64,000 bases of DNA, from the NCBI RefSeq assembly GCF_017874375.1, contig NZ_JAGGLK010000001.1:310001-374000 (forward strand), in the 5' to 3' direction. A program made the position numbers and the translations under genes. Shown here one piece after another: positions 1-64,000 of this stretch (the first letter of the stretch is position 1; the number at the start of each line of letters is the position of its first letter). Under the pieces are notes generated by a model that did not search any database, was not told the DNA's origin, and saw nothing but the letters and a program-made list of their open reading frames with translations. The stretch is from Methanohalophilus levihalophilus (GTDB lineage Archaea > Halobacteriota > Methanosarcinia > Methanosarcinales > Methanosarcinaceae).

Positions 1-73
1 AGAAACTGAAGAACTGGATGAGGAAGAATCAACTGAAGACGAAGAACTGGAAGGTGAAGACGATGAGCAATGA
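1..73 (+). CDS. rrp41: Exosome subunit Rrp41, C-terminal end (partial)
   Basis: Only the last 23 codons are in the window, ending in TGA at 71-73. They encode a very acidic tail rich in Glu and Asp (ETEELDEEESTEDEEL and onward). Identity rests on position: in archaea the RNase PH-like catalytic exosome subunit Rrp41 lies directly upstream of rrp42, and several Rrp41 proteins end in an acidic extension. The stop overlaps the rrp42 start by 11 bases, so the two are translated together. The catalytic part lies outside the window and cannot be checked. Confidence 0.75.
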   Translation, partial: ETEELDEEESTEDEELEGEDDEQ

Positions 74-845
74 AGTTATTTCTCGCCTCAAGAAGGATTA
101 CATTTACAACCTTATGCTCAAGGGAAGTCGCGAAGATGGTCGTTCCTTTGAAGAATTCAGGGATATAGTACTTGAAACCAACGTTATTGACAAAGCCGAA
201 GGGTCTGCAAAAGTACAAATTGGAGATACCCAGGTAATGGTTGGTGTTAAGCTTCAGGTTGGAACTCCTTTCCCTGATACCCCTGATTCCGGGGTTATCA
301 TCACCAGCATGGAATTGAACCCAATTGCTTCTCCAAACTTTGAAGCAGGTCCTCCAAGGGAAAATGCAATTGAGATGGCAAGGATTGTAGATCGTGGAAT
401 TCGCGAATCAGGTGCTATTGATCTTAACAAGCTGTGCATTACCGAAGGTGAGGAAGTCTGGATGGTTTTCATCGATGTTCATGTCCTCAATGACAGTGGA
501 AACATCCTGAATGCCGCTTCTCTGGGTGCCATTGCCGCACTTATGACTACTACAGTTCCGGGCGAAAGGGAAGGGCGTGGCGAGGATATGCTGATGCCAA
601 TCCGGGAAATGCCGGTTTCCGTTTCTCTTATCAAAATAGGCGAGGAAATGTTTATTGATCCTACATACGGAGAAGAAGATGTTTGCGAAGCCAGGATTAC
701 TGTGACTTCAAATCAGGATGGATCTATCTGTGCCATGCAAAAGAGTGGCTCAGGATCACTTTCCGAAGAGCAGCTTTTGCACTCTGTTGATGTAGCAAGA
801 GCTAAAGCATCTGAAATACGCGAAAAGTATTTATTAGAGATATAA
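63..845 (+). CDS. rrp42: Exosome complex subunit Rrp42 (RNase PH-like)
   Basis: A 260-residue RNase PH-fold protein. Rrp42 is the non-catalytic partner of Rrp41 in the hexameric ring of the archaeal exosome, which degrades and tails RNA 3' to 5'. The sequence shows the typical opening ([13 protein letters not shown]) and the family length. I place the start at ATG 63, not at the earlier in-frame ATG at 18. A GGTGA ribosome site at 53-57 sits 5 nt before 63, and the extra 15 residues would only be the rrp41 tail read in another frame. It belongs to the conserved rrp41-rrp42-rpl37ae-rpoP cluster. Confidence 0.95.
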
Positions 846-882
846 ATCTTATACAAGGATTCAAATCAGGAGATTGATTATC

Positions 883-1170
883 ATGGCCAAAAAATATACC
901 AAAAAAGGACGGATATCCCGCTCTGCCGGCAGGTTCGGTACAAGGTATGGACGTAAAGACCGTAAGATAGTGGCAAACATTGAAGAGCGCATGCATGCTC
1001 CTCACAAATGTAACAATTGTGCAAGACCATCTGTGAGAAGAATTGGTACAGGCATCTGGAAATGCAAAAAATGTGGATATACCTTTGCAGGCGGTACCTA
1101 TCTACCTTCCACAACAATGGGAAGGTCAGTAGCAAGGTATGTCAGCAAAGCCACTGAACAGGTTGAGTAA
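883..1170 (+). CDS. rpl37ae: Large ribosomal subunit protein L37Ae
   Basis: A 95-residue zinc-ribbon ribosomal protein of the 50S subunit (eL43). It has the basic N-terminus ([19 protein letters not shown]) and two CxxC pairs (CNNC and CKKC) that bind zinc. The start is ATG 883, with AGGAG at 868-872. A TTG nine bases upstream is too close to that ribosome site. It lies 37 bases after rrp42 and 5 bases before rpoP, as expected for the archaeal exosome/ribosome/RNA polymerase cluster. Confidence 0.96.
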
Positions 1171-1175
1171 AGTCC

Positions 1176-1313
1176 ATGGATTACAAATGTACAAGATGTA
1201 AACGTCCGGTGGAAATCGACTACCAGTACACCGGTATTCGCTGTCCATATTGCGGAAACCGCATTCTTGTGAAGGAAAGGCCTACCAGCATTAAACGCAT
1301 TACGGCTGAGTGA
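1176..1313 (+). CDS. rpoP: DNA-directed RNA polymerase subunit P (Rpo12)
   Basis: A 45-residue zinc-binding subunit of archaeal RNA polymerase, homologous to eukaryotic Rpb12. It begins [12 protein letters not shown] and has four zinc ligands, Cys5, Cys8, Cys23 and Cys26 (CTRC and CPYC), followed by a basic C-terminal tail. Length and motif spacing fit the family. It begins 5 bases after rpl37ae and ends 4 bases before the Brix gene, so it is inside one operon. It is easily missed because of its size. Confidence 0.95.
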
Positions 1314-1317
1314 GAGG

Positions 1318-1770
1318 ATGTTAATATCCTCTTCCCGCTCTCCTTCACAATCGACGCGTTCAGTCTGCAAATGGCTGGCTTCTTTTTTCGGATGCAGTTA
1401 TTTAAATCGCGGTAAGCGAAGCCTTGGGGAACTTTTGGAACTGGAGGGTTCAGATCCACTCATTCTGGTAGGAGAATACCATGGTAATCCATCAAGTTTT
1501 TTGATTTACACTGATGGTGTTGAAAGGTTATCCGTATGGATGACCGTAACAGCGCCTCAGGAAAAACTTCCGCGAAGGCTTCCAAAACCCTCAATTGAAG
1601 GGAAAGGCGATTTGTTCAATTTGCTTTCTTCTGCTCTGGCAATTCCTGTAGGAGAATGCAACAAGAGTTGCTTCAGGGTTTCTGATGATACGATTGATTT
1701 TTTCGGCGGTAATGGCCTGCTTTTCAGGTTCAATGTGAAAAGCTTTAAAGAATGCGTTGATGCACAATGA
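1318..1770 (+). CDS. Brix domain protein (archaeal Imp4-like rRNA biogenesis factor)
   Basis: A 150-residue single-domain protein matching archaeal Brix/Imp4-like proteins. The N-terminal pattern (ISSSRSPSQSTRSVCKWLA, then YLNRGKRSLGELLE) is the family signature. Eukaryotic relatives (Imp4, Rpf1, Brx1) bind rRNA precursors during ribosome assembly, and a similar role is assumed in archaea. It sits between rpoP and pcc1, its usual place in euryarchaea. Its TGA overlaps the pcc1 ATG (ATGA), which suggests translational coupling. Confidence 0.85.
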   Translation: MLISSSRSPSQSTRSVCKWLASFFGCSYLNRGKRSLGELLELEGSDPLILVGEYHGNPSSFLIYTDGVERLSVWMTVTAPQEKLPRRLPKPSIEGKGDLFNLLSSALAIPVGECNKSCFRVSDDTIDFFGGNGLLFRFNVKSFKECVDAQ

Positions 1771-2021
1771 AAATCTTTGTAAAATCCACTTTTGAAACGA
1801 GATATGCGGAAACCATATATCTTACTATGCTTCCTGAGCTTGACAGGTTGGTTACCGACAGATCTTCTATTCATTTAACATTGGGTAACAACTGTCTGAT
1901 CCTTGAAATGGGTGCAGGGGATCTGGTTTCGATGCGTTCTACCTTAAACACATGGTACAGGCTTGTTAACGTGGCTTATGAGGCATGTTCAATAACCAGT
2001 ATATGCAAATCCAACGCATGA
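1767..2021 (+). CDS. pcc1: KEOPS complex subunit Pcc1
   Basis: An 84-residue protein of the Pcc1 family. Pcc1 dimerises within the KEOPS complex (Kae1, Bud32, Cgi121, Pcc1), which makes the N6-threonylcarbamoyl modification at A37 of ANN-decoding tRNAs. The short alpha/beta fold is consistent, with the pattern RSSIHLTLGNNCLILEMGA followed by a helix containing LNTWYRLVNVA. Neighbourhood strengthens the call: rpoP-Brix-pcc1-prefoldin beta is a standard archaeal order. The start overlaps the Brix stop. The call rests on pattern and context more than on a sharp active-site motif. Confidence 0.82.
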   Translation: MKIFVKSTFETRYAETIYLTMLPELDRLVTDRSSIHLTLGNNCLILEMGAGDLVSMRSTLNTWYRLVNVAYEACSITSICKSNA

Positions 2022-2242
2022 ACTACCTTATCAGTTTCATTTTTTTAGTAAAAATTAATAATTAAAAAATTTAATGTTTAATTACGAGTATCAGAAAGAA
2101 ATTTATTAATAGTTCTATCATCATGTATATTTTAAGAAGTAGGACTTAAAAATAATTTGAGTTGCATTGCTGCTGAATTGCTCAGTGAGGAATTCGAGTA
2201 TGTTTAGTTCATGTTTCTTCTGTTATTGGGGGGCTGTGATTT

Positions 2243-3814
2243 TTGTATTCATATAGTGATCCAAACATTCAGCAAAAAGTGAATTTAGAAGAAAATTATA
2301 ATAATGAAGGCAGAAAGTGCCTTGAATCTTTTTTACCTGCTGAAATACTTGAATCTGTGTTTGAACACACACACATGATGGTGGCATATTTGGACACTGA
2401 TTTCAATTTAATGAGGGTTAACCGTGCTTATGCGGAAGCCGATGATCATTTGCCTTCATTTTTTGTTGGGAGGAATTATTTTGATCTCTATCCGAATGAA
2501 AGCAATCGGATCATTTTTGAAAATGTTGTCAAAAACTGCAAACCTTATTTTGCCACAGAAAAGCTATTTGAATATGCGGATTCACCTGAAAATAGAACTC
2601 GCTATTTGGACTGCAGCTTGATTCCATTAGAGGAAAATGCCGGGAATGTATCAGGTTTATTTCTGACAATGCAGGATGTTACTGAGAGAGCAAAAATAAA
2701 TCAATCCCTCATTGAGAGCGAACAAAAATTCAGGAATATTTTCAAATTATCGCCAGAAGCCGTAGTTCTTCTTGACAAAACCGGGATGGTTGTAGATGTA
2801 AACCACAGGGTACATGACTGGCTTGGTTATGAATCTTCAGAGTTTAATGGTAAACGTTTGCTTGAATTGCCTTGCTTCGACGATAAAACAAAAACCTTAA
2901 TCCTTGAAATGTTTTGCAGGAGGATGAAGGGTGAAAAGGTTGGCTCCTATGAAATTTCTTTTATCAGGAGGGATGGGAGTACATTTGTTGGTCTTGTAAG
3001 TGCAAGTGCCATTCAGGGCAGTGATGATATGTTATATGATCTGGTTCTGATTTCCGATGTCACTTTGCTGAAAGAGCAGCAGAATGCTTTGCTTGAGGCA
3101 AAAATGGCTGCAGAAGCGGCCAATAGGTCAAAATCAGAATTCCTTGCAAATGTTAGCCATGAATTAAGAACACCTCTTAATTCCATTATTGGTTTTTCGG
3201 ATGCAATGCTGGAAGGTTATACAGGTGATCTAAAGGGGAAACAGGCCAAGTATCTTAATAACATTTCAACAAGCGGGAAAAACCTTCTCAACCTCATTAA
3301 TAACGTTTTGGATCTTTCTAAAATTGAAGCCGGTAAAATGGATTTCCACTCCGAAAGTTTCCCTGTTGCTGATATCTTCAGGATATTGGAGAATATGTTT
3401 TTGCCAATGACATCTTCCAAGAATATTTCCCTTCAGTTTAATTGCACACCTTCTTCTCTTGCAATTCATGCTGATTTCAGTAAGCTTGAAGAGATATTGA
3501 TAAATCTCTTAAGCAATGCAGTAAAATTCACGCCTGAAAACGGTGCCATTGAAGTCAGTGCGAGATCAACTGAATCCGGGATTCAGTTTTCTGTAAAAGA
3601 TACCGGTATTGGTATCCCCGTAGATAAACTGGATCTTATTTTTGAACCGTTCAAACAGGTTGAATGCTTCCACAAACGGGAACACTCCGGAACCGGGCTA
3701 GGCTTATGCCTGGTGCGGAAATTCATCAAAATGCATGATGGAGAACTTAGTGTCAAAAGCAAGGAAGGAGAAGGTTCGGAATTCTGTTTTGTAATTCCGG
3801 ATTTGGGATGCTGA
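2243..3814 (+). CDS. PAS-domain sensor histidine kinase (soluble)
   Basis: A 523-residue kinase. Two PAS domains (about residues 38-150 and 160-275) precede a HisKA domain with the H-box VSHELRTPLNSI (phosphoacceptor His306). A HATPase_c domain follows with the N-box NLLSNAVKF (Asn425), DTGIGIP at 453-459 and GTGLGL at 483-488. No membrane segment or receiver domain is visible, so it should sense an internal signal and pass phosphate to a separate regulator. The start is a TTG behind a G-run at 2228-2233, so the exact start is uncertain. It splits the conserved pcc1-prefoldin pair and has its own A/T-rich upstream region of 221 bases. No response regulator is nearby. Confidence 0.92.
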   Translation: MYSYSDPNIQQKVNLEENYNNEGRKCLESFLPAEILESVFEHTHMMVAYLDTDFNLMRVNRAYAEADDHLPSFFVGRNYFDLYPNESNRIIFENVVKNCKPYFATEKLFEYADSPENRTRYLDCSLIPLEENAGNVSGLFLTMQDVTERAKINQSLIESEQKFRNIFKLSPEAVVLLDKTGMVVDVNHRVHDWLGYESSEFNGKRLLELPCFDDKTKTLILEMFCRRMKGEKVGSYEISFIRRDGSTFVGLVSASAIQGSDDMLYDLVLISDVTLLKEQQNALLEAKMAAEAANRSKSEFLANVSHELRTPLNSIIGFSDAMLEGYTGDLKGKQAKYLNNISTSGKNLLNLINNVLDLSKIEAGKMDFHSESFPVADIFRILENMFLPMTSSKNISLQFNCTPSSLAIHADFSKLEEILINLLSNAVKFTPENGAIEVSARSTESGIQFSVKDTGIGIPVDKLDLIFEPFKQVECFHKREHSGTGLGLCLVRKFIKMHDGELSVKSKEGEGSEFCFVIPDLGC

Positions 3815-3891
3815 TTGTAGGGTAAATTCTGCACTCCAATATAGAAACATTAAAATCATTTTAAACCTATTGTGAGGCAGGTGAAACCAAT

Positions 3892-4254
3892 ATGAGTTCA
3901 GAAATACCCCCCCAGGTCCAGAACCAGGTTGCTCAGTTGCAGCAGGTTCAGCAGCAGGCACAATCCCTTGCTATGCAGAAAAGCCAGGTTGAATCCCTGC
4001 AGAAAGAATCTGAAATGGCACTTGAAGAGCTTGAAAAGCTTGAAGATGATGCAATTGTTTACAGGGCTGTTGGTGATATGCAAATCCGTTGCACGAAGGA
4101 AGATGCAATTAGCAAGCTCAAGGAAAGGACCGAAACAATGGGTCTGCGGTTGCAGTCTATTTCAAGGCAGGAAGAACGTATTTCCAAACGTTTTACCCAG
4201 CTTCAGGAGCAGATAAAGCAATCCATGGGAACACAGGGATTCCAGGCGCAGTAA
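3892..4254 (+). CDS. pfdB: Prefoldin beta subunit
   Basis: A 120-residue coiled-coil chaperone subunit. Prefoldin is an alpha2-beta4 hexamer that holds unfolded proteins and hands them to the thermosome. The protein is Gln-rich at the start (QVAQLQQVQQQAQSLAMQK), has long heptad helices at both ends and a short beta hairpin in the middle (DDAIVYRAVGDMQIRC). Length is typical. A good AGGTGA site at 3879-3884 precedes the ATG. A TATA-like AATATAGAAA around 3838 suggests it may have gained its own promoter after the kinase gene split the cluster. Confidence 0.93.
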   Translation: MSSEIPPQVQNQVAQLQQVQQQAQSLAMQKSQVESLQKESEMALEELEKLEDDAIVYRAVGDMQIRCTKEDAISKLKERTETMGLRLQSISRQEERISKRFTQLQEQIKQSMGTQGFQAQ

Positions 4255-4309
4255 GCGTCTGTGATCTTCGTTTTGCTTTCTAAATTCATTTTATCCTGCC
4301 GGGATCCAC

Positions 4310-5275
4310 ATGCAGGTAAATGAAGCCGGGTTTTATAGCAGATTGCTGGACTATCACAACATTCTTTATCTGTGTCACAGGAATGCCGATCCAGACGCTG
4401 TTAGCAGTGCTTTTGCGCTTTCAGAAGCTATAGGCGGGACTGTAGGTCTTATAGACGGAAGTAATCGTGTTGCTTCCCTGCTTATAGACAAACTGGAAAT
4501 CGAAATTGTTGAAAACCCTGATCCGAAAGACTACGATCTCGTTGTCGTAGTTGATACTTCCACAAGTGCCCAGCTAAATGATATTGAACTCGGGCATTAT
4601 TGCGTTATTGATCATCACGCAACTACAGCACTTACGGACAATGCCGCATTTTATCTCCATCGTCCTGCTACCTCTGTAGCGGAAATTGTCTACAAAGTCC
4701 TGACTTGCATGGAAGCTCCAATTATGTATCGTACCGCCATAGGACTCATGACGGGAATAGTAACAGATACTGGTCACTTCAAGCATGCAACAAGTGAAAC
4801 TTTCCGTACATTCGCTGATATCATTGAATCAAGTGGAGTGGAATATGGGGAAGTTCTGGAGCTCATGGCTGCAACCCCGCAGGATGTCTCCATGCGCATT
4901 GCCATGCTTAAATCGGCAAACAGGGCAAGTGTTGAGCGTGTAGGTGATTGGCTGGTAGTAGTTTCCCATGTAAGTTCCTTTGGAGGCTCAGCAGCTTCCA
5001 TGTTAATAAATATCGGTGCTGATGTAGCTCTTATTGGTACTTCAAAAGATGACTCCGTGCGAGTCAGCGGGCGTGCGAAACGTGATGCTGTTAATGCCGG
5101 TGTAAACCTCGGGCAAATAATGGAAGAGGTCAGCAAAAATTATGATGGGACCGGTGGCGGGCATGCCGGGGCAGCTGGCATCGATGTAAATGCAGAAATG
5201 GATGATATTCTCCGGGACTGCAAAGATAAGGTTGTTGAAATCCTTGGGAAAAGACAGAATCCGGTTAGCTTATAA
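4310..5275 (+). CDS. DHH/DHHA1 family phosphoesterase
   Basis: A 321-residue protein with the DHH phosphoesterase signature: HRNADPDA at 23-30, VVVDTST at about 79-85, the DHH triad at 101-103 and TDTGHFKHAT near 155. A C-terminal DHHA1 domain carries the Gly/His motif GGGHAGAAG. These Mn-dependent enzymes include RecJ nucleases, nanoRNases and pAp phosphatases. The short two-domain form resembles nanoRNase/pAp phosphatase-type proteins, but the substrate cannot be assigned from sequence. It lies 55 bases behind prefoldin beta on the same strand. Confidence 0.88.
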   Translation: MQVNEAGFYSRLLDYHNILYLCHRNADPDAVSSAFALSEAIGGTVGLIDGSNRVASLLIDKLEIEIVENPDPKDYDLVVVVDTSTSAQLNDIELGHYCVIDHHATTALTDNAAFYLHRPATSVAEIVYKVLTCMEAPIMYRTAIGLMTGIVTDTGHFKHATSETFRTFADIIESSGVEYGEVLELMAATPQDVSMRIAMLKSANRASVERVGDWLVVVSHVSSFGGSAASMLINIGADVALIGTSKDDSVRVSGRAKRDAVNAGVNLGQIMEEVSKNYDGTGGGHAGAAGIDVNAEMDDILRDCKDKVVEILGKRQNPVSL

Positions 5276-5331
5276 ATCTTAATAATTATACTCCTGTAGT
5301 TACTTTATTTACGCAGGGAAGGCGAGTTCTT

Positions 5332-6636
5332 ATGATAGAATACTGGAATCCACAGATAGAGCGTATGCCTGTAGACGAACTTGAAACACTACAGGAGCAG
5401 AAGTTAAAGAATCTTGTTTCTTATGTTTACAATCATTCTCCTTTTTACCGGGAACGTTTTGATGAAGCTGGTGTAAAACCAGAAGACATCAAATCCCTTA
5501 AGGATCTTACAAAACTTCCCTTTACCTACAAAAAAGACCTTCGTGACACTTATCCCACAGGCATGTTCTGTGTTCCAAACAAACAGCTTGCCAGGTTCCA
5601 CGTATCTTCCGGTACAACCGGGAAACCAACTGTTGTTGGTTATACAAAGAACGATATCTATGAATGGTCTACATCCCTTGGACGGGCATTAACTTCTATC
5701 AATGTTGGCCGGGATGATGTGGTTCAAATTTGTTATGGGTATGGTCTGTTTACCGGTGGCCTGGGCATGCATTATGGTGCCGAAGAAGTAGGTGCCACAG
5801 TTCTCCCTATAGGTACAGGAAGTACTGAAAAACAACTTGAACTAATGCAGGATCTCAGTACAACTGTGATTGCATGCACTCCTTCTTACATGCTTTATAT
5901 GAGCGAAGTAGCAAAGGAATCAGGAGTGGATTTTGTAAAGGATACCGGTCTTCGTGTTGGTATTCTTGGAGCAGAGCCCTGGACTGAGGAAATGCGCAAA
6001 CGCATAGAAGCTGCAACCGGAATCAAAGCATACGATATTTTTGGTACATCCGAACTCAGCGGTCCACTGTTTACAGAATGTACATACCAGGATGGCATTC
6101 ACATATGGGCAGACCAGTTCCTGGTGGAGATTATTGATCCTGACACTGGTGAACCGCTTCCTGAAGGAGAGCGTGGTGAACTTGTCATAACAACTCTTGC
6201 CAAGGAAGCACTTCCGCTCATCAGGTATCGCATTGGTGATTACACTGTCCTGAACAAGGAGCCATGCAAATGCGGTCGTACTCATCCCAGAATTATGCGT
6301 GTTTCTGGACGTGTTGATGACATGCTTATTGTTCGTGGAATCAATGTTTTCCCCGGGCAGGTTGAATCAGTTCTAATGAAGATTCCCGAAGTGGGTGAAC
6401 ACTTCATGATAATTGTGGATCGTGTCAATGAGCTTGATACCATGAAAGTCCAGATTGAAATGACTGATGAAGCCTTCAGTGACAAGGTCAATGATATCAT
6501 GACTCTGGAGAAGAGAGTCTCCGATGCTTTGAAGAATGTCCTGAATATTTCCGTGAAAGTGGAGCTTGTAGAGCATGGCTCTCTCCCACGTTCAATGGGC
6601 AAATCAAAGAAAGTTATTGATAACAGAAAGCTATAA
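5332..6636 (+). CDS. paaK: Phenylacetate-CoA ligase family protein (PaaK-like)
   Basis: A 434-residue adenylate-forming enzyme. It has the AMP-binding P-loop SSGTTGKPTVVGYT, the PaaK-type middle motif FGTSELSGPLF, the conserved RYRIGDYT and GRVDDMLIVRG segments, and a C-terminal lid domain. Relatives join aryl acids to CoA using ATP. In methanogens the neighbouring ACT gene and 2-oxoacid:ferredoxin oxidoreductases suggest a role in aromatic amino acid synthesis or breakdown through arylacetyl-CoA; this is inference. Length matches the family. The ACT-domain gene follows after 49 bases and is probably co-transcribed. Confidence 0.92.
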   Translation: MIEYWNPQIERMPVDELETLQEQKLKNLVSYVYNHSPFYRERFDEAGVKPEDIKSLKDLTKLPFTYKKDLRDTYPTGMFCVPNKQLARFHVSSGTTGKPTVVGYTKNDIYEWSTSLGRALTSINVGRDDVVQICYGYGLFTGGLGMHYGAEEVGATVLPIGTGSTEKQLELMQDLSTTVIACTPSYMLYMSEVAKESGVDFVKDTGLRVGILGAEPWTEEMRKRIEAATGIKAYDIFGTSELSGPLFTECTYQDGIHIWADQFLVEIIDPDTGEPLPEGERGELVITTLAKEALPLIRYRIGDYTVLNKEPCKCGRTHPRIMRVSGRVDDMLIVRGINVFPGQVESVLMKIPEVGEHFMIIVDRVNELDTMKVQIEMTDEAFSDKVNDIMTLEKRVSDALKNVLNISVKVELVEHGSLPRSMGKSKKVIDNRKL

Positions 6637-6685
6637 ACCCTATCGGGAAAACTTACTTGTGTTAAAATAATAGTGGGTCGGTAAA

Positions 6686-7123
6686 ATGGATGATAATCTC
6701 ATTAAACAGATTTCCCTTTTTGCGGAAAACAAGCCGGGAAGGCTTGCAAACATTGCATCCAAATTCAAAGAGGCATCAATAAACATCCGTGCTTTCACAA
6801 TCGCCGAAGCTGGTGATTTCGGAATTATCAGGATGGTTGTTGACAACCCTGATAATGCACACCGTGTTTTACATGATGCAGGTTTTACTGTATCTGAAAC
6901 GGATGTTCTGGGGATTGAAATGGAAGATGTCCCGGGACAACTTGCAACAATTGCGGATTTGCTCGGAGAGCATGATGTCAATATCGATTACGCCTATGCT
7001 TTTGTAACTCGCACCGAGAAAGCATTCCTGATAGTTCGTGTGAGTGACGTTGAGAAGGCCGTAAAAATCCTTGTTGATGGCGGAATAAATCTTCTCAGCA
7101 TGAATGACGTACAGAGCATTTAA
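6686..7123 (+). CDS. Tandem ACT-domain protein
   Basis: A 145-residue protein made of two ACT domains (about residues 5-70 and 73-140). Each begins with a typical strand (QISLFAENKPGRLANIASKF, and GIEMEDVPGQLATIADLL). ACT domains bind small ligands, usually amino acids. Free-standing tandem ACT proteins next to PaaK genes are common in methanogens and are thought to sense aromatic amino acids, though the ligand is not shown here. It lies 49 bases behind paaK. No catalytic domain is present, so a regulatory role is the natural reading. Confidence 0.88.
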   Translation: MDDNLIKQISLFAENKPGRLANIASKFKEASINIRAFTIAEAGDFGIIRMVVDNPDNAHRVLHDAGFTVSETDVLGIEMEDVPGQLATIADLLGEHDVNIDYAYAFVTRTEKAFLIVRVSDVEKAVKILVDGGINLLSMNDVQSI

Positions 7124-7153
7124 TTTGCTCTGTCAATACCTTTTTTTGTTTAC

Positions 7154-7486
7154 ATGTCTTCTGATTCAATTCTTAAAGATAAGCTTGGAGGCTCCCATAC
7201 TACAGTAATTGGGGGTCGTAGCGGCAAGAAAATCCTGCGTACAGTCAGCCAGCATCCAAATGTTAAGCGTATAATTCCTTCGGTTATTTCAGTCAGGGGA
7301 AAAAGCGCTTCAGGTGGGAGTCTCTCTGCAAAAATCCTGCGCCCGGACAGCAGGGGAAATCTCCGGTTGCTTTTGTCACAGGGTACATCTTCGCAGGAAA
7401 TTCGCCTGGTTACAAACATAGGCGATTTTGAGGAAGGCGAAAAGCTAATGGAAGAATTAAACGATATTCTTTCTGAATACAGGTGA
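7154..7486 (+). CDS. Uncharacterised protein, probably DUF2103
   Basis: A 110-residue basic protein with the patterns KLGGSHTTVIGGRSGKKIL and ISVRGKSASGGSLSAKILRPD. I associate these with a methanogen-conserved family (DUF2103, described as possible metal-binding), but I am recalling this, not verifying it. There is no clear cysteine or histidine cluster, so metal binding is not evident. Its last codons and stop overlap the GGTGAT ribosome site (7482-7487) of mmp12, so it is translationally linked to that gene. Function unknown. Confidence 0.6.
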   Translation: MSSDSILKDKLGGSHTTVIGGRSGKKILRTVSQHPNVKRIIPSVISVRGKSASGGSLSAKILRPDSRGNLRLLLSQGTSSQEIRLVTNIGDFEEGEKLMEELNDILSEYR

Positions 7487-7492
7487 TAAAAT

Positions 7493-8467
7493 ATGTTTCT
7501 TGGAATTGATCACGGAACAAATGCAATGCGCTTTGCTGCGATTAATGGTGTTGAAGAGAAGCATTTTGAAATCCCCAGAACTGAAATATCACAAATGAAT
7601 GAAAATGAGATTCTCCCTCTTCTTCTGGACAAATTTGATATTACGGAAAATGAAATTGAGCTTATTGCTGTTACATATTCAATGGGTGATGGTATCACCT
7701 GTATCGAAAACGTCAAAAATGTAAAAAACAGGGGTGTGCAAAACATTGAAGGCGTGGGTAAAAAAACCGGTGCCGGAACTCTTGTTTTTGATGCAGTACT
7801 GCATAGTGATATTCCGACAGTTGTTATTCCGGGAATTCACGAGAAAAGCAGCACTGATCCAAGGATGAATGTTTTTTCCCACTCAACAAGCCCTGAAAAA
7901 CTGGGAATTGCTTACAATGCATTTTGCACCGGTGTAAGGGACTTCATTGTCTCTGATATGGGTTCAAATACGGTAACTTTGGGGGTTGTGGATGGTAAAG
8001 TGGTAGGAGCTATTGATGCCTGCATTTTTGCGCCGGGAACAAACCACGGTCCCCTTGATTTGCAGGCTATCAGGGATGTGGATGCCGGAAAATGCACTGC
8101 CAACGAGGCTTTTATGAATAGCGGTGTCCTGAAGCAGACTCCTTATTCAACGTCTTCTGAATTGATTACAGCATTTACCGAAGGCAAAAAGGATGCAGCG
8201 TTTTCCATGGATTGCCTTGCTCTTTTTGCTTCAATGGAAATTTCAGCAATGCAAGTCCTGTTAAAGGATTATGATGTTAAAGAAAGTGCCCTATTCCTTG
8301 CAGGTTCCATTGGAGAAGTAGGATATGTGCAGGAACTCATTGCAAAATATACAGGCAGCAAACCCCAGTTGCTTGGAAAATGGAGTGCTGCACTTGGCAG
8401 TGCCATGATTGCACGTGACATTGCCTCCGGAAAGGCCGAAATCCTTGGTATTCCTGTGAACTTCTGA
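7493..8467 (+). CDS. Methanogenesis marker protein 12
   Basis: A 324-residue ASKHA-fold (acetate kinase/hexokinase/actin-like) protein found almost only in methanogens. Family features are the start FLGIDHGTNAMRFA, a phosphate-binding loop (SDMGSNTVTLGVV) and the motif APGTNHGPLDLQAIRDVD. Its biochemical job is not known to me. The fold suggests ATP binding, and its phylogenetic pattern suggests a role linked to methyl-coenzyme M reductase or cofactor metabolism. A GGTGAT site overlapping the upstream stop lies 5 bases before the ATG. It ends 2 bases from the convergent nitrilase-family gene. Confidence 0.9.
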   Translation: MFLGIDHGTNAMRFAAINGVEEKHFEIPRTEISQMNENEILPLLLDKFDITENEIELIAVTYSMGDGITCIENVKNVKNRGVQNIEGVGKKTGAGTLVFDAVLHSDIPTVVIPGIHEKSSTDPRMNVFSHSTSPEKLGIAYNAFCTGVRDFIVSDMGSNTVTLGVVDGKVVGAIDACIFAPGTNHGPLDLQAIRDVDAGKCTANEAFMNSGVLKQTPYSTSSELITAFTEGKKDAAFSMDCLALFASMEISAMQVLLKDYDVKESALFLAGSIGEVGYVQELIAKYTGSKPQLLGKWSAALGSAMIARDIASGKAEILGIPVNF

Positions 8468-8469
8468 TT

Positions 8470-9243
8470 TTAGTACAAATCATCTCTCCTGTCGGTAAAA
8501 ACAGGAATAAAGGTACGTGTCTCTTTTACCAGCGCAGGATCAAGGTTTCCTATAACAACTGCCTCTTCCCGTCCTGCTTCATCTACAATGGTGCCTAGTG
8601 CGTCGATTATCATTGATTTTCCAAAAAAGCTGCTTCCAGGATCACTGCCTGTACGGTTGCATGCAATGTGTGGAATCTGGTTTTCAATCGCTCTTGCCTT
8701 TGAAAGTATTTCCCACTGATCACGTCTGGGATCAGGGAATTGGGCAATGGTTACAAGGATATCGGCACCCTGCAAGGCAAGCTTACGTGCGACTTCCGGG
8801 AATCGCACTTCATAGCAGATCTCAAGCCCGATTTTCAGGCTTTTGCCGGTAATTTCAAACGCCTGGATCTCAGTGCCCTTTGAAAAATAGGCATTTTCCT
8901 TTTTGAATGGATGAGTTTTCCTGTATTCTCCGGTAAGTTCCCCGGAAGCGATACAAAATCCCATGTTTGAATATTGATTGTCGCCTTGTAATTCGATGAT
9001 GGATCCGATTATAACGCAATCATGTTTCAGGGATAATTCCCTGAATGGTTCAAGAGATGGATATGGTTTCCTTTCTGCCTGCTCCCCGATGTTATCATAG
9101 CAAAACCCGGTGGAAAATACTTCCGGAAGTACAATAATTTCAGCTCCTTCTGCGATAGCTTTCTCAGCCATTTCAAGAGCTTTCCTGCAATTATTCTCCT
9201 TCTCACACAGTTTAACATCCATCTGGATACATGCTACTTTCAT
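8470..9243 (-). CDS. Carbon-nitrogen hydrolase (nitrilase superfamily)
   Basis: A 257-residue amidase/nitrilase-fold protein. The catalytic Glu-Lys-Cys triad is visible as LPEVFSTGF (Glu), YRKTHPF (Lys) and LEICYEVRFPE (Cys). Members hydrolyse amides such as omega-amidase substrates or N-carbamoyl amines; the substrate here is unknown. I choose ATG 9243 over GTG 9249 because GAGGAG lies 8 bases before the ATG and only 2 before the GTG. That GAGGAG is inside the last codons of the upstream IorA-like gene, so the two are translationally coupled. Confidence 0.9.
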   Translation of the reverse strand: MKVACIQMDVKLCEKENNCRKALEMAEKAIAEGAEIIVLPEVFSTGFCYDNIGEQAERKPYPSLEPFRELSLKHDCVIIGSIIELQGDNQYSNMGFCIASGELTGEYRKTHPFKKENAYFSKGTEIQAFEITGKSLKIGLEICYEVRFPEVARKLALQGADILVTIAQFPDPRRDQWEILSKARAIENQIPHIACNRTGSDPGSSFFGKSMIIDALGTIVDEAGREEAVVIGNLDPALVKETRTFIPVFTDRRDDLY

Positions 9244-9245
9244 AT

Positions 9246-10772
9246 TCACATCTCCTCGCTATCGCAGTATTTTGTGCATTTGCCTTCAAGGAAAATAACG
9301 GATATGCCTTTCTTGGAAAGCTTGTTTCGGATAAGTTCTCTCAGGACTTCCTCGTCTTCATTATCTGCGTTGATTGTGATGACGTCTTCAACCATCTGTT
9401 CTACTATATTTGTAAGGTCCGGTGCTTCCTGTCCACCTGTCATTGCAGCAACGCGATTTTTCAGTACAAATATTAAAATGTCGCTTTCGAGATGGACTGC
9501 ATTAATCAGTCCGACTATTCCGAAATGTGCAAGTCCGAAATCTCCGATAACGGAGATTCCCTTATTTGAAAAACCGCTGGCAACTGAGATTGAAGATCCA
9601 AGTGCAAATCCGGTTTGCACTGCCCTTAGAGGCGCCGGTGCGCTTCGTATCAGGCATCCGATGTCACCTGCCACAGGCACATCCATTTTCCCGAGAACCC
9701 TGTACAGGGGAAGATAAGGGCAATCATCGCAAAGGGGGCGTGGTCCTCTGGAGGCAATTGTTTCGATAAACCTGTTCGGTTTAATTTCTTTTTTATCAAT
9801 TTTAGTAATTGCCTGGTCTATGTCATCAGCTTCAATTATGCCGTATGGAAGATGTCCCGTCAATTTCCCTTTAACTTTGCTTTCAATGGAAATATGTGAT
9901 TCCAGAAAGGTTTCCGTTTCTTCCGCAACCAGAATACTTTCATGCTTATCAATGAAGTCTCTTATTGCTTCGAAGGGGAAAGGGTTCACCATATTGAGGG
10001 CAAGATGGGAGCATTCAATCTGTTTTTCCCTGACGACTCCATCAACGATAGTGGAAACATAGCCTGAGGAGATTATGCCAAGTTTTCCTTTATTTTCAGA
10101 TAAAATGGATACTGCCAGTTTCTCGCTTTCAGAGACCAGATAAGGATATGATTTTGAATGGAATAGTTGGTGTTTACCTTTCATGGTATAATCCCAGATA
10201 GAAAGATCATAGGTATTCTTTGATTCTGATGAATCTGGGAGTTCAACTTCCTGAAGGCTTTCCAGCATTCTTGAAGTAGTTCTGATTATTGCAACTGAAC
10301 GTGTCTCCTCTGAAATCCTGAATGCATCGCTTAATGCTGTTGCAGCATCCTGCGGATTTGCAGGGTCAAACACAGCAACCTCTGCTAAAGTTCCAAAATT
10401 GCGGGAATCCTGCTCGTTCTGGGAAGCTGCAATGCCGGGGTCATCACCTGCAATTATTACAATTCCGGTACCGATTGTATGAGTGGTTGATGATACAAGC
10501 GGATCACAAAGGACATTCATTCCTACATGTTTGTTCAGCACCAGTGCACGTGTTCCTGTAACGGATGCACCAAGAGCCATCTCAAAGGCTACTTTTTCAT
10601 TGGTTGTCCAGAAGGATTTATCAGAAAACTCGGAGTCTTCCATGAAGCTATCCATGAGGGATGTTATCGGGAAACCCGGAACACCGCTGATGAGTCCGAT
10701 ATCGCATTTCCGTGCTGTTTCAAGGATTGCCTTTGCACCGGAAATTTTCTTTATGGATGCCTTTGTACTCAT
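9246..10772 (-). CDS. IorA-like TPP-dependent oxidoreductase subunit lacking the ferredoxin domain
   Basis: A 508-residue protein matching indolepyruvate:ferredoxin oxidoreductase alpha subunits. It has an N-terminal pyrimidine-binding domain (SGVPGFPITSLMD, NEKVAFEMALGASVTGTRA, DDPGIAASQNEQDSRNFG) and a C-terminal TPP domain (CDDCPYLPLY, VAGDIGCLIRSAPAPLRA). It stops at FLEGKCTKYCDSEEM, where IorA proteins normally carry about 100 more residues with two [4Fe-4S] clusters. No IorB lies nearby. It overlaps mmp11 by 4 bases (ATGA). It may act as a decarboxylase or use a separate ferredoxin subunit; the substrate is unknown. Confidence 0.82.
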   Translation of the reverse strand: MSTKASIKKISGAKAILETARKCDIGLISGVPGFPITSLMDSFMEDSEFSDKSFWTTNEKVAFEMALGASVTGTRALVLNKHVGMNVLCDPLVSSTTHTIGTGIVIIAGDDPGIAASQNEQDSRNFGTLAEVAVFDPANPQDAATALSDAFRISEETRSVAIIRTTSRMLESLQEVELPDSSESKNTYDLSIWDYTMKGKHQLFHSKSYPYLVSESEKLAVSILSENKGKLGIISSGYVSTIVDGVVREKQIECSHLALNMVNPFPFEAIRDFIDKHESILVAEETETFLESHISIESKVKGKLTGHLPYGIIEADDIDQAITKIDKKEIKPNRFIETIASRGPRPLCDDCPYLPLYRVLGKMDVPVAGDIGCLIRSAPAPLRAVQTGFALGSSISVASGFSNKGISVIGDFGLAHFGIVGLINAVHLESDILIFVLKNRVAAMTGGQEAPDLTNIVEQMVEDVITINADNEDEEVLRELIRNKLSKKGISVIFLEGKCTKYCDSEEM

Positions 10773-11680
10773 AGGATTTCCGCGTCCATTATTACCGATT
10801 CATCTGGGCGTGCAAACCACGCAACGGCGGCAAGTGCACCAATGAGGCCGTTACCATCCATCCAGACTTCCACGCCATTTTCCTCGGCATATTGTTTGGC
10901 AAAATCATGTGTTAGTTCATCGCTGCGACACAGCTTGCTGTATCCGTAAGCTTCCTTTGCCTCAAAAGAAGAAAGGACAACCATACCTGTCTCGCTGGAT
11001 ACACTATACTTTTCAAGTGCAGCCTGAACGGTTTCAAGAAGTTCTTTCTTTGCTTCTTCGTTAACACATCCGAATTCAAGCACTGTAGAAACACAATTCT
11101 GTGTTTTTGCTGATACCGGAAAAAGCTGTACAAGGGACTGTGAGAAATAAACACTGTCAAGAGTGTCAACACTTTGAGCAATGTTGTGAGTCAGACACCA
11201 TGTTGCCCCTTCTTCCTTGGTATCGGTGTCATCAATACCAATGAGAACACGCTCCCTACGAGGAACAACGATTGTTCCTTTTGCCGCACGTCCGCCGCCG
11301 GATTCGGTTAGAGAAGAACTGATTACTCCCCGGGCCATTGCCCTGCAACGGGTGGCGCCAACGCCTCCGCCTCCAAGGCCCGCATAGGTAATCTCTACTT
11401 CAGACCCTTTGACTTCAACAGCTTCAATTCCGGCTGCAGCTGATGAGGGTACAAGATTTAGCTCCTCACGTCCGGTTTTAACAAGGAAACGGTTCATGTT
11501 CCCGAGGACTCTTGTATTCAGGATAAGGGGTGAATGAGAATAGTGGTAGCGAGACCATGCTGCACCGCCATAGCAGTTGCTGTGCTCTATTATTTCTGCA
11601 AGTGTGTTGTCCTCATTGCAGACGGCATAAATGCCTTTGTAGGGAATTGCATAAGGGTCAGGTAGTTCTATTTCTTTCAT
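10769..11680 (-). CDS. Methanogenesis marker protein 11
   Basis: A 303-residue protein conserved among methanogens. The central motif RVLIGIDDTDTKEEGATW resembles the nucleotide-binding region of TiaS-like (tRNA-Ile agmatidine synthetase) enzymes. A Gly-rich stretch (AGLGGGGVGATRCRAMARG) and a C-terminal segment (WMDGNGLIGALAAVAWF) are family features. The function is unproven; the TiaS-like core hints at ATP-dependent modification chemistry. It is the first gene of the minus-strand unit mmp11, IorA-like, nitrilase, with a 4-base overlap to the next gene. radC lies 53 bases upstream. Confidence 0.9.
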   Translation of the reverse strand: MKEIELPDPYAIPYKGIYAVCNEDNTLAEIIEHSNCYGGAAWSRYHYSHSPLILNTRVLGNMNRFLVKTGREELNLVPSSAAAGIEAVEVKGSEVEITYAGLGGGGVGATRCRAMARGVISSSLTESGGGRAAKGTIVVPRRERVLIGIDDTDTKEEGATWCLTHNIAQSVDTLDSVYFSQSLVQLFPVSAKTQNCVSTVLEFGCVNEEAKKELLETVQAALEKYSVSSETGMVVLSSFEAKEAYGYSKLCRSDELTHDFAKQYAEENGVEVWMDGNGLIGALAAVAWFARPDESVIMDAEIL

Positions 11681-11733
11681 CTGCTGCCTTATTGGTAACC
11701 AATGGCTTAAATGCTTTTTTGGTTTCTGGAAAA

Positions 11734-12423
11734 TCAGGAAATATATCCCTCGTCTTTCAAACTGACATAGCGTCCATCACCTATGATTACATGGTCCAGT
11801 ACGTCAATTCCCAGCAGTTTGCCTCCATCAACCAACTTTCTGGTGACTGCAATGTCCTCTCTGCTCGGGCTGGGATCTCCCGATGGATGATTGTGTGTGA
11901 GGATAACAGATGCTGCAGATTCAAGGAGTGCGGATTTGAATATTTCCCTTGGGTGGACAATATTTGAGTTCAGGGTTCCTATGGATACAACTTCTTCCCG
12001 AATAACATTGTTTTTTGTGTCAAGGTGCAAAGTGGTGAGTCTTTCTTTCTTCAATTCCCGAACCTGCGGATAGAGTATTGAGTAGACATCAGCAGATGAT
12101 GTTATCTTGCGTCTTGGTTCATCACAAAATCCCTCTAGTCTTCTTGCAAGCTCGAAAATAGCTGAAATCTGAGCGGCCTTGGCAGTTCCCACTCCGTGAA
12201 TTTCCATAAGTTTTGTAAGACTTGCCTGGCTGAGTTGCTTGATGCTATATTCGGTAAAAATACGATTGCACAGAGTGACAACATTCTCCTTTGCTGTTCC
12301 GGTTCTCAGGATTATTGCCAGAAGTTCGGAGTTGGAAAGGCTTTCAGGTCCCTTTTTTACGAGGCGCTCCCGAGGTCTTTCCTCTGCAGGGAGATCTTTA
12401 ATCCTGATGCTTTGATCGCTCAT
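11734..12423 (-). CDS. radC: RadC family protein (JAB1/MPN metalloprotease fold)
   Basis: A 229-residue protein of normal RadC length. A helix-hairpin-helix region at about 65-95 (LMEIHGVGTAKAAQISAI) precedes an MPN+ domain with the zinc motif HNHPSGDPSPS (His177, His179, Asp183). Despite its name, a role in DNA repair is doubtful in bacteria and the substrate is unknown. Its presence in Methanosarcinaceae suggests bacterial origin. It lies 68 bases downstream of the CbbO-like gene and 53 bases upstream of mmp11, with A/T-rich sequence before its ATG that could hold a promoter. Confidence 0.93.
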   Translation of the reverse strand: MSDQSIRIKDLPAEERPRERLVKKGPESLSNSELLAIILRTGTAKENVVTLCNRIFTEYSIKQLSQASLTKLMEIHGVGTAKAAQISAIFELARRLEGFCDEPRRKITSSADVYSILYPQVRELKKERLTTLHLDTKNNVIREEVVSIGTLNSNIVHPREIFKSALLESAASVILTHNHPSGDPSPSREDIAVTRKLVDGGKLLGIDVLDHVIIGDGRYVSLKDEGYIS

Positions 12424-12491
12424 ACATTGTACAGATGATTACATTAATTAAAAATATTTGTGTATAATTATGTTTGTAAAAGTACCTGTTC

Positions 12492-15470
12492 TTACGTTGT
12501 AATATGATTGTAAAGGATTGGCAGCTTCTCTGGTAAAGCCATCGCATTATCAATAATTGTGTATCCGATATCCGAGAAAATAGATTCCATATACTCGCTT
12601 GCCTCGGCATCAACTGTTATGCAGAAAAAATGCATCCCAAGAGCTTTGCCCTCCTGAATTGCCATCCTTGTGTCTTCAATGGCTGCTCTTCCCTGATATT
12701 TGCCCTCAGTGAAACCGAAATCATAAGGTTCACCATCGGAAAGCAGAATGAGCAGTTTGACTTTTGCATCAACCTGTCGCAGTTTGGTAATTGAGTGCCT
12801 TATGACTGTCCCCAGTCTGGTATTGTATGCAGATTCCAGTGCACCGATTCTGCATTGGACGTCTTCTGAAAATCTTTCCTCAAAATTCTTTATATGATAA
12901 AATTCCACATCTGCCCTTGTATCGCCGGAAAAAGCATAGATTGCATACTTATCGCCAATACTTTCCAGAGCTTCCGTCATTATCACAAGGGCTTCCTTTT
13001 CGACATCCAGTATGCTTTTCCCGTCATCCAGCATCTTATCCGTTGAGGCACTGACATCGACAAGAAAAAGTGTTGCAACATCCCTATCGCGTTTATCTCT
13101 CCGAATATAGAGATTTTCCGTTGGATTGATACCGCACTTTCTGTCCGTGAAAGCTTCTGTAATTGCATCAAAATCAAGTTCATCCCCATCTGGTTGCCGC
13201 CTCATTTTCTTGAATGACACCGGCTTCATCATTTTGAAAATACGGTTTATGAGTGATATTTCATGGGCGTAGTGGATAGTTGTGTTCTGGTAAAAGCTAC
13301 TGGATTCACCACTGGGCACAACTTCGTATATCATGCACCAATCGGATTTGTAATCTTTAATCCTGTCATCCCATTCATCATAGCTGTAGCTTCCCAGTAC
13401 CTCCCAGCTCTTGGCAATAGCACATTTTGGACCGGATTGCAACTCATCTTGCTTAATCTCGTCTTCGTCAGGTTCCGGTACACTCTGAGGAACAAACCTC
13501 TCAAGCATTTTTTCTGCAAGCTCATTTTCTTCTTCCAATGATGGGGAGGTTCCCATACCTTCTCCACGATATTCCAGATTCTCAATGGGCTTATACTTCC
13601 CTGAGAGGAGGGCGACTTCTTCATTGATTATTTTGTAAATTTCAAATGTGACTTCAAGGGAATTAAAAGTAGTTGAACGAGGTTGGAATATTTTTTTCTC
13701 CAGCAGCTCTCTTGTTTTCCTGACAGGAGCCCTGAGTTTCTCTCCAATCTCAAAATCGGGCTCATGGCCAATAGAAAGCAATAGAAGTGCTTCCATGAAT
13801 TTTTCCATTGTTTCCTCTGGCTCTGCCCTATTTGCTATCATCTGCTCTCTTACTTTTTTGAAATCCTCTCGCAATCCCCTGTAGAGATTTGTAGTCTGGT
13901 ATTCAACTCTTGCATCTTCAATTATCCCAAATATATCCGTTGCAATGGCTGGTTTTGGAAAGAGGGCCAGTGGGATTGAAAAATTAACGCTCGTTACGTT
14001 GCCTTGTTCTTCGTTTAGTTCAGGAATATTCTGTAAAAAGGCATCATCAAGATTTGTTATTATTTTTCCAAGCAAAGGGTATAGAGCACCAACGGCACAT
14101 TTTGATTTTCCGAATTGGGTATGTCCGACTTCATGCATTACACTTAGCTTGTAAATTCTGAAATTGTCCTCAAAATCCCCGTATCCTTTCATTGTAGGTG
14201 TCAGGTATATTGCTTTTCCGGCAACCATAGGATGCGTGAAAGGAGCCTGCTCTTCCGGAAGAAGATTATGGGATCTTATCAGGAAATTAATTCCGGAAAT
14301 CCCGAAGGCATAATAATTCAGGACTTTTCTTACTCTTTTAAGTGCAACACCGCTCATTAACTGCCCAACAAATTCCTTTGAACTTCTGGATTTCAATGAG
14401 AAATATAGCCTTCCTCCGGGCTGATCATTTTCATAAATCTCAAGACCATGCATGGCCCAGTCTTCCAGTTCAGTTATGTCAAGATCTTCCAGCAGGGTTA
14501 CGGAATTCCTGAAATAACCAATGGCAATCTCCCTGTTTACTTCAAACAGTTCGATGCCTGTTTTGACCCATTTTCCCAGTTCTTTCGGATGAATCTGAAG
14601 CAATATTTTTGTGAGATTCCCAAAATAGATACCTGCAAGCAAACAGTCCTTTTCCAGTATCAACTCCGCATTTTCAAAAATCAGCGGATGGAATTTCGGA
14701 TTAACCCTGCTTAAGACAACAGGTGAATTGCTGAAAAAATCAGAACCGTAAAAACTGGTTTCACCTGCTATTTTACTCCCGATTCCAACCCACTTTCCAA
14801 AGTCTTCCGGGGTTAATTCCTTTAACAATTCGGGTGCATTTTCAAAATAACCTGTAGCACATTTCCAGTTTATGCATGCAACCTGCGCACCGAGTTCAAG
14901 CACATAGTTTCTTTCCTCTCTACTCGTACTGCGAAATGAGTTCGCAAGTCCGCTAAAGCTTCCTTCAAAAAACGCTTTAGGAACATCTGTGTTTTTTAAA
15001 CCTAGTTCTTTCCCTTTTTCCACCCATTCACTTAATTCTTCAATTTCCAGATCATGAAGCAGTCTGGGTGTCATATTCAGGAAAATAATAGCTATATCCG
15101 TGTTTTCCTTTACAAAATCCAGTGCTATAGCTTCCCATTTTTCAAAATCACTATCCTCGAGAGTAGCCATTGCAAGCGGTGCGTTCTCAAAAAAAGCAAG
15201 AGTAGTGTCAACATCGGTTTCTGCAAAATTCCCTGTATGTTTAACTAAATTTAACCTCTGGTCCAGGGGAAGTACGGAAAAAACATCCTTTGTTTTTTCA
15301 ATAAACTCAATTGCAGATTTTGTTTTCTTATCGGCAATTTGCGTAATTACCGACTGCCACAATCGAAGAATATCCTGATCAACCAGAGAAGCTATTTCCG
15401 GCAGGCATTCCTGATAGGCTTTAACAACTCTTTTGTCAAGAGTTGCCAGTTTCCCGGCATCCTCGGACAA
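12492..15470 (-). CDS. CbbO/NorD-like von Willebrand factor A domain protein
   Basis: A 992-residue protein. The N-terminal half is helical with degenerate repeats of about 35 residues (patterns such as AIGYFRNSVTLLEDL and ATGYFENAPELLKEL), followed by a CbbO/NorD core containing a HEVGHT motif. A C-terminal VWA domain has a complete MIDAS (DVSAS from Asp805, Thr884, LSDGEP Asp912). Relatives work with an AAA+ partner to remodel metalloenzymes such as Rubisco (CbbO) or nitric oxide reductase (NorD). The TTG start at 15470 is supported by GGAGTGA 6 bases upstream, formed by the last codons and stop of the CbbQ-like gene. The client enzyme is unknown. Confidence 0.88.
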   Translation of the reverse strand: MSEDAGKLATLDKRVVKAYQECLPEIASLVDQDILRLWQSVITQIADKKTKSAIEFIEKTKDVFSVLPLDQRLNLVKHTGNFAETDVDTTLAFFENAPLAMATLEDSDFEKWEAIALDFVKENTDIAIIFLNMTPRLLHDLEIEELSEWVEKGKELGLKNTDVPKAFFEGSFSGLANSFRSTSREERNYVLELGAQVACINWKCATGYFENAPELLKELTPEDFGKWVGIGSKIAGETSFYGSDFFSNSPVVLSRVNPKFHPLIFENAELILEKDCLLAGIYFGNLTKILLQIHPKELGKWVKTGIELFEVNREIAIGYFRNSVTLLEDLDITELEDWAMHGLEIYENDQPGGRLYFSLKSRSSKEFVGQLMSGVALKRVRKVLNYYAFGISGINFLIRSHNLLPEEQAPFTHPMVAGKAIYLTPTMKGYGDFEDNFRIYKLSVMHEVGHTQFGKSKCAVGALYPLLGKIITNLDDAFLQNIPELNEEQGNVTSVNFSIPLALFPKPAIATDIFGIIEDARVEYQTTNLYRGLREDFKKVREQMIANRAEPEETMEKFMEALLLLSIGHEPDFEIGEKLRAPVRKTRELLEKKIFQPRSTTFNSLEVTFEIYKIINEEVALLSGKYKPIENLEYRGEGMGTSPSLEEENELAEKMLERFVPQSVPEPDEDEIKQDELQSGPKCAIAKSWEVLGSYSYDEWDDRIKDYKSDWCMIYEVVPSGESSSFYQNTTIHYAHEISLINRIFKMMKPVSFKKMRRQPDGDELDFDAITEAFTDRKCGINPTENLYIRRDKRDRDVATLFLVDVSASTDKMLDDGKSILDVEKEALVIMTEALESIGDKYAIYAFSGDTRADVEFYHIKNFEERFSEDVQCRIGALESAYNTRLGTVIRHSITKLRQVDAKVKLLILLSDGEPYDFGFTEGKYQGRAAIEDTRMAIQEGKALGMHFFCITVDAEASEYMESIFSDIGYTIIDNAMALPEKLPILYNHITT

Positions 15471-15476
15471 TTATTT

Positions 15477-16301
15477 TCACTCCACAATTGCAGATACAAT
15501 TTCATTGATGCTTTTCTGGAGGTCAAAATCATCGGTAAGTGGCTTGATCATTGCAGACTTACATGCCTCTTTCGTATTAATGCCTGAACGAATTAGCATA
15601 CCTGTGTAGATTAGCAGGCGGGTACTGACACCTTCTTCAAGACCATGTTGCTTGAAATTTCTTATTCTCTGTCCGATTTCCACAAGTGTACGGGCAGTAT
15701 CTTCATCAATTCCACTTTCATGTGCTACAATTTTAGTTTCAAGGTCTGCGGGAGGATAATCAAAATCCATGGCTACGAATCTCTGCCTAGTACTCTGTTT
15801 TAGATCTTTTAACACACTCTGGTATCCGGGGTTATAGGAAATGGACAACATGAATTCAGGAGGTGCGTGAAGTATAATTCCCAGTTTATCAACTGGCATG
15901 ATGCGCCTGTCATCTGTCAGGGGGTGAATAACAACTCTTGTATCCATTCTCGCTTCTACAAACTCATCAAGATAGCAGATAGCTCCGGTTCTGACAGCCT
16001 TTGTAAGGGGCCCGTCATTCCACTCTGTCGAATCCCCCTTTATCAGAAACCTGCCGATAAGATCGCTTGCTGTAAGGTCTTCATGGCAGGATATTGTTAT
16101 AAGCGGACGTTTTAACTTGTAGGCCATGTATTCCATGAACCTTGTTTTTCCACAACCTGTGGGCCCTTTCAGATTCACTGGCAAGTTGTTTTCATAAGCA
16201 GCCGTGAATATTTCGACTTCATCACCAACCGGAAGATAATAAGGCTCTTCCCTGATTATGTATTCCTCTACAGGTTGCTCTGCACAGATGATATTTTTCA
16301 T
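15477..16301 (-). CDS. CbbQ/NirQ/NorQ-like AAA+ ATPase (MoxR group)
   Basis: A 274-residue AAA+ ATPase with Walker A GPTGCGKT at 46-53, Walker [11 protein letters not shown], sensor region [10 protein letters not shown] and arginine segment [10 protein letters not shown]. The pattern and length match CbbQ/NorQ, which form hexameric rings and drive conformational change in metalloenzymes together with a VWA partner. It ends 6 bases before the CbbO/NorD-like gene, and the pair is clearly one unit. In bacteria the pair sits beside Rubisco or denitrification genes; here no such gene is visible. Confidence 0.9.
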
Positions 16302-16505
16302 GCTAAACCCCTTTATTCATTTGTCTTCGGAGTTATATGTATGTAGTGTGAATCTTTCAATTATTTCAGGCAAATTGTTCCTTGAAATGTACAGTCCCTT
16401 CTAAAACAATATTTTTTCAAAATCTATTAGTGCTTTAGTTGTTGTCCGTGAAATTGGTTTTGTAATCCGTTAAAAAACCTAAGGTTCGAAACTGTCTCCC
16501 TTAGT

Positions 16506-16516
16506 CATATAAATAC
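16506..16516 (+). promoter_or_regulatory. TATA box of the candidate RNA gene
   Basis: The element CATATAAATA lies about 26 bases upstream of position 16537-16541, where the paired RNA begins with TACTACCATA. This matches the distance from archaeal box A to the transcription start. Confidence 0.5.
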
Positions 16517-16540
16517 AAATTTAAACATAGGTTTATTTTG

Positions 16541-16660
16541 TACTACCATAGGCGGAGCTAATAACATCCCGCTACTACCAAATGCGCTTTCATAGGGTTT
16601 TGTCACATTCGCTAAAGTACCACCAAGCACGTGGCATACTGCTCCGCCATTGGTTTTTCT
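16541..16660 (+). ncRNA. Candidate small structured RNA (new)
   Basis: The region is closed by a perfect 8-base-pair stem, GGCGGAGC (16551-16558) with GCTCCGCC (16641-16648). Four more pairs (ACCA with TGGT) extend it outside a 2x2 internal loop. Next to the closing stem is a second hairpin: AGTA and CCAC (16616-16623) pair with GTGG and TACT (16631-16640) around a 7-base loop, with a two-base bulge. A T-run (TGGTTTTTCTT) follows directly, as expected for archaeal termination, and a TATA box precedes it. It does not fit tRNA, RNase P RNA or SRP RNA in size or motifs. Function unknown. Confidence 0.55.
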
Positions 16661-16735
16661 TAGTTCTTATTTTCATCTTGTTTTCAAATGTCAGTTAAAC
16701 AGGTATTATATAGCTTAATTTCCAATCCATATTCC

Positions 16736-17566
16736 ATGAAAATCATTGCAGTGGTAGGAAATAAAAACTCGGGAAAAACCACTTTTACCTGCCGTCTTGT
16801 TGAGGCTCTTGCCGGAAAAGGGAAAGTTGGCACTGTCAAGTTAATGACAGATCACCGTTTTGACTCTCCTGAAAAGGACACAGGAAAACATTTTGATGCC
16901 GGAGCTGCCGTGACTTCCGCAATTTCAGAAGAAGGTGTTGCCTTTATCAACAGGGGCCAGGGCCTTGAAAAGGCACTTGATATGCTTGCAGATTCGGGCA
17001 TGGATTTTGCAGTTGTTGAAGGGGCAAAGAATACTGATTTGCCAAAAGTTGTGCTGGGAAACCTAGAAAGTGAGGCTGAGGTATCCAATGTTCTTTTTAC
17101 CCTTCCTCCTCAATCGGATTGGGATCTGGATCCGGTAGTTACTGCTATGCAGAATCTTTCGGAATACATGACTCTTGAATCCCTTATAACTAAGGTAAAA
17201 CAAAATCCTGCATTCCCTGAAGCCGGATGCATAGGCACTTTTGTCGGGGTTGTCAGGGAAAATACCGACGGCACCATTACCACAATGCTTGATTTTGAGA
17301 AATATGAACACGTTGCGGAAAAACGTATGGAATCCATTTGTTCCGATCTGAAAAAACAGGATGGAGTTATCGATGCGGTTATGTATCACAAGTATGGCAA
17401 ACTCATGCCCGGGGATGACATTGTCTACATCGTCGTTGCAGCATCCCACCGGCAGCAGATGTTCCCGGCTTTAAGGGGGGCAATAGAACGCCTTAAGGAA
17501 GATGTGCCCATCTGGAAAAAAGAAATTACTTCAGAAGGGGATTTCTGGGTGCATGACACCCATTGA
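16736..17566 (+). CDS. MobB-MoaE fusion (molybdopterin cofactor biosynthesis)
   Basis: A 276-residue fusion. Residues 1 to about 140 form a MobB-like GTPase domain with P-loop GNKNSGKTTF. Residues from about 150 form MoaE, the large subunit of molybdopterin synthase, with GTFVGVVREN, the HKYGKLMPGD segment and the active-site lysines in PIWKKE. MoaE needs a thiocarboxylated MoaD partner; a MoaD-like gene lies 3 kb away at 20633-20836. I choose ATG 16736 because the P-loop strand starts there (MKIIAVVGNK) and a TATA box lies 27 bases upstream. The longer start at 16688 would be upstream of the likely transcript. Confidence 0.9.
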   Translation: MKIIAVVGNKNSGKTTFTCRLVEALAGKGKVGTVKLMTDHRFDSPEKDTGKHFDAGAAVTSAISEEGVAFINRGQGLEKALDMLADSGMDFAVVEGAKNTDLPKVVLGNLESEAEVSNVLFTLPPQSDWDLDPVVTAMQNLSEYMTLESLITKVKQNPAFPEAGCIGTFVGVVRENTDGTITTMLDFEKYEHVAEKRMESICSDLKKQDGVIDAVMYHKYGKLMPGDDIVYIVVAASHRQQMFPALRGAIERLKEDVPIWKKEITSEGDFWVHDTH

Positions 17567-17573
17567 AAGTCCT

Positions 17574-18815
17574 TTATTCTGATCGTATTGGCAATGTCAT
17601 CTGTCCGTAGGGCATTACATAGATTCTTGCATCGGGGTTTTCTTCCAGCAAATCATCCACGACTTTCTGTATATCTCTGACCGGTTCGAAGAAAATATCC
17701 CTGACATCTTCATCAGGCATTTCCGAGTGTATCAGCAGTTTATGCTTTTTTGCAAGCTGGGCTATAAATGCAGCTTTGTGCGCCCCGAATTCGAAGTTAT
17801 TCTCAAAAGTATCAATTACTGATGCCGGACAGGTATGTTCCCTGCACCATCTTTCAAAAGTCTCATGCCCAAATCCTTCGGCCGAAGGGGCTGCCAGCAC
17901 AATTGTTCCGCCGTCCTTGACTGCATTTTTAGCATTATCCAGTGGCTTATATGCCTGATACAGGTTCATTCCCTTTGACTCGTCTGTTCCAACGATCACC
18001 GCATCCGCAGGTTCAACTGGCACTTTGTACATCCTGTCAACACACTCTACGGCTTTTCGGTGGGCTTTGATGTAATCTCCTGCAACTGCACAGACAATTT
18101 CACCGCGACTGTTTAAGACCACGTTCAGGATAAATGCAAGATTTGCAATCCCGGCGGCTTCCTCGATGTCCTGTCTCACAGGGCTGTCAATATTTCCGGC
18201 AGTAGCTTCGTCAAGGAGCATCATCTTGTGATTGGTTATCACTGAATTTTTGGAACTTACTCCCGGCAGAATGCATTTTCCACCACCGCTGTATCCTGCA
18301 TAATAGTGGTATTCGATATTCCCGGTTCCAATAATGACTTCAGCATCCATGATTTTTTCAAACACTTCCACCGGTGTCCCCCTTGAAGTGGTCCCGATGG
18401 GCACACAATTGTCAGGGTTGTGTTCCACGCATTTAATTCTTTCATAAACATCGGAGCCGACTATTTTTTTCATTTCTTCTTCTGTCTGGTTCCTGTGAAG
18501 ACCCAGCGCTACCACAATGGTAATATTTTCATCCTTTGCATTGCCTTTCCCGAGTTCTTCAAGCAAATGAGGCAATATTCTTGACGTAGGAACCGGACGT
18601 GTAATGTCGCTGACTATTATGGCTATTTTAGTCTCAGGATCAACAATTTCCGAAATCCTTTCGCTTCCAATGGGATTTTCCAGTGCATTCTTAATGAGTT
18701 GTGCCTCATCTTCATGTTTTTTGGGTTCTGAAGGATGAAGGATTCCTGCAAGATTTTTTTCAGGAATATCGATACTGATAGGTTTGCCACCATATGGTAT
18801 GTCTACTAAAGTCAT
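17574..18815 (-). CDS. LarA-family nickel-pincer racemase/epimerase
   Basis: A 413-residue DUF2088/LarA protein. Lactobacillus LarA isomerises lactate with a nickel pincer nucleotide bound to a lysine. Its key residues have counterparts here: SDITRP (Asp70, Arg73), GLHR (His107), EYHYYAGYSGGGK (His170, Lys180) and NHKMML (His196). So it is likely an active pincer enzyme, but the substrate of archaeal members is not known and may not be lactate. Cofactor synthesis genes (larB, larC, larE) are not in the window. It is convergent with mobB-moaE, with 7 bases between stops. Confidence 0.85.
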   Translation of the reverse strand: MTLVDIPYGGKPISIDIPEKNLAGILHPSEPKKHEDEAQLIKNALENPIGSERISEIVDPETKIAIIVSDITRPVPTSRILPHLLEELGKGNAKDENITIVVALGLHRNQTEEEMKKIVGSDVYERIKCVEHNPDNCVPIGTTSRGTPVEVFEKIMDAEVIIGTGNIEYHYYAGYSGGGKCILPGVSSKNSVITNHKMMLLDEATAGNIDSPVRQDIEEAAGIANLAFILNVVLNSRGEIVCAVAGDYIKAHRKAVECVDRMYKVPVEPADAVIVGTDESKGMNLYQAYKPLDNAKNAVKDGGTIVLAAPSAEGFGHETFERWCREHTCPASVIDTFENNFEFGAHKAAFIAQLAKKHKLLIHSEMPDEDVRDIFFEPVRDIQKVVDDLLEENPDARIYVMPYGQMTLPIRSE

Positions 18816-18860
18816 GATAATTACACTCGTAAAGTCGCATTTGCATTAAATATGAAATGA

Positions 18861-18933
18861 ATGGGCAAAAGCCGTATGACGAGAACCATTGAGGGGATGG
18901 ATGTAAACTCAGAATAGTTCGACTCTTGCCCAT
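18861..18933. repeat. Long-range inverted repeat upstream of the LarA-family gene
   Basis: ATGGGCAA at 18861-18868 is perfectly complementary to TTGCCCAT at 18926-18933, with 57 bases between. Inside, CCAT and ATGG can form a smaller hairpin. The element is tRNA-sized but lacks D-arm and T-arm pairing on either strand. It lies between two diverging genes, so it could be a leader structure for the LarA-family gene, an operator pair or chance. Confidence 0.35.
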
Positions 18934-19035
18934 AACAGTTTTGTTTCAATTAGATATAAATTTGTCTATATGAAAAATACGAACCTATCATCTCTTCTTA
19001 AACTACTAATATGATTAATTTCTCAAATTGGGGTA

Positions 19036-20151
19036 GTGAAAGTTGGAATTGTTATTCATGGGCCTGAGGTTGTCGACAGCGGTCAGGCCGGAGAGCTTCT
19101 ATCAACGCTCCGTTCTAAATTCGATGTTTTTGCAGTTGCAGTGGGAACAATGTGTCGCGTGGCTGTGCGAGAAGCAGCACTTCAAAATGTCGATGTCAGC
19201 CGGAACTTTAAACCAAGCGAAGCTATAGGGAGCCTGTCATCGCAATGTGATTATGTTGTACTTCTCAATACTGGCAAGACTATCGAAAGTGGCACATCCT
19301 TTGGAAAGATAATCTCTTCCAGGATATCCGTTCCCTTTATCCAGATAGAAAGGCCCGGGTTGGCGGATGGTAAAGTCATCGCAAGGGGGAATTTCGAGAA
19401 TACCTTCCCGGAAAAGCTTTCTTCTCTGCTTCAAATGCCTCTTGATAGGGAATCGTCGAGTGCGTGGCAGAACATTCTCCGGGAAGGCAACAGGACATAC
19501 AGGAAAGTCGCAATTGTGCTTCCGGGCGAATTGATAATGGTCAACGGTATCGTGGTAGGTCGGGCATTTTCGGAAGACGTTGCATTGGTTTTTGAAAATG
19601 GTTTCATTGTCGATATTGTTGGCGCTGAGATGCGTGAACACGGGGTTGAAAAAGTTCATGGCTATGACCTTTTGCTTCCACTTGATGAGCAAAAAATATG
19701 GGTGAAAAGTGGCCCTTTGCGATGCCCTGTTTCCGGCATGCTTCGGACATGCGGGAATTATCCTGAGGCAGATGTGAAAGATAAGTGGACTGTTCTTCTG
19801 ATAGATCACAATGCTGAAAGGCTTTTTGATAGGCTAGTGGAAGGTTATGATGCAATTGTAACAGTTGGTGATGATACTACATTGGTAGCCTCAGAAATTC
19901 TTTCCGGCTATGGTATTCCTCTCATAGGTATTACGGACGGGGATAGGGATGATGTGATGATTTCCTGTCGAATACCCTGCAGGTCGACAATTTTTCGGCT
20001 TAAAAGTGGAAACGACGATACTTTCGGCAAACTTATCCGTACCAACATTTTCCTGGAAAACGATGTGGGACGCTTTTCTTCCCTGCGGGAGCTTGAGATG
20101 CGAATTATTGGTCTGGCGGGTAATTTAATGGAATATATGTTGTATTTCTAA
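19036..20151 (+). CDS. Uncharacterised methanogen protein, probably DUF2117
   Basis: A 371-residue protein. The N-terminal third looks like a Rossmann-type domain (KVGIVIHGPEVVDSGQAGEL). A middle part contains IVLPGELIMVNGIVVGRAF. The C-terminal third has a second alpha/beta segment (DAIVTVGDDTTLVASEIL, IPLIGITDGDRDDV) that resembles nucleotide-binding domains. I recall this as DUF2117, a methanogen family without known function; that name is unverified. The start is GTG 19036, with a GGGG-containing site just upstream. A TATA-like GATATAAAT sits near 18952. Confidence 0.6.
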   Translation: MKVGIVIHGPEVVDSGQAGELLSTLRSKFDVFAVAVGTMCRVAVREAALQNVDVSRNFKPSEAIGSLSSQCDYVVLLNTGKTIESGTSFGKIISSRISVPFIQIERPGLADGKVIARGNFENTFPEKLSSLLQMPLDRESSSAWQNILREGNRTYRKVAIVLPGELIMVNGIVVGRAFSEDVALVFENGFIVDIVGAEMREHGVEKVHGYDLLLPLDEQKIWVKSGPLRCPVSGMLRTCGNYPEADVKDKWTVLLIDHNAERLFDRLVEGYDAIVTVGDDTTLVASEILSGYGIPLIGITDGDRDDVMISCRIPCRSTIFRLKSGNDDTFGKLIRTNIFLENDVGRFSSLRELEMRIIGLAGNLMEYMLYF

Positions 20152-20269
20152 TTATTCGATTTTAATAAATTGGACTTATTACAATAGTAAAGTTTAATTA
20201 TATCCCCGTCGTATAATATTTATTAGCCAATTATTGTGGACTATACTTGTGTGGTACGAGATGGTATAC

Positions 20270-20632
20270 ATGAACCGAACAGACGATTCTAAAGAAGATA
20301 TAATTGAAGCATTTCGAGACTTGGGGGTCTCCCGAAATCTCGCAACGACAATTGCTTACCTGAAAAGTGTAAATGAAGCTTCTTCCCTTGACATTGAGAT
20401 GAATACGGGATTGAGGCAGCCTGAAGTAAGTGTCGCTATGCGAGCTATGCGTAAAAATAACTGGATTGAAGAAAGTAACAAGAAAGTAAGCGGCAAAGGC
20501 AGGCCTACTAAAATATACAGTCTTTCAATTCCAGTGGATAAAATTGTTGCACATTTTGAACATCAGGTTCGCGAGGAAAACGAAGCACGCCTTCGAATAA
20601 TTGATAAATTAAAAGCCCTTTCAAAGGATTAA
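20270..20632 (+). CDS. Winged-helix transcriptional regulator
   Basis: A 120-residue DNA-binding protein. A winged helix at about residues 15-90 shows the recognition region TGLRQPEVSVAMRAMRKNNW and a wing (KVSGKGRPTKIYSLS), as in TrmB- or ArsR-type regulators. A C-terminal helix (HFEHQVREENEARLRIIDKL) probably dimerises. No ligand domain or metal-binding Cys/His cluster is seen. Three in-frame ATGs exist (20234 is a weaker start, then 20261 and 20270); I take 20270 because similar regulators begin shortly before the first helix. It is convergent with the MoaD-like gene with no gap. Confidence 0.8.
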   Translation: MNRTDDSKEDIIEAFRDLGVSRNLATTIAYLKSVNEASSLDIEMNTGLRQPEVSVAMRAMRKNNWIEESNKKVSGKGRPTKIYSLSIPVDKIVAHFEHQVREENEARLRIIDKLKALSKD

Positions 20633-20836
20633 TTATCCTCCAAGGGCTACGTGCAAAATTTTTATACTTCCTGGCGCAACGGTTCCGTCTAGGGGAACCG
20701 CTTGACCATTGTTCAATAATAGCACAGTCTCTGGATTTATTTCCAGATTTAGGAGTACATCCTCATAAGTACTCCCTTCAGAAATCTCAATCTCTTGAAT
20801 CTTATTTCCTGGTATTTCTTCTGTCTTAATTTTCAT
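20633..20836 (-). CDS. MoaD/ThiS-like ubiquitin-fold protein (possible SAMP)
   Basis: A 67-residue beta-grasp protein ending in the diagnostic Gly-Gly (HVALGG). Strand patterns (KIQEIEISEGSTYEDVLLNL, PETVLLLNNGQAVPLDG) fit MoaD/ThiS. Such proteins are adenylated at the C-terminus by an E1-like enzyme, then act as sulfur carriers (for molybdopterin or tRNA thiolation) or as protein tags (archaeal SAMPs). It may supply MoaE encoded at 16736-17566, but a SAMP role is equally possible. It starts 2 bases after the stop of a small unrecorded gene. Confidence 0.85.
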   Translation of the reverse strand: MKIKTEEIPGNKIQEIEISEGSTYEDVLLNLEINPETVLLLNNGQAVPLDGTVAPGSIKILHVALGG

Positions 20837-20838
20837 GC

Positions 20839-20964
20839 TTATTCCAGAAGTTCGGTGCTTTCGGATGCCAGGTCATCAAGATTTTCCTGAATAAGTTTTT
20901 CTTCCAGTCCCTCACTCTTCTTCATACCTTTTCTCTCAGTATCCCTTTTATTGAATTTTGACAT
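20839..20964 (-). CDS. Small hypothetical protein, 41 residues
   Basis: A short gene below common length cut-offs. It begins MSKFNKRDTERKGMKKSEG, continues with an acidic helix-like region (EEKLIQENLDDLASE), and ends in TAA two bases before the ATG of the MoaD-like gene. A near-ideal GGTGAT ribosome site lies 5-6 bases before its ATG, stronger than that of many larger genes here. The basic start and acidic end suggest a charged helical peptide. Its coupling to the MoaD/SAMP gene suggests a linked role. I do not recognise the family. Confidence 0.62.
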   Translation of the reverse strand: MSKFNKRDTERKGMKKSEGLEEKLIQENLDDLASESTELLE

Positions 20965-21049
20965 ACAAAATCACCATATCATTATTGATTCTGTAGGATT
21001 ATAACCCTTTCGAGAAACTTTTAATAACAAGCAATTCATCACTCACACC

Positions 21050-21718
21050 ATGTCCTTGCGTGACTTTTTTCCCCAAGAAATTAAGGCAATAATTTTTGAT
21101 TTTGATGGTGTTTTGGTGGACTCTATGCCCTATCATGCAGCTGCATGGGTTGAAGCATTTGCAGAAGTCGGTGTAAATATGCTTCCCGAGCAAATATACG
21201 ATATTGAAGGGTCAAATCACATTGGTGTAATCAAGCGCATTTTTTCGGGCAATGACATGACTCCGTCTGAAGATCAAATAGATTCAATTGCTGACAGGAA
21301 ACGTGAACTGTTTTTTGAATTTGATAAGTCAAAGGCTTTTGCTGGTATGCAGCAATGTCTTAATGACCTCAAATCCACATACAGTCTTGCTTTAGTTTCA
21401 GGTTCTACCAGGAAAATTGTGGACGAGTTGGTTGCCAGTTTTTATCCGGAAACATTTGATGTGGTCATATCCGGTTCAGATGTTCTGAATGGCAAGCCAG
21501 CCCCGGATCCTTTCTTAAAAGCCATGGGTATGCTGGATGTCTCTCCTGAAAGATGTGTAATTGTTGAAAATGCCCCTTTAGGCGTTGAAGCAGCCAAAAA
21601 CGCAGGTGCTTTTTGCATTGCAGTGCCAACTTATGTAGATCCTGCAACTCTGAAAAAAGCGGATATAATTGTCGCAGACCATAGCGAATTACTTCGGTAT
21701 CTCTATAGCCTGCTTTAA
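21050..21718 (+). CDS. HAD-superfamily phosphatase (beta-phosphoglucomutase/phosphoglycolate phosphatase type)
   Basis: A 222-residue HAD hydrolase. Motif I is IIFDFDGVLVDS (nucleophile Asp17, acid/base Asp19). Motif II lies in LALVSGSTR, motif III lysine in NGKPAPDPF, and motif IV in CVIVENAPLGVEAAKNAG. The helical cap (residues about 25-85) makes it subclass I, close to beta-phosphoglucomutases and sugar or glycolate phosphatases. The substrate is not predictable. It is convergent with fttA, with 4 bases between stops. Confidence 0.9.
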   Translation: MSLRDFFPQEIKAIIFDFDGVLVDSMPYHAAAWVEAFAEVGVNMLPEQIYDIEGSNHIGVIKRIFSGNDMTPSEDQIDSIADRKRELFFEFDKSKAFAGMQQCLNDLKSTYSLALVSGSTRKIVDELVASFYPETFDVVISGSDVLNGKPAPDPFLKAMGMLDVSPERCVIVENAPLGVEAAKNAGAFCIAVPTYVDPATLKKADIIVADHSELLRYLYSLL

Positions 21719-21722
21719 TTGT

Positions 21723-23636
21723 TTAGACCAGTCTGACGGTCTCAAGATTTGTTAATGCGCGGGTTTCAACTTTTCTTTTCCTGTAGAGGGAGCTTGCAAG
21801 ATCAACACATGATCTCTCGTCGCCATGCTCTGTAAAAATCCGCTCTGGTTGTGGACGCATCCTCTTGAAGTACTCCATGAGTTGTCTCCTGTCGGAGTGC
21901 CCTGAGAATCCGTCGACTACTTCGACATTCATATTCATCTCAACGGTTTCAGTTCCGCCTCTTCCGGAGGATACTGGAATTTCTTTCCATCCTTTCTGGA
22001 TGCGTCTTCCAAGAGTTCCATCAGCCTGATATCCTACGAAAATCAGTGTGTTGTTTTCACCCGGTGCAAATGCCTTGAAGTACTCGATTACCGGCCCACC
22101 ACTCATCATACCTGATGTGGCAAGAATGACGCATGGATGCGGCTCGTTAATTATTTTCTGCCTGAGTTCATTGGAATCCACCGGTTTGAAGCATTCGGAA
22201 AGGAATGGATTCTGTCCTTTCTGGAAAATAAGTTTCCTTAAGTCATTGTTCAGGTACTCCGGATACGTGGCATGAATTGCAGTTGCTTCCCAGATCATAC
22301 CATCAAGATATACCGGAATTTCATCAATGATACCTTTGCGTATGGCTTCTTCAATAACAATCATTACTTCCTGGCTTCTACCCACTGCAAAGGCAGGGAT
22401 AACCACTACTCCACCCTTCTGGACAGTATTTTTAATCACCTGTTGGAGGTGCCTTTCAGCATCTTTCAGGGATGGCTGAAGTGAATTTGAAGCGCCATAG
22501 GTAGATTCAGTGATTACCGTTTCGACTCTTGGGAATTTGTTTACTGCCGGGTTAAAGAGGCGGGTTGGGCCATATTTGAAATCACCTGTTATGACTACGT
22601 TATGGAGTCCGTCTCCAATGTGGAAGTGTGAAATTGCAGAACCGATGATGTGGCCTGCATTGTGGAATGTCAATTTAATATCGGGTGCGATGTCCGTTAC
22701 TTCCTCAAAGTCCATTACAATGGTATGCTTGAGGGCATTTCTGACATCGGCAGACTCATATGGTATGCGTTTCCCGTCTTTGGCAGCTACATCAATATAA
22801 TCAAGCTGTAGCAGCACCATCATATCTCTTGTTGGAGGTGTGCAGTAAATTGGTCCTTCATATCCGTATTTGTATAGGAGGGGAACCAATCCCTGATGAT
22901 CAAGGTGTGCGTGAGTAAGGATAATAGCATCAAGATCTTTGAATGGCTGCATTTCCGGAATGTAAAGATAAGGAGTCATGTTGTCGTCGGAACCTACATT
23001 AACGCCACAATCAATCATGACTTTTGATTCAGGTGTTGAAAGGAGGAATGAACTTCTGCCCACTTCCCTGCACCCACCAAGTGAAGTTACACGAACCCAT
23101 TGATCTTTGGACGTGGGTTCCCGATGGATCTTCCTTCCTACGGTTTTCAGGATATCCTTTCTTTCCTTGTGATTTTTCTTCATAAATTCCCGGATATTGT
23201 TTACTGTCCTGGATTTTATGGGTGGGGTGCGGACAACTTTTGGTGTCCATCCTACCTGCTTGGTAATTTCGCGAAGTGTTTCGCCATGTTTGCCTATAAC
23301 AAGGCCGGGCTTCTCTGCTTCAACGATTACTTCTCCGACATCAGGATCAAAATGGAAATCCGTAATTGCCGATTCTTCAGGTACGGTTTTCTTAATGAGC
23401 CCAATTGATTCTTCAGGCGGAATTAAAACTTTTGGATCGGGTCTCACTACAATGCGTGTTCTCAGGATTTTTGCAAGATTTCTTACGATATTTCCGTCAT
23501 CTGCAAATTTACGCGGCTCTTCCGTGTAAATTACAAGTTGCGGACCTTCGAACTCGACTTCTGATATAGTAACGCCCTGCGGCAGGTTTTTCTCGATTTT
23601 CTTTTTCAATTGCTCGAGTATGTCTTCGATAACCAT
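21723..23636 (-). CDS. fttA: FttA / aCPSF1, transcription termination ribonuclease
   Basis: A 637-residue protein with two N-terminal KH domains (the second with GLVIGKHGET, GxxG at 115-118), a metallo-beta-lactamase core with THAHLDH at 241-247, and a beta-CASP domain. This is archaeal CPSF1, an endo/exonuclease shown in methanogens to drive general 3'-end formation and transcription termination at T-rich sites, working at the elongating RNA polymerase. Length and architecture are complete. It lies 76 bases downstream of psmB on the same strand, a common pairing in methanogens. Confidence 0.96.
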   Translation of the reverse strand: MVIEDILEQLKKKIEKNLPQGVTISEVEFEGPQLVIYTEEPRKFADDGNIVRNLAKILRTRIVVRPDPKVLIPPEESIGLIKKTVPEESAITDFHFDPDVGEVIVEAEKPGLVIGKHGETLREITKQVGWTPKVVRTPPIKSRTVNNIREFMKKNHKERKDILKTVGRKIHREPTSKDQWVRVTSLGGCREVGRSSFLLSTPESKVMIDCGVNVGSDDNMTPYLYIPEMQPFKDLDAIILTHAHLDHQGLVPLLYKYGYEGPIYCTPPTRDMMVLLQLDYIDVAAKDGKRIPYESADVRNALKHTIVMDFEEVTDIAPDIKLTFHNAGHIIGSAISHFHIGDGLHNVVITGDFKYGPTRLFNPAVNKFPRVETVITESTYGASNSLQPSLKDAERHLQQVIKNTVQKGGVVVIPAFAVGRSQEVMIVIEEAIRKGIIDEIPVYLDGMIWEATAIHATYPEYLNNDLRKLIFQKGQNPFLSECFKPVDSNELRQKIINEPHPCVILATSGMMSGGPVIEYFKAFAPGENNTLIFVGYQADGTLGRRIQKGWKEIPVSSGRGGTETVEMNMNVEVVDGFSGHSDRRQLMEYFKRMRPQPERIFTEHGDERSCVDLASSLYRKRKVETRALTNLETVRLV

Positions 23637-23712
23637 TAAAACAGCCTTCCTTTATTATGGCAGGATCAAAAAATATTGAAAATAAAAAGGTTTTAACAAA
23701 AAAGAGTGAAGG

Positions 23713-24345
23713 TTAATTTAATTCCTCACGTTTTTTGTCGACCTCTTCAGAACTGATTCTTTCATATCCTTCAGTTGTAATTTTAACAACATCAATATTG
23801 TTTCCGGATGCTGAATCTCTTTTCATGGCATTATGGAGAGCACGTATTGCCAGATCCACTCCTTCATCTACGTTCATATCGTCACGATAGCGATCTTCAA
23901 GAACTCCGTAAGCCATGGGGGAACCGGAACCCGTTGCGACTGCTTGTGTTTCTTCAATGTTTCCTCCCAGTGCATCAAGAGAATATACGGCAGGTCCGTT
24001 TTTGTCAATTCCACCGATCAAAAGTTGCACCATGAACGGGTAGTATCTCTGGCCGCTGAGAATATTGGAAAGCAGTGTAGTGATCCCTTTTATGGTCATG
24101 GGCTCCTGACGCCTCATTTTGTACAATTGTGCTTCCACGCTTATCAAACGCACAAGCTGCTGAGCATCACCCACTGACCCTGCTGTTGTCATCCCCATAA
24201 GATCATCAATCTGGTAGATCTTCTTAGCAGTTTTGCTTGCAATGAAATTTCCCATCGTTGCTCTTTTTTCAGTAGCAAGAACCACGCCATCAGTGCAAAC
24301 AATTCCTACTGTAGTTGTACCTTTTAGATGTTTATCATTATCCAT
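23713..24345 (-). CDS. psmB: Proteasome beta subunit precursor
   Basis: A 210-residue 20S proteasome beta subunit. A short propeptide (MDNDKHLKG) precedes the catalytic threonine, so self-cleavage before Thr10 ([17 protein letters not shown]) would create the active site. Lys42-type and Ser-Gly-Asp-type residues of the family are present ([13 protein letters not shown]). It forms the two inner heptameric rings of the archaeal proteasome. The alpha subunit is not in the window. fttA follows on the same strand. Confidence 0.96.
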
Positions 24346-24620
24346 CAGTATTCCTCATGACAAAAAACGAAAAAATTGATATCTGTAAAACCATGCGAGC
24401 ACAGAAATACAATATGTGATTGTTGATTTTGTTATTTAACTGTTTCTGTATCGATATTTTGAAAATACTGCTGTAGAGCTTTCATGTCTCTTTTGATGAA
24501 TGTTCTGCAAATATTTTAATATATATTTTACATCTAAATATCTATGTTCTTATCTAAATATGGTGTAATGATTGAAAATAGGGTTCTATTTATATTATAA
24601 CCTTTGTATCCTATTTCATC
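24346..24620. promoter_or_regulatory. Divergent promoter region psmB / AbrB-PhoU 1
   Basis: A 275-base A/T-rich spacer between diverging genes. On the plus strand TTTATATTATAA at about 24589-24600 centres about 28 bases before ATG 24621, matching a leaderless promoter. Several TATA-like stretches around 24518-24545 could serve either strand, including psmB. No other structure was seen. Confidence 0.55.
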
Positions 24621-25589
24621 ATGGATATGAGAAAAATCCAGATCACAGGTAAATCAACATATGTCATGACCCTTCCAAAAAAGTGGGCCTGTCAGTCAAA
24701 TTTAAAAGCTGGCTCTCAGGTAGCTCTCAATCTTCAGGATGATGGTTCTCTGGTGATAATCCCAGAAAAGTCTCTTGACAAACCTTCCAAAATAACTCTT
24801 GAAATTAAGGATGACATTGAAGAAATGAAAAGGGAGTTGATTGGAGTTTACCTGATGGCCAGACACGATTTTATCGAGTTAAAAGGTCCCTCAATATCAA
24901 AAGAACTCAAAGTAGGTGTTGCTACTATCTGTGAACAATTAATTGGACTTGAAGTCGTCGATTCAAATGGTGATAGTGTTCTTATTCAGGATCTTCTTGA
25001 TTCCGATAGTTTCACTATCGAGCGTGGCTTGCAGAGACTCTATGCCATTACTATTACAATGATCGATGATTTGGTGCGGGCAATTGAAAATAATGATCAT
25101 GAACTTTTTGATTACATAATCTCCCGTGATTCGGATGCTGACCGCCTCTTTATGTTGATCTCCAAACAATTCATCAATCGCTTGAATCTTAAAAAAGCAT
25201 CCACTTTTGATAGTCTGGATTTGATCAATGCTTTCTATTACAGGCTTGCAGCAGAAAATATTGAGAGAATTGCAGATCATGCAACCAGAATTGCAGAAAA
25301 TATGAAGATTTTTTCATGTCATGAGAATAATTCTAAAAAACTTCAAACCTTGCTTCGAAATGCACAGGAACTTTTCAGGGAAAGTTATGACTCACTAAGA
25401 TATTCTGACAAAGAACTTGCAAATAGCGTCCTTTCAGGTAAGGATCCATTGTCTGATAACTTTGAGAATGATTCCATATGTGCCAATTCGGGGTGCATAT
25501 GCATGGCCATTCCGGTTAGCAGTATTTTGAGGATAAGGGATTATGCAACCAATATTGCGGAATTTACGATTGATTTATCGCAACTATAA
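24621..25589 (+). CDS. AbrB-PhoU phosphate regulator, copy 1
   Basis: A 322-residue protein. Residues 1-48 form a SpoVT/AbrB-type DNA-binding domain (MRKIQITGKSTYVMTLPKKW), and the rest is a PhoU domain of helical bundles with the metal-binding pattern NIERIADHATRIAE. PhoU proteins restrain phosphate uptake and signalling when phosphate is plentiful; the attached AbrB domain suggests direct control of promoters. A second copy lies at 37808-38797, on the other side of the pst/pilus locus. A TATA box 28 bases upstream indicates a leaderless transcript. The next gene overlaps its end by 47 bases. Confidence 0.9.
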   Translation: MDMRKIQITGKSTYVMTLPKKWACQSNLKAGSQVALNLQDDGSLVIIPEKSLDKPSKITLEIKDDIEEMKRELIGVYLMARHDFIELKGPSISKELKVGVATICEQLIGLEVVDSNGDSVLIQDLLDSDSFTIERGLQRLYAITITMIDDLVRAIENNDHELFDYIISRDSDADRLFMLISKQFINRLNLKKASTFDSLDLINAFYYRLAAENIERIADHATRIAENMKIFSCHENNSKKLQTLLRNAQELFRESYDSLRYSDKELANSVLSGKDPLSDNFENDSICANSGCICMAIPVSSILRIRDYATNIAEFTIDLSQL

Positions 25590-25983
25590 TCGCTTTCCGC
25601 TCATATTGAGCTTTGCTGCTTTTCTCGACTATTTCCTGACTTTTTATCTAGCTTCCGGCATTGATATTATCTTAGAATACGAATACAGTCCAACTCTTCT
25701 GTTTGCACTGAAGCATAACATACTGATTCCATATATTGTGGTGACAATGATTTTCTATTTCTTTGCCGGACGTTTCATTCTTAAGCAACTGGCTGATTCT
25801 GACATCTATTGGGTTGGCGCACTGGTAATATGTAGCATCAGTCTGACCCATGTATTGGGTGGTATTTCGTGGTATGTGCTCAATGAATCTTATTCAAATC
25901 TCGTTTTTCTTATGTCACGATTTTCGGTGGTAGTTTCCATTATTGCTCTTAGTTATGTCTTGATTGTGCAAAAAAATGCATAA
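25543..25983 (+). CDS. Multi-spanning membrane protein associated with AbrB-PhoU
   Basis: A 146-residue protein with about four membrane helices. The first contains a conserved Asp (SFAAFLDYFLTFYLASG), followed by a loop YEYSPTLLFALKHN and the motif LKQLADSD before the third helix. The same landmarks recur in the proteins at 38799-39200 and 40805-41206 (LGDFLSTYWAL, YRQLRDSD), so the three are one family (it may be DUF5658; unverified). The ATG at 25543 overlaps the PhoU gene by 47 bases; TTG at 25555 or 25570 are alternatives. Role unknown; its place beside AbrB-PhoU genes suggests a link to phosphate sensing. Confidence 0.72.
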   Translation: MQPILRNLRLIYRNYNRFPLILSFAAFLDYFLTFYLASGIDIILEYEYSPTLLFALKHNILIPYIVVTMIFYFFAGRFILKQLADSDIYWVGALVICSISLTHVLGGISWYVLNESYSNLVFLMSRFSVVVSIIALSYVLIVQKNA

Positions 25984-26065
25984 GTCTATAGTAGTATATA
26001 GGTTTACTTTAAACTCGTATATCCTATGTGCAAGAGCTATATCCAGAGAAATTGAATGTCGAATT

Positions 26066-26245
26066 ATGAGTAAACTATCTGGATTGCTAATGGGAATATT
26101 GCTCTCCATGTATACTCTCTACTCCGTATGCATTTATTCTCCGGCAAACAGTTTTGATCTGTTTGGAGATCTAATTCTTATTGCCGTAGGAATTCTGTTC
26201 CTGATTTATCTTTCTCATAAAAAAAGTGAGGGAAATTCATCCTAA
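26066..26245 (+). CDS. Small membrane protein, 59 residues
   Basis: A short protein starting MSKLSGLLMGILLSMYTLY with two predicted membrane helices (about 5-24 and 34-52) and a charged tail (SHKKSEGNSS). An in-frame upstream start at 25964 would add a non-hydrophobic stretch overlapping the previous gene; ATG 26066 makes a more natural membrane protein. It ends one base before the ATG of the large surface protein at 26247. No family recognised. Confidence 0.5.
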   Translation: MSKLSGLLMGILLSMYTLYSVCIYSPANSFDLFGDLILIAVGILFLIYLSHKKSEGNSS

Positions 26246-26246
26246 G

Positions 26247-28289
26247 ATGTCTTTGATTGTATCTATGAAATCCCGAAATTTTATTATGGTAATGCAGGTT
26301 GCACTTTCCATTCTTATCATTATTGGAGGTTGTGGGCTTTGCACTGCAGATTGTCAGGAAGATCCTGATGAAGATATCCAATGGGATGATGAAGGTAGTG
26401 TCACTGTCAAGTGGGGACAAACTGAAAGAATTTCAGTTAATGGAATTAGTTATATCATAAAAGCAGAAGACTTTGGACCCGGGCTGGAACCGGAATCAGT
26501 TTCAATTTCCGTTGCAAATGAAGAAACTGGAGTTGTGGAACATGCCATTCTCTTCCTGAATAATTATAACTACCGGACTGCTGAGTACGACTATGAACTG
26601 AAATTGTACCTCAAAGAGATCAAGGTTGATTCTGACAAGACACCTTCGGCAACTTTCGAGTATGACAGGCGTGGGATCCCGGAACTTGAGGTTAAAATCG
26701 AGGCAAGCTCCGAAGAATTTGGTGAAATAGATGTTTCTTCTGAACAATATGCGCCTGATGAAGAGAAGGATTTCGACATAAAAATCAGGAATAAAGGAAG
26801 TGCCCGGATTTTTGATGTAGAACTTAGGATTGATCCGGGTGAGTTCACAATAACTGAAAAAAATGAGTTTAATAAGGAAGGTTCTGAGCTTACGATGGAC
26901 TTTAATTGCATAAACGCGGATGAAGATCTGACCTTTAATTTCACAGCCCGTGCTCCAGAATGGGATGGTTCCACCTCCCCATACAATCTTAATTACACAA
27001 TTCATGTCCTTGCAGATGGAAGGGACATTCTTGATTACAACTATGATTTTAAGGACAACATAACTCTCAGGGCTACTGATCCTGAGCTAAACGTAGTTCA
27101 GAGGGTTTATGCGCGCTCTTTTAATTATGCAAATGAAAGCAATGAGTGCAGGGCTGAGATTGATCTTAGTCCCTGGTATATTGAAGGCGGAAATCCTGAA
27201 GATTTATGGGATTATGTAACGGTGCATGGGGGTGTTTTCTCCACAGGCCTCTATACAGTGAGGAATGTGGAAGAACTACAGTCCGAACTTCCGGAAGAGC
27301 TTGTAGCGGTTGAGGTAACAGGTGATGGAAGTCCTGATTATATTTCCCCTGATTCTCCTTATTCTTTCAGCTATAAGTTGATGCCAACTGCTCCGGGTAC
27401 CTATACTCTCAAACCTTTCGAAACCAGAGTGGATTTCTTTGGTAAGGATTTCAACTGGAAGAGTGACAATTCCATTAAAATTATTGTTCATGGGCCTGAT
27501 ATTTCCTTATCTAAGACTTTGGAGATACAGGATGATTCTTATCTGGTAAAGGTGAATGTGGAAAATGTTGGGGATCGGGCAGCATGGATAAATGTCTCGG
27601 ATAGTGTTCCGGAAGAATGCAATTATGTTGACGGCAGTCTTGAGGAAAGCATCGAAGATAGTTCCCTTCCTCTTGATGAATGGGAAATTAACGTTCATAA
27701 CAATGGTTCATGTTCCATGAGCGTTGAAGGTGTATTCCTGCCTCCTTCAACTTCACTGGGTTTTTCATATGAACTTAATTCCGGTGAAATCGAATCTCTT
27801 CCTTATGCGCAAGCTGAATTCAGGGCACGAAATCTGTATTGGGGTTACGTCCGCTCTGATTACTATGAAAATGGTCAATGGGTATCCCAGCATTGGGACC
27901 GTTTCCTTGGGGAGTGGGTATTTGATCTACCTGCAGAAATTCACGATGAAGCACAGAACTCCGAGATGGGGGTCGAGGAGGATTCTGAAGAGACTACGGA
28001 AGGATCTGCCATTGATCCTTCCATAGTCCTTGCCAGTACTGCTGTGACAGGGACTGCTGGAGCAGTTGAAAATGAGTCGAGGGCACAGATGACCGGTTTT
28101 ATGGACTTTTTTGACGGTATAATAGACTCCATCATAGGTGTAATACTAGGAACAACTTCAGAAGTCGGGGGTGCTATGGGAAATGCGGGTGATGCCATAG
28201 GCACTATTGCCGAGGATTCTTTTCATGTTGTGGCAATTATAGTAGTTGTTGTTGGCTTCCTTGTGGGCACTTTCCTGCTGAAAAAATAA
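26247..28289 (+). CDS. Large membrane-anchored surface protein
   Basis: A 680-residue protein. An N-terminal signal-like helix (MVMQVALSILIIIGGCGLC) is followed by an acidic extracellular region of beta-rich repeats. These contain CARDB/DUF11-like segments (DFDIKIRNKGSARIFDVEL and VKVNVENVGDRAAWINVSD) and several N-glycosylation sequons. A linker rich in Glu, Ser and Thr and a C-terminal membrane helix (VAIIVVVVGFLVGTFLL) ending in Lys-Lys complete it. The latter resembles S-layer-type anchoring. It begins one base after the small membrane gene and precedes the pstS promoter. Function unknown; an adhesive or structural surface role is inferred. Confidence 0.72.
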   Translation: MSLIVSMKSRNFIMVMQVALSILIIIGGCGLCTADCQEDPDEDIQWDDEGSVTVKWGQTERISVNGISYIIKAEDFGPGLEPESVSISVANEETGVVEHAILFLNNYNYRTAEYDYELKLYLKEIKVDSDKTPSATFEYDRRGIPELEVKIEASSEEFGEIDVSSEQYAPDEEKDFDIKIRNKGSARIFDVELRIDPGEFTITEKNEFNKEGSELTMDFNCINADEDLTFNFTARAPEWDGSTSPYNLNYTIHVLADGRDILDYNYDFKDNITLRATDPELNVVQRVYARSFNYANESNECRAEIDLSPWYIEGGNPEDLWDYVTVHGGVFSTGLYTVRNVEELQSELPEELVAVEVTGDGSPDYISPDSPYSFSYKLMPTAPGTYTLKPFETRVDFFGKDFNWKSDNSIKIIVHGPDISLSKTLEIQDDSYLVKVNVENVGDRAAWINVSDSVPEECNYVDGSLEESIEDSSLPLDEWEINVHNNGSCSMSVEGVFLPPSTSLGFSYELNSGEIESLPYAQAEFRARNLYWGYVRSDYYENGQWVSQHWDRFLGEWVFDLPAEIHDEAQNSEMGVEEDSEETTEGSAIDPSIVLASTAVTGTAGAVENESRAQMTGFMDFFDGIIDSIIGVILGTTSEVGGAMGNAGDAIGTIAEDSFHVVAIIVVVVGFLVGTFLLKK

Positions 28290-28723
28290 AGCCTGTTTTC
28301 TCTTTCTAAGATTCGCGATTTAGACGAATTAAACCATGGGGGGTAAAAATAGTTCCTGATCCCGTCTTCCTGCGAGTTTTCAGCACTCCATGTTCTCTGT
28401 GCTCTTCACGTTTCACATGTGCAAAAGGCACTTGACTCCAAAAGAGGTTGGTGCACTCCTTGGTTTCTTATTAATCAATAATGTTTCCAATTTGCTTGTT
28501 TCCAAATTTCTACAGATGAGTCTCCTTTTGTTAACTGTCACAACTACAGATTTCTATATATTCATATTATAATCTACATAGTATTAAGAAGATATGGGTA
28601 TTCATTGTGCAATCTGTATATACTCCTCCCTCCTATTATGGGTTGGACAGATAAACTCCATGTGGCTCCATTTGGAGTGTGTCTGTTTAAGCCAAAATGC
28701 TATAAAATAAAGGTGTAAAAGAA
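28290..28723 (+). promoter_or_regulatory. pstS upstream region (434 bases)
   Basis: No convincing gene. CTATATATTC at 28554-28563 is a good TATA box, placing transcription start near 28585 and giving a leader of about 140 bases. The leader contains a hairpin (annotated separately). AGGTG at 28711-28715 is the ribosome site, 8 bases before the pstS ATG. The long leader is notable in a genome where many genes look leaderless. Confidence 0.6.
28647..28686 (+). promoter_or_regulatory. Two-part hairpin in the pstS leader
   Basis: ACAGA (28647-28651) pairs with TCTGT (28682-28686), and inside it ACTCCA (28655-28660) pairs with TGGAGT (28673-28678) around a 12-base loop, with a 3x3 internal loop between stems. 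It lies in the transcribed leader 38 bases before the pstS ATG. It could act as an RNA control element or as a DNA operator. No T-run follows, so it is not a simple terminator. Confidence 0.45.
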
Positions 28724-29704
28724 ATGGACTTAAAACAGTTCTTTAAGAGCGAAGAGGGTATTTCACCAATAGTGGCTACCCTTGTACTTGTTGTAGTGGC
28801 AATTGCCGGTGCAGCTGGTGTTGGTACAATCATGGGATCATTCTCCTCCGATGTTTCTGACGACGCAAGTGCTACAGAAGCATCCTCTGCAGCCTCGACA
28901 GAACTTCTCATTGCAGGAAGCTCAACCGTTCAACCAGTTTCTGAACTCCTCGCAGAAGCATACATGAAGGAGCACCCAGGTGTTAAAGTAACCGTGCAGG
29001 GCGGCGGCTCCGGTGCAGGTATCACCTCAACCCAGATGGACATCGTTGACATCGGTGCAGCATCCAAGGATGTAGACACTGTAACAGAATACCCCGATCT
29101 TGAGAAACACACTATCGGTGGTAGTGGACTTGTCATTATCGGTAATGATGCTTCCTCAATTGGTCTTGACGGTGCAAACGTTAGTGCTGCAGACCTGAAA
29201 ACCATTTACGACAACGTGGTTGGCGGTACAGTAACAGTATCTGTTGATGGTAACGGAACCCTTGCATACGATGCAGCAGGTACAACCGTAACAGTCTTCC
29301 AGCGTAGTGACGCGAGTGGTACCGAAGAAACCTTTGATAAGTGGGTGGACGAAAAGGGCTACTCTGACGAGACCGAAGCAATCGGCAAAGAAGGTAACTC
29401 TGGTGTACTTGCAGCAGTAGAAGACACCGATGACTCCATCGCTTTCGTAGATTATGGTTTCTATGCGTCAGGTGACGGTATTGTAGCAATCAACCCAGTA
29501 GGCTATACTGTTTCCAAGGACAACATCCTTGATTGCCTTGCAGGTGAAGATACCTATGATAGCGGTCTTACAAGACCACTCAACTACCTGACCAATGGTG
29601 CACCAAGCTCAGTAGAGCAGTCTTACATTCAGTTTGCAATGTCCCCTGCATCCAAGCAGTACTTCAACGAAGTAGGATATTTCTCTATCATTGAATTCGC
29701 CTAA
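28724..29704 (+). CDS. pstS: Phosphate-binding protein PstS with type IV pilin (class III) signal
   Basis: A 326-residue PstS. The mature part starts around residue 60 (LLIAGSSTVQPVSELLAEA) with the phosphate-loop residues GSST, GGGSGAG and RSDASGTEETF. The N-terminus is neither a Sec nor a lipobox signal: it reads KSEEGISPIVATLVLVV, a pilin-type leader in which cleavage is expected after Gly12, followed by a long hydrophobic helix and a Ser/Ala/Asp linker. Such signals are cut by PibD/EppA-type peptidases and allow assembly by pilus machinery. Codons ending in C are frequent, suggesting high expression. A terminator separates it from pstC. Confidence 0.93.
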   Translation: MDLKQFFKSEEGISPIVATLVLVVVAIAGAAGVGTIMGSFSSDVSDDASATEASSAASTELLIAGSSTVQPVSELLAEAYMKEHPGVKVTVQGGGSGAGITSTQMDIVDIGAASKDVDTVTEYPDLEKHTIGGSGLVIIGNDASSIGLDGANVSAADLKTIYDNVVGGTVTVSVDGNGTLAYDAAGTTVTVFQRSDASGTEETFDKWVDEKGYSDETEAIGKEGNSGVLAAVEDTDDSIAFVDYGFYASGDGIVAINPVGYTVSKDNILDCLAGEDTYDSGLTRPLNYLTNGAPSSVEQSYIQFAMSPASKQYFNEVGYFSIIEFA

Positions 29705-29711
29705 ACTTAAG

Positions 29712-29754
29712 GTCCCTTCTGTGCCAGTCCTCTGGCACAGGACATCTTTTTTTT
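29712..29754 (+). terminator. Hairpin terminator or attenuator between pstS and pstC
   Basis: TGTGCCAG (29720-29727) pairs perfectly with CTGGCACA (29732-29739) around the loop TCCT. Outer bases GTCC (29712-29715) can pair with GGAC (29740-29743) across a bulge. Eight T residues follow at 29747-29754. It ends 27 bases before the pstC ATG. It should end or reduce most transcripts after pstS, giving more binding protein than permease. Confidence 0.75.
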
Positions 29755-29781
29755 GAAAACGAATCGTAGTTTTTGAGAAAC

Positions 29782-30702
29782 ATGAAAACCAATAATAAAA
29801 TCGATTTTCATCACCTTTTATTCCTCTCGTGTGGATTGCTTACTGTAATTGTTATTACTTTTTTCGTAGGTTTTGTATTCTATACTGCTTATCCAATATT
29901 TGCACAGGAAGGCTTTTCATTCCTGACCGGCGACCGATGGAGTTACACTGATGATGTATTTGGCATCAGGATCTTTATTCTGGGTTCCTTGATATTAACC
30001 GGTACAACTCTCTTGATGGCGGTTCCTTTGAGCCTTTTCAGTGCTATCTGTATTTCGGAATTTGTCTCTGAAAAAGTTGAATTTGTCTTCAAATCCCTTA
30101 TTGAATTGCTTGTGGGTATCCCTTCAGTGGTTTACGGGATTTTCGGTTTGTTTGTTCTGGAAAACATTTTCCAGTATCAAATAGAGCCTTTTATATCCTC
30201 TACTCTTGGCTTCATTCCTATTTTCAGGGATGTTACTCCTTCTTTCGGACTTGGTTTGCTACTTGCTTCAGTGATTCTTACTATAATGATCTTGCCCACT
30301 GTAACTGCGATTTCCATTGATGCCATGAAAGCGGTTCCCTATGATTACAGGGAAGGCTCCTATGCTGTAGGTGCTACGCAGTGGGAAACAATTCGACATG
30401 TTGTCCTCCCGGCTGCTTCGAGTGGAGTTGTTTCTGCCGTCATCCTCGGCATGATGCGTGCTATCGGGGAAACGATGGCAATTGTGATGGTATTCGGGAA
30501 TGCTGTCAATGTCCCCGTCAGTCTGATGGACACAGGTTTTGCAATGACATCCAAGATCCTTAATGACATCGGTTTTTACGTAGCACAGGATGTTCCCCGA
30601 AGTGCACTTTTCGGTATTGCAGCAGTTCTTTTTGCAATTGAAATCGTTCTTGTGGCTGCAGCAAGGTATGTTGGTAAAAGAGGGATGGTGATCCAGTCAT
30701 GA
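29782..30702 (+). CDS. pstC: Phosphate ABC transporter permease PstC
   Basis: A 306-residue permease with six predicted membrane helices. The cytoplasmic EAA-type loop DYREGSYAVGATQWETIRHVVLP contacts the ATPase in normal Pst systems. IGETMAIVMVFGN near the end is typical of PstC. I take ATG 29782, not TTG 29773, since the protein then begins MKTNNKIDFHHL and the extra residues add nothing. The stop overlaps the pstA start (ATGA). Confidence 0.93.
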   Translation: MKTNNKIDFHHLLFLSCGLLTVIVITFFVGFVFYTAYPIFAQEGFSFLTGDRWSYTDDVFGIRIFILGSLILTGTTLLMAVPLSLFSAICISEFVSEKVEFVFKSLIELLVGIPSVVYGIFGLFVLENIFQYQIEPFISSTLGFIPIFRDVTPSFGLGLLLASVILTIMILPTVTAISIDAMKAVPYDYREGSYAVGATQWETIRHVVLPAASSGVVSAVILGMMRAIGETMAIVMVFGNAVNVPVSLMDTGFAMTSKILNDIGFYVAQDVPRSALFGIAAVLFAIEIVLVAAARYVGKRGMVIQS

Positions 30703-31592
30703 ATAATCGGATACTGAAAGGCAAGATATTCAAGGGAATGGCCTATGCAGGTGCCATTATATCGTTGCTTGCCCTTGTGACTATACTTGGTTCAATATTG
30801 CATCAGGCACTTCCATCTTTAAGTTGGGCTTTTATTTTTACGGCAGAATCAGATGTTGAAGGTCTTGGGGGTGGTGTTGCAAATGCTGTGATTGGTACTG
30901 TTTTGCTATCCGTATTGTCTCCTCTGCTTGCAACTCCTCTTGCAATTGGCACGGCAGTTTACCTCAAGCGCTATGCTACTAATGAGAAGCTCGTGAAAAG
31001 TCTGAGCTTTATGCTTGATGTTCTCTCCGGCACACCTTCCATTGTGCTTGGGATCTTCGGTCTCCTGTTTATTGTTATATACATGCGGGAAGTTACCGGA
31101 GGTTTCTCACTTATTTCCGGTGTTATTGCACTTGCAATCCTGATACTTCCGGTTATTGAAAGGGCAACGGAAGAAGCAATTGATACTGTTCCCCAGAGTC
31201 TTGAGGAAGGGAGTTATGCTCTTGGGGCAACCAAATGGCATACCATCAGGGATATAACCCTTCCATATGCACTATCGGGGATTCTTACCGGTATTGTCCT
31301 GAGTATCGGACGTGCAGCCGAGGAATCTGCTGTCGTAATCCTGACTGCTGGCTACACCCAGTTCTCTCCTGAACTTAAGGTGGCTGCAAATGAAAAATTA
31401 ATCTTTGGGGTCAAAGTTTATCCATTTCAGGATCTTATTGCTGCCCTCCCAATTACGGTGTACAAATCTTTTGAATTCCCGCATCTGATAGATCCTTCCC
31501 AGGGGTTTGCAGCTGCTGTTGTCCTGATCTTTATTGTAATGGTAATTAACTTCACAACCCGCCTAATAGTCTGGAGGCGCCGCATTGGCTAA
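30699..31592 (+). CDS. pstA: Phosphate ABC transporter permease PstA
   Basis: A 297-residue permease, partner of PstC in the membrane channel, with about six helices. The EAA loop is EEGSYALGATKWHTIRDITLP, and the conserved GTPSIVLGIFGLLF and GRAAEESAVVILTAG segments are present. Its stop overlaps the next gene by 8 bases. In standard pst operons pstB follows here; instead the following gene encodes a pilus-type secretion ATPase. No PstB-type ABC ATPase with an LSGGQ signature is found anywhere in the window. Confidence 0.93.
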   Translation: MNNRILKGKIFKGMAYAGAIISLLALVTILGSILHQALPSLSWAFIFTAESDVEGLGGGVANAVIGTVLLSVLSPLLATPLAIGTAVYLKRYATNEKLVKSLSFMLDVLSGTPSIVLGIFGLLFIVIYMREVTGGFSLISGVIALAILILPVIERATEEAIDTVPQSLEEGSYALGATKWHTIRDITLPYALSGILTGIVLSIGRAAEESAVVILTAGYTQFSPELKVAANEKLIFGVKVYPFQDLIAALPITVYKSFEFPHLIDPSQGFAAAVVLIFIVMVINFTTRLIVWRRRIG

Positions 31593-33540
31593 ACTGAAGC
31601 TTCTGCAAAAGAAGAGTTCGGAAAAGGAAGATTCCGGTATTAACAGCATGCCAAATCCTCCGCAGGAGGATAAATCTGAAAATAGTGGACGCTTTTCAAT
31701 GCCTTCCCTTCGAAAAAAAGACAATCAAAAAGGGGGAAAAGTATTTGCTGAAGCTCTTTTGGAAGGGGATGCCAAATCCAAAAAACCCAAAAGTGGTAAA
31801 TTCAGCATTGAAGCTATTATTGAACGCTTTCTCGCACCCGATTGCGATGACATGGAAGGACTGGGTTTTGATACCGGTCAGGTAGAAGAACCGAAAATGG
31901 GAGTTTCCTTCAGGGATGTCGATATCACTTATGAGGTCCAGTCTCCTTTTCAGTATGCTCATGTGGAATTTAACGGGGAGGAACTACAATATACATGCCA
32001 TGAGCCGCCTCTGAGTGAAAGCGAGATGCGCTATCTCAAAATCATCGAAAGTGCCTTTGAAAAACTGACAAACACCGATATTCTTATAATCAGGCCTGAT
32101 GAGCGCAGGGAAGCTCTCCGCGCCAGGTTCTCAATGATTATTGACATTTACAGGCTGGAGATGACCGATTTTCAGAAAGAAAAAATGTTCTACTACCTCC
32201 TGAAAAAATACGTCGGTTTCGGGCAGATTGACATTTTGATGAATGATCCCTATATCGAAGATATTACCTGCAACGGCCCTGAAATGCCTCTTTATATCAA
32301 CCACAGGATGTACGGTTCAATCAGGACCGATGTTGTTTTTGAAGAGATTGATCTTAACAACTTCGTCATGAAAATGGCCCAGACATCCGGAAGGCATATT
32401 TCCGTTCTCCAGCCCATCAGGGATGCAACCCTTGCAGACGGAAGCCGTGTCAACCTGACCCTCGGAAAAGAAGTCACGAAAAAGGGTTCTACATTTACCA
32501 TCAGGCGTTTCAAATCCAATCCTGTATCTGCGGTAGACTTGATGAATTACGGTACTTTCAATGCCGAAGTTCTCGCTTACCTGTGGATAGTGGTTGAGTA
32601 TAAACGCTCCATCCTTGCAGCAGGGGGAACCGCTTCAGGTAAGACTACAACCCTTAACGCAATGGGTGCTTTTATCCGTCCGGAGTACAAAATTGTGTCC
32701 ATTGAAGATACTGCTGAAATGAATCTCATGCATCCAAACTGGACTCAGTCAATAACACGCGCCGGGTTTGGTGGTTCAGAAGGAGGCAAATCTGCAGGTG
32801 ATATTGAGTTATATGATCTTCTTAAAGCTGCATTGAGACAACGTCCTGAATATATTGTTGTTGGTGAAGTAAGGGGTGCGGAAGCATCCACTCTCTTCCA
32901 GGCCATCTCTGTAGGTCACCCTTGTATGGGTACCATTCACGCCGGTTCAATGAAAGAATTGCTTTCAAGGGTTGAATCCGAGCCGATGAATGTGCCACGC
33001 AACCTTTTCTCAAGTCTTGATGTTGTAATCTTCAACTCCATGATCAAAGTGGGGGAACACTTCATACGCAGAGCATTGCGTATTGTGGAACTCGTGGAAA
33101 TGGATCCTGAAAAAGGGGATTTGATTACAAATCCTGTGTTTAAATGGAATCCAATCGATGACACTTATATTTACAGCGGGGGAAGCGCAATGTTTGAAGC
33201 CATCTCTGAAGAATTCGGTATAGGGGTGGATTTTCTTGAAGAGGAAATGAGGAACCGGTCCAAACATCTTGACTGGATGCAGAAAAACGATATTAAGAAC
33301 TATGAAGAAGTCGTCAAAGCCATCCGGAGATATGCGAGGGATAAGGATGCTATGCTTGAAGAGGAGCATCGCGGACAAAAATCTCATACCGCTCCTGGTG
33401 ATGAAATAGTCGAATACATTGAAGATGTGGTAAAAGAAGTTACTTTGGATGATGTTCCTTTTGAAGACGATATCGATTCACTTGGAAACGCAACAAAATC
33501 CCGGGATTTGTCTGATAGTACTATGGGTGGGGTGGCATGA
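31585..33540 (+). CDS. Type IV pilus/archaellum-type assembly ATPase (GspE/TadA/VirB11 family)
   Basis: A 651-residue ATPase. A charged, low-complexity N-terminal region (1-75) precedes an N-terminal domain, then the motor core with Walker A GGTASGKT at 347-354 (Lys353), an acidic box around VSIEDTAEMN, Walker B YIVVGEVRG (Glu428) and a His box MGTIHAGS. These hexameric ATPases drive assembly of pilins at the membrane. The TTG start at 31585 is supported by GGAGG at 31573-31577, 7 bases upstream, and overlaps the pstA stop. The C-terminal 70 residues are an acidic tail not usual in the family. Confidence 0.92.
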   Translation: MAKLKLLQKKSSEKEDSGINSMPNPPQEDKSENSGRFSMPSLRKKDNQKGGKVFAEALLEGDAKSKKPKSGKFSIEAIIERFLAPDCDDMEGLGFDTGQVEEPKMGVSFRDVDITYEVQSPFQYAHVEFNGEELQYTCHEPPLSESEMRYLKIIESAFEKLTNTDILIIRPDERREALRARFSMIIDIYRLEMTDFQKEKMFYYLLKKYVGFGQIDILMNDPYIEDITCNGPEMPLYINHRMYGSIRTDVVFEEIDLNNFVMKMAQTSGRHISVLQPIRDATLADGSRVNLTLGKEVTKKGSTFTIRRFKSNPVSAVDLMNYGTFNAEVLAYLWIVVEYKRSILAAGGTASGKTTTLNAMGAFIRPEYKIVSIEDTAEMNLMHPNWTQSITRAGFGGSEGGKSAGDIELYDLLKAALRQRPEYIVVGEVRGAEASTLFQAISVGHPCMGTIHAGSMKELLSRVESEPMNVPRNLFSSLDVVIFNSMIKVGEHFIRRALRIVELVEMDPEKGDLITNPVFKWNPIDDTYIYSGGSAMFEAISEEFGIGVDFLEEEMRNRSKHLDWMQKNDIKNYEEVVKAIRRYARDKDAMLEEEHRGQKSHTAPGDEIVEYIEDVVKEVTLDDVPFEDDIDSLGNATKSRDLSDSTMGGVA

Positions 33541-34478
33541 AACTTTTCCGGAGAAAAAAAGAGCCGGAATACATTCTGGATCAGGGATATGAACATGAAA
33601 TTAAAAAAAATGCTCTTGATAAATACGTTCAAAAGTACAAGGTTTTTTGCTATCATTTTGGACGCTACGTGGATCGTGAGCCCCGAGATGAAATTGCCAA
33701 AATGCTATATCGTGCAGATATCGAAATGACTCCGGGAATGTTTGTATCACTGGCCGGGGTTACCGCAGTCCTTGCCTCGTTGCTTGTGTTTGGAAGCTCA
33801 ATATTCCTTTTCTACAATTCCACCTCTCCTCTCCTGTATATCTTTGGTCTTTCATTCCTGACTCTCGTTGTTACAGCAGGAAGTTTTCCTTTTGTCCTGT
33901 ACAATAAAATATCAAACAAGAATACGAATATTGAGCAGGAGCTCCCCTTTGCACTTGGGTATATGTCAATTCTTGCAAGCGCGGGCTCCACTCCTCTCGA
34001 AGTAATAAGGCGTATTTCCATTGAAGATTACGGGGGTATTTCTCTGGAATTCCGGAAAGTTATCTACCGGGTTGATTTGCTTGGGGAAGACGGAATTTCC
34101 GCCATGAACTATCTTATTCACAATACTTCATCTGAAATGTTTCGGACCATATGCATCGATATCACAAATACTATGCAATCGGGTGGAGGACTTAAAGCGT
34201 ATCTTGAATCCAAGTCCACAGATCTCATGAAAATGCGTAAACTTACCCAGAAGCAATTTGTTGATTCGTTGGCTGTTTACGGGGAAGGCTATCTGAGTGG
34301 TGTTGTACTGAGTGTCGTGCTTGTAATTCTGGGTATTGTTGTTGCCAGTGCACTGGGGATAGAACTGTTCCTTGAACCGAAAGTGCTTTTTACTGTATTC
34401 GTTTATGGAGTTCTTCCTTTTGTTAATATTCTTTTCTTGGTTCTCTTGTGGATGAAATATTCCGGGAGCGTAGTATGA
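33537..34478 (+). CDS. TadC/GspF-like pilus platform membrane protein, first copy
   Basis: A 313-residue inner-membrane protein of the T2SF family. Two helices near residues 75-125 and a pair near the C-terminus flank a cytoplasmic helical domain (ELPFALGYMSILASAGSTPLEVI, then MQSGGGLKAYLESKSTDLMKMR), the hallmark of the GspF/TadC fold. It anchors the assembly ATPase. The start overlaps the ATPase stop (ATGA) and its stop overlaps the next gene, so all three are co-translated. Confidence 0.88.
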   Translation: MKLFRRKKEPEYILDQGYEHEIKKNALDKYVQKYKVFCYHFGRYVDREPRDEIAKMLYRADIEMTPGMFVSLAGVTAVLASLLVFGSSIFLFYNSTSPLLYIFGLSFLTLVVTAGSFPFVLYNKISNKNTNIEQELPFALGYMSILASAGSTPLEVIRRISIEDYGGISLEFRKVIYRVDLLGEDGISAMNYLIHNTSSEMFRTICIDITNTMQSGGGLKAYLESKSTDLMKMRKLTQKQFVDSLAVYGEGYLSGVVLSVVLVILGIVVASALGIELFLEPKVLFTVFVYGVLPFVNILFLVLLWMKYSGSVV

Positions 34479-35827
34479 GTTCCAATTTCAGGATGATGAT
34501 GGAAAGGTATCTTCAGCTCATCCGGCTACGCTACGATGTTCGCAGGGGATATTTCACTGCTGCTTTACCTTTGGTAATTGCACTCCTGATTCTCTTCTCC
34601 GCAGTAATGACCGGTCATACTTTTCCGTCCCAGCAACTGGACTCCTCTTTCTCTGGGGGATCACTGTCCGAAGAAGATGCAAAGAAGGCTGCCTATCAAG
34701 CTTTAGTCGCACAGATGGAAGCTGAGGAAGCAGGCATTGATCCGGCTACTCTTGAAGAAAGACCCGCTGAAGAGGGGGAGGAGACAGCCCGGGATAATCT
34801 GGATCATATATTGGTTTATGCGTTGTTAATTGGGATTATTCCTTATTCAATAGATTCTTTTTTCCAGAAAAAAAACCAAATGAAAAAGGAGGTTGCTTTC
34901 AGTGAATTTCTCTTCAAGATGTCCGAGCTTATGCGTGGGGGCATTGATCCGGTCAAAGCCGTAATAGATCTGGCAAAAACCGATCTTGGTTCCATGAATA
35001 GCCCCATCAAATCCGCAGCTTCAAAAATGGTTCTTGGATATTCATTTTCCGACGCTATGGGCGGCGTCGCTGAAGAAATGAACAGCAATCTGATATCCAA
35101 ATACATTAATGTCGTAGTGCAGGCCGCTTATACCGGGGGAAATGTTGCAGACCTTCTGCAGCGCACATCAGAGGATATGCGTGCTGTAATTGCCATTGAA
35201 AGAGAAAAGGAATCAAATCTTAAACAATACGTTATTATTTTCTATCTGGCTCAGGGTATAGTCATCATGCTTTCCTATCTTCTCTCCACTTCCCTTTTGC
35301 CTATGATTCAGGGGGTGGGTGCCCAGATGCTGGGAGGCGTTGGTCTTAGCGACATAAACTTCCAGTATGGTTTTTTCCACATGATTCTATTAAATGGCCT
35401 GTTTGGCGGGCTTATCATCGGGCAAATTTCAGAAGGGGAATTAAAACATGGCTTAAAGCATTCCGCCATTTTAATTATCGGAAGCTATATCGCTTGTACA
35501 ATCCTCATTCTTCCGACACTGGATGCAGCCTCTCTTTACTCCGTAGACCTTGTTTCCGGTGACGGACAGTCGGGATTTGGCGGTCTTACATTAACTGAAC
35601 CCCTGGTTTTCCAGGTAGTTGACAAGGATGGAAATCCCGTTCCTGATACCTTTGTATATTTGAGTATTGCTCCATCGGGTATGGTCTCAGGAGTTTTGGA
35701 AACAGACGATGGGGGTAATGTTTCAGTGTCTCCGGTTTTGGGTGATTCAATCGGGGCTTATACTATTACGGCACAGATAGGTGACTCCACAGCGGTAGCT
35801 ATGGCTTCGGTAATTGATGGAAGTTAA
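34475..35827 (+). CDS. TadC/GspF-like platform protein with C-terminal Ig-like domain, second copy
   Basis: A 450-residue protein. A GspF-type domain (EFLFKMSELMRGGIDPVKAV, AAYTGGNVADLLQRTSEDM) is embedded in several membrane helices. An acidic insert lies at about residues 60-105 (EEDAKKAAYQALVAQMEAEEA). The last 85 residues form an Ig-like strand-rich domain (PLVFQVVDKDGNPVPDTFVYL, ending AVAMASV) after the final helix, so it would face outside. ATG 34475 overlaps the previous stop; an earlier in-frame start at 34448 is unlikely. Paired GspF proteins are usual in archaeal pilus loci, but the external Ig-like domain is not. Confidence 0.85.
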   Translation: MSSNFRMMMERYLQLIRLRYDVRRGYFTAALPLVIALLILFSAVMTGHTFPSQQLDSSFSGGSLSEEDAKKAAYQALVAQMEAEEAGIDPATLEERPAEEGEETARDNLDHILVYALLIGIIPYSIDSFFQKKNQMKKEVAFSEFLFKMSELMRGGIDPVKAVIDLAKTDLGSMNSPIKSAASKMVLGYSFSDAMGGVAEEMNSNLISKYINVVVQAAYTGGNVADLLQRTSEDMRAVIAIEREKESNLKQYVIIFYLAQGIVIMLSYLLSTSLLPMIQGVGAQMLGGVGLSDINFQYGFFHMILLNGLFGGLIIGQISEGELKHGLKHSAILIIGSYIACTILILPTLDAASLYSVDLVSGDGQSGFGGLTLTEPLVFQVVDKDGNPVPDTFVYLSIAPSGMVSGVLETDDGGNVSVSPVLGDSIGAYTITAQIGDSTAVAMASVIDGS

Positions 35828-35839
35828 AAATAACTGCAG

Positions 35840-36526
35840 TTATCCCACACGTTCCCTTACATCAATGATTATTCCTTCCTGACTGACCTTGAAGGGAATA
35901 ATCTTTTCCAGGGGAAGGTTGTTTTTCATTTTTGGAATATTTAGGTAACGTCCTACTTTGTTTCCTGTATGGCTTGTCTTGAACTGGATAATGCCGTCTG
36001 CCATAGCCCTTATGATGTTCTCACTGTGCGGGTCAAGCACTCCGGAATCCAGTGTAAGCAGAAAAATCATATCGTTTTTACGGCTTATTTTTGTCAGCGA
36101 TTCCATTGTTTTCACAAGGGTTTCAAAACTTTCCCCGAGGAATATGAATGAGAATGTATCAAAAATACAAATGTCAATTTGATTAATATCCAGGGAACTG
36201 TCGATTGTGTGATATTTTTTGTTTACCTGTGCATCCGGGCCAAAAGTTTCGAGCATGGCAACATGATCCCTGAAATTTCCCAGGATGGTGAATTTGCTTT
36301 CGTCCGGAGTTATATCAAAAAAGCTCATTTCTTCGTAGACTTCCTTTTTTGAACGGGTTGTAGAAAGGTAGAGTATTTGCTTATCTTCCCTTTGCATATC
36401 TTCGGCATTTTTTTGTACAAACAAGCTTTTAACGGTCCCAAGATCTTCTTCTATGAGTATTACTGAACTTGAGGGAAGCTTTTTGATCCCTATTCCTGCA
36501 AGTACCATCAAGGGTATGTATTGCAA
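35840..36526 (-). CDS. Degenerate KaiC/FlaH-like RecA-fold protein
   Basis: A 228-residue protein with a RecA/KaiC-like layout: a P-loop-like strand-loop (VILIEEDLGTVKSLF), a Walker B-like strand (IDICIFDTFSFIF) and later core strands (KNDMIFLLTLDSG). The P-loop departs from GxxxxGK[ST]: Glu stands for the first Gly and Val precedes the Lys. ATP hydrolysis is therefore doubtful. FlaH/ArlH, a KaiC relative, regulates the archaellum ATPase, so a regulatory role beside the pilus genes is a reasonable inference. The start is TTG 36526, with an ATG at 36508 as alternative. It is convergent with the pilus operon and divergent from the pilin-like gene. Confidence 0.7.
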   Translation of the reverse strand: MQYIPLMVLAGIGIKKLPSSSVILIEEDLGTVKSLFVQKNAEDMQREDKQILYLSTTRSKKEVYEEMSFFDITPDESKFTILGNFRDHVAMLETFGPDAQVNKKYHTIDSSLDINQIDICIFDTFSFIFLGESFETLVKTMESLTKISRKNDMIFLLTLDSGVLDPHSENIIRAMADGIIQFKTSHTGNKVGRYLNIPKMKNNLPLEKIIPFKVSQEGIIIDVRERVG

Positions 36527-36626
36527 CTTTGTTTTAATACTTTGGCGATATAGACTATAGATTTTACATGTGTATATATATTATCCATCCAAAAGCTATA
36601 TATGATGACTATTGGATTTTGTACAT
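36527..36626. promoter_or_regulatory. Bidirectional promoter, KaiC-like / pilin-like genes
   Basis: CTATATATG (36596-36604) centres 27 bases before ATG 36627, giving a leaderless transcript for the pilin-like gene. TGTATATATATTA (36571-36583) can serve the minus-strand gene starting at 36526. Confidence 0.55.
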
Positions 36627-37757
36627 ATGCCTTCAAAGGAGATGCTGTCCTTTCTAAGGGATGAAAAAGGAATATCCGTTGTTTTCGGAACTCTTTTGCT
36701 GATTCTCATTACCATAACTGCTGCGGCAAGCCTTGCACTTTTTGTCTCTGAAACCCAGAAATCAATGATGGAAAGGGAGGAGCACATCTCTGCTGTTGAA
36801 AATGAGGAGTTGCGTATCCTGAAACTGCAACCTTCTGGCAACAGTTCTCATTGGAGTACTTTGAACATCACTTTGTTAAACCTTAATACTGCTGATTCCA
36901 GAATAGCTTCAATAGCACTAAACAACAATTTTGTTTTTAATTATTTGTTGTTGACTTCCACAGGAGATGTGGAGTATAACTCGAAATATCCGGATTATCC
37001 TGTAATATACAATTCCAAAGTAAGGCCCAGAATTAAGGCGACAAGCAGTCTGACCCTGTCCGTTCCCTTTGAATATATCGTTGTTAATACAACTGAATCT
37101 TTTTCTCTTGGTAGCTGGAGCAATATGACTGAAAATTTCACTTTCAAGCTTCAGAATCATCCGGTACTTGCAAATTATCCGGTAGATTGCAACATCGAAG
37201 TTTATAACGTTTCAAACAACAACAGCCTTGTTTTGGAAACCGGTAACTTTTCGATCGATGTTGAGGGTGACGATCCTCTAATGACTATCCTTGCAGGAGG
37301 CCGCATGAGTAACAGTTCATCCTATAGGGTGGATTATTCTTCCACTTTCGTAACTTTCAATTCACTTTCATCGATTTCACGCAATGAGCCACTTCAGGTC
37401 GAAGTTATAACCTCCCTTATAAACATTTTTGGAGATACGTATACTCCTCCGGTGCCTCTTGCGAGTGTGAATTACGAAACGGAGCGATGGATGGTTAATG
37501 GAACTCCCTACTATCAGGACGTTCTGGTTCTTGATGCTTCACAATCATTTGATGACGATGGTAGTATTGTTTCCTATCGCTGGGCTGCCTGGACAAATTC
37601 AACTCTCGTATATTCCTACAATCTGACAGGAAAAGTTGCCCGAGCTTCTTTGATAAATCCTTATGATTCCAATGTGACAATTGATCTTGAAGTGGTTGAT
37701 GATATGGGTATGGTTTCACGATTAAGTGAGAGGGGTGGGATAATACAACTTTCCTGA
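36627..37757 (+). CDS. Pilin-like surface protein with class III signal
   Basis: A 376-residue protein. Its N-terminus (LRDEKGISVVFGTLLLILI) is a pilin leader with cleavage expected after Gly15, matching the G-I-S site in PstS. The mature part is large, beta-rich and carries many N-glycosylation sequons (NSS, NIT, NTT, NMT, NFT), ending with a PKD-like domain (LVLDASQSFDDDGSIVSYRWAA). I choose ATG 36627 because a TATA box lies 27 bases upstream. It is probably a minor pilin or a pilus-anchored adhesin for the adjacent machinery. No usual small major pilin is seen nearby. Confidence 0.78.
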   Translation: MPSKEMLSFLRDEKGISVVFGTLLLILITITAAASLALFVSETQKSMMEREEHISAVENEELRILKLQPSGNSSHWSTLNITLLNLNTADSRIASIALNNNFVFNYLLLTSTGDVEYNSKYPDYPVIYNSKVRPRIKATSSLTLSVPFEYIVVNTTESFSLGSWSNMTENFTFKLQNHPVLANYPVDCNIEVYNVSNNNSLVLETGNFSIDVEGDDPLMTILAGGRMSNSSSYRVDYSSTFVTFNSLSSISRNEPLQVEVITSLINIFGDTYTPPVPLASVNYETERWMVNGTPYYQDVLVLDASQSFDDDGSIVSYRWAAWTNSTLVYSYNLTGKVARASLINPYDSNVTIDLEVVDDMGMVSRLSERGGIIQLS

Positions 37758-37807
37758 AACGTAAGCTGGAATTCATGCTGGATATTTTTGGATTGGATCT
37801 GATATTA

Positions 37808-38797
37808 ATGGCAGAAAAAAGAAAAATTCAATTGACAGGTGGTTCAACATACATTGTTTCCCTTCCAATAAAATGGGTTCGCAATACTGGAATGTCTGTG
37901 GGGGATACTGTTAACCTTATTCCTCAGTCAGATAATTCTCTTTTGATATCTTCCGATTTACTCTCTGAAGAAAAACAATTCAAAGCTTCGATCGAAGTTC
38001 CTGAAAACTCCGATCCTGAAGACACTTTTAGAATTTTGGTTTCATATTATCTTGTCGGATTTGATCTTATTACTCTTCAATCAAACAAAGGATTTTCAGC
38101 TTCCGAAAGAAAATTTATTAAGGATGCTTCCAGAAAACGCTTGATAGGATTGGAAGTTGTTGAAGAAAACAAGCATGATCTCGTTTTGCAAAGCCTTTTG
38201 AATTATCGGGATCTGTCACTCCATAAAGCTATTGGAAGTATGGAAGGCTTGTTGACTTCAATGCTTGAGGATGTGATGGAAGCTCTAAAAACCGGTGACT
38301 TTGAAATTGCAAAAGATGTCCTGCAGAGGGATAACGAAGTGGATCGTTTTTACCTCTTAACTGTAAGGCAAATTAAAGGTGCAATTGAAGATCGAAACCT
38401 TTCTGAAAAACTCGGAATTTCAAGACCCCGGGAGTGCCTTGGATATCGTTTGGTAGTAAAGAATCTGGAGCGCATAGGTGATCACATGGTTCGTATCACA
38501 AACAAAGCTCTTGAACTTGATGAACCGCTTCCAAAAGATCATTTTATTTTTTCACTATCAAATGATGTATCTCATGTTTTTAAGTCCTCGATGACTTCGC
38601 TAGAGTTGGTAGACACTAAGAGGGCTAACGCAACTATCAAAATGTCTCAGAAAATTTCCAACAGGATACTTTCTGAAAAAAAAGAAATTGAGCCCCGTAT
38701 TGCTTCAATATCCGAAAGCCTTAGGCGTATTGCGGAGTATAGTGCCGATATAGCTGAAATATCAATAAATATGGGTACGAAAGAGCTTCATTCCTGA
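37808..38797 (+). CDS. AbrB-PhoU phosphate regulator, copy 2
   Basis: A 329-residue paralogue of the protein at 24621-25589. It has an AbrB-like N-terminus (KRKIQLTGGSTYIVSLPIKW) and a PhoU domain with LERIGDHMVRITNK. I set the start at ATG 37808 (MAEKRKIQ) by comparison with copy 1; ATG 37775 would add 11 hydrophobic residues. It lies 50 bases after the pilin-like gene and converges, with 1 base between, on a membrane-protein gene of the same family that follows copy 1. Likely a DNA-binding regulator of phosphate genes. Confidence 0.88.
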   Translation: MAEKRKIQLTGGSTYIVSLPIKWVRNTGMSVGDTVNLIPQSDNSLLISSDLLSEEKQFKASIEVPENSDPEDTFRILVSYYLVGFDLITLQSNKGFSASERKFIKDASRKRLIGLEVVEENKHDLVLQSLLNYRDLSLHKAIGSMEGLLTSMLEDVMEALKTGDFEIAKDVLQRDNEVDRFYLLTVRQIKGAIEDRNLSEKLGISRPRECLGYRLVVKNLERIGDHMVRITNKALELDEPLPKDHFIFSLSNDVSHVFKSSMTSLELVDTKRANATIKMSQKISNRILSEKKEIEPRIASISESLRRIAEYSADIAEISINMGTKELHS

Positions 38798-38798
38798 T

Positions 38799-39200
38799 TT
38801 ACATCATCGCAAGAGTGACTAGATCTGTGAGACTTATTCTTGCAACTACTACCATCATGTTGTTGACTACAAGGAATGCTCCTGCAAATGTAATTGCATT
38901 TTTTGAGTAGTTCCAGATTGTATCTCTTTCCTTCATATCCGAATCTCTTAGCTGGCGATATGTCCAATAAGCAAATAATATGAAAATCATTTTGAATATG
39001 AACAGGATGCCAATCCCAAAGTGCTCCATGGCAAGTGCAAGGAATCCATTTTGTTCAAATCCGTAGTTTAATGCCCAATATGTACTTAGAAAATCTCCAA
39101 GGACATAAAACAGGATCATGTAACGTATTTCATAAAGGAAAGCGCGTGCTTCTTTCCAATCTTCTTCATACCTATTTTCTATTGATATATATCCTGTCAT
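38799..39200 (-). CDS. Multi-spanning membrane protein (PhoU-linked family), copy A
   Basis: A 133-residue protein with a cytoplasmic charged start (ENRYEEDWKEARAFLYEIRY) and about four membrane helices. Landmarks are LGDFLSTYWALNYGFEQN, YRQLRDSD and FAGAFLVVNN. About three quarters of its residues match copy B at 40805-41206, and it shares the overall pattern with the protein at 25543-25983. AGAGG just upstream is a fair ribosome site. Function unknown; the repeated pairing with AbrB-PhoU suggests a membrane partner in phosphate signalling. Confidence 0.75.
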   Translation of the reverse strand: MTGYISIENRYEEDWKEARAFLYEIRYMILFYVLGDFLSTYWALNYGFEQNGFLALAMEHFGIGILFIFKMIFILFAYWTYRQLRDSDMKERDTIWNYSKNAITFAGAFLVVNNMMVVVARISLTDLVTLAMM

Positions 39201-39516
39201 TAGGGTTCCTCTTTAAACTTCCATTCCACTATCTCAGATATTTTTGGACATGGTTATGACTATTGTGTACACAAAAACAAAATTCATGTACATGCACAAA
39301 AGTAACTATTGCAAAAATGTGTTGAAGCAAAGTGGAGGGTCATTATTTTAGAAAAAAATTAAAAAGTAAATGGCATTAAAATCCAATCGTTTCACTTTTT
39401 ATTTACCGTTATAAGAGAGTAAAGCCTATATTGTAACTCGATCTTTCTGCACAAGATTATGCCAAGAAAAAGATGGGTGATCATTTTCACAAAAATGGTA
39501 CCTTAAAGAGGATTGC
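39201..39516. other. 316-base intergenic region between diverging genes
   Basis: A/T-rich with no credible gene. GTTATAAGAG around 39409 is a weak TATA candidate for the TPR gene. GAGG at about 39508 is its ribosome site. I see no repeats, RNA gene or operator. Confidence 0.4.
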
Positions 39517-39900
39517 ATGTCGCTTCTAAAAGGAACAAAAACTGCTTCAGAATGGATTAGAGAAGGTAAGTCCTGTAATGATCATGCTGAGGCTCTCCGA
39601 TGCTTTTGTCAGGCCCTTAATCTTGAACCTCAAAATAGAAATGCAATTTTCAACAAAGGTGTCGCCTGTCTGAATCTGGGTCGGTGCAATGAGGCGCTAA
39701 AATGCTTTGAATTCCTATCGGAGCAGGATCCTGAGAATGTCACCCTTCTTGAAATGAAGGGTCGTGCATATCAGGAAATGCATGGTTATCGCAAGGCTGT
39801 AATGGTGTTTTCCGAAGCTCTTGAAATCGTGGGTGCAAAGGCAGATGAAGATATCGATTTGAAACGTAAACTTAAACGACTCATTAATCGCTCTGTTTAG
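39517..39900 (+). CDS. Tetratricopeptide repeat protein
   Basis: A 127-residue protein with about three TPR units (ALRCFCQALNLEPQNRNAIFN, NEALKCFEFLSEQDPENVTLL, KAVMVFSEALEIV). These helical repeats mediate protein contacts. There is no signal peptide or other domain, so it is probably a cytoplasmic adaptor. GAGG lies 5 bases before the ATG. Partners cannot be inferred; the neighbours are a DUF169 gene and membrane-protein genes. Confidence 0.85.
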   Translation: MSLLKGTKTASEWIREGKSCNDHAEALRCFCQALNLEPQNRNAIFNKGVACLNLGRCNEALKCFEFLSEQDPENVTLLEMKGRAYQEMHGYRKAVMVFSEALEIVGAKADEDIDLKRKLKRLINRSV

Positions 39901-40023
39901 TGCAATAACAGAATAAGTGGATATTAACAGCGTTTTATCGATGTGCAAGGCTTATATAATAGGCGGTTATGTATGTGAAATACACAACTGTTAACAACTA
40001 TGAACATAGTGAGGAATATCCTG

Positions 40024-40707
40024 ATGGAACTGGAACAAATTAACAATATTGGTACTGATCTTATTCGTTTGCTGAAACTGAAAACTTCCCCTATAGCCGT
40101 TGCACTTGTGTCTGATGAGTCCGAGATTCCAGACGATATTGAGAGAATAAATGGTCCTTTGAGGCATTGCCAGATGGTGGACAAAGTTCGCAAGGAAGGA
40201 AAACAGTTCTATTCTCTTGTAGATGACCAGCAGTGTAAAGGCGGTGCTGCTGTCATGGGAATGCAGGAAATGCCTGCAAAACTTGCAAGCGGTGAAACTT
40301 ACTATGGATTGGGTCGCTTTGAGAATCTGGAATCAGCAAAACACACCATGGAGCAGGTTCCCACACTGCCTGCCGGAAGCACTAAAGGTGTGATTTACGG
40401 CCCTCTTGATAAAATCACTTTCAAACCCGATGTTGTTCTAATCATTGACACTCCAAAGAAAGCAATGCAGCTTTCACAGGCACTTATTCATCACTCGGGA
40501 GGCCGCGTAAATGCAAGTTTTGCGGGTATTCAGAGTGTTTGTGCCGATGGCGTTGTATTTCCGCATAAGGAACAGATTGTGAGCGCAACACTAGGCTGCG
40601 GTGGCAGTCGAAAGTTTGCCAACATTGGTGAAGATGAAATGATTCTCGGCATTCCTGCAGATAAGCTGCCCGAACTTGCAGAAGCCGCAGAAAAGATGTT
40701 TGGCTAA
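40024..40707 (+). CDS. DUF169 family protein
   Basis: A 227-residue protein typical of DUF169: LKTSPIAVAL near the start, CKGGAAVMGM, YYGLGRFENLESAKHTMEQVP, VIYGPLDKITFKPDVVLI and CADGVVFPHKEQIVSATLGCGGSRKFA. The conserved cysteines suggest metal or cofactor binding, but no function is established. ATG 40024 is preferred to 40000 because GTGAGGA lies 8 bases upstream. A hairpin follows the stop. Confidence 0.85.
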   Translation: MELEQINNIGTDLIRLLKLKTSPIAVALVSDESEIPDDIERINGPLRHCQMVDKVRKEGKQFYSLVDDQQCKGGAAVMGMQEMPAKLASGETYYGLGRFENLESAKHTMEQVPTLPAGSTKGVIYGPLDKITFKPDVVLIIDTPKKAMQLSQALIHHSGGRVNASFAGIQSVCADGVVFPHKEQIVSATLGCGGSRKFANIGEDEMILGIPADKLPELAEAAEKMFG

Positions 40708-40721
40708 CTTCTATTTTTAGG

Positions 40722-40743
40722 GTTGGGCTGGAATTGGCCCAAC
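40722..40743 (+). terminator. Hairpin after the DUF169 gene
   Basis: GTTGGGC (40722-40728) pairs perfectly with GCCCAAC (40737-40743) around an 8-base loop, and T-rich sequence follows (TTGTTTGATTTTGTT). It stands 14 bases after the stop codon and probably ends the transcript or stabilises its 3' end. Confidence 0.6.
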
Positions 40744-40804
40744 ATCTAGTATTGTTTGATTTTGTTGAAAAATCAAAAAAATAGTGTGAGAGAGCTCTAT
40801 TTTC

Positions 40805-41206
40805 TTACATAATTGCAAGAGTGAGAAGATCTGTAAAGCTGATCCGTGCAACTACTACTAGCATGTTGTTGATTACCAGAAATGCTCCTGCAAATGTAAT
40901 TACATTTTTTGAGTAGTTCCACATTTTCTCCCTTGTTTTCATCTTTGAATATTTTAACTGACGATATGTCCAGTAAGCAAACACAATGAAAAAGACTTTA
41001 AATAAGAGGAAGATTCCAATTCCAAAGTGTTCCATAGCAAGTGCTAGAAACTTATTTTGTTCAAAACTATATTGCAACGCCCAGCATGTGCTCAGGAAGT
41101 CTCCAAGAACGTAAAACAGGATCATATAACGAATTTCCTTTAGGAAATCCCGTGCTTCTTTCCAGTCTTCTTCATACCTGTTATTTATTGATATGCATTC
41201 TGTCAT
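40805..41206 (-). CDS. Multi-spanning membrane protein (PhoU-linked family), copy B
   Basis: A 133-residue paralogue of copy A, equal in length and alignable without gaps at roughly 75% identity. The shared core includes RYMILFYVLGDFLST and FLALAMEHFGIGI. It has about four membrane helices and a charged cytoplasmic start. Unlike copy A it has no AbrB-PhoU neighbour. A TATA element (AAATATAAGTA, minus strand near 41350-41362) sits about 150 bases upstream, giving a long leader. A recent tandem duplication with intervening genes is likely. Confidence 0.75.
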   Translation of the reverse strand: MTECISINNRYEEDWKEARDFLKEIRYMILFYVLGDFLSTCWALQYSFEQNKFLALAMEHFGIGIFLLFKVFFIVFAYWTYRQLKYSKMKTREKMWNYSKNVITFAGAFLVINNMLVVVARISFTDLLTLAIM

Positions 41207-41610
41207 TGAATGGCCTCTCTCAACGTTCCGTCTTGGTTAGAGATCATTTCCGGGAATGGCTCTTCTGTATTCATTAGGCACTTCCATACTCACAAAACCT
41301 GTCGGATTGGGGTGAAATGTGTGTTTTGCAAAAATATGTGGGTATATGATACTTATATTTCCAAGGTCCATTGGTCCGAACTGTACGTCGCTTGACAATG
41401 CTTTTTGAAAAAACGTCAAGAAAAGGGAAACAAAACATTTTAGGATTGATTTTGCAAAAGTTTGGTTGCAGAAACCGATCATTCGCAAGATAACTATAGT
41501 TCACCAGAAACCAAAATATGATTTCAGGAAAAGCCGCAAAACCCTGTGAATCCGCAGAAAAAAGTCTGGTTATATTTCATTTTTAGAGTTGGGTTAAGTT
41601 TAATAAACAA
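41207..41610. other. 404-base intergenic region
   Basis: Contains the minus-strand promoter of copy B: AAATATAAGTA near 41350-41362, preceded on that strand by a direct repeat GGACC-AAT-GGACC that could bind an activator. The part next to the pncB stop is A/T-rich and without features. Short reading frames here lack ribosome sites and protein-like composition. Confidence 0.4.
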
Positions 41611-42807
41611 TTATTCTTCATCCAGCCCTTTCACGCCAAAAATATAATTTGCTACCCTGAGGGCATCCCTATCTCCTGTGGCCTTTTCCCCGGAGTCACT
41701 TAATTTTACAACTGGTATATCATTGACCTTGTGCAATTTGATTACAATATTAAGCGGAGGCTCTTCTCTGAAAAATTCCGGATTATTCGTCAGGCTTGTT
41801 CCGATTCCAAAACTGCACTTTATGCGTTCATCACAGTATTTTTTGATCTTGATTGCCTTATCTGCATCAAGGGAATCGCTGAATACGACAACTTTTTGCG
41901 TTGGATCGATGCCTAAGCTTTTGTAGTGTTCAATTGCCCTGTCCACAAATTCAAGCGGCTTTCCGCTGTCATGCCTGACCCCATCATAGATACGTGCAAG
42001 CTTTCCATCAAAATTATTGAAAAAAGCATCTGATCCAAATGTATCGGTAAGCGCAATTCCCAGATTCCCTTTGTAAACTTTCACCCAGTTTTCAAACGCG
42101 AATTTATTAGCGTTTCGGAGTCCGACCAGTGCGGAATTTCCCATTATCCATTCATGGCCGATTGTTCCTATTGGTTTAAGATTGTATTTTTGTGCTAAAT
42201 GCACATTACTGGTCCCGGAACAGATGGAAAAACCCTTGAGAACATCTATAACGTTGTCCTGCAGTTCAAAGCTTCTCCTACGACGAGTTCCGAATTCACT
42301 CAAGATACAATTTGAGAGTTTGAGTTTATTCCCCATATCTTCGATCAGATTTCGGTAAGCATGAGTAATAGTGGATATAGAATGTTCTGATTTCCAATCT
42401 GTCTCAATCATATCAAAATAAAGTTCGGAAATGGTAGACATCAATACAATTTCCCACAGGATTGTGCTGTGCCAGGGTCCTTTGATCTGGATGTTGATAC
42501 CATTTGATTCATTCAGCGATATTGAGACTTCTTCAGGCCTGAAACGGAAATTTTTCAGGTATTCAAGGTAGGTAGCGGTAAAATAGGGGCAGTTTTCTGA
42601 AAGCCATTTGTGCTCTTCTTCCGTGAGTTGAAGTTCTGTAATTTCAGTATTGATGATGTTATTGAGTTCGTACACAAATTCATTCGTGAATTTCTGGTCT
42701 CCGCGATTGATGAAGCGATATTCGGCTGTCACTGTGGGAAACAGCTCAAGCACGGCCATTTGCATGGTGAATTTGTATAGATCGTTGTCGAGGATGGAGT
42801 GGATCAC
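41611..42807 (-). CDS. pncB: Nicotinate phosphoribosyltransferase
   Basis: A 398-residue enzyme that makes nicotinate mononucleotide from nicotinate and PRPP for NAD salvage. It has the bacterial-type pattern: start [24 protein letters not shown], the phosphorylated-His region [10 protein letters not shown], the [12 protein letters not shown] and VRHDSGKP segments and a phosphate-binding region GIGTSLTN. Length and motifs are complete. It stands alone between regions without operon partners. Confidence 0.93.
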
Positions 42808-42934
42808 AGGTGTTGCCTTCGGTATGAGTTTTATCGGTTTTCAGCGCCTTAGTTGGGGCTTATGGTATTTAATTTGAGTGGAGGGTTTATCGGATTATAT
42901 ATGAAAAGAGAAATTAAAAATGGTAACCGAAATC

Positions 42935-44419
42935 TTAGAAGTTTTCGGATGCTTCTCCACTATTCAAAGCGAAGTCTTTGCCTACAACTTCAATCAAGTG
43001 GGTTTTATCAGCATTGGTTATTGTGTAGGTACCTGACCATGTTATTCCATCAGAGGAACTCATTTCCACTTCAACTGGATCTGCTGAGAAGTACAATGCT
43101 GTTACGTAAGCGGTCATATCTTCCAGTTCTTCTGACGAAGTAGCTCTTATGTTAAGCTGTGTTCCGGATTTACTTAGTGAAAGGCTTATTTCCGGGTTGG
43201 TCAAATCAATTGTAGTTTGTGCATCTGGAACGTTTTCAACAAATTCTTCAATTCCGGAATCATCTATAGCTTTCGATCTGAAATAGTATGTTCTACCTTC
43301 TTCACCTGTAAACATGTCTAAGGTACGCTCTGTGGATGAAATCCATTGAATCCAATTAACGCCATTTGTGCTGTATTCAATATTGAAGTAGATTGGCTCA
43401 TTATTTGGATGGGTTCCTTCCCATTGTACCATAAAACTTGTACTGTTTATGTGTGATGGAAGGGGTAATACTGTAGAAAACGGGAGATCAATTCCTGAAA
43501 GATCATGTGTGATCCAGAGATGAACTGAACGGTATGGGAAGTTTGCGACTTCTTCCTTAAAAATGACAAATTCCAGTTTAGACTGATCCTGCTTTAGCTG
43601 TGTTCCCGGATATGTCATGTCTTCAAGCCATGTTTCTCCGTCTTCCAGTGGGATTTGCAATTCCTGAATCACTGTTCCATCATGGCGCATTTGTAAAATA
43701 TAATTGATTTTTTCAAGTTCATGATTTTCAATCCCCACTGTAACTGTCAGGGGCTGCGTGGGTGATGCAACAGTTGGGTAGTTTTCAGCCTTGCCATCCG
43801 GGCCTAGAATGTAGAGGGCAGTAAATGTTTCTTTTTCACGTGTTACTTTTGCGTAAGCAAACATGGCAGTTGCGATTACGATGGATAATACCAGTGCAAT
43901 TACAAGAGCCTTTTCAATCATCTTTTGCCTATCTCGTTCTTCTTTAGACATTAAGACCGTTTTATCGTCGTCTTTTTTAATGGATTCAACAAAGTCCTTA
44001 AAGGAAAACGAAAATTGCTCTTCTTCAGGATGGCGCCTTCTTGCAAAATATGCAATTTCAACAAGAATTAACGTGATGAGTGAAAGGGAAATTGAGATTG
44101 AGTTTGGCCGGAATAGCCATTCAGTCATACTGACAGCAAAACCGTCAAAGACTACGATTGCTATGCTAAAGCCTACACTTAGAGTAAACCTCTCAATTCC
44201 GCTGATAGAATCATTTCGCGGAAATAACGCTGCTATAAACGCGTAACCTGGTATGAAAAAGAGAAGTGGAAGTGCAAATATTATACGGAGGGGAGTTTCA
44301 TTTAAAGGGGGCAAAAGAACAAAAATACAGGCAAGTAATGAAAATAACAAAAGAAGCGCTAAATCCTGCTTGTAGATACATTTTTTGGACTTAAACATCT
44401 GTAAGTGGCTCCGTTTCAT
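42935..44419 (-). CDS. DUF1616 family membrane protein
   Basis: A 494-residue protein. Four or five N-terminal membrane helices (up to about residue 185) include the DUF1616 pattern LRIIFALPLLFFIPGYAFIAALFPR. A large external part follows with Ig/fibronectin-like strands (INSTSFMVQWEGTHPNNEPIYF). DUF1616 proteins are common in Methanosarcina and are often near surface-glycan genes; function unknown. The start could be ATG 44419 or the Met eight residues later. It lies just upstream of the M48-like gene, divergently transcribed, at the edge of the polysaccharide locus. Confidence 0.82.
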   Translation of the reverse strand: MKRSHLQMFKSKKCIYKQDLALLLLFSLLACIFVLLPPLNETPLRIIFALPLLFFIPGYAFIAALFPRNDSISGIERFTLSVGFSIAIVVFDGFAVSMTEWLFRPNSISISLSLITLILVEIAYFARRRHPEEEQFSFSFKDFVESIKKDDDKTVLMSKEERDRQKMIEKALVIALVLSIVIATAMFAYAKVTREKETFTALYILGPDGKAENYPTVASPTQPLTVTVGIENHELEKINYILQMRHDGTVIQELQIPLEDGETWLEDMTYPGTQLKQDQSKLEFVIFKEEVANFPYRSVHLWITHDLSGIDLPFSTVLPLPSHINSTSFMVQWEGTHPNNEPIYFNIEYSTNGVNWIQWISSTERTLDMFTGEEGRTYYFRSKAIDDSGIEEFVENVPDAQTTIDLTNPEISLSLSKSGTQLNIRATSSEELEDMTAYVTALYFSADPVEVEMSSSDGITWSGTYTITNADKTHLIEVVGKDFALNSGEASENF

Positions 44420-44539
44420 ACTAGGCAGTAGTTACAATGAAAGCTATTTTCTTTAATAAGCTTATCCGTGATATATTATCGAAACATTTTAAATATGGGG
44501 CAGGAATAATATAGGTCATATTTCAGTGGAAAGAAACTT

Positions 44540-45406
44540 ATGCCAGGATCCAGCAAAAATAAAGTAAAGATTTTTTTCCTTTTTGCCTTACCTTCCTTAG
44601 TAGTAGTTGCTATTTCGTGGTTTTTGGGAGGCAATAACGGATTAATTGGTTCTTTAATTGCTGTTTTTCTGTTGAGCTTGATATTTTACTTCCTTGGTGC
44701 AAGGGTACTCCTGAGGTGGTACCATTCTAAAAAAGTTCAATCGACGGAATATGATGAAATTCGTTCCATCTTGAGGAATTTAGCTGATATGGCTGGTGTG
44801 AATGAACCTGATCTTTACGTATTTGATTCTGATTTACCACTTCTGTTTACTGTTGGGACGCGAAAAAAAAATGTCTCTATAAGCTCCAGCGCTATAGAAG
44901 TATTTGATTCTGAGGAACTTGAGGTTTTATTGGCCCGGGAAATCGGGCATATAAAAAACGATGCAGTCTCTTTGAATACCATTGTGGCGCTGTTTGCCGG
45001 AATTATTTCAGCATTTTCAACACTGGCTTTGTGGGGTGCATTATTGGGAGGTTTTGGCCAGGACTATGATCCGGCTCCGAAACTTATTCGTTTGATTGCA
45101 ATGGGAATTGCAGCTCCTCCGGCGGCCCTGCTTGTCCAACTGGGCACCCCCCGGGAAGCTGAAAGTTTAGCAGACAATGTGGCGATGGACATGACTAAGA
45201 ATCCAAATGCTTTAGGAGCAGCGCTAAGTAAGGTAGAAAGTTTTGTAGATGATCTGGAAAATGTGCGCCTAAATCCGGGCCACTCACATTTATTCTCCGT
45301 AAACCCTCTTAAAGTCAGAGATATTTTTAATGTTCATTTATCCATGTTTAACACCCATCTTGATCTTGATACCAGAAAACAAAATATCCTTTCTTACTCA
45401 AGCTAA
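44540..45406 (+). CDS. M48/HtpX-like membrane protein with altered active site
   Basis: A 288-residue protein with the HtpX layout: two N-terminal membrane helices, a protease domain, two further helices near 145-200, and a C-terminal part containing HSHLFSVNPLKVRD. The zinc motif HExxH reads REIGH (Arg133-Glu-Ile-Gly-His137): the first zinc-binding histidine is replaced by arginine (CGG). The downstream acidic ligand region (PREAESLADNVA) is kept. It is therefore likely an inactive protease or one with altered metal binding. HtpX normally degrades damaged membrane proteins. Confidence 0.82.
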   Translation: MPGSSKNKVKIFFLFALPSLVVVAISWFLGGNNGLIGSLIAVFLLSLIFYFLGARVLLRWYHSKKVQSTEYDEIRSILRNLADMAGVNEPDLYVFDSDLPLLFTVGTRKKNVSISSSAIEVFDSEELEVLLAREIGHIKNDAVSLNTIVALFAGIISAFSTLALWGALLGGFGQDYDPAPKLIRLIAMGIAAPPAALLVQLGTPREAESLADNVAMDMTKNPNALGAALSKVESFVDDLENVRLNPGHSHLFSVNPLKVRDIFNVHLSMFNTHLDLDTRKQNILSYSS

Positions 45407-45426
45407 ACAAAAAGGAGTCCAAATTA

Positions 45427-45648
45427 ATGACTGACAAAATTCATATAGCGGATTGGAAGAGGGGTTTGGTTTTTAGCTTTATTTCGTATTCCATGCTACT
45501 TTTTGTAATAATAGTTTTAACTGTATTTTGGATGAGGGATTTTGATTTTGCGGTAGTTTCCCGCATTGTCGGGGCATATATGGGAGTGGTTATTGTCCTG
45601 TTAGCCGTTGCAGGATTAGTTTTTAAGCGTAGACTCTCTGTCCAATGA
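45427..45648 (+). CDS. Small two-helix membrane protein
   Basis: A 73-residue protein with two hydrophobic helices (about 14-35 and 45-65) and a basic C-terminal tail. It lies 20 bases after the M48-like gene with AGGAGT about 6 bases before the ATG, so it is very probably in the same operon and may be a partner of that protein. No family recognised. Confidence 0.65.
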   Translation: MTDKIHIADWKRGLVFSFISYSMLLFVIIVLTVFWMRDFDFAVVSRIVGAYMGVVIVLLAVAGLVFKRRLSVQ

Positions 45649-45652
45649 GCCA

Positions 45653-45678
45653 TTATCAGCATTTCTTTGAGCTGATAA
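45653..45678. terminator. Perfect hairpin after the small membrane protein gene
   Basis: TTATCAGC (45653-45660) pairs with GCTGATAA (45671-45678) around a 10-base loop, 5 bases after the stop codon. The flank is A-rich, not T-rich, on the plus strand, so it may stabilise the 3' end and not terminate alone. Confidence 0.4.
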
Positions 45679-45750
45679 AAATAAAAACCAGAAAATTTAA
45701 ATCTGATTTGCACCTTACATTACTAAGATTAAGCTTAATTGGGAGATTTC

Positions 45751-46530
45751 ATGCGGGATTTTACTTTATCAAAATATAATGAAATGATGGAGGCTGCAAA
45801 GTCGACTTCATATTCTGTTCAAAATGTTGGCAGCTTTTTGAAATCTCCTTCTCCAAGATGCCTTGTCCTGCGTCACGACGTAGATCGTGATGTACAAAGG
45901 TCAATTGAAATGGCAAAACTGGAAAACAAGCATGATGTCTCTTCAACTTATTATTTCAGGCATGTAAACGATGTTTTTAAGCCTGAATCAATAAAAATGA
46001 TTTCAGATCTTGGTCATGAAATTGGTTTCCATTATGAGGTAATGGATAAGGCCAAAGGAGATCCGGATAAAGCGATTGAAGTTTTCAAAAAAGAGCTGGA
46101 GGATTTAAGGGAAATAGCTGATGTCAGGACAGTTTGCATGCATGGGAATCCCTTTGCTAAATGGTCCAATCGGGACTTGTGGGATAAATATGATTTCAGG
46201 GACTATGGCATCATTGGTGAACCCTATTTATCAATCGATTATAGCAAAGTACTGTACCTGACAGATACAGGAAGAACCTGGGCAGATCGCAATATTCGCG
46301 TAAAAGATGTTCTGGATTCTGAACATCTCTCAATTCATGGTATAAGTTCAAGTGATGACGTTGTGGATTTGATTCAGTCAGAAACGACACCGCAAATATG
46401 CATGCTGGTCCATCCGAACAGATGGTGTGATGGGCTTGGAGGATGGACAAAAGAGCTGCTTTTCCAGAACGTAAAAAATGTAGGCAAAGCAGGAATTGTC
46501 CTGTACAGGAAATATAGTTCCAGTAAATGA
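45751..46530 (+). CDS. Polysaccharide deacetylase-like protein
   Basis: A 259-residue protein with a NodB-like fold: LRHDVDRD carries the catalytic and metal-binding Asp pair, GHEIGFHYE holds a metal-binding His, and CMHGNPFAKW and MLVHPNRWC are later active-site segments. Such enzymes remove acetyl groups from amino sugars. ATG 45751 is preferred to TTG 45739 because GGGAG lies directly between them. It opens the surface-polysaccharide locus and is 10 bases upstream of the FemAB-like gene. Confidence 0.83.
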   Translation: MRDFTLSKYNEMMEAAKSTSYSVQNVGSFLKSPSPRCLVLRHDVDRDVQRSIEMAKLENKHDVSSTYYFRHVNDVFKPESIKMISDLGHEIGFHYEVMDKAKGDPDKAIEVFKKELEDLREIADVRTVCMHGNPFAKWSNRDLWDKYDFRDYGIIGEPYLSIDYSKVLYLTDTGRTWADRNIRVKDVLDSEHLSIHGISSSDDVVDLIQSETTPQICMLVHPNRWCDGLGGWTKELLFQNVKNVGKAGIVLYRKYSSSK

Positions 46531-46540
46531 TATGTTGTGA

Positions 46541-47548
46541 ATGCTGATGATAACAGTTACTGATTCATTAGATGCCGATGTCTGGGATGCATTTGTCCTG
46601 CAGCACACGCATGGAACTATTTTCCAGACTAGTTCAATGGCCGAAGTATATAGAAAATCAAATAATTACAGGCCAGTTTCTCTTGCTGCAGTTGATGAGT
46701 CCAGTGGTGATGTGCTGGCATTGCTGCAGGCATCTATAATATGTGAAATCAACGATTTTCTGGGTTGTTTTACCGGACGAAGTATAATCATGGCTGGTCC
46801 TCTGGTAGCCGAGAGTGAAGATGGACAGCAAGCTCTGGATATGCTTTTGAGAGAATATGATAAGCGAAGTAAAAATAAAACCGTATTTTCACAGGTGCGA
46901 AATCTCTGGGATACTTCAGACATCAAAAATTCACTTGGATCAGCCGGTTATGCCTATGAAGAACATCTGGATTACCTTATAGATCTTAATCGGGATGCTG
47001 ATGCTATCTGGTCCGATATTAGCAAGTCCCGAAGGAAAGGAGTAAACCGTGCGGAAAAATCCGGTATCACTATAAGAAGAGTGCAAAATGCTGAAGAACT
47101 GGCAGCTTCTTATGAAATCATAAAGAAGACTTATTTGGATGTGAAAGTCCCGGTTGCGGATATTTCTCTTTTCAGGGCAGTCTATGATGAGTTTGTCCCG
47201 AAAGGAATGGCAGATTTTTTCATTGCATTAAAGGATGATATGCCGGTTGGTGCGCGTATAACACTTAATTATAAAGAACTTGTATATGATTGGTATGCAG
47301 GTTCAAAAAAAGATGTTCAGTACGTTGATGAGGCACTGGTCTGGCATATATTGAAAACAAATGCAGGGGTGTATAAAGTTTTTGATTTCGGCGGTGCCGG
47401 CCATCCCGATAAACCCTATGGTGTCAGGGAGTTCAAGAGACGCTTTGGAGGAGAGCAGGTGAATTTTGGTCGGTATGAGAAAGTGAATGGACCATTGCGG
47501 AAACGGTTGAGTGAGATCGGGTATGGGGTTTATAAAAAGCTAAAGTAA
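46541..47548 (+). CDS. FemAB/GNAT-like ligase for surface glycans
   Basis: A 335-residue double-GNAT protein of the FemAB type, with YLIDLNRDADAIWSDISKSRRKGVNRAEKSG and the later YDWYAGSKKDVQYVDEALVWHILK and FDFGGAGHPDKPYGVREFKRRFGG segments (shown here in parts of their lengths). Bacterial FemAB adds amino acids to cell-wall precursors; archaeal relatives sit in glycan loci and may add amino acids or acyl groups to sugars. Co-linear with the deacetylase upstream. Confidence 0.82.
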   Translation: MLMITVTDSLDADVWDAFVLQHTHGTIFQTSSMAEVYRKSNNYRPVSLAAVDESSGDVLALLQASIICEINDFLGCFTGRSIIMAGPLVAESEDGQQALDMLLREYDKRSKNKTVFSQVRNLWDTSDIKNSLGSAGYAYEEHLDYLIDLNRDADAIWSDISKSRRKGVNRAEKSGITIRRVQNAEELAASYEIIKKTYLDVKVPVADISLFRAVYDEFVPKGMADFFIALKDDMPVGARITLNYKELVYDWYAGSKKDVQYVDEALVWHILKTNAGVYKVFDFGGAGHPDKPYGVREFKRRFGGEQVNFGRYEKVNGPLRKRLSEIGYGVYKKLK

Positions 47549-47585
47549 TTTTTATGAGTTATTTGCGGTAAAATCGGGTTCAAAT

Positions 47586-48629
47586 ATGCGTATTCTGCTT
47601 GACATTGGTCATCCAAAGGATGTGAATGTGTTCAAAAACGTTGTTTTGTCTCTTCAAAATAAAGGTCACATTGTTAAGATATTTGTGCGGGCAAAAGAAA
47701 GTACTAAAAGAATGCTTGATGATCTCGGTTTTCAATATGAGACATGCCCCTACTATCAAAGCATGTTAGGGAAAGCATTTGGTATTTTTGCAAATGACTT
47801 ACGTCTATATAGAATTGCCAGAAAATTTCAGCCGGATATTTTTGTAAGTCCTGGTTCTCCTTATTCTGCTCAAGTTAGTAGCTTGATGAGAAAACCACAT
47901 CTTGCTTTTTCTGATACGGAAATCGCAGGTCTTGTTACAATGTTGACACTGCCATTTACAGACAAAATCTATACTTCCACCTCTTTTTACCTTGATTTGG
48001 GTCCAAAGCAGGAACGTTTCAAAGGTTATTATGAATTGGCTTATCTTCACCCGCAATATTTCAAACCCGATAGAGGGGTATTAGAAAAATATGGCTTAGA
48101 GGAAGACTATATTCTTTTGCGTTTATCAGCTTTAGGTTCACATCATGATCTTCATGCAACTGGATTTAATTTTGAAACCGAAGATGAACTAAAGCAATTT
48201 ATTTCTGTTCTGGAACAATACGGTAGAATCGTTGTCTCTTCTGAAAAATCAGATTGGAAAACGATAGAGGATTATCAGCTTGATTTAGATCCTGATGATT
48301 TGCATGATATTATCTATCATGCAAGTCTTTGTATCAGTGAAGGGGCAACAATGGCTTCTGAAGCAGCAGTTTTGGGCGTACCTTCCATCTACGTTTCCAA
48401 TACGGAACGTGGCTATCTAAATGAACTGGAAAAGAAATATGGCCTGGTCTATACTCTTTCTGATAGAAATGAAGCTCTTCAATTAGCTATTGGCTTATTG
48501 CGGGACACGAATGTTAAAGAAAAATGGAAGTCAAAAAGAGACATAATGTTGAATGATGTTGAGGATGTCGTTGGTTTTATCGTTGAAAGAACTGAAATGT
48601 ATCTCAACAATTCTAATATAAATAAATAA
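47586..48629 (+). CDS. DUF354 family glycosyltransferase-like protein
   Basis: A 347-residue protein with a GT-B/UDP-GlcNAc 2-epimerase-like fold. The start MRILLDIGHPKDVNVFKN, FVSPGSPYSAQVS and the later ISEGATMASEAAVLGVPSIYV are hallmarks of DUF354. Members occur in archaeal and bacterial polysaccharide loci, and a sugar-transfer role is assumed. From about here on the sequence is visibly more A/T-rich than upstream, an early sign of a transferred segment. Confidence 0.82.
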   Translation: MRILLDIGHPKDVNVFKNVVLSLQNKGHIVKIFVRAKESTKRMLDDLGFQYETCPYYQSMLGKAFGIFANDLRLYRIARKFQPDIFVSPGSPYSAQVSSLMRKPHLAFSDTEIAGLVTMLTLPFTDKIYTSTSFYLDLGPKQERFKGYYELAYLHPQYFKPDRGVLEKYGLEEDYILLRLSALGSHHDLHATGFNFETEDELKQFISVLEQYGRIVVSSEKSDWKTIEDYQLDLDPDDLHDIIYHASLCISEGATMASEAAVLGVPSIYVSNTERGYLNELEKKYGLVYTLSDRNEALQLAIGLLRDTNVKEKWKSKRDIMLNDVEDVVGFIVERTEMYLNNSNINK

Positions 48630-48664
48630 TATATATAATTAAATACATTTTAACTGGAGAAACA

Positions 48665-49114
48665 ATGGCACTGCTTAGATTCCGGAAAAAAATATTTAAG
48701 TATATTGCAAAAAACATACCCTCCTATAAGGTAAGAATTTTGCTATACAAATCCTGCGGGTATTCAATAGGTGAGCAGGTGTATATAGCGGAAGGTTTAA
48801 CTGTGGCTGAAAAGTTAGATGATTCACATAATCTCTTCATTGGGGATAGAGTTGCCATAGGGCCAAACGTTACCCTTGTAACTTCATCGGATCCTAATTT
48901 TTCACGTATAAGATCGTATGTAAAAATTCAGCGAGGCAAAATTGTCATTAGTGATGATGCATGGATCGGTGCAGGTGCTATCATTCTACCCGATGTTACT
49001 ATTGGAGAGGGTGCAGTTGTTGGAGCGGGTGCTGTTGTAACAAAGGACGTTGATAAATATACCAAGGTTGCCGGTGTTCCGGCGAGGAAAATCGGAAAAT
49101 TCATCATTAAATAA
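48665..49114 (+). CDS. Hexapeptide-repeat acyltransferase
   Basis: A 149-residue left-handed beta-helix protein with isoleucine-patch repeats (IGEQVYIAEGLTVAEK, IGDRVAIGPNVTLV, IGAGAIILPDVTIGEGAVV, VGAGAVVTKDV) and the typical end VAGVPARKIG. It transfers acetyl or other acyl groups to a sugar. GGAG lies just before the ATG. It is placed within the glycan gene series. Confidence 0.88.
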   Translation: MALLRFRKKIFKYIAKNIPSYKVRILLYKSCGYSIGEQVYIAEGLTVAEKLDDSHNLFIGDRVAIGPNVTLVTSSDPNFSRIRSYVKIQRGKIVISDDAWIGAGAIILPDVTIGEGAVVGAGAVVTKDVDKYTKVAGVPARKIGKFIIK

Positions 49115-49215
49115 ATATGATTAAGATATATATTTGAACTAAACGATTAATAATCTATTTAAATTTCAACATGTTAAAAATAATTTGATAATGAAATGGA
49201 CAATATGGGCTATCT

Positions 49216-49908
49216 ATGATTGTTAGTATCCACCAACCAAATTATTTGCCTTATTTTGGTTTTTTCGATAAAATCAAAAAATCTGATATCTTTGTTATCT
49301 ATGATGATGCTCAATTTAACAAAGGGGATTTTCAACATAGGAATAAGATTAGAATATATCATGGTTGGAAATGGCTTACTGTTCCTGTAGAAAAAAAACA
49401 TGTCCCTATTAAACAAATTGAGATTAAAAATGATTTAAAGCTAGGTGGACTTGATTGGAGCGACTATCACTTCAAAGAAATTATGTCAAATTATGAGAAA
49501 GCTCCATATTTTAAGGATTATGGGGTTGAATTAGAATATATTTATAGTCAAAAGTATGATTTTCTTATAGATCTAAATATGGACCTAATAAATTTTTTAA
49601 TCGAGAAACTTGGGTTAAATACAAAAATTGTATTTTCTAGTGATTTTGATATCAAATCCACTTCAACAGAAAAACTAGTTGATATTGTTGATACTTTGGA
49701 TGGCGATACTTATTTGTCTGGGATGATGGGGGAAAACTATTTGGACAAATCTTTGTTTGATAACAAGGGTATAGAAGTTGTTTTTCAAGATTTTTGTCAC
49801 CCAGTCTATTCACAGCAATATGATGACTTTATACCAAACATGTCCGTTTTAGATATGTTATTAAACATTGGTCCAACAGGAGTTAGCTATGAACCAGAAA
49901 AAACTTAA
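49216..49908 (+). CDS. WbqC-like family protein
   Basis: A 230-residue protein with the WbqC start SIHQPNYLPYFGFFDKI and DIFVIYDDAQFNKGDFQHRNKI. WbqC proteins occur in O-antigen loci and are thought to modify amino sugars. The gene is strongly A/T-rich. It overlaps the next gene by 20 bases, whose ribosome site GGAG lies inside it, so the two are coupled. Confidence 0.87.
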   Translation: MIVSIHQPNYLPYFGFFDKIKKSDIFVIYDDAQFNKGDFQHRNKIRIYHGWKWLTVPVEKKHVPIKQIEIKNDLKLGGLDWSDYHFKEIMSNYEKAPYFKDYGVELEYIYSQKYDFLIDLNMDLINFLIEKLGLNTKIVFSSDFDIKSTSTEKLVDIVDTLDGDTYLSGMMGENYLDKSLFDNKGIEVVFQDFCHPVYSQQYDDFIPNMSVLDMLLNIGPTGVSYEPEKT

Positions 49909-50800
49909 TGTTTTATTTTTTGGAAACAATCCATTAATTTTTGATCAATTGTTCCAAATTTCTAATGTGATTGGCGTTTTTTGTCGACCATCCATGAAAA
50001 AAGATGCGAACATAAGTTCTATTATAGCTCTTGCAAACAAATATTCGATACCTATTTTCCAACCCACTAAAAAAGAACTCTACAACTATGCAAATTTCAT
50101 ACACAGTTTAAAGACAGATTTAATAATCGTATGCGGGTATAAATATATCATTCCAGAAGTAATCTTTGCTATTCCTAAATTTGGAACAATTAACATTCAT
50201 CCTTCATATCTACCATTCTACAGAGGGCAGCATGTTATTAATTGGGCAATAATAAATGGTGAGCATGAGACTGGCGTAACTCTTCATTACCTGGATACTG
50301 GGATAGACACGGGGCGAATTATTTCACAATCCTTAGTTCCAATTTCTTCAAAAGATACTGCTAGGTCGCTTCATGATAAAATATATTCAAAGGCTTGCGC
50401 ATTACTGGAAAGTATTGTTAAAAATATAGAATCTGGATGTATCCCTGAAGGAATGGAACAAGATGATTCCAAAGCGACTTATTTCAAACCACGAAAGCCT
50501 GAAGATGGGCACATTAATTGGCAAAAAAATTCGATTGAGATAGTTAACCTAATAAGAGCTTTGACAAAGCCATGGCCCGGGGCATATAGTTACCTTAATG
50601 GGAATCGATTTGTCATTTGGAATGCAAGAGTTGAGACTCGTTCATCTAATTCCATATATGGAAAAGTGGTTGATGTCACTGATTCATCTATTACAGTAAG
50701 TGTAAAGAATGGTGTCTTGATCATCGATGATTATGCTTTTTTGGATCCGAATGGTGATCAACTCGATTTTATAATCAAAACTGGCGATCAATTCGAATAA
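49889..50800 (+). CDS. Sugar or amino-sugar formyltransferase
   Basis: A 303-residue enzyme of the methionyl-tRNA formyltransferase fold. The catalytic Asn-His-Asp set is visible in TINIHPSYLPFYRGQHVINWA and in YLDTGIDTGRI. A C-terminal FMT_C-like domain follows (LTKPWPGAYSYLNGNRFVIW). In a glycan locus it most likely N-formylates an amino sugar using formyl-tetrahydrofolate or a methanogen equivalent; formyl donors in methanogens are unusual. ATG 49889 has GGAG about 8 bases upstream and is preferred to 49868. Confidence 0.85.
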   Translation: MNQKKLNVLFFGNNPLIFDQLFQISNVIGVFCRPSMKKDANISSIIALANKYSIPIFQPTKKELYNYANFIHSLKTDLIIVCGYKYIIPEVIFAIPKFGTINIHPSYLPFYRGQHVINWAIINGEHETGVTLHYLDTGIDTGRIISQSLVPISSKDTARSLHDKIYSKACALLESIVKNIESGCIPEGMEQDDSKATYFKPRKPEDGHINWQKNSIEIVNLIRALTKPWPGAYSYLNGNRFVIWNARVETRSSNSIYGKVVDVTDSSITVSVKNGVLIIDDYAFLDPNGDQLDFIIKTGDQFE

Positions 50801-50813
50801 TAGGAGTTTAACA

Positions 50814-51470
50814 ATGAAACCTACAATTCTCGCAATGGGGGCTCATCCCGATGATATGGAACTTGAAGCTGGTGGCACTCTTGCCAAATTTGCAAAAAAG
50901 GGGTATAATGTAAATCTTCTGATTTTGACATCAGGAGGTTATACTGATTCAAGCGGAAATAAGTATTCTAATGATCAACTAAAAAATGAGGCAATTGACT
51001 CATCGAAGATATTAGGAATTAAGAATGTTATTTTTCTTGACTATGAAACTACAAATTTACCATCTGGTGGTAGTATAATAGGTGAAGTTGATTCTATTGT
51101 GGATGACTTACGTCCTGATGTTTTTATTTCTCATCATCCTTTTGATTCTCATCAAGATCACAAGGCTGCAGCGGATATCATGTTTGCTGTTTCTCGCCAG
51201 GGTCGAGTGAAAACAGTATTGAGTGGATCAACATTACCATATAGACCAAACGTTTTCGCTTTCCGACCTCAATTTTTTGTTGATATTACAGAAACAATTG
51301 ATGTCAAATTAGAGGCAATTAGAGCCTATAATACGCAATACACAAAATTTGGTGGTGAACTATTAATAGAAAGGGTAAAAGCAATGGCAAAAACTCATGG
51401 TTGGGCAATGGGGTATGATTTTGCAGAATGCTTTGAAGTAATACGGATGGACGATAACTTATGGGTTTGA
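50814..51470 (+). CDS. PIG-L (LmbE-like) zinc deacetylase
   Basis: A 218-residue enzyme with the metal site GAHPDDMELEAGGTL and HHPFDSHQDHKA. PIG-L enzymes remove N-acetyl from GlcNAc derivatives. Together with the WbqC and formyltransferase genes it makes a short cassette that could turn an N-acetyl into an N-formyl amino sugar (inference). AGGAG lies 9 bases before the ATG. Its stop overlaps the next gene by 10 bases. Confidence 0.9.
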   Translation: MKPTILAMGAHPDDMELEAGGTLAKFAKKGYNVNLLILTSGGYTDSSGNKYSNDQLKNEAIDSSKILGIKNVIFLDYETTNLPSGGSIIGEVDSIVDDLRPDVFISHHPFDSHQDHKAAADIMFAVSRQGRVKTVLSGSTLPYRPNVFAFRPQFFVDITETIDVKLEAIRAYNTQYTKFGGELLIERVKAMAKTHGWAMGYDFAECFEVIRMDDNLWV

Positions 51471-52366
51471 AAGACTACATATTGATAACTCCTTGTAAAG
51501 ATGAGGAAGAAAATCTTCCGAATCTTACAGAATCAGTTATTAGTCAAACAATACAACCAAAAATATGGGTTATTGTGGATGATGGAAGTACAGATGGTAC
51601 ATCCAAAATCTTGGAAACACTTTCACATGAACATTCTTGGATTCATGTACTAACTCTGTCTCAAAAACCAAGGAATTTGGGTATTCATGTTGCACATGTT
51701 TACAGAGAAGGCTTTGATTATGCAATAAAAAAATGCAAAAATAAGCGGAATGCATACAATTATGTTGGCTGTGTAGATGCTGACATTATCCTTGAAAAAG
51801 ATCATTTTGAGTTGTTAATTGAAGAGCTTTCGAAAAATCCAAACCTTGGTATATGTAGTGGGAGAGTTGGAAACATAGTTGGTGAAAAAATAGTTTGGAG
51901 TGAGTATAGGGAAGATATTCCTTCAGGAGGTGCGCGTCTTTGGAGTAGAGAATGCTTTGAAGAAACTGGGGGGTATTTGCTAACTTCCAGTCCGGATAGT
52001 GTTTCTAATGTGAAAGCAAAGCTTAGGGGATGGCAAACTAAGCAATTTTGCCATATAGAAGTAATATCTTCAAGACCTTATGCATCTGCTGAAGGACAAT
52101 TTAAAGGTTATCGGAAATTAGGAGCAAATAATTATTATATTGGGTATGCTCCACTTCATATTATATTAAAGGGAATAAAAATGTTATATAGTAGAAAAGG
52201 TTATTTTAAGACAGGCATCGGGATTGCATATATTTACGGCTATTTCCTTGAATTCATCAAAAGAGCTCCCAAAATAGATGATCCTGAGATAATTAATTAT
52301 TATAGCAAGGCAAGGGTTAAAGAGATATTATGTCGGAATTTGAAATCAGCAAGAAAACAAAAGTAA
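51461..52366 (+). CDS. Family 2 glycosyltransferase
   Basis: A 301-residue GT-A enzyme: TPCKDEEENLPNLTESVISQT at the start (nucleotide-sugar binding), VIVDDGSTDGTS, the metal-binding GCVDADIIL (DxD) and a later region SGGARLWSRECFEETGGYL. A C-terminal helical part may associate with the membrane. It transfers a sugar to the surface glycan. It overlaps both neighbours, so the run from 49216 to 53868 is one tightly packed operon. Confidence 0.9.
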   Translation: MGLKDYILITPCKDEEENLPNLTESVISQTIQPKIWVIVDDGSTDGTSKILETLSHEHSWIHVLTLSQKPRNLGIHVAHVYREGFDYAIKKCKNKRNAYNYVGCVDADIILEKDHFELLIEELSKNPNLGICSGRVGNIVGEKIVWSEYREDIPSGGARLWSRECFEETGGYLLTSSPDSVSNVKAKLRGWQTKQFCHIEVISSRPYASAEGQFKGYRKLGANNYYIGYAPLHIILKGIKMLYSRKGYFKTGIGIAYIYGYFLEFIKRAPKIDDPEIINYYSKARVKEILCRNLKSARKQK

Positions 52367-53868
52367 TCTTATTTTCATTACTTTTATTGCTTAATATTAT
52401 TCTTCGAATTCCTTCTATACCCCATGAAAAAGGTGCTGACTCATTTTTCATACATTCCCTCGCAAACTCCATCTCGACTTATGGACTTGCTAATTGGTGG
52501 GTTCACTGGCTTTCAGTTTTTGGCTTTTATCCATATTCATATGCAAGCGCAGTGCCATTTTCTCTTTCTGGCATGTCACAGCTTTTAGATATGAATATGG
52601 AAACGACAATTTTACTTTTTTCCATATTTATTGGTTTGTTTAGTATTTTTGTGGGGTATTCTTTAGCAGGCTTAATCTATAACGATTTTGTTTTTAAGTA
52701 TCTAATGGCTATGTTTTTTTCCATATCTCAAGGAATAATGATCTTTAGCACTTGGGAAATCAGTGCTAGAGGTCCATTTATGATCTTTTTGCCTTTTTTC
52801 ATCTTCATTTTGCTAAAAAAGATACCCATCACTAAAAAAATACTCTTTACACTAATAATCTTGATATTCATTTTTTCGATCCATCATTACGCTTGGTTTA
52901 CTCTTCCGATCTTGTTTGCCTATATTGCACTAAAGGTCATTTCAAATATTGAACGGATATGGAGTAAGCAAGTTTATTTAAATTATTTGTATGCCATAGG
53001 CTTTTGCATCGCATCTATGCTTCCTTTTTTTGAAAAATCCTTGATAGTTGCAGGTTCTAGATATGATTGGATACTGACAATGCTTGTTTCGCATACAAGA
53101 TTTGTTGGCCCTCTGATCGTTTTTGCTTTGGGTGGATTAATTTATCTGATATTGAATAAAAATAAAAATATTGCTCAGTGGTTGCTATTGAGTTCAGTGC
53201 TGTCGTTTGCTCCATTTTTCTATAACATAAATTATGGAGTTTATGTTGGTTTATTATTTTTGGTTTTTTTAGGTACAGTTGGTTTTTGGAATTTATTTAA
53301 GGTACAAAATGTCATGACATCTAGAATTCTCACAGTTTTAATTGTACTGAATCTTTTATTCTTTGTTTCTTTTTCTTCTTTCTACAATCATGAGCGAACT
53401 GGCGAATACCAGCATTATTGGTATATGAGTGAATTAACATTTCATGAGGGGAATTGGATAAATGATCATATCGAAAAAGATAAACGTGTTTTGATTATCA
53501 GCGAAAATAGTCACAATGTAAGATCGATTGCTTTGCAAACAAATGGTTCTTCAGTCCTTCAAGGTGGGACTGAAGGCTTAGCCTATGGATTTATTGATAG
53601 CTCTTTTGTTGATAACTTAACCAGAGTGCCATATACGTCATCATATTTTTATTCAGAAAGTCCTTACCAAGCTACTGAGAGGGATATTTATAGAAGTATT
53701 GAATGGTATATATTGGCAAAAGACATTCGTAAAATAAAAGAAGTTTATGATCTGGATTATTTTGTTCAATCTTTAACTTATAGGCGGCCTGCCGGTTTTT
53801 CAACAACAAAAATGGATAGGATATATACAAATGGATTACTTGAAGTGTATGAAATAAGCGATTTGTGA
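52330..53868 (+). CDS. Multi-spanning membrane glycosyltransferase-like protein
   Basis: A 512-residue protein with about ten membrane helices and a soluble C-terminus. An acidic first loop after helix 1 (IPSIPHEKGADSFFIHSL) resembles the GT39/GT83-type dolichyl-phosphate-sugar enzymes and STT3-like proteins. No WWDYG motif is visible, so I do not call it AglB. It may move a lipid-linked sugar outside the membrane or act as polymerase. The start ATG 52330 overlaps GT2 by 37 bases. Confidence 0.75.
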   Translation: MSEFEISKKTKVILFSLLLLLNIILRIPSIPHEKGADSFFIHSLANSISTYGLANWWVHWLSVFGFYPYSYASAVPFSLSGMSQLLDMNMETTILLFSIFIGLFSIFVGYSLAGLIYNDFVFKYLMAMFFSISQGIMIFSTWEISARGPFMIFLPFFIFILLKKIPITKKILFTLIILIFIFSIHHYAWFTLPILFAYIALKVISNIERIWSKQVYLNYLYAIGFCIASMLPFFEKSLIVAGSRYDWILTMLVSHTRFVGPLIVFALGGLIYLILNKNKNIAQWLLLSSVLSFAPFFYNINYGVYVGLLFLVFLGTVGFWNLFKVQNVMTSRILTVLIVLNLLFFVSFSSFYNHERTGEYQHYWYMSELTFHEGNWINDHIEKDKRVLIISENSHNVRSIALQTNGSSVLQGGTEGLAYGFIDSSFVDNLTRVPYTSSYFYSESPYQATERDIYRSIEWYILAKDIRKIKEVYDLDYFVQSLTYRRPAGFSTTKMDRIYTNGLLEVYEISDL

Positions 53869-53925
53869 ATTTAAATTTTCTATTCTCTACAAACTTTATT
53901 CCGATTTCCAATTTAGTAGGTAAAT

Positions 53926-55116
53926 ATGAAGGTAGCGCTTTTTACTGGTACAATTTTACTCCAAGGTAAGAATTTGGATGTTAGGGAAGCTTATGTTATA
54001 GAAAGATTAAAAAAACTTAAAAACTATGATCTTTCAATAGAAGTCCTTACTCCAAAAGTTGAAGAATCACATTTGCCTCACTTTCGGACTTTAGACTACA
54101 ATATGTACAAAATTTGTTACAGAAAAAAAATAAAATTCCTTTCTGTAGCTTTATTTTCTTCTTTCAAATTGTTCAAGTTGAACTGTGATATCATACATTG
54201 TTATACTTATCAAGCGGCTTTTATTGCTCAAATGATTAACTTTTTAAAAAGGAATAAATATTTTGTTCTTTTCGAGCCAATGGGTTTAGCTTATGAAGAA
54301 TCAACGACTTCAAAGAATAAATCTTGGAGAAGTAAGCTAAATAGATCTTTTGTAAAGAGGATTGAAAAGAGAACATTTCAAAAATCTAATGGGGTAATTG
54401 TTTATACGGAAATAATGCGTACATATGTGTCTCAGGAATTCGATATATCCATAGATTATATCTATGTAGTTCCACACGGTGTGAATATTCCAAATAATTT
54501 TGTTTCAAAGAAAGAAGATGAAGATCGTTTCAGAGAAAAGTTGCATATTCAAAATGAAAATAAAATTGCAATGTATGTTGGCTCATTGTCGGAATTACAT
54601 GGTGTTATGTACTTAGCTGAAGCCATGAACTATTTAAAAGATAAAAAGCAAGATATTAGCTTAGTAATTCTTGGCAGTGGTCCTCTTGAATTGACGTTAA
54701 AAAAATACATCAGAGATAAAAACTTGGATAATATTTTTATACGGGGTTTTGTTCCATCCGATGCAATTCCATTTTACTTATCTCTAGCAGATGTTTTGTT
54801 GATACCTCATGCTAAGTGCATGCAAACTGAGCTTGATCAACCCACTAAATTGTTTGAATATTTATCCAGTGGTAAACCAATTGTATCATTTAAATTGCAA
54901 GCAATTAAAGAAGTGGTTGGTGAAAATGCAATTTTGGTCGAACCTGATAACCCAAAGAAGTTTAGTGACTCTTTGTTACAACTACTTGAGGATGAAGACT
55001 TGATGAATAAGCTTGGGTTAAAGGGGAAGGAGATCGTACGAACTTATACTTGGGCGAAATCTTCTGAAAAGCAATATGAATCCTATTTAAAGTTGATGAA
55101 CACTTACCATAACTAA
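53926..55116 (+). CDS. Family 4 glycosyltransferase
   Basis: A 396-residue GT-B enzyme. The C-terminal nucleotide-sugar domain has YVGSLSELHGVMYLAEAM, IRGFVPSDAIPFYLSLADV and the ELDQPTKLFEYLSSGKPIV segment, with the catalytic Glu region typical of GT4. It adds a sugar to the growing surface glycan on the inner face of the membrane. It is A/T-rich like its neighbours and co-directional. Confidence 0.9.
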   Translation: MKVALFTGTILLQGKNLDVREAYVIERLKKLKNYDLSIEVLTPKVEESHLPHFRTLDYNMYKICYRKKIKFLSVALFSSFKLFKLNCDIIHCYTYQAAFIAQMINFLKRNKYFVLFEPMGLAYEESTTSKNKSWRSKLNRSFVKRIEKRTFQKSNGVIVYTEIMRTYVSQEFDISIDYIYVVPHGVNIPNNFVSKKEDEDRFREKLHIQNENKIAMYVGSLSELHGVMYLAEAMNYLKDKKQDISLVILGSGPLELTLKKYIRDKNLDNIFIRGFVPSDAIPFYLSLADVLLIPHAKCMQTELDQPTKLFEYLSSGKPIVSFKLQAIKEVVGENAILVEPDNPKKFSDSLLQLLEDEDLMNKLGLKGKEIVRTYTWAKSSEKQYESYLKLMNTYHN

Positions 55117-55138
55117 TGTTTTATATTGGAGTTTCTTA

Positions 55139-56245
55139 TTGAACTTACATATGAAAATTTGTATACTTGGCCACTATCCTTCAAGTGGTGAACCTTTTGC
55201 TGGTGTTTCTAGGGTTGTTTATAGTTTATCTCATGAATTATCTGAGTTAGGCGTTGAGTTATTTTTATTAAAAAAAAAGCGATATAGTTCTATTTTTAGG
55301 AAACTTGGCTGCAAAAAAGATAAAAAAATTACTATTTGTCAAGTGTCGCATATTGAGTTAATTATCGATCTTGTAAACAATAAATATGATTCAATTACAA
55401 TTCATAATATATCATTTTTCTTTTTAATTCCTTTGATATTAAAAAAGTTAAATTTAATAGCTTGTAAGATAGTTTTTGTTTCACATGGATTAATAGACTT
55501 AGAAAAACAAGAAAAAAGATATGATTATCCTTTAAGGTATTCTTTTTACCAAAAACTCTTCTTTTTTTGGTCGGATCAAATTGTAAGCGTTTCTAATCAA
55601 TTAAAAGAAAACATTGTGAATTACTATTCAATTAATCCTAGTAAGATTACAGTAATTAATAATGGCGTGGGGGGTATTTTTTTCAACAGATCATCTGCCA
55701 AATTGGATGCATTACCAGACAAATATGCACTATATGTAGGAGAAATTGCCCGGGTAAAAGGATTAGATTTTTTGCTAGATTCCATGCAAAGAGTGGAATT
55801 ACCAATTGTCTTAATTGGGCATTCATCTAGTTACTTGGAAGTTTTAAAGATCAAATTTTCAGAGCTTTTTGAAAAAGGAAAAGTTATCCATCTCGAAAAT
55901 TTGACTGAAGATGAACTTTTGGCTGCGTATTCAAATGCAACTTTTTTAGCATTAGTCAGTCGCCATGAACCCTATGGTTTAGTAAGTTTAGAAGCTATGG
56001 CTTCGGGAAAACCAGTTATCGTTTCTGACAAAGTGGGTGCAAAAGAAGTAATTGAAAATGGTAGGGATGGATTTATTGTTCCTTTTGGGGATGTAGAGTC
56101 ATTAGTAGATTCTATGAACTTCATTTTGAATAATAGATTAGACGCTAGAAAAATTGGTTTATTGGCTCAGGACAAAGCTGTTCAAAACACCTGGTCTAAA
56201 AAAGCAATTTTATATTTAAAAATGTATGAAGAAATTATCGTGTGA
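55139..56245 (+). CDS. Family 4 glycosyltransferase
   Basis: A 368-residue GT-B enzyme with the N-terminal PFAGVSRVVYSLSHEL, VSHGLIDLEKQEKR, the linker VINNGVGGIFF and the GT4 active-site region SRHEPYGLVSLEAMASGKPV (EX7E-type). The start is TTG 55139, because GGAG at 55128-55131 fits it; the first ATG (55151) is too far away. It overlaps the convergent flippase by 11 bases. Confidence 0.9.
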   Translation: MNLHMKICILGHYPSSGEPFAGVSRVVYSLSHELSELGVELFLLKKKRYSSIFRKLGCKKDKKITICQVSHIELIIDLVNNKYDSITIHNISFFFLIPLILKKLNLIACKIVFVSHGLIDLEKQEKRYDYPLRYSFYQKLFFFWSDQIVSVSNQLKENIVNYYSINPSKITVINNGVGGIFFNRSSAKLDALPDKYALYVGEIARVKGLDFLLDSMQRVELPIVLIGHSSSYLEVLKIKFSELFEKGKVIHLENLTEDELLAAYSNATFLALVSRHEPYGLVSLEAMASGKPVIVSDKVGAKEVIENGRDGFIVPFGDVESLVDSMNFILNNRLDARKIGLLAQDKAVQNTWSKKAILYLKMYEEIIV

Positions 56246-57662
56246 TTAATTTCTTAATAATTTTTTTATCATCTTCGTTCACCCCTCCAAGCAAATAATA
56301 TGTGGTTGGATATAAAATTACTGCGCCCATTATCAACAGGGGTAAATAGAGAACTGGAATGCAAATCAGTAAATATGCCAAGAAAATTAGATTTGTGATG
56401 AATATTTTCGTGAAATTTTTATCTAGCAAGTCAACCTCTAGTTTTCTTAAAACTATTATCATCAGATAAATTATAATTATGCCTTCTGTAATAACTGTTG
56501 CAATTGCTGCTCCATCAAAATCATATATTGGGATAACAATTAGATTTAAAAGAACGTTCAGAAACGCACTTATTACTACTATTTTTGTTACGGTTTTCTG
56601 CTCATGTAGGGAAACTAAAGTATCCGCATTAACAGTGTTTACAAAAATACAAATTTGTGCCCAGATCAATATCATCAAGGCAGAAGAGGCTAGTGCGAAT
56701 TCATCGCCAAATATTGTTACTATGATCTCTTCGGCAAGAAACGTCACTCCTATTCCTATTGGTAATGCAAATAGTAAGGTGTATTTCAGGCTTAAAGAGT
56801 ATATTTTTGACAGTTTTTCTTTGGGTTGGGTGGCATATGATGAGAGTATTGGGAATAATGACATCATCATTGCGGAAGGTATAAATCCCAATGGCAGTAC
56901 TAATTTCAATGCCGAAGTATAATATCCTACTGACTCATCTCCTTTCATAATGGAGAGCATTAGTATGTCAATATTATGGTAAATAGCAGCAAAAATTCCT
57001 GTAATTGCTATGGGTAGTGATTCCTTTAGCAAGTATTTCCACAATTTAAAATCAATATTATAAGAAGGCCTCACAAATTTTTTAGAAAAATGGTAGTCTA
57101 GAGCTGTTTTTAGTACTTCTGCAGCTAGCATGATGGTGACTATTGTTAGAAGGCTGCCTTCATTGAAAATAACTGCAAAAATTAGTATTGCAGAGAAGAG
57201 CCTATATGCAATTTTCGAATATAGGTTGTATTTCATCTCTAGGTTAGCTCTAAATATTGAAGTATATATCCCACTATAGGATATGAAAAAAATGGAAAAT
57301 GCTATTATGTAAATAAATAATGTAGTGTCCTCAGGATACTGCATCAGTGATATTACTGAAATTGCAAGTATAAAAGATATTATTGAGAGAATTAAGTTAA
57401 AAATTAGGGCATTTCCTATAAATTCTCTTGTTCTAGATTTATTTTGTGAGATCTCCCGTATCAACACAGTTTGCAGTCCAAAGTCTGTTATTACAACAAA
57501 AAATGAAAGATAAGCAAACAAAAAGCTAAATTTTCCAAAATCCACAACACCAAGATATCTTGCAAGATATATGGTTACGACTAAAGAAATCAATCTGAAT
57601 AAAATATTTCCTGCAACTATGATTGCAGTGTTTTTAGCTATTTTAGAAATTAGGCTAGCCAT
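56235..57662 (-). CDS. Wzx-like polysaccharide flippase
   Basis: A 475-residue protein with 12-14 membrane helices. The MATE-like start is typical of oligosaccharide flippases: NTAIIVAGNILFRLISLVVT and LARYLGVVDFGKFSF. It should move lipid-linked glycan units across the membrane. It is the only minus-strand gene of the locus and its last codons overlap the GT4 gene on the other strand, so the two transcripts are antisense at their ends. Confidence 0.92.
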   Translation of the reverse strand: MASLISKIAKNTAIIVAGNILFRLISLVVTIYLARYLGVVDFGKFSFLFAYLSFFVVITDFGLQTVLIREISQNKSRTREFIGNALIFNLILSIISFILAISVISLMQYPEDTTLFIYIIAFSIFFISYSGIYTSIFRANLEMKYNLYSKIAYRLFSAILIFAVIFNEGSLLTIVTIMLAAEVLKTALDYHFSKKFVRPSYNIDFKLWKYLLKESLPIAITGIFAAIYHNIDILMLSIMKGDESVGYYTSALKLVLPLGFIPSAMMMSLFPILSSYATQPKEKLSKIYSLSLKYTLLFALPIGIGVTFLAEEIIVTIFGDEFALASSALMILIWAQICIFVNTVNADTLVSLHEQKTVTKIVVISAFLNVLLNLIVIPIYDFDGAAIATVITEGIIIIYLMIIVLRKLEVDLLDKNFTKIFITNLIFLAYLLICIPVLYLPLLIMGAVILYPTTYYLLGGVNEDDKKIIKKLITR

Positions 57663-57996
57663 TTTTCTTCTACTCTTTTTAAAATCAACATTAGCTATTA
57701 TATTTGTAGGTACGTATTACCTTGATACCTATATAGAACCTTTACTTTGTTTTAATATTTTGTATTACAATTTTTGGTACTTACGTTCCACGCAGTTATA
57801 AAATCCAGAATCTAAAGACAAATTTCTGTCATTTCTGCATACTAATTTTATTTTCTAAATAGAATGATCTGCCCACTATGTATGTTCACAAAAGAAAAAA
57901 ATATGGCCATATATATTTTATCTATCTACATATTATCTCTAGACATGAGCTTATTTTGCCTATAATATTCACTCAAAGCTCATGATGGGGTAAAAT
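57663..57996 (+). promoter_or_regulatory. 334-base gap with palindrome, TATA box and leader of the dockerin protein gene
   Basis: The perfect 12-base palindrome ATATGGCCATAT (57901-57912) touches a TATA box (ATATATATTTTA, about 57909-57920). The leader is then about 55 bases, with TGGGGT before ATG 57997. The palindrome could be an operator. The left half presumably carries the flippase promoter on the minus strand. No gene seen. Confidence 0.5.
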
Positions 57997-60687
57997 ATGT
58001 TAAAATTCAGAGTGCTTGCCTTAGTAACGCTTTTGTTGATCACAATGAACATTGCAGGCGCAACAGTACAATATAATCCATCTTTAAATATAATTTCTAT
58101 AGGCAATACGACTGAAATCAACAATATGACCAGTTTGTATTCTTCTCTTGTGGATAGTTATGGGGAACAGTACGTTCAAGAAAATATTGTGAAACAAGTT
58201 TCACCAAAAGTATGGTGGGTAAACGGAAAAATATCTGTTCCTAATTCTGGCAATTTCTGGATTAACAATACGGATGCCCAAGAAATAAGAATATGTAACG
58301 GATATAGGGATTGGTCGTTTGAAGGTTATATTACATTAAATAACGTGACCATATATTCGTGGAATCGAGACGCCGATGAGCTGAATAATTTTGGTGATGG
58401 TTCGATTTCTGTATTCTACAATGAAGCTCATGATGTTGAATTTCATGGTTTTAAATCAATTTACTTTGGCTACTATTATGGAGAACAAATTAAGGACTTA
58501 AGCTTTTCTAATTTGGCCTTAGCTCACACAACTTATGGTCTTTCATTTCAAAATGCTGAAAACATATCAGTGAATAATGTAATTATTAGAGATGGTTCTC
58601 CTACTTTTGGAAATGGAATAACCAATTCAATGGTCAACAATTCGACACTATCAAATATTTTTGTCTATAATGTTAGTGATCACACAAATCCTGCCTCTGG
58701 AGCATACGGAATCCAATTAAGTGGTTCCAATAATATCATTCATGATGCATATATAGACGGGACTGCTTGGAGTGGGACTAATTTTGGTGGAATTGACTGG
58801 ATGGGAAGCACCAATTTAACTGTTTACAATGTGACAGTTAATAATTCAGGTCATAATGGTTTCGAAGTGGAAATGAGCCAATCGTCTTTTAAGAATATAA
58901 CTGTTGCAAACAGTGATAAGCATAATTTTTTCCAAGTTGGAAGAATTGAAACAGGTAAAATGGTTGGCTCCAATACCTATGAAAATCTGGATAGCCACAA
59001 TCCATCTTCTTATGGAATTCTTTTTGGGGAAGGTTCTTTTGATTCGATGCTGAAAAATTCATTATTTGAAGGAAACGGTGTATACATATTTGATTCCAAA
59101 AATATCACATCTATAAATGTAACACAAGTAGGTCAAAAAAATGTAGGTGGGATAGGCTACTATTCTACCATTGTTTCTTCGACATTTGATTATTGTGAAA
59201 ACAACGCTATTGTAGATTCTTCCTTCTGTAACAATTCAGATAAAGATTTTTGGATACATTATGGTCAGAATACAATAATGATAAATGGAAATTATTCGAC
59301 GCTCCGTTTGACAAATGATGCCTTCACAAATTATTATTATTTTGATCTTTTATTAGAAAATACCAATTTCTTAGCAGAAAATGCATATTTAAACATTGAA
59401 CCGGATACTTCTTCGATAAGCGCTGTCAATGGCCTTGGAATTAATAGTAGCTTGTTTTCTATCGATGGATCTCAGCAGACTGCGCTACCAAATAATGATC
59501 GCTCCAACTCTCCAGCTATTGCCGAGTACTATGAGAATTCGGATGGCACATTTGAGCGCTTTTCTCATACTGCCACAATCACAACCACAGATAACCGCGT
59601 TGTAACTCTCTCTGGAATAACCCCCGACCCATCATGGTACCGTGAAGATCCAAACATTCCAACATACACAATCACAGCAATAATTCCAGATGAATCCAAT
59701 GGACCACATATAACCGGATTCGCACCAAGTGAAACCAATCCTTTTACTCCAGAAGAAAGCAAAATCTTCAGGGTATGGACCGATGAAACACTTACAGACA
59801 TGAAATGGTATGTTGACGGTTCCCTTGTTTCACAGGGTTCAATGGATTACACCTGGACAATCGTGGAGGGTACCCATAGTATCGAATTCCTGGGTTCAAA
59901 TTCAAATGGAAGCGTCTACAAGATCTGGACTGTTGGTGGTGAATCTGCCCCGGAGTCTTCAAATGATGCCCCAACCTTAACAACAATAGGTTCCAAATCC
60001 ACCACCGCCACAGAACCCCTCACTTTCACCCTCACAGCCACAGATCCAGAGGATGATCCACTTACCTTCTCCGCCACAAACCTCCCAGAAGGTGCAACTC
60101 TTGATCCATCCACAGGTGAATTCTCATGGGCTCCATCAATAGGTCAGGAAGGTACATACTACGTGACTTTCAGGGTAAATGACGGTTCCCTCATGGACAG
60201 TGAAACTGTGGCCATAACTGTAAACGAACTCAACGTAGCACCTGTAATCGACTCTTTCAATCCGGAAGATTCACAGTTCTTTGAAGAGACAAATACTATT
60301 ACAATAAATGTTTCCGCACATGATGACAACGAAGATGAGTTAAGCTATACTATCTCCATAGATAACGTTGTCCGCAGCACTTCTTCCGAATACAACTGGA
60401 AGACGGATTACAAGTCTGCCGGCATTCATACCATTAACGTTACTGTATCAGATGGTGTAAACACTGTTTCCGAAAGCCACCAGATAAACATAATCGACGT
60501 ACATCCACGCTGGGACGTTGACAAAGACGGAACCGTGGACGATGAGGACATTGCCGCAATCTCCGAGAAATTCGGTACAAAAACAAATAAACCACACCCA
60601 CGCTGGGACATCAACCAGGATGGCGTCATAAACATTCAGGATTTAACCCTCGCAGGCTCCAATTATGGTGAAACAGTTGAAGGGTAA
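57997..60687 (+). CDS. Secreted beta-helix protein with Ig-like domains and C-terminal dockerin
   Basis: An 896-residue protein. A Sec signal (residues 1-24, FRVLALVTLLLITMNIAGA) is followed by a right-handed beta-helix region (about 90-480; repeated NxTxxN and xxISVNNVIIRDG-type turns). Then come Ig-like/cadherin-like domains (about 570-830, including LTATDPEDDPLTFSATNLP) and a dockerin-like end. The last 61 residues hold two EF-hand-type repeats (RWDVDKDGTVDDEDI and RWDINQDGVINIQDL). Beta-helix domains often bind or cleave polysaccharides; no catalytic residue is identifiable. Base composition changes near 59530. Confidence 0.85.
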   Translation: MLKFRVLALVTLLLITMNIAGATVQYNPSLNIISIGNTTEINNMTSLYSSLVDSYGEQYVQENIVKQVSPKVWWVNGKISVPNSGNFWINNTDAQEIRICNGYRDWSFEGYITLNNVTIYSWNRDADELNNFGDGSISVFYNEAHDVEFHGFKSIYFGYYYGEQIKDLSFSNLALAHTTYGLSFQNAENISVNNVIIRDGSPTFGNGITNSMVNNSTLSNIFVYNVSDHTNPASGAYGIQLSGSNNIIHDAYIDGTAWSGTNFGGIDWMGSTNLTVYNVTVNNSGHNGFEVEMSQSSFKNITVANSDKHNFFQVGRIETGKMVGSNTYENLDSHNPSSYGILFGEGSFDSMLKNSLFEGNGVYIFDSKNITSINVTQVGQKNVGGIGYYSTIVSSTFDYCENNAIVDSSFCNNSDKDFWIHYGQNTIMINGNYSTLRLTNDAFTNYYYFDLLLENTNFLAENAYLNIEPDTSSISAVNGLGINSSLFSIDGSQQTALPNNDRSNSPAIAEYYENSDGTFERFSHTATITTTDNRVVTLSGITPDPSWYREDPNIPTYTITAIIPDESNGPHITGFAPSETNPFTPEESKIFRVWTDETLTDMKWYVDGSLVSQGSMDYTWTIVEGTHSIEFLGSNSNGSVYKIWTVGGESAPESSNDAPTLTTIGSKSTTATEPLTFTLTATDPEDDPLTFSATNLPEGATLDPSTGEFSWAPSIGQEGTYYVTFRVNDGSLMDSETVAITVNELNVAPVIDSFNPEDSQFFEETNTITINVSAHDDNEDELSYTISIDNVVRSTSSEYNWKTDYKSAGIHTINVTVSDGVNTVSESHQINIIDVHPRWDVDKDGTVDDEDIAAISEKFGTKTNKPHPRWDINQDGVINIQDLTLAGSNYGETVEG

Positions 60688-60690
60688 TTG

Positions 60691-60737
60691 ACACAGTCTT
60701 TACAACTGTGTATTTCTTTAACTTTTTTCTTTTTAAC
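60691..60737 (+). terminator. Hairpin and T-rich terminator
   Basis: ACACAGT (60691-60697) pairs perfectly with ACTGTGT (60705-60711) around a 7-base loop, 3 bases after the stop, followed by a T-rich tract to 60737. It ends the dockerin-protein transcript. Confidence 0.7.
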
Positions 60738-60859
60738 TTACGAATTATTGTAACCTAAACATTTCCTGAATTCTAATATCGATTCTCTTCTCCCCTCGAA
60801 GGATTCATATAACTTGCATGGTTGCATATATCATTCTTGATAAATGGCGGATGCACTCC

Positions 60860-63316
60860 ATGAAAAACAATTCTGAATATCCCGTATGTAAACAGAGGCC
60901 GGAAATACTCGCACCTGCAGGTGATATGACTGCCTTGATTGGTGCAATCAAAGGAGGAGCTGATGCAGTCTACCTCGGGGTTGGGGAATTCAATGCCCGT
61001 CAGGGTGCTTCCAACTTTAGCGAAAAGCAGCTTGAAGATGCAATCGAACTGGCTCACTCATATGGATTATCAATTTACCTGGCGCTGAACATTCCTATCA
61101 AACAAAATGAACTTCAGGAAGCACTGGATCTCGTTGATGATGCGTACGCAATGGGTATTGATGCGATAATAATGCGAGATATTGGCCTAATATCTCATGT
61201 TCACACTCTTTATCCAGATCTACCTATCCACGCAAGTACCCAAATGACTGTCCATAACACAGCTGGCGTCAAATCCCTTGAAGAGTTAGGTGTTAAGAGG
61301 GCAATTGTTGCAAGGGAACTCAACACGTCCGAATTGGATGCCATTGTTCATAATTCCAATATTGGGATTGAAATCTTTGTTCATGGTGCACTCTGCTATT
61401 CCTATTCCGGCCAATGCCTCTTCAGCAGTTTTACAACAGGACGTAGTGCAAATCGTGGCGCATGCGCCCAGCCGTGTCGCTGGAAATTTGATCTAGTTAT
61501 TGATGGCAAGAAATGCAATCAGGAAATTGGGGGCAGTTATCCCATAAGCTGTGCCGAGCTGTGTACCCTCGGAGATATCGGGGATATAGTCAAAACCGGC
61601 ATTTGCAGCCTTAAAATTGAAGGCAGGATGAAAAAATCAGGATATGTAACCGCTGCTTCCAGCGCATACAGGGAAGCTGTTGAGAAAGTTTGCAGTGGTA
61701 TACCCCTTGATGAAAAGTGGGCCAAACAGAAGGAAGAAGAACTTGGGAGGCTCTTTTATCGTGGTTTTACCAAGGGCTTCGTTCTGGAAGATCGTGATGT
61801 AACAAATCCGGCATACAGCTCGAGCCATGGAGTTCTTCTTGGAACAGTACAAAATTTAGTTTTCACAGAATCTTCGGCATCTCTCAAGTTAACACTTGAA
61901 CATGATCTGGAAATGGGGGATGGAATCAGTATTCTCACAAAGCATCGAATGCTTGGTTCCTCGATAGGGGCAATTATGAAAGGATCTAAGGAAATCCTTT
62001 CGGCAAAACGTGGGGAAACAGTTTCCCTTTTGATTAGTCCCAGAACAGGAAAAGCCGTGGAAAAAGGCGATGAAGTCTATGTGACCACAGACTCTTCATT
62101 GCTCAAACAGCTTCAGGCAGTTGAGCTTCCAAAATTCCCAGTTGACATAGTTGTAGATGCACATCTTGACAGGGAACTGTCAATTTCAGTTTCTGAAGGT
62201 CATTCGCAGATCGAGCATGTATCTGATTATGTGGTCCATCCATCCAGAAAAGCTCCAACAGGTGAAGAACAAATATCCTCTATTATGGAAAGGCTGGGTG
62301 ACACTCCCTATTCTGTTTCCAGTATCACAATAAATGCAGATGACAATATTTTCATCCCTCTTGGTGTGTTGACACAGGCTCGAAGGGATGCTTTTGATGC
62401 GCTTCTGGAAAATAAACTTTCGGCGTTTCAGAAGGAAGCCAAGTATCCTTTCTTTGATACCGAAAAATCCGATTCCCATGAAGTCAGTGACTCCCTGCTG
62501 TTAGCTGTGGAAGTTGGAAGCATTGATGCCTTGCTGGCTGCTCTTGAGAACGGAGCTGACATAATACATGTTCCAATATCTCTGTTCCCTGAAATACAGC
62601 AATTTGAAGTTGGAAGACTTTTGGAATCCAATAATGGAGTACCTGAGATTATTTTATCCCTTCCACCGATTATTCATGATTCTGAACAGGAGTCCGTTAT
62701 CCAGCTGCTTTTGGAAGCAAAGAAATACGGATTCTCTGTAGAGTGTTCTGATCTTGGTTCCCTTAAGCTTGCAGAAGATTTGGGATTGTCTTTTGTGGCT
62801 TCCAAATCTCTCAACACTTTTAATTCACTTTCAGTTACGACTCTGTCACAAAAAGGAGCTTTCAGGGTTGATGTCTCTCCTGAATTATCTGTTAAGGAAA
62901 TACGGGAACTTTCAAGTGGTGTTGATCACGGCGCGGTGCAGCTTGAATCTGTGGCTTACGGAAGACAATTGATGTTTGTTACCGAACATGATCTACTGGC
63001 TCCTCTTGTAAAACAGGGATTTTATCGCAATGGAGTTTCTGCCTATCTCGTTGACAAAAAAGGTGACAGGTATCCTATAAGAAGATGGGGTACACGGACA
63101 CTGTTGTATGATTCTCGTGTAATCAACATGTCTGGAAAGTTGAGGGACTTGCAGGAAGCAGGAATATCTGTAATTCGCCTTGAGCTTGGAAGCGATGGTC
63201 AGAAAAAAGTAGCAAATCTCGTGACTACTTACAGGGAAGCTCTGGACAGGTTATCCAGTGCAACTTCTTCAGGTTCAACACAGCATTTTACTGGTCACTA
63301 TTTCGAAGAAGTCTAA
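60860..63316 (+). CDS. U32-family protein with DUF3656 (RlhA-like)
   Basis: An 818-residue protein. The U32 core begins ILAPAGDMTALIGAIKGGADAVYLG and contains the cysteine-rich iron-sulfur motif HGALCYSYSGQCLFSS with CAQPCRW. A long C-terminal part includes DUF3656-type sequence. U32 proteins such as RlhA and TrhP hydroxylate RNA, and UbiU hydroxylates quinone precursors, all using an Fe-S cluster; the old peptidase label is doubtful. A TATA box (CATATATC, 60825-60832) suits a start at 60851 or 60860; ATG 60818 would lie upstream of the transcript. Confidence 0.87.
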   Translation: MKNNSEYPVCKQRPEILAPAGDMTALIGAIKGGADAVYLGVGEFNARQGASNFSEKQLEDAIELAHSYGLSIYLALNIPIKQNELQEALDLVDDAYAMGIDAIIMRDIGLISHVHTLYPDLPIHASTQMTVHNTAGVKSLEELGVKRAIVARELNTSELDAIVHNSNIGIEIFVHGALCYSYSGQCLFSSFTTGRSANRGACAQPCRWKFDLVIDGKKCNQEIGGSYPISCAELCTLGDIGDIVKTGICSLKIEGRMKKSGYVTAASSAYREAVEKVCSGIPLDEKWAKQKEEELGRLFYRGFTKGFVLEDRDVTNPAYSSSHGVLLGTVQNLVFTESSASLKLTLEHDLEMGDGISILTKHRMLGSSIGAIMKGSKEILSAKRGETVSLLISPRTGKAVEKGDEVYVTTDSSLLKQLQAVELPKFPVDIVVDAHLDRELSISVSEGHSQIEHVSDYVVHPSRKAPTGEEQISSIMERLGDTPYSVSSITINADDNIFIPLGVLTQARRDAFDALLENKLSAFQKEAKYPFFDTEKSDSHEVSDSLLLAVEVGSIDALLAALENGADIIHVPISLFPEIQQFEVGRLLESNNGVPEIILSLPPIIHDSEQESVIQLLLEAKKYGFSVECSDLGSLKLAEDLGLSFVASKSLNTFNSLSVTTLSQKGAFRVDVSPELSVKEIRELSSGVDHGAVQLESVAYGRQLMFVTEHDLLAPLVKQGFYRNGVSAYLVDKKGDRYPIRRWGTRTLLYDSRVINMSGKLRDLQEAGISVIRLELGSDGQKKVANLVTTYREALDRLSSATSSGSTQHFTGHYFEEV

Positions 63317-63322
63317 GACGGA

Positions 63323-63342
63323 ATTTCAAATTTAATTGAAAT
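63323..63342. promoter_or_regulatory. Palindromic operator 1 upstream of the permease
   Basis: ATTTCAA-N6-TTGAAAT, with the half-site TTTCAA / TTGAAA spaced by 6 bases, lies 6 bases after the U32 stop and 9 bases upstream of the TATA box. Operator 2 has the same half-sites and spacing. Confidence 0.65.
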
Positions 63343-63350
63343 AGGAAGTC

Positions 63351-63358
63351 TTATATAT
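63351..63358 (+). promoter_or_regulatory. TATA box of the permease gene
   Basis: TTATATAT lies between the two palindromes. Transcription should start near 63380, inside the right end of operator 2. Confidence 0.6.
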
Positions 63359-63360
63359 GG

Positions 63361-63382
63361 TGTTTCAAATAATCTTGAAACA
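63361..63382. promoter_or_regulatory. Palindromic operator 2 at the permease transcription start
   Basis: TGTTTCAA-N6-TTGAAACA is a perfect 8-base inverted repeat with the same TTTCAA-N6-TTGAAA core as operator 1. It covers the expected transcription start, a classic place for an archaeal repressor. Confidence 0.7.
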
Positions 63383-63397
63383 CAGGTGAACGTCGAA

Positions 63398-64000
63398 ATG
63401 GCAGATCAATATTTGATTGACCTCATAAACGTAGGTCTTGGAGCACTTCAGGAGTATCTCGCACTTCATGTACTTCTCTGCCTCGTTCCTGCTTTTTTCC
63501 TTGCAGGTGCCATAGCATCTCTTTTCTCAAAAGAATCTGTCCTTAAGTTCTTTGGCAGTGATACTCCAAAATACATCTCCTATCCGGTAGCTGCAGTTTC
63601 GGGTTGTATGCTTGCGGTTTGCAGTTGTACAGTTCTTCCCCTCTTTGCTGGCATTTTCCGTCGTGGCGCTGGAATTGGTCCGGCAACAACTTTCCTGTTT
63701 TCAGCTCCTGCCATTAATATTCTGGCAATAGTGTACACAGCTAAGATACTGGGTTATGATCTGGGAATTGCCAGGGCTGCGATTGCAATTTCTTTTTCTG
63801 TAGTCATAGGAATAACGATGGCTGCTATTTTCGAAAGAAAAGTATCGAAGAAAGAAGGATTGGTGGCTTTTGGTGATGAAAAGCACAAATATAGCGTATA
63901 TCTGTTCATCTTACTACTTGCGATTCTTGTGCTTCCGGAATTCATTAGCGACTGGAGATTGCTGGCTGCACTTGAAATCCCATTGGTACTTATTACGATC
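63398..64000 (+). CDS. DUF318/ArsP-like permease (partial, runs off the window)
   Basis: The first 201 codons of a permease with at least five membrane helices. The motif SCTVLPLFAGIFRRGAGIGPA, preceded by VCSC, is typical of the DUF318 (ArsP, YraQ-type) permease family. Cysteines in this motif are used for metalloid or thiol-linked export in ArsP, which exports organoarsenicals. AGGTGA (63384-63389) lies 8 bases before ATG 63398. The promoter is bracketed by two palindromes that fit ArsR-type control. The substrate is unproven. Confidence 0.82.
   Translation, partial: MADQYLIDLINVGLGALQEYLALHVLLCLVPAFFLAGAIASLFSKESVLKFFGSDTPKYISYPVAAVSGCMLAVCSCTVLPLFAGIFRRGAGIGPATTFLFSAPAINILAIVYTAKILGYDLGIARAAIAISFSVVIGITMAAIFERKVSKKEGLVAFGDEKHKYSVYLFILLLAILVLPEFISDWRLLAALEIPLVLITI

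Follow-up and report, generated by a model that had tools for sequence, protein, structure and literature searches.

A phosphate-binding protein with a pilin-type N-terminus is linked to a type IV pilus machine in methanogenic archaea

Organization of the locus

The window, a 64,000-nucleotide stretch of DNA from Methanohalophilus levihalophilus, contains a tightly packed run of genes, pstS-pstC-pstA-tadA-tadC1-tadC2 (28724-35827), flanked by a KaiC-like gene, a second gene for a protein with a pilin-type leader and genes for AbrB-PhoU regulators. All of the genes named in a preliminary description of this DNA, including the two platform genes, the KaiC-like gene, the second pilin-leader gene and the AbrB-PhoU genes at both ends, were recovered where it had placed them, as open reading frames and by Pfam and NCBIfam matches. 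That description had not noted the absence of pstB from the cluster, the surface protein gene that belongs to the locus, or the conservation of the arrangement across families and orders. Genes are on the forward strand unless stated otherwise.

The first AbrB (MazE-type)-PhoU regulator (24621-25589) matches PF04014 and PF01895 and occupies the same place in relatives. Its gene overlaps by 47 bases the gene for a small membrane protein, h146 (25543-25983), for which searches of Pfam and NCBIfam gave no match; the h146 gene adjoins the first AbrB-PhoU gene or pstS in relatives as well, including loci L137, L185 and L188. The gene that follows (26226-28289; start codon uncertain) encodes a large secreted or membrane-anchored surface protein with weak DUF11-like similarity, which we take, by our own label, to be of the COG1361 type. 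It is part of the conserved locus, lying upstream of pstS wherever the locus is intact, and its product is likely an S-layer or pilus accessory protein. Upstream of pstS there is a conserved promoter block (28554-28623) in which TATAG/CTATA words recur alongside a TATA-like element, defined by alignment of 14 upstream regions and by word counts.

The pstS gene (28724-29704) encodes a PstS with a pilin-type N-terminus (EEG immediately before the putative cleavage site and ISPIVATLVLVVVAIAGAAGVG after it), a flexible linker of ~20 residues and a phosphate-binding domain. Between pstS and pstC lies a hairpin followed by a T-run (29717-29742), a strong terminator-like site. Both permeases, PstC (29773-30702; true start perhaps the ATG at 29782) and PstA (30699-31592), match PF00528 (BPD_transp_1). 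The next gene, tadA (31585-33540), encodes a TadA/GspE-type assembly ATPase (PF00437, T2SSE; E 4.8e-36) of the Pst-linked clade described below. Read directly, its TTG start at 31585 is preceded by GGAGG (31573-31577) and falls before the TAA stop of pstA (31590-31592), giving the 8-base overlap reported previously; no terminator-like site was found between the two genes. The operon and the pilus machine had been called fused, which overstates the case for genes that are separate and share only their ends.

The two TadC-type platform proteins (33537-34478 and 34448-35827) each match PF00482 (T2SSF); the second perhaps starts at the ATG at 34475, and its C-terminal region is Big_1-like (PF02369, below cut-off). 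On the reverse strand, a KaiC/ArlH-like ATPase (35840-36526) matches PF06745 and falls below the cut-off for NCBIfam ArlH; its place and orientation are kept in the loci of relatives. The second pilin-leader protein, PIL (36612-37757; TIGR02537, 23.2 bits), and the second AbrB-PhoU regulator (37775-38797; start perhaps at an internal ATG; PF01895 above cut-off, PF04014 just below) are also kept in relatives. Facing the latter on the reverse strand is the gene for a small membrane protein, h133 (38799-39200), found beside the second AbrB-PhoU gene in Methanolobus loci too. h133 is weakly similar to h146.

The locus thus holds parts of an archaeal type IV filament system: a TadA-type ATPase, two TadC-type platform genes and the pilin-leader proteins PIL and PstS, the only proteins with plausible pilin leaders when the window and the related loci were scanned. 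The genome has one prepilin peptidase gene, a PF01478 gene at C1:189674-189985. We rejected an archaellum locus as an identification: the ATPase scores 413.5 bits with NF058587 (ArlI/FlaI equivalog), compared to a cut-off of 550, and there are no archaellum genes in the cluster.

PstS combines a pilin-type N-terminus with a phosphate-binding fold

The window PstS matches PBP_like_2 and, at 120.6 bits, TIGR02136 (below its full-length cut-off of 206.6). Profile matches to PstS in the PDB and a Foldseek match to PstS (E 5.8e-18) place it among relatives of the E. coli-type PstS. The pilin-type leader attributed to it previously was borne out, with a TIGR02537 score of 20.2 bits reaching the curated cut-off of 20. 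Only 4 of 11 PstS proteins match TIGR02537 at E 0.01. The FlaFind-like -2/-1 positions vary, many relatives having EAG before V, or RAV, which leaves the exact cut site uncertain. Judged by N-terminal pattern in the proteins sampled, all 45 linked PstS have a pilin-type N-terminus, compared to 0 of 15 PstS from ordinary pstSCAB operons, 14 of which are lipoproteins. Linked PstS proteins have no lipobox, which rules out a lipoprotein.

The 34-residue pilin helix of linked PstS is 85% identical in pairwise comparisons, versus 45% for the phosphate-binding domain; in canonical PstS the corresponding values are 26% for the signal peptide and 58% for the binding domain. Identity this high is what one would predict for a helix that packs in an assembly. 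It would be needless if the leader were a plain membrane anchor; the canonical PstS of the same genomes uses a lipobox. Both points weigh against an explanation that we consider unlikely, in which the product of the machine is an ordinary adhesive pilus, made of PIL or of pilins encoded in trans. Under phosphate starvation the machine would then merely be expressed together with a second pst operon, and the PstS leader would serve as an anchor only. That explanation draws on the retention of a separate pilin, PIL, in the locus, and on the main text of Makarova et al. (PMC4858521), where ATPase/TadC pairs can work with pilins in trans, and KaiC proteins and an S-layer-like protein are companions of euryarchaeal pili.

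The linkage is specific to one ATPase clade and spans families and orders

Of 150 genomes from the order, 26 have window-type PstA (58-72% identity), and window-type TadA (identity of at least 64%) is present in the same ones; the genomes sampled are related, and such counts are not independent events. In the relatives surveyed, pstA and tadA are adjacent wherever contigs are unbroken. Phylogenetically, the Pst-linked TadA proteins group in a clade of their own (34 rows; support 100) whose sister is an f5/f10 clade; 24 paralogues lie apart (support 99). In a phylum-wide survey, nearly every member of this clade adjoins pstS-pstC-pstA, and a pilin-leader PstS was found in 26 of the 27 genomes that have it; in the remaining genome a contig end cuts the locus. 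The same genes, in partly altered order, are also found together in other families and orders (L137, L185, L187, L188 and L191). Conservation on this scale makes chance implausible, and the occurrence of the arrangement in complete single-contig genomes as well as across orders effectively refutes a chance neighborhood or an assembly artifact.

In f5 genomes, genes for the machine, PIL and AbrB-PhoU adjoin those for two pilin-leader PstS-like proteins even though the locus lacks PstC and PstA, indicating that the machine tracks PstS and not the permease. This also counts against an ordinary adhesive pilus: there are several ATPase clades per genome, only one is linked to pst, and that one retains PstS in loci that lack PstC and PstA. 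Taken together, the clade-specific and order-spanning linkage, the universal pilin N-terminus and the extreme conservation of the helix strongly support a functional link between PstS and this pilus machine, as judged from sequence comparisons.

Permeases and PstB

We looked for pstB in the window cluster and found none, and it is also absent from most such loci. The only PstB of the genome is encoded ~108 kb away, in an ordinary pstS-C-A-B-phoU operon (C1:234-238 kb). One could suppose, from this absence and from the two AbrB-PhoU genes flanking the locus, that PstSCA is a phosphate sensor and not an importer, signaling through AbrB-PhoU to the pilus machine. We regard this as very improbable, because PstC retains its EAA coupling loop and MRAxGETM motif and PstA its EAA loop, and because lineage L191, the only one with pstB beside the locus, also has a PhoU-like gene there. 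The idea that the pilus ATPase replaces PstB as transporter motor was also rejected: the protein belongs to the TadA-type assembly ATPases and has platform proteins of its own, and both permeases retain the loops that couple to an ABC ATPase.

PIL and the predicted structures

In the structural model, PIL (381 residues) has a long continuous N-terminal helix followed by beta domains and a PKD-like C-terminus; fold searches gave only weak matches, to Ig-type and archaellum or pilus proteins. PIL is likely a minor or base pilin. The pilin helix of PstS is predicted, with low confidence, to be short (15-36) and to be followed by a disordered linker, without the continuous stem of a classical pilin. 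Co-divergence with TadA is tightest for TadC (r = 0.95-0.96), followed by PIL (r = 0.89) and PstS (r = 0.69); by this measure PstS is not the nearest partner of TadA, and we do not use the correlations as support for PstS assembly.

The predicted stem of PIL, the short helix and linker of PstS, and the tighter co-divergence of PIL are what might be seen if a short PIL pseudopilus, working like a piston or as a scaffold, served to position PstS or to release it through the S-layer or wall. PstS would then be cargo or a tip protein and not the repeating subunit. We think this rather improbable. The PstS helix is more conserved than that of PIL (85% vs 73%), and the hairpin and T-run follow linked pstS in 29 of 34 loci, compared to 0 of 13 canonical pstS genes, which suggests that PstS is made in surplus.

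Comparison with known systems

In the bas system of Sulfolobus, the genes for binding proteins and permeases lie outside the bas operon. In the window, pstS, the permease genes, two tadC genes and those for PIL, KaiC and AbrB-PhoU form one locus, in a member of the Halobacteriota. Two papers on S. solfataricus (PMC2910488, PMC4371748) describe surface placement of pilin-leader substrate-binding proteins aided by a dedicated FlaI/FlaJ-like ATPase and platform, and impaired glucose uptake upon loss of basEF. At the level of genes, both systems pair a substrate-binding protein bearing a class III (pilin-type) leader with a dedicated ATPase and platform. They differ in substrate (sugars in Sulfolobus, phosphate here) and in pilins: the bas operon encodes small pilins, BasA-C, none of which is present in the window locus, and Sulfolobus Bas has no counterpart of PIL or the surface protein. 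The window ATPase scores 196.7 bits with NF053672 (bindosome_BasE), far below the cut-off of 1000. The comparison with the bindosome offered previously is a fair one for the link between PstS and the machine, but no close kinship with BasE could be demonstrated, and we judge this to be probably a phosphate system like the Sulfolobus sugar bindosome and not descended from it.

The locus also resembles euryarchaeal clade 2 type IV pili (PilB3/PilA and PilB4 type), as presented in the main text of PMC4858521, in having TadA with two TadC genes, KaiC ATPases nearby and an S-layer-like protein; PIL resembles the beta-rich minor pilins of 250-550 residues (arCOG02911 type). However, there is no gene for a PilA-type major pilin in the window locus, and PstS takes its place. 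According to the same text, archaeal machines can use pilins encoded elsewhere, so other clients of the window machine are possible. Phosphate transport is not mentioned in that main text, and we found no description of a PstS-linked pilus in the literature searched. With PstSCAB transporters the locus shares the fold and sequence of PstS and the conserved coupling loops of PstC and PstA; it differs in lacking pstB, in having a PstS that is not a lipoprotein, and in the pilus ATPase gene at the usual position of pstB.

A model for surface capture of phosphate

We consider it probable, with some reservation, that PstS is built by the dedicated type IV machine into a phosphate-capturing structure on the cell surface. 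In this model, PstS would be inserted by Sec and cut by the single prepilin peptidase of the genome. TadA, TadC1 and TadC2 would then assemble it, PIL serving as a base or minor subunit, into a structure of several subunits whose many phosphate-binding domains are displayed on flexible linkers at or in the S-layer. Phosphate caught there would be handed to PstC-PstA, and the one PstB of the genome, encoded elsewhere, would power import. Expression could be tuned to the phosphate state by the two AbrB-PhoU proteins, and the hairpin after pstS may allow PstS to be made in excess. More tentatively, PstS may itself be the chief repeating subunit of a true filament. Such a phosphate-binding pilus, built by the dedicated machine, would have a solute-binding protein in place of the ordinary major pilin and would have spread through the phylum by descent and transfer; we offer this as a possibility that we do not favor.

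If the model is correct, building surface structures from nutrient-binding proteins would be a widespread archaeal strategy and not a sugar speciality of Sulfolobus, here serving phosphate, with importer and regulators sharing a locus with the genes for the surface structure. It would also supply a client for one of several unexplained type IV systems in these archaea. Because the locus is found in cultured genera (Methanolobus) and, it appears, in Methanosarcina acetivorans, which is amenable to genetics, the arraying of substrate-binding proteins by type IV machines is directly testable. The comparisons of genes and genomes suggest that a surface structure for capturing phosphate is built by many archaea that produce methane and by relatives of theirs, which would be an added mechanism of phosphate capture for methanogens and their methane-oxidizing relatives.

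Organization and conservation of the locus

In the window, pstS, pstC, pstA, a TadA-type ATPase gene and two TadC-type platform genes (tadC1 and tadC2) lie on one common strand at 28724-35827. Neighbouring genes overlap at the four junctions from pstC onward (pstC/pstA, pstA/tadA, tadA/tadC1 and tadC1/tadC2), which includes the overlaps proposed in the preliminary description for the ATPase and platform genes, and the ATPase gene does start at the TTG at 31585, preceded by GGAGG and 8 bases inside the end of pstA. The neighbours named there were also found around this core: two AbrB-PhoU genes, a second pilin-leader gene (PIL, 36612-37757) and a minus-strand KaiC/ArlH-like gene (35840-36526). 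The gene for a large surface protein occupies 26226-28289. Three small membrane proteins, at 25543-25983 (h146), 38799-39200 (h133) and 40805-41206, adjoin AbrB-PhoU genes. Of these, h146 shows weak similarity to h133 (33% over 43 residues, E 0.003), and the third resembles a copy of h133. Seven T2SSE-type ATPase genes were counted across the whole genome (2.1 Mb in five contigs), so the linked ATPase is one among several.

Of 150 genomes surveyed in the order, 26 encode a window-type PstA (58-72% identity); contig breaks aside, these also encode a window-type TadA (64% or more). The succession of pstA and a pilus ATPase gene, for which a survey of relatives had been proposed, is part of the standard plan seen in the neighbourhoods that we fetched. 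This plan is AbrB-PhoU, h146, surface protein, pstS, pstC, pstA, tadA, tadC1 and tadC2, followed by kaiC on the opposite strand, PIL, AbrB-PhoU and h133. Carriers include Methanolobus profundi, M. vulcani, M. psychrotolerans, M. bombayensis, a Methanomethylovorans MAG and a single-contig genome of 5,751,492 bases (G133, locus L073).

The N-terminus of linked PstS

The pilin-type leader claimed for PstS was borne out, and a pilin-type N-terminus, typically EAGVSPIVATLVLVVVAIAGAAAVG, was found in all 45 PstS-type proteins whose loci also encode TadA, PIL or the surface protein. Among PstS from operons with PstB it occurred in 0 of 15, and 14 of these had a lipobox. Mean pairwise identity among linked PstS was 85% in the 34-residue helix and 45% in the binding domain; for canonical PstS it was 26% in the signal peptide and 58% in the mature part. 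The pilin H-domain is an assembly scaffold, and in Haloferax volcanii an almost invariant H-domain is common to adhesion pilins only (PMC2910488, PMC4371748).

An 81-residue N-terminal PstS query matched in 29 of 150 genomes, all of which had the TadA clade except G035, setting aside G051, which is cut by a contig end. Phylum-wide, pilin-leader PstS was present in 26 of the 27 genomes with the TadA clade, the exception (G131) being cut by a contig end; two MAGs of family f10 (G240, G270) have pilin-leader PstS and no matched TadA. Because the genomes are related and not independent, this co-occurrence is a strong association and not a probability.

Several Methanolobus genomes encode a second pilin-leader PstS, accompanied by a further AbrB-PhoU gene and in some cases distant from the pilus locus (L141:9784-10920, L142:4750-5868, L068:1433-2608, L069:16356-17444, L072:6684-7808). 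Two Methanosarcina-type genomes have a stand-alone PstS with a transmembrane, not pilin-type, N-terminus (L138:9394-10440, L139:9207-10223), adjoining a 725-731-residue protein.

Phosphate identity and PstB

In sequence, the window PstS domain matched both PstS profiles and solved structures of PstS, its model matched the PstS fold (E 5.8e-18), and it has the PstS-type motifs GSSTVQP, GGGSGAG and R..ASGT. The EAA loops of PstC and PstA are retained, as is the MRAxGETM motif of PstC, so an ABC ATPase should be needed. There is no pstB in the window locus. The genome's one PstB belongs to an ordinary pstS-C-A-B-phoU operon, and the PstS of that operon carries a lipobox. In complete genomes that carry the locus, a single PstB goes with two permease sets; the exception is L191, in which the pilus locus adjoins genes for PstB and a PhoU-like protein. 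From this gene count and the expected need for an ABC ATPase, we infer that one PstB serves both permease sets. A canonical pst operon from the window's genus contains a 579-residue open frame (L143:4701-6440) with apparently two PstS domains in one chain.

Expression signals

A hairpin with a T-run lies between pstS and pstC (29717-29742). Of 34 linked-type pstS genes, 30 were followed by a stem of 7 or more pairs, and 29 of these had a T-run (shuffled expectation, 6%); of 13 canonical pstS genes, 2 were followed by such a stem, in both cases lacking the T-run. The stem sequence varies with pairing kept, although the count of these pairing-preserving changes is inflated because sequences were picked as stems. 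The hairpin, possibly an attenuator or a 3'-end protector, likely causes PstS to be made in surplus over the permease and the machine, which fits a structural subunit.

Upstream of pstS is a conserved block (28554-28623) with TATAG/CTATA words. Per 250 bases, these words numbered 3.5 upstream of linked pstS (1.0 expected) and 3.7 in canonical pst promoters (0.8 expected), which suggests, but does not prove, that the two promoter types share one regulator. The words form a candidate operator, for AbrB-PhoU or for a different phosphate regulator. They also occur upstream of PIL and canonical pstS (L010), several times above expectation.

Distribution beyond the order and the ATPase tree

The TadA clade was found in 27 of 393 genomes phylum-wide, families f10, f11, f16 and f27 among them. 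Outside the order, loci again have pstC-pstA, and also pstS where the stretch extends that far, except L192 of f10. A Methanomicrobiaceae MAG (L137) has the same genes re-ordered, tadC1-tadC2-kaiC-h146-pstS-pstC-pstA-tadA-PIL. That the set is re-ordered yet kept together argues for function, beyond inherited neighbourhood alone. The family f5 locus has TadA, two TadC, PIL, AbrB-PhoU and two pilin-leader PstS-like proteins, and PstC and PstA are absent from the f5 neighbourhoods; the stable partners are thus PstS and the machine.

In a quick tree of 66 ATPases, with some long branches, the Pst-linked ATPases form a single clade (support 100) whose sister is an f5/f10 group, and the two together are set apart from 24 paralogues, which come from these and related genomes (support 99). 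TadA of L185-L186 (f11, genome of roughly 1.07 Mb) nests among family f3 sequences, which suggests transfer of the locus.

In family f16, linked-locus PstA is lengthened to 507-948 residues (L189:783-3515, L190:1193-4039, L191:11676-13199); in L190 the permease domain alone was recognised, and PKD-domain proteins come after PstA in L189 and L190. In one f5 genome (G076, L206), a canonical-type PstS is encoded near a paralogous TadA-TadC pair.

Relation to known systems and proposed mode of working

Plausible pilin leaders in the window are on PstS and PIL only. Thirteen relatives' loci gave PstS-type proteins and PIL only, plus two false hits in non-gene frames. Pilins from elsewhere in the genome are possible further clients, since the ATPase/TadC pairs of archaea are able to act on pilins in trans (PMC4858521).

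By its machinery, as judged from sequence, the locus classes as an archaeal type IV filament system. The preliminary description called it a possible phosphate bindosome. The likeness to the Sulfolobus bindosome stands for the proposed mode of working; two of its defining features, a BasE-family ATPase and small Bas pilins, are lacking here, and we therefore do not file the locus as a bindosome. That description also took a phosphate version with assembly genes in one operon with the permeases as not known to be described, and our literature search likewise found no report of the PstS-linked pilus locus. The main text of a 2016 census of archaeal pili mentions neither phosphate nor PstS (PMC4858521). 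Single PstS proteins may already stand in the FlaFind study, which listed archaeal substrate-binding proteins with class III leaders (PMC2910488).

Beyond these sequence features, the system probably works as follows. PstS and PIL would be inserted and then trimmed by the genome's single prepilin peptidase; the predicted model of PIL shows a long pilin stem together with beta domains. From PstS and PIL, TadA-TadC1-TadC2 would build an array of many subunits, in the S-layer or close to it, whose binding domains are held on flexible linkers; residues 37-57 of PstS are disordered in the predicted model. Control of synthesis or assembly would fall to AbrB-PhoU and the KaiC-like protein, and captured phosphate would be handed to PstC-PstA for import with the shared PstB.
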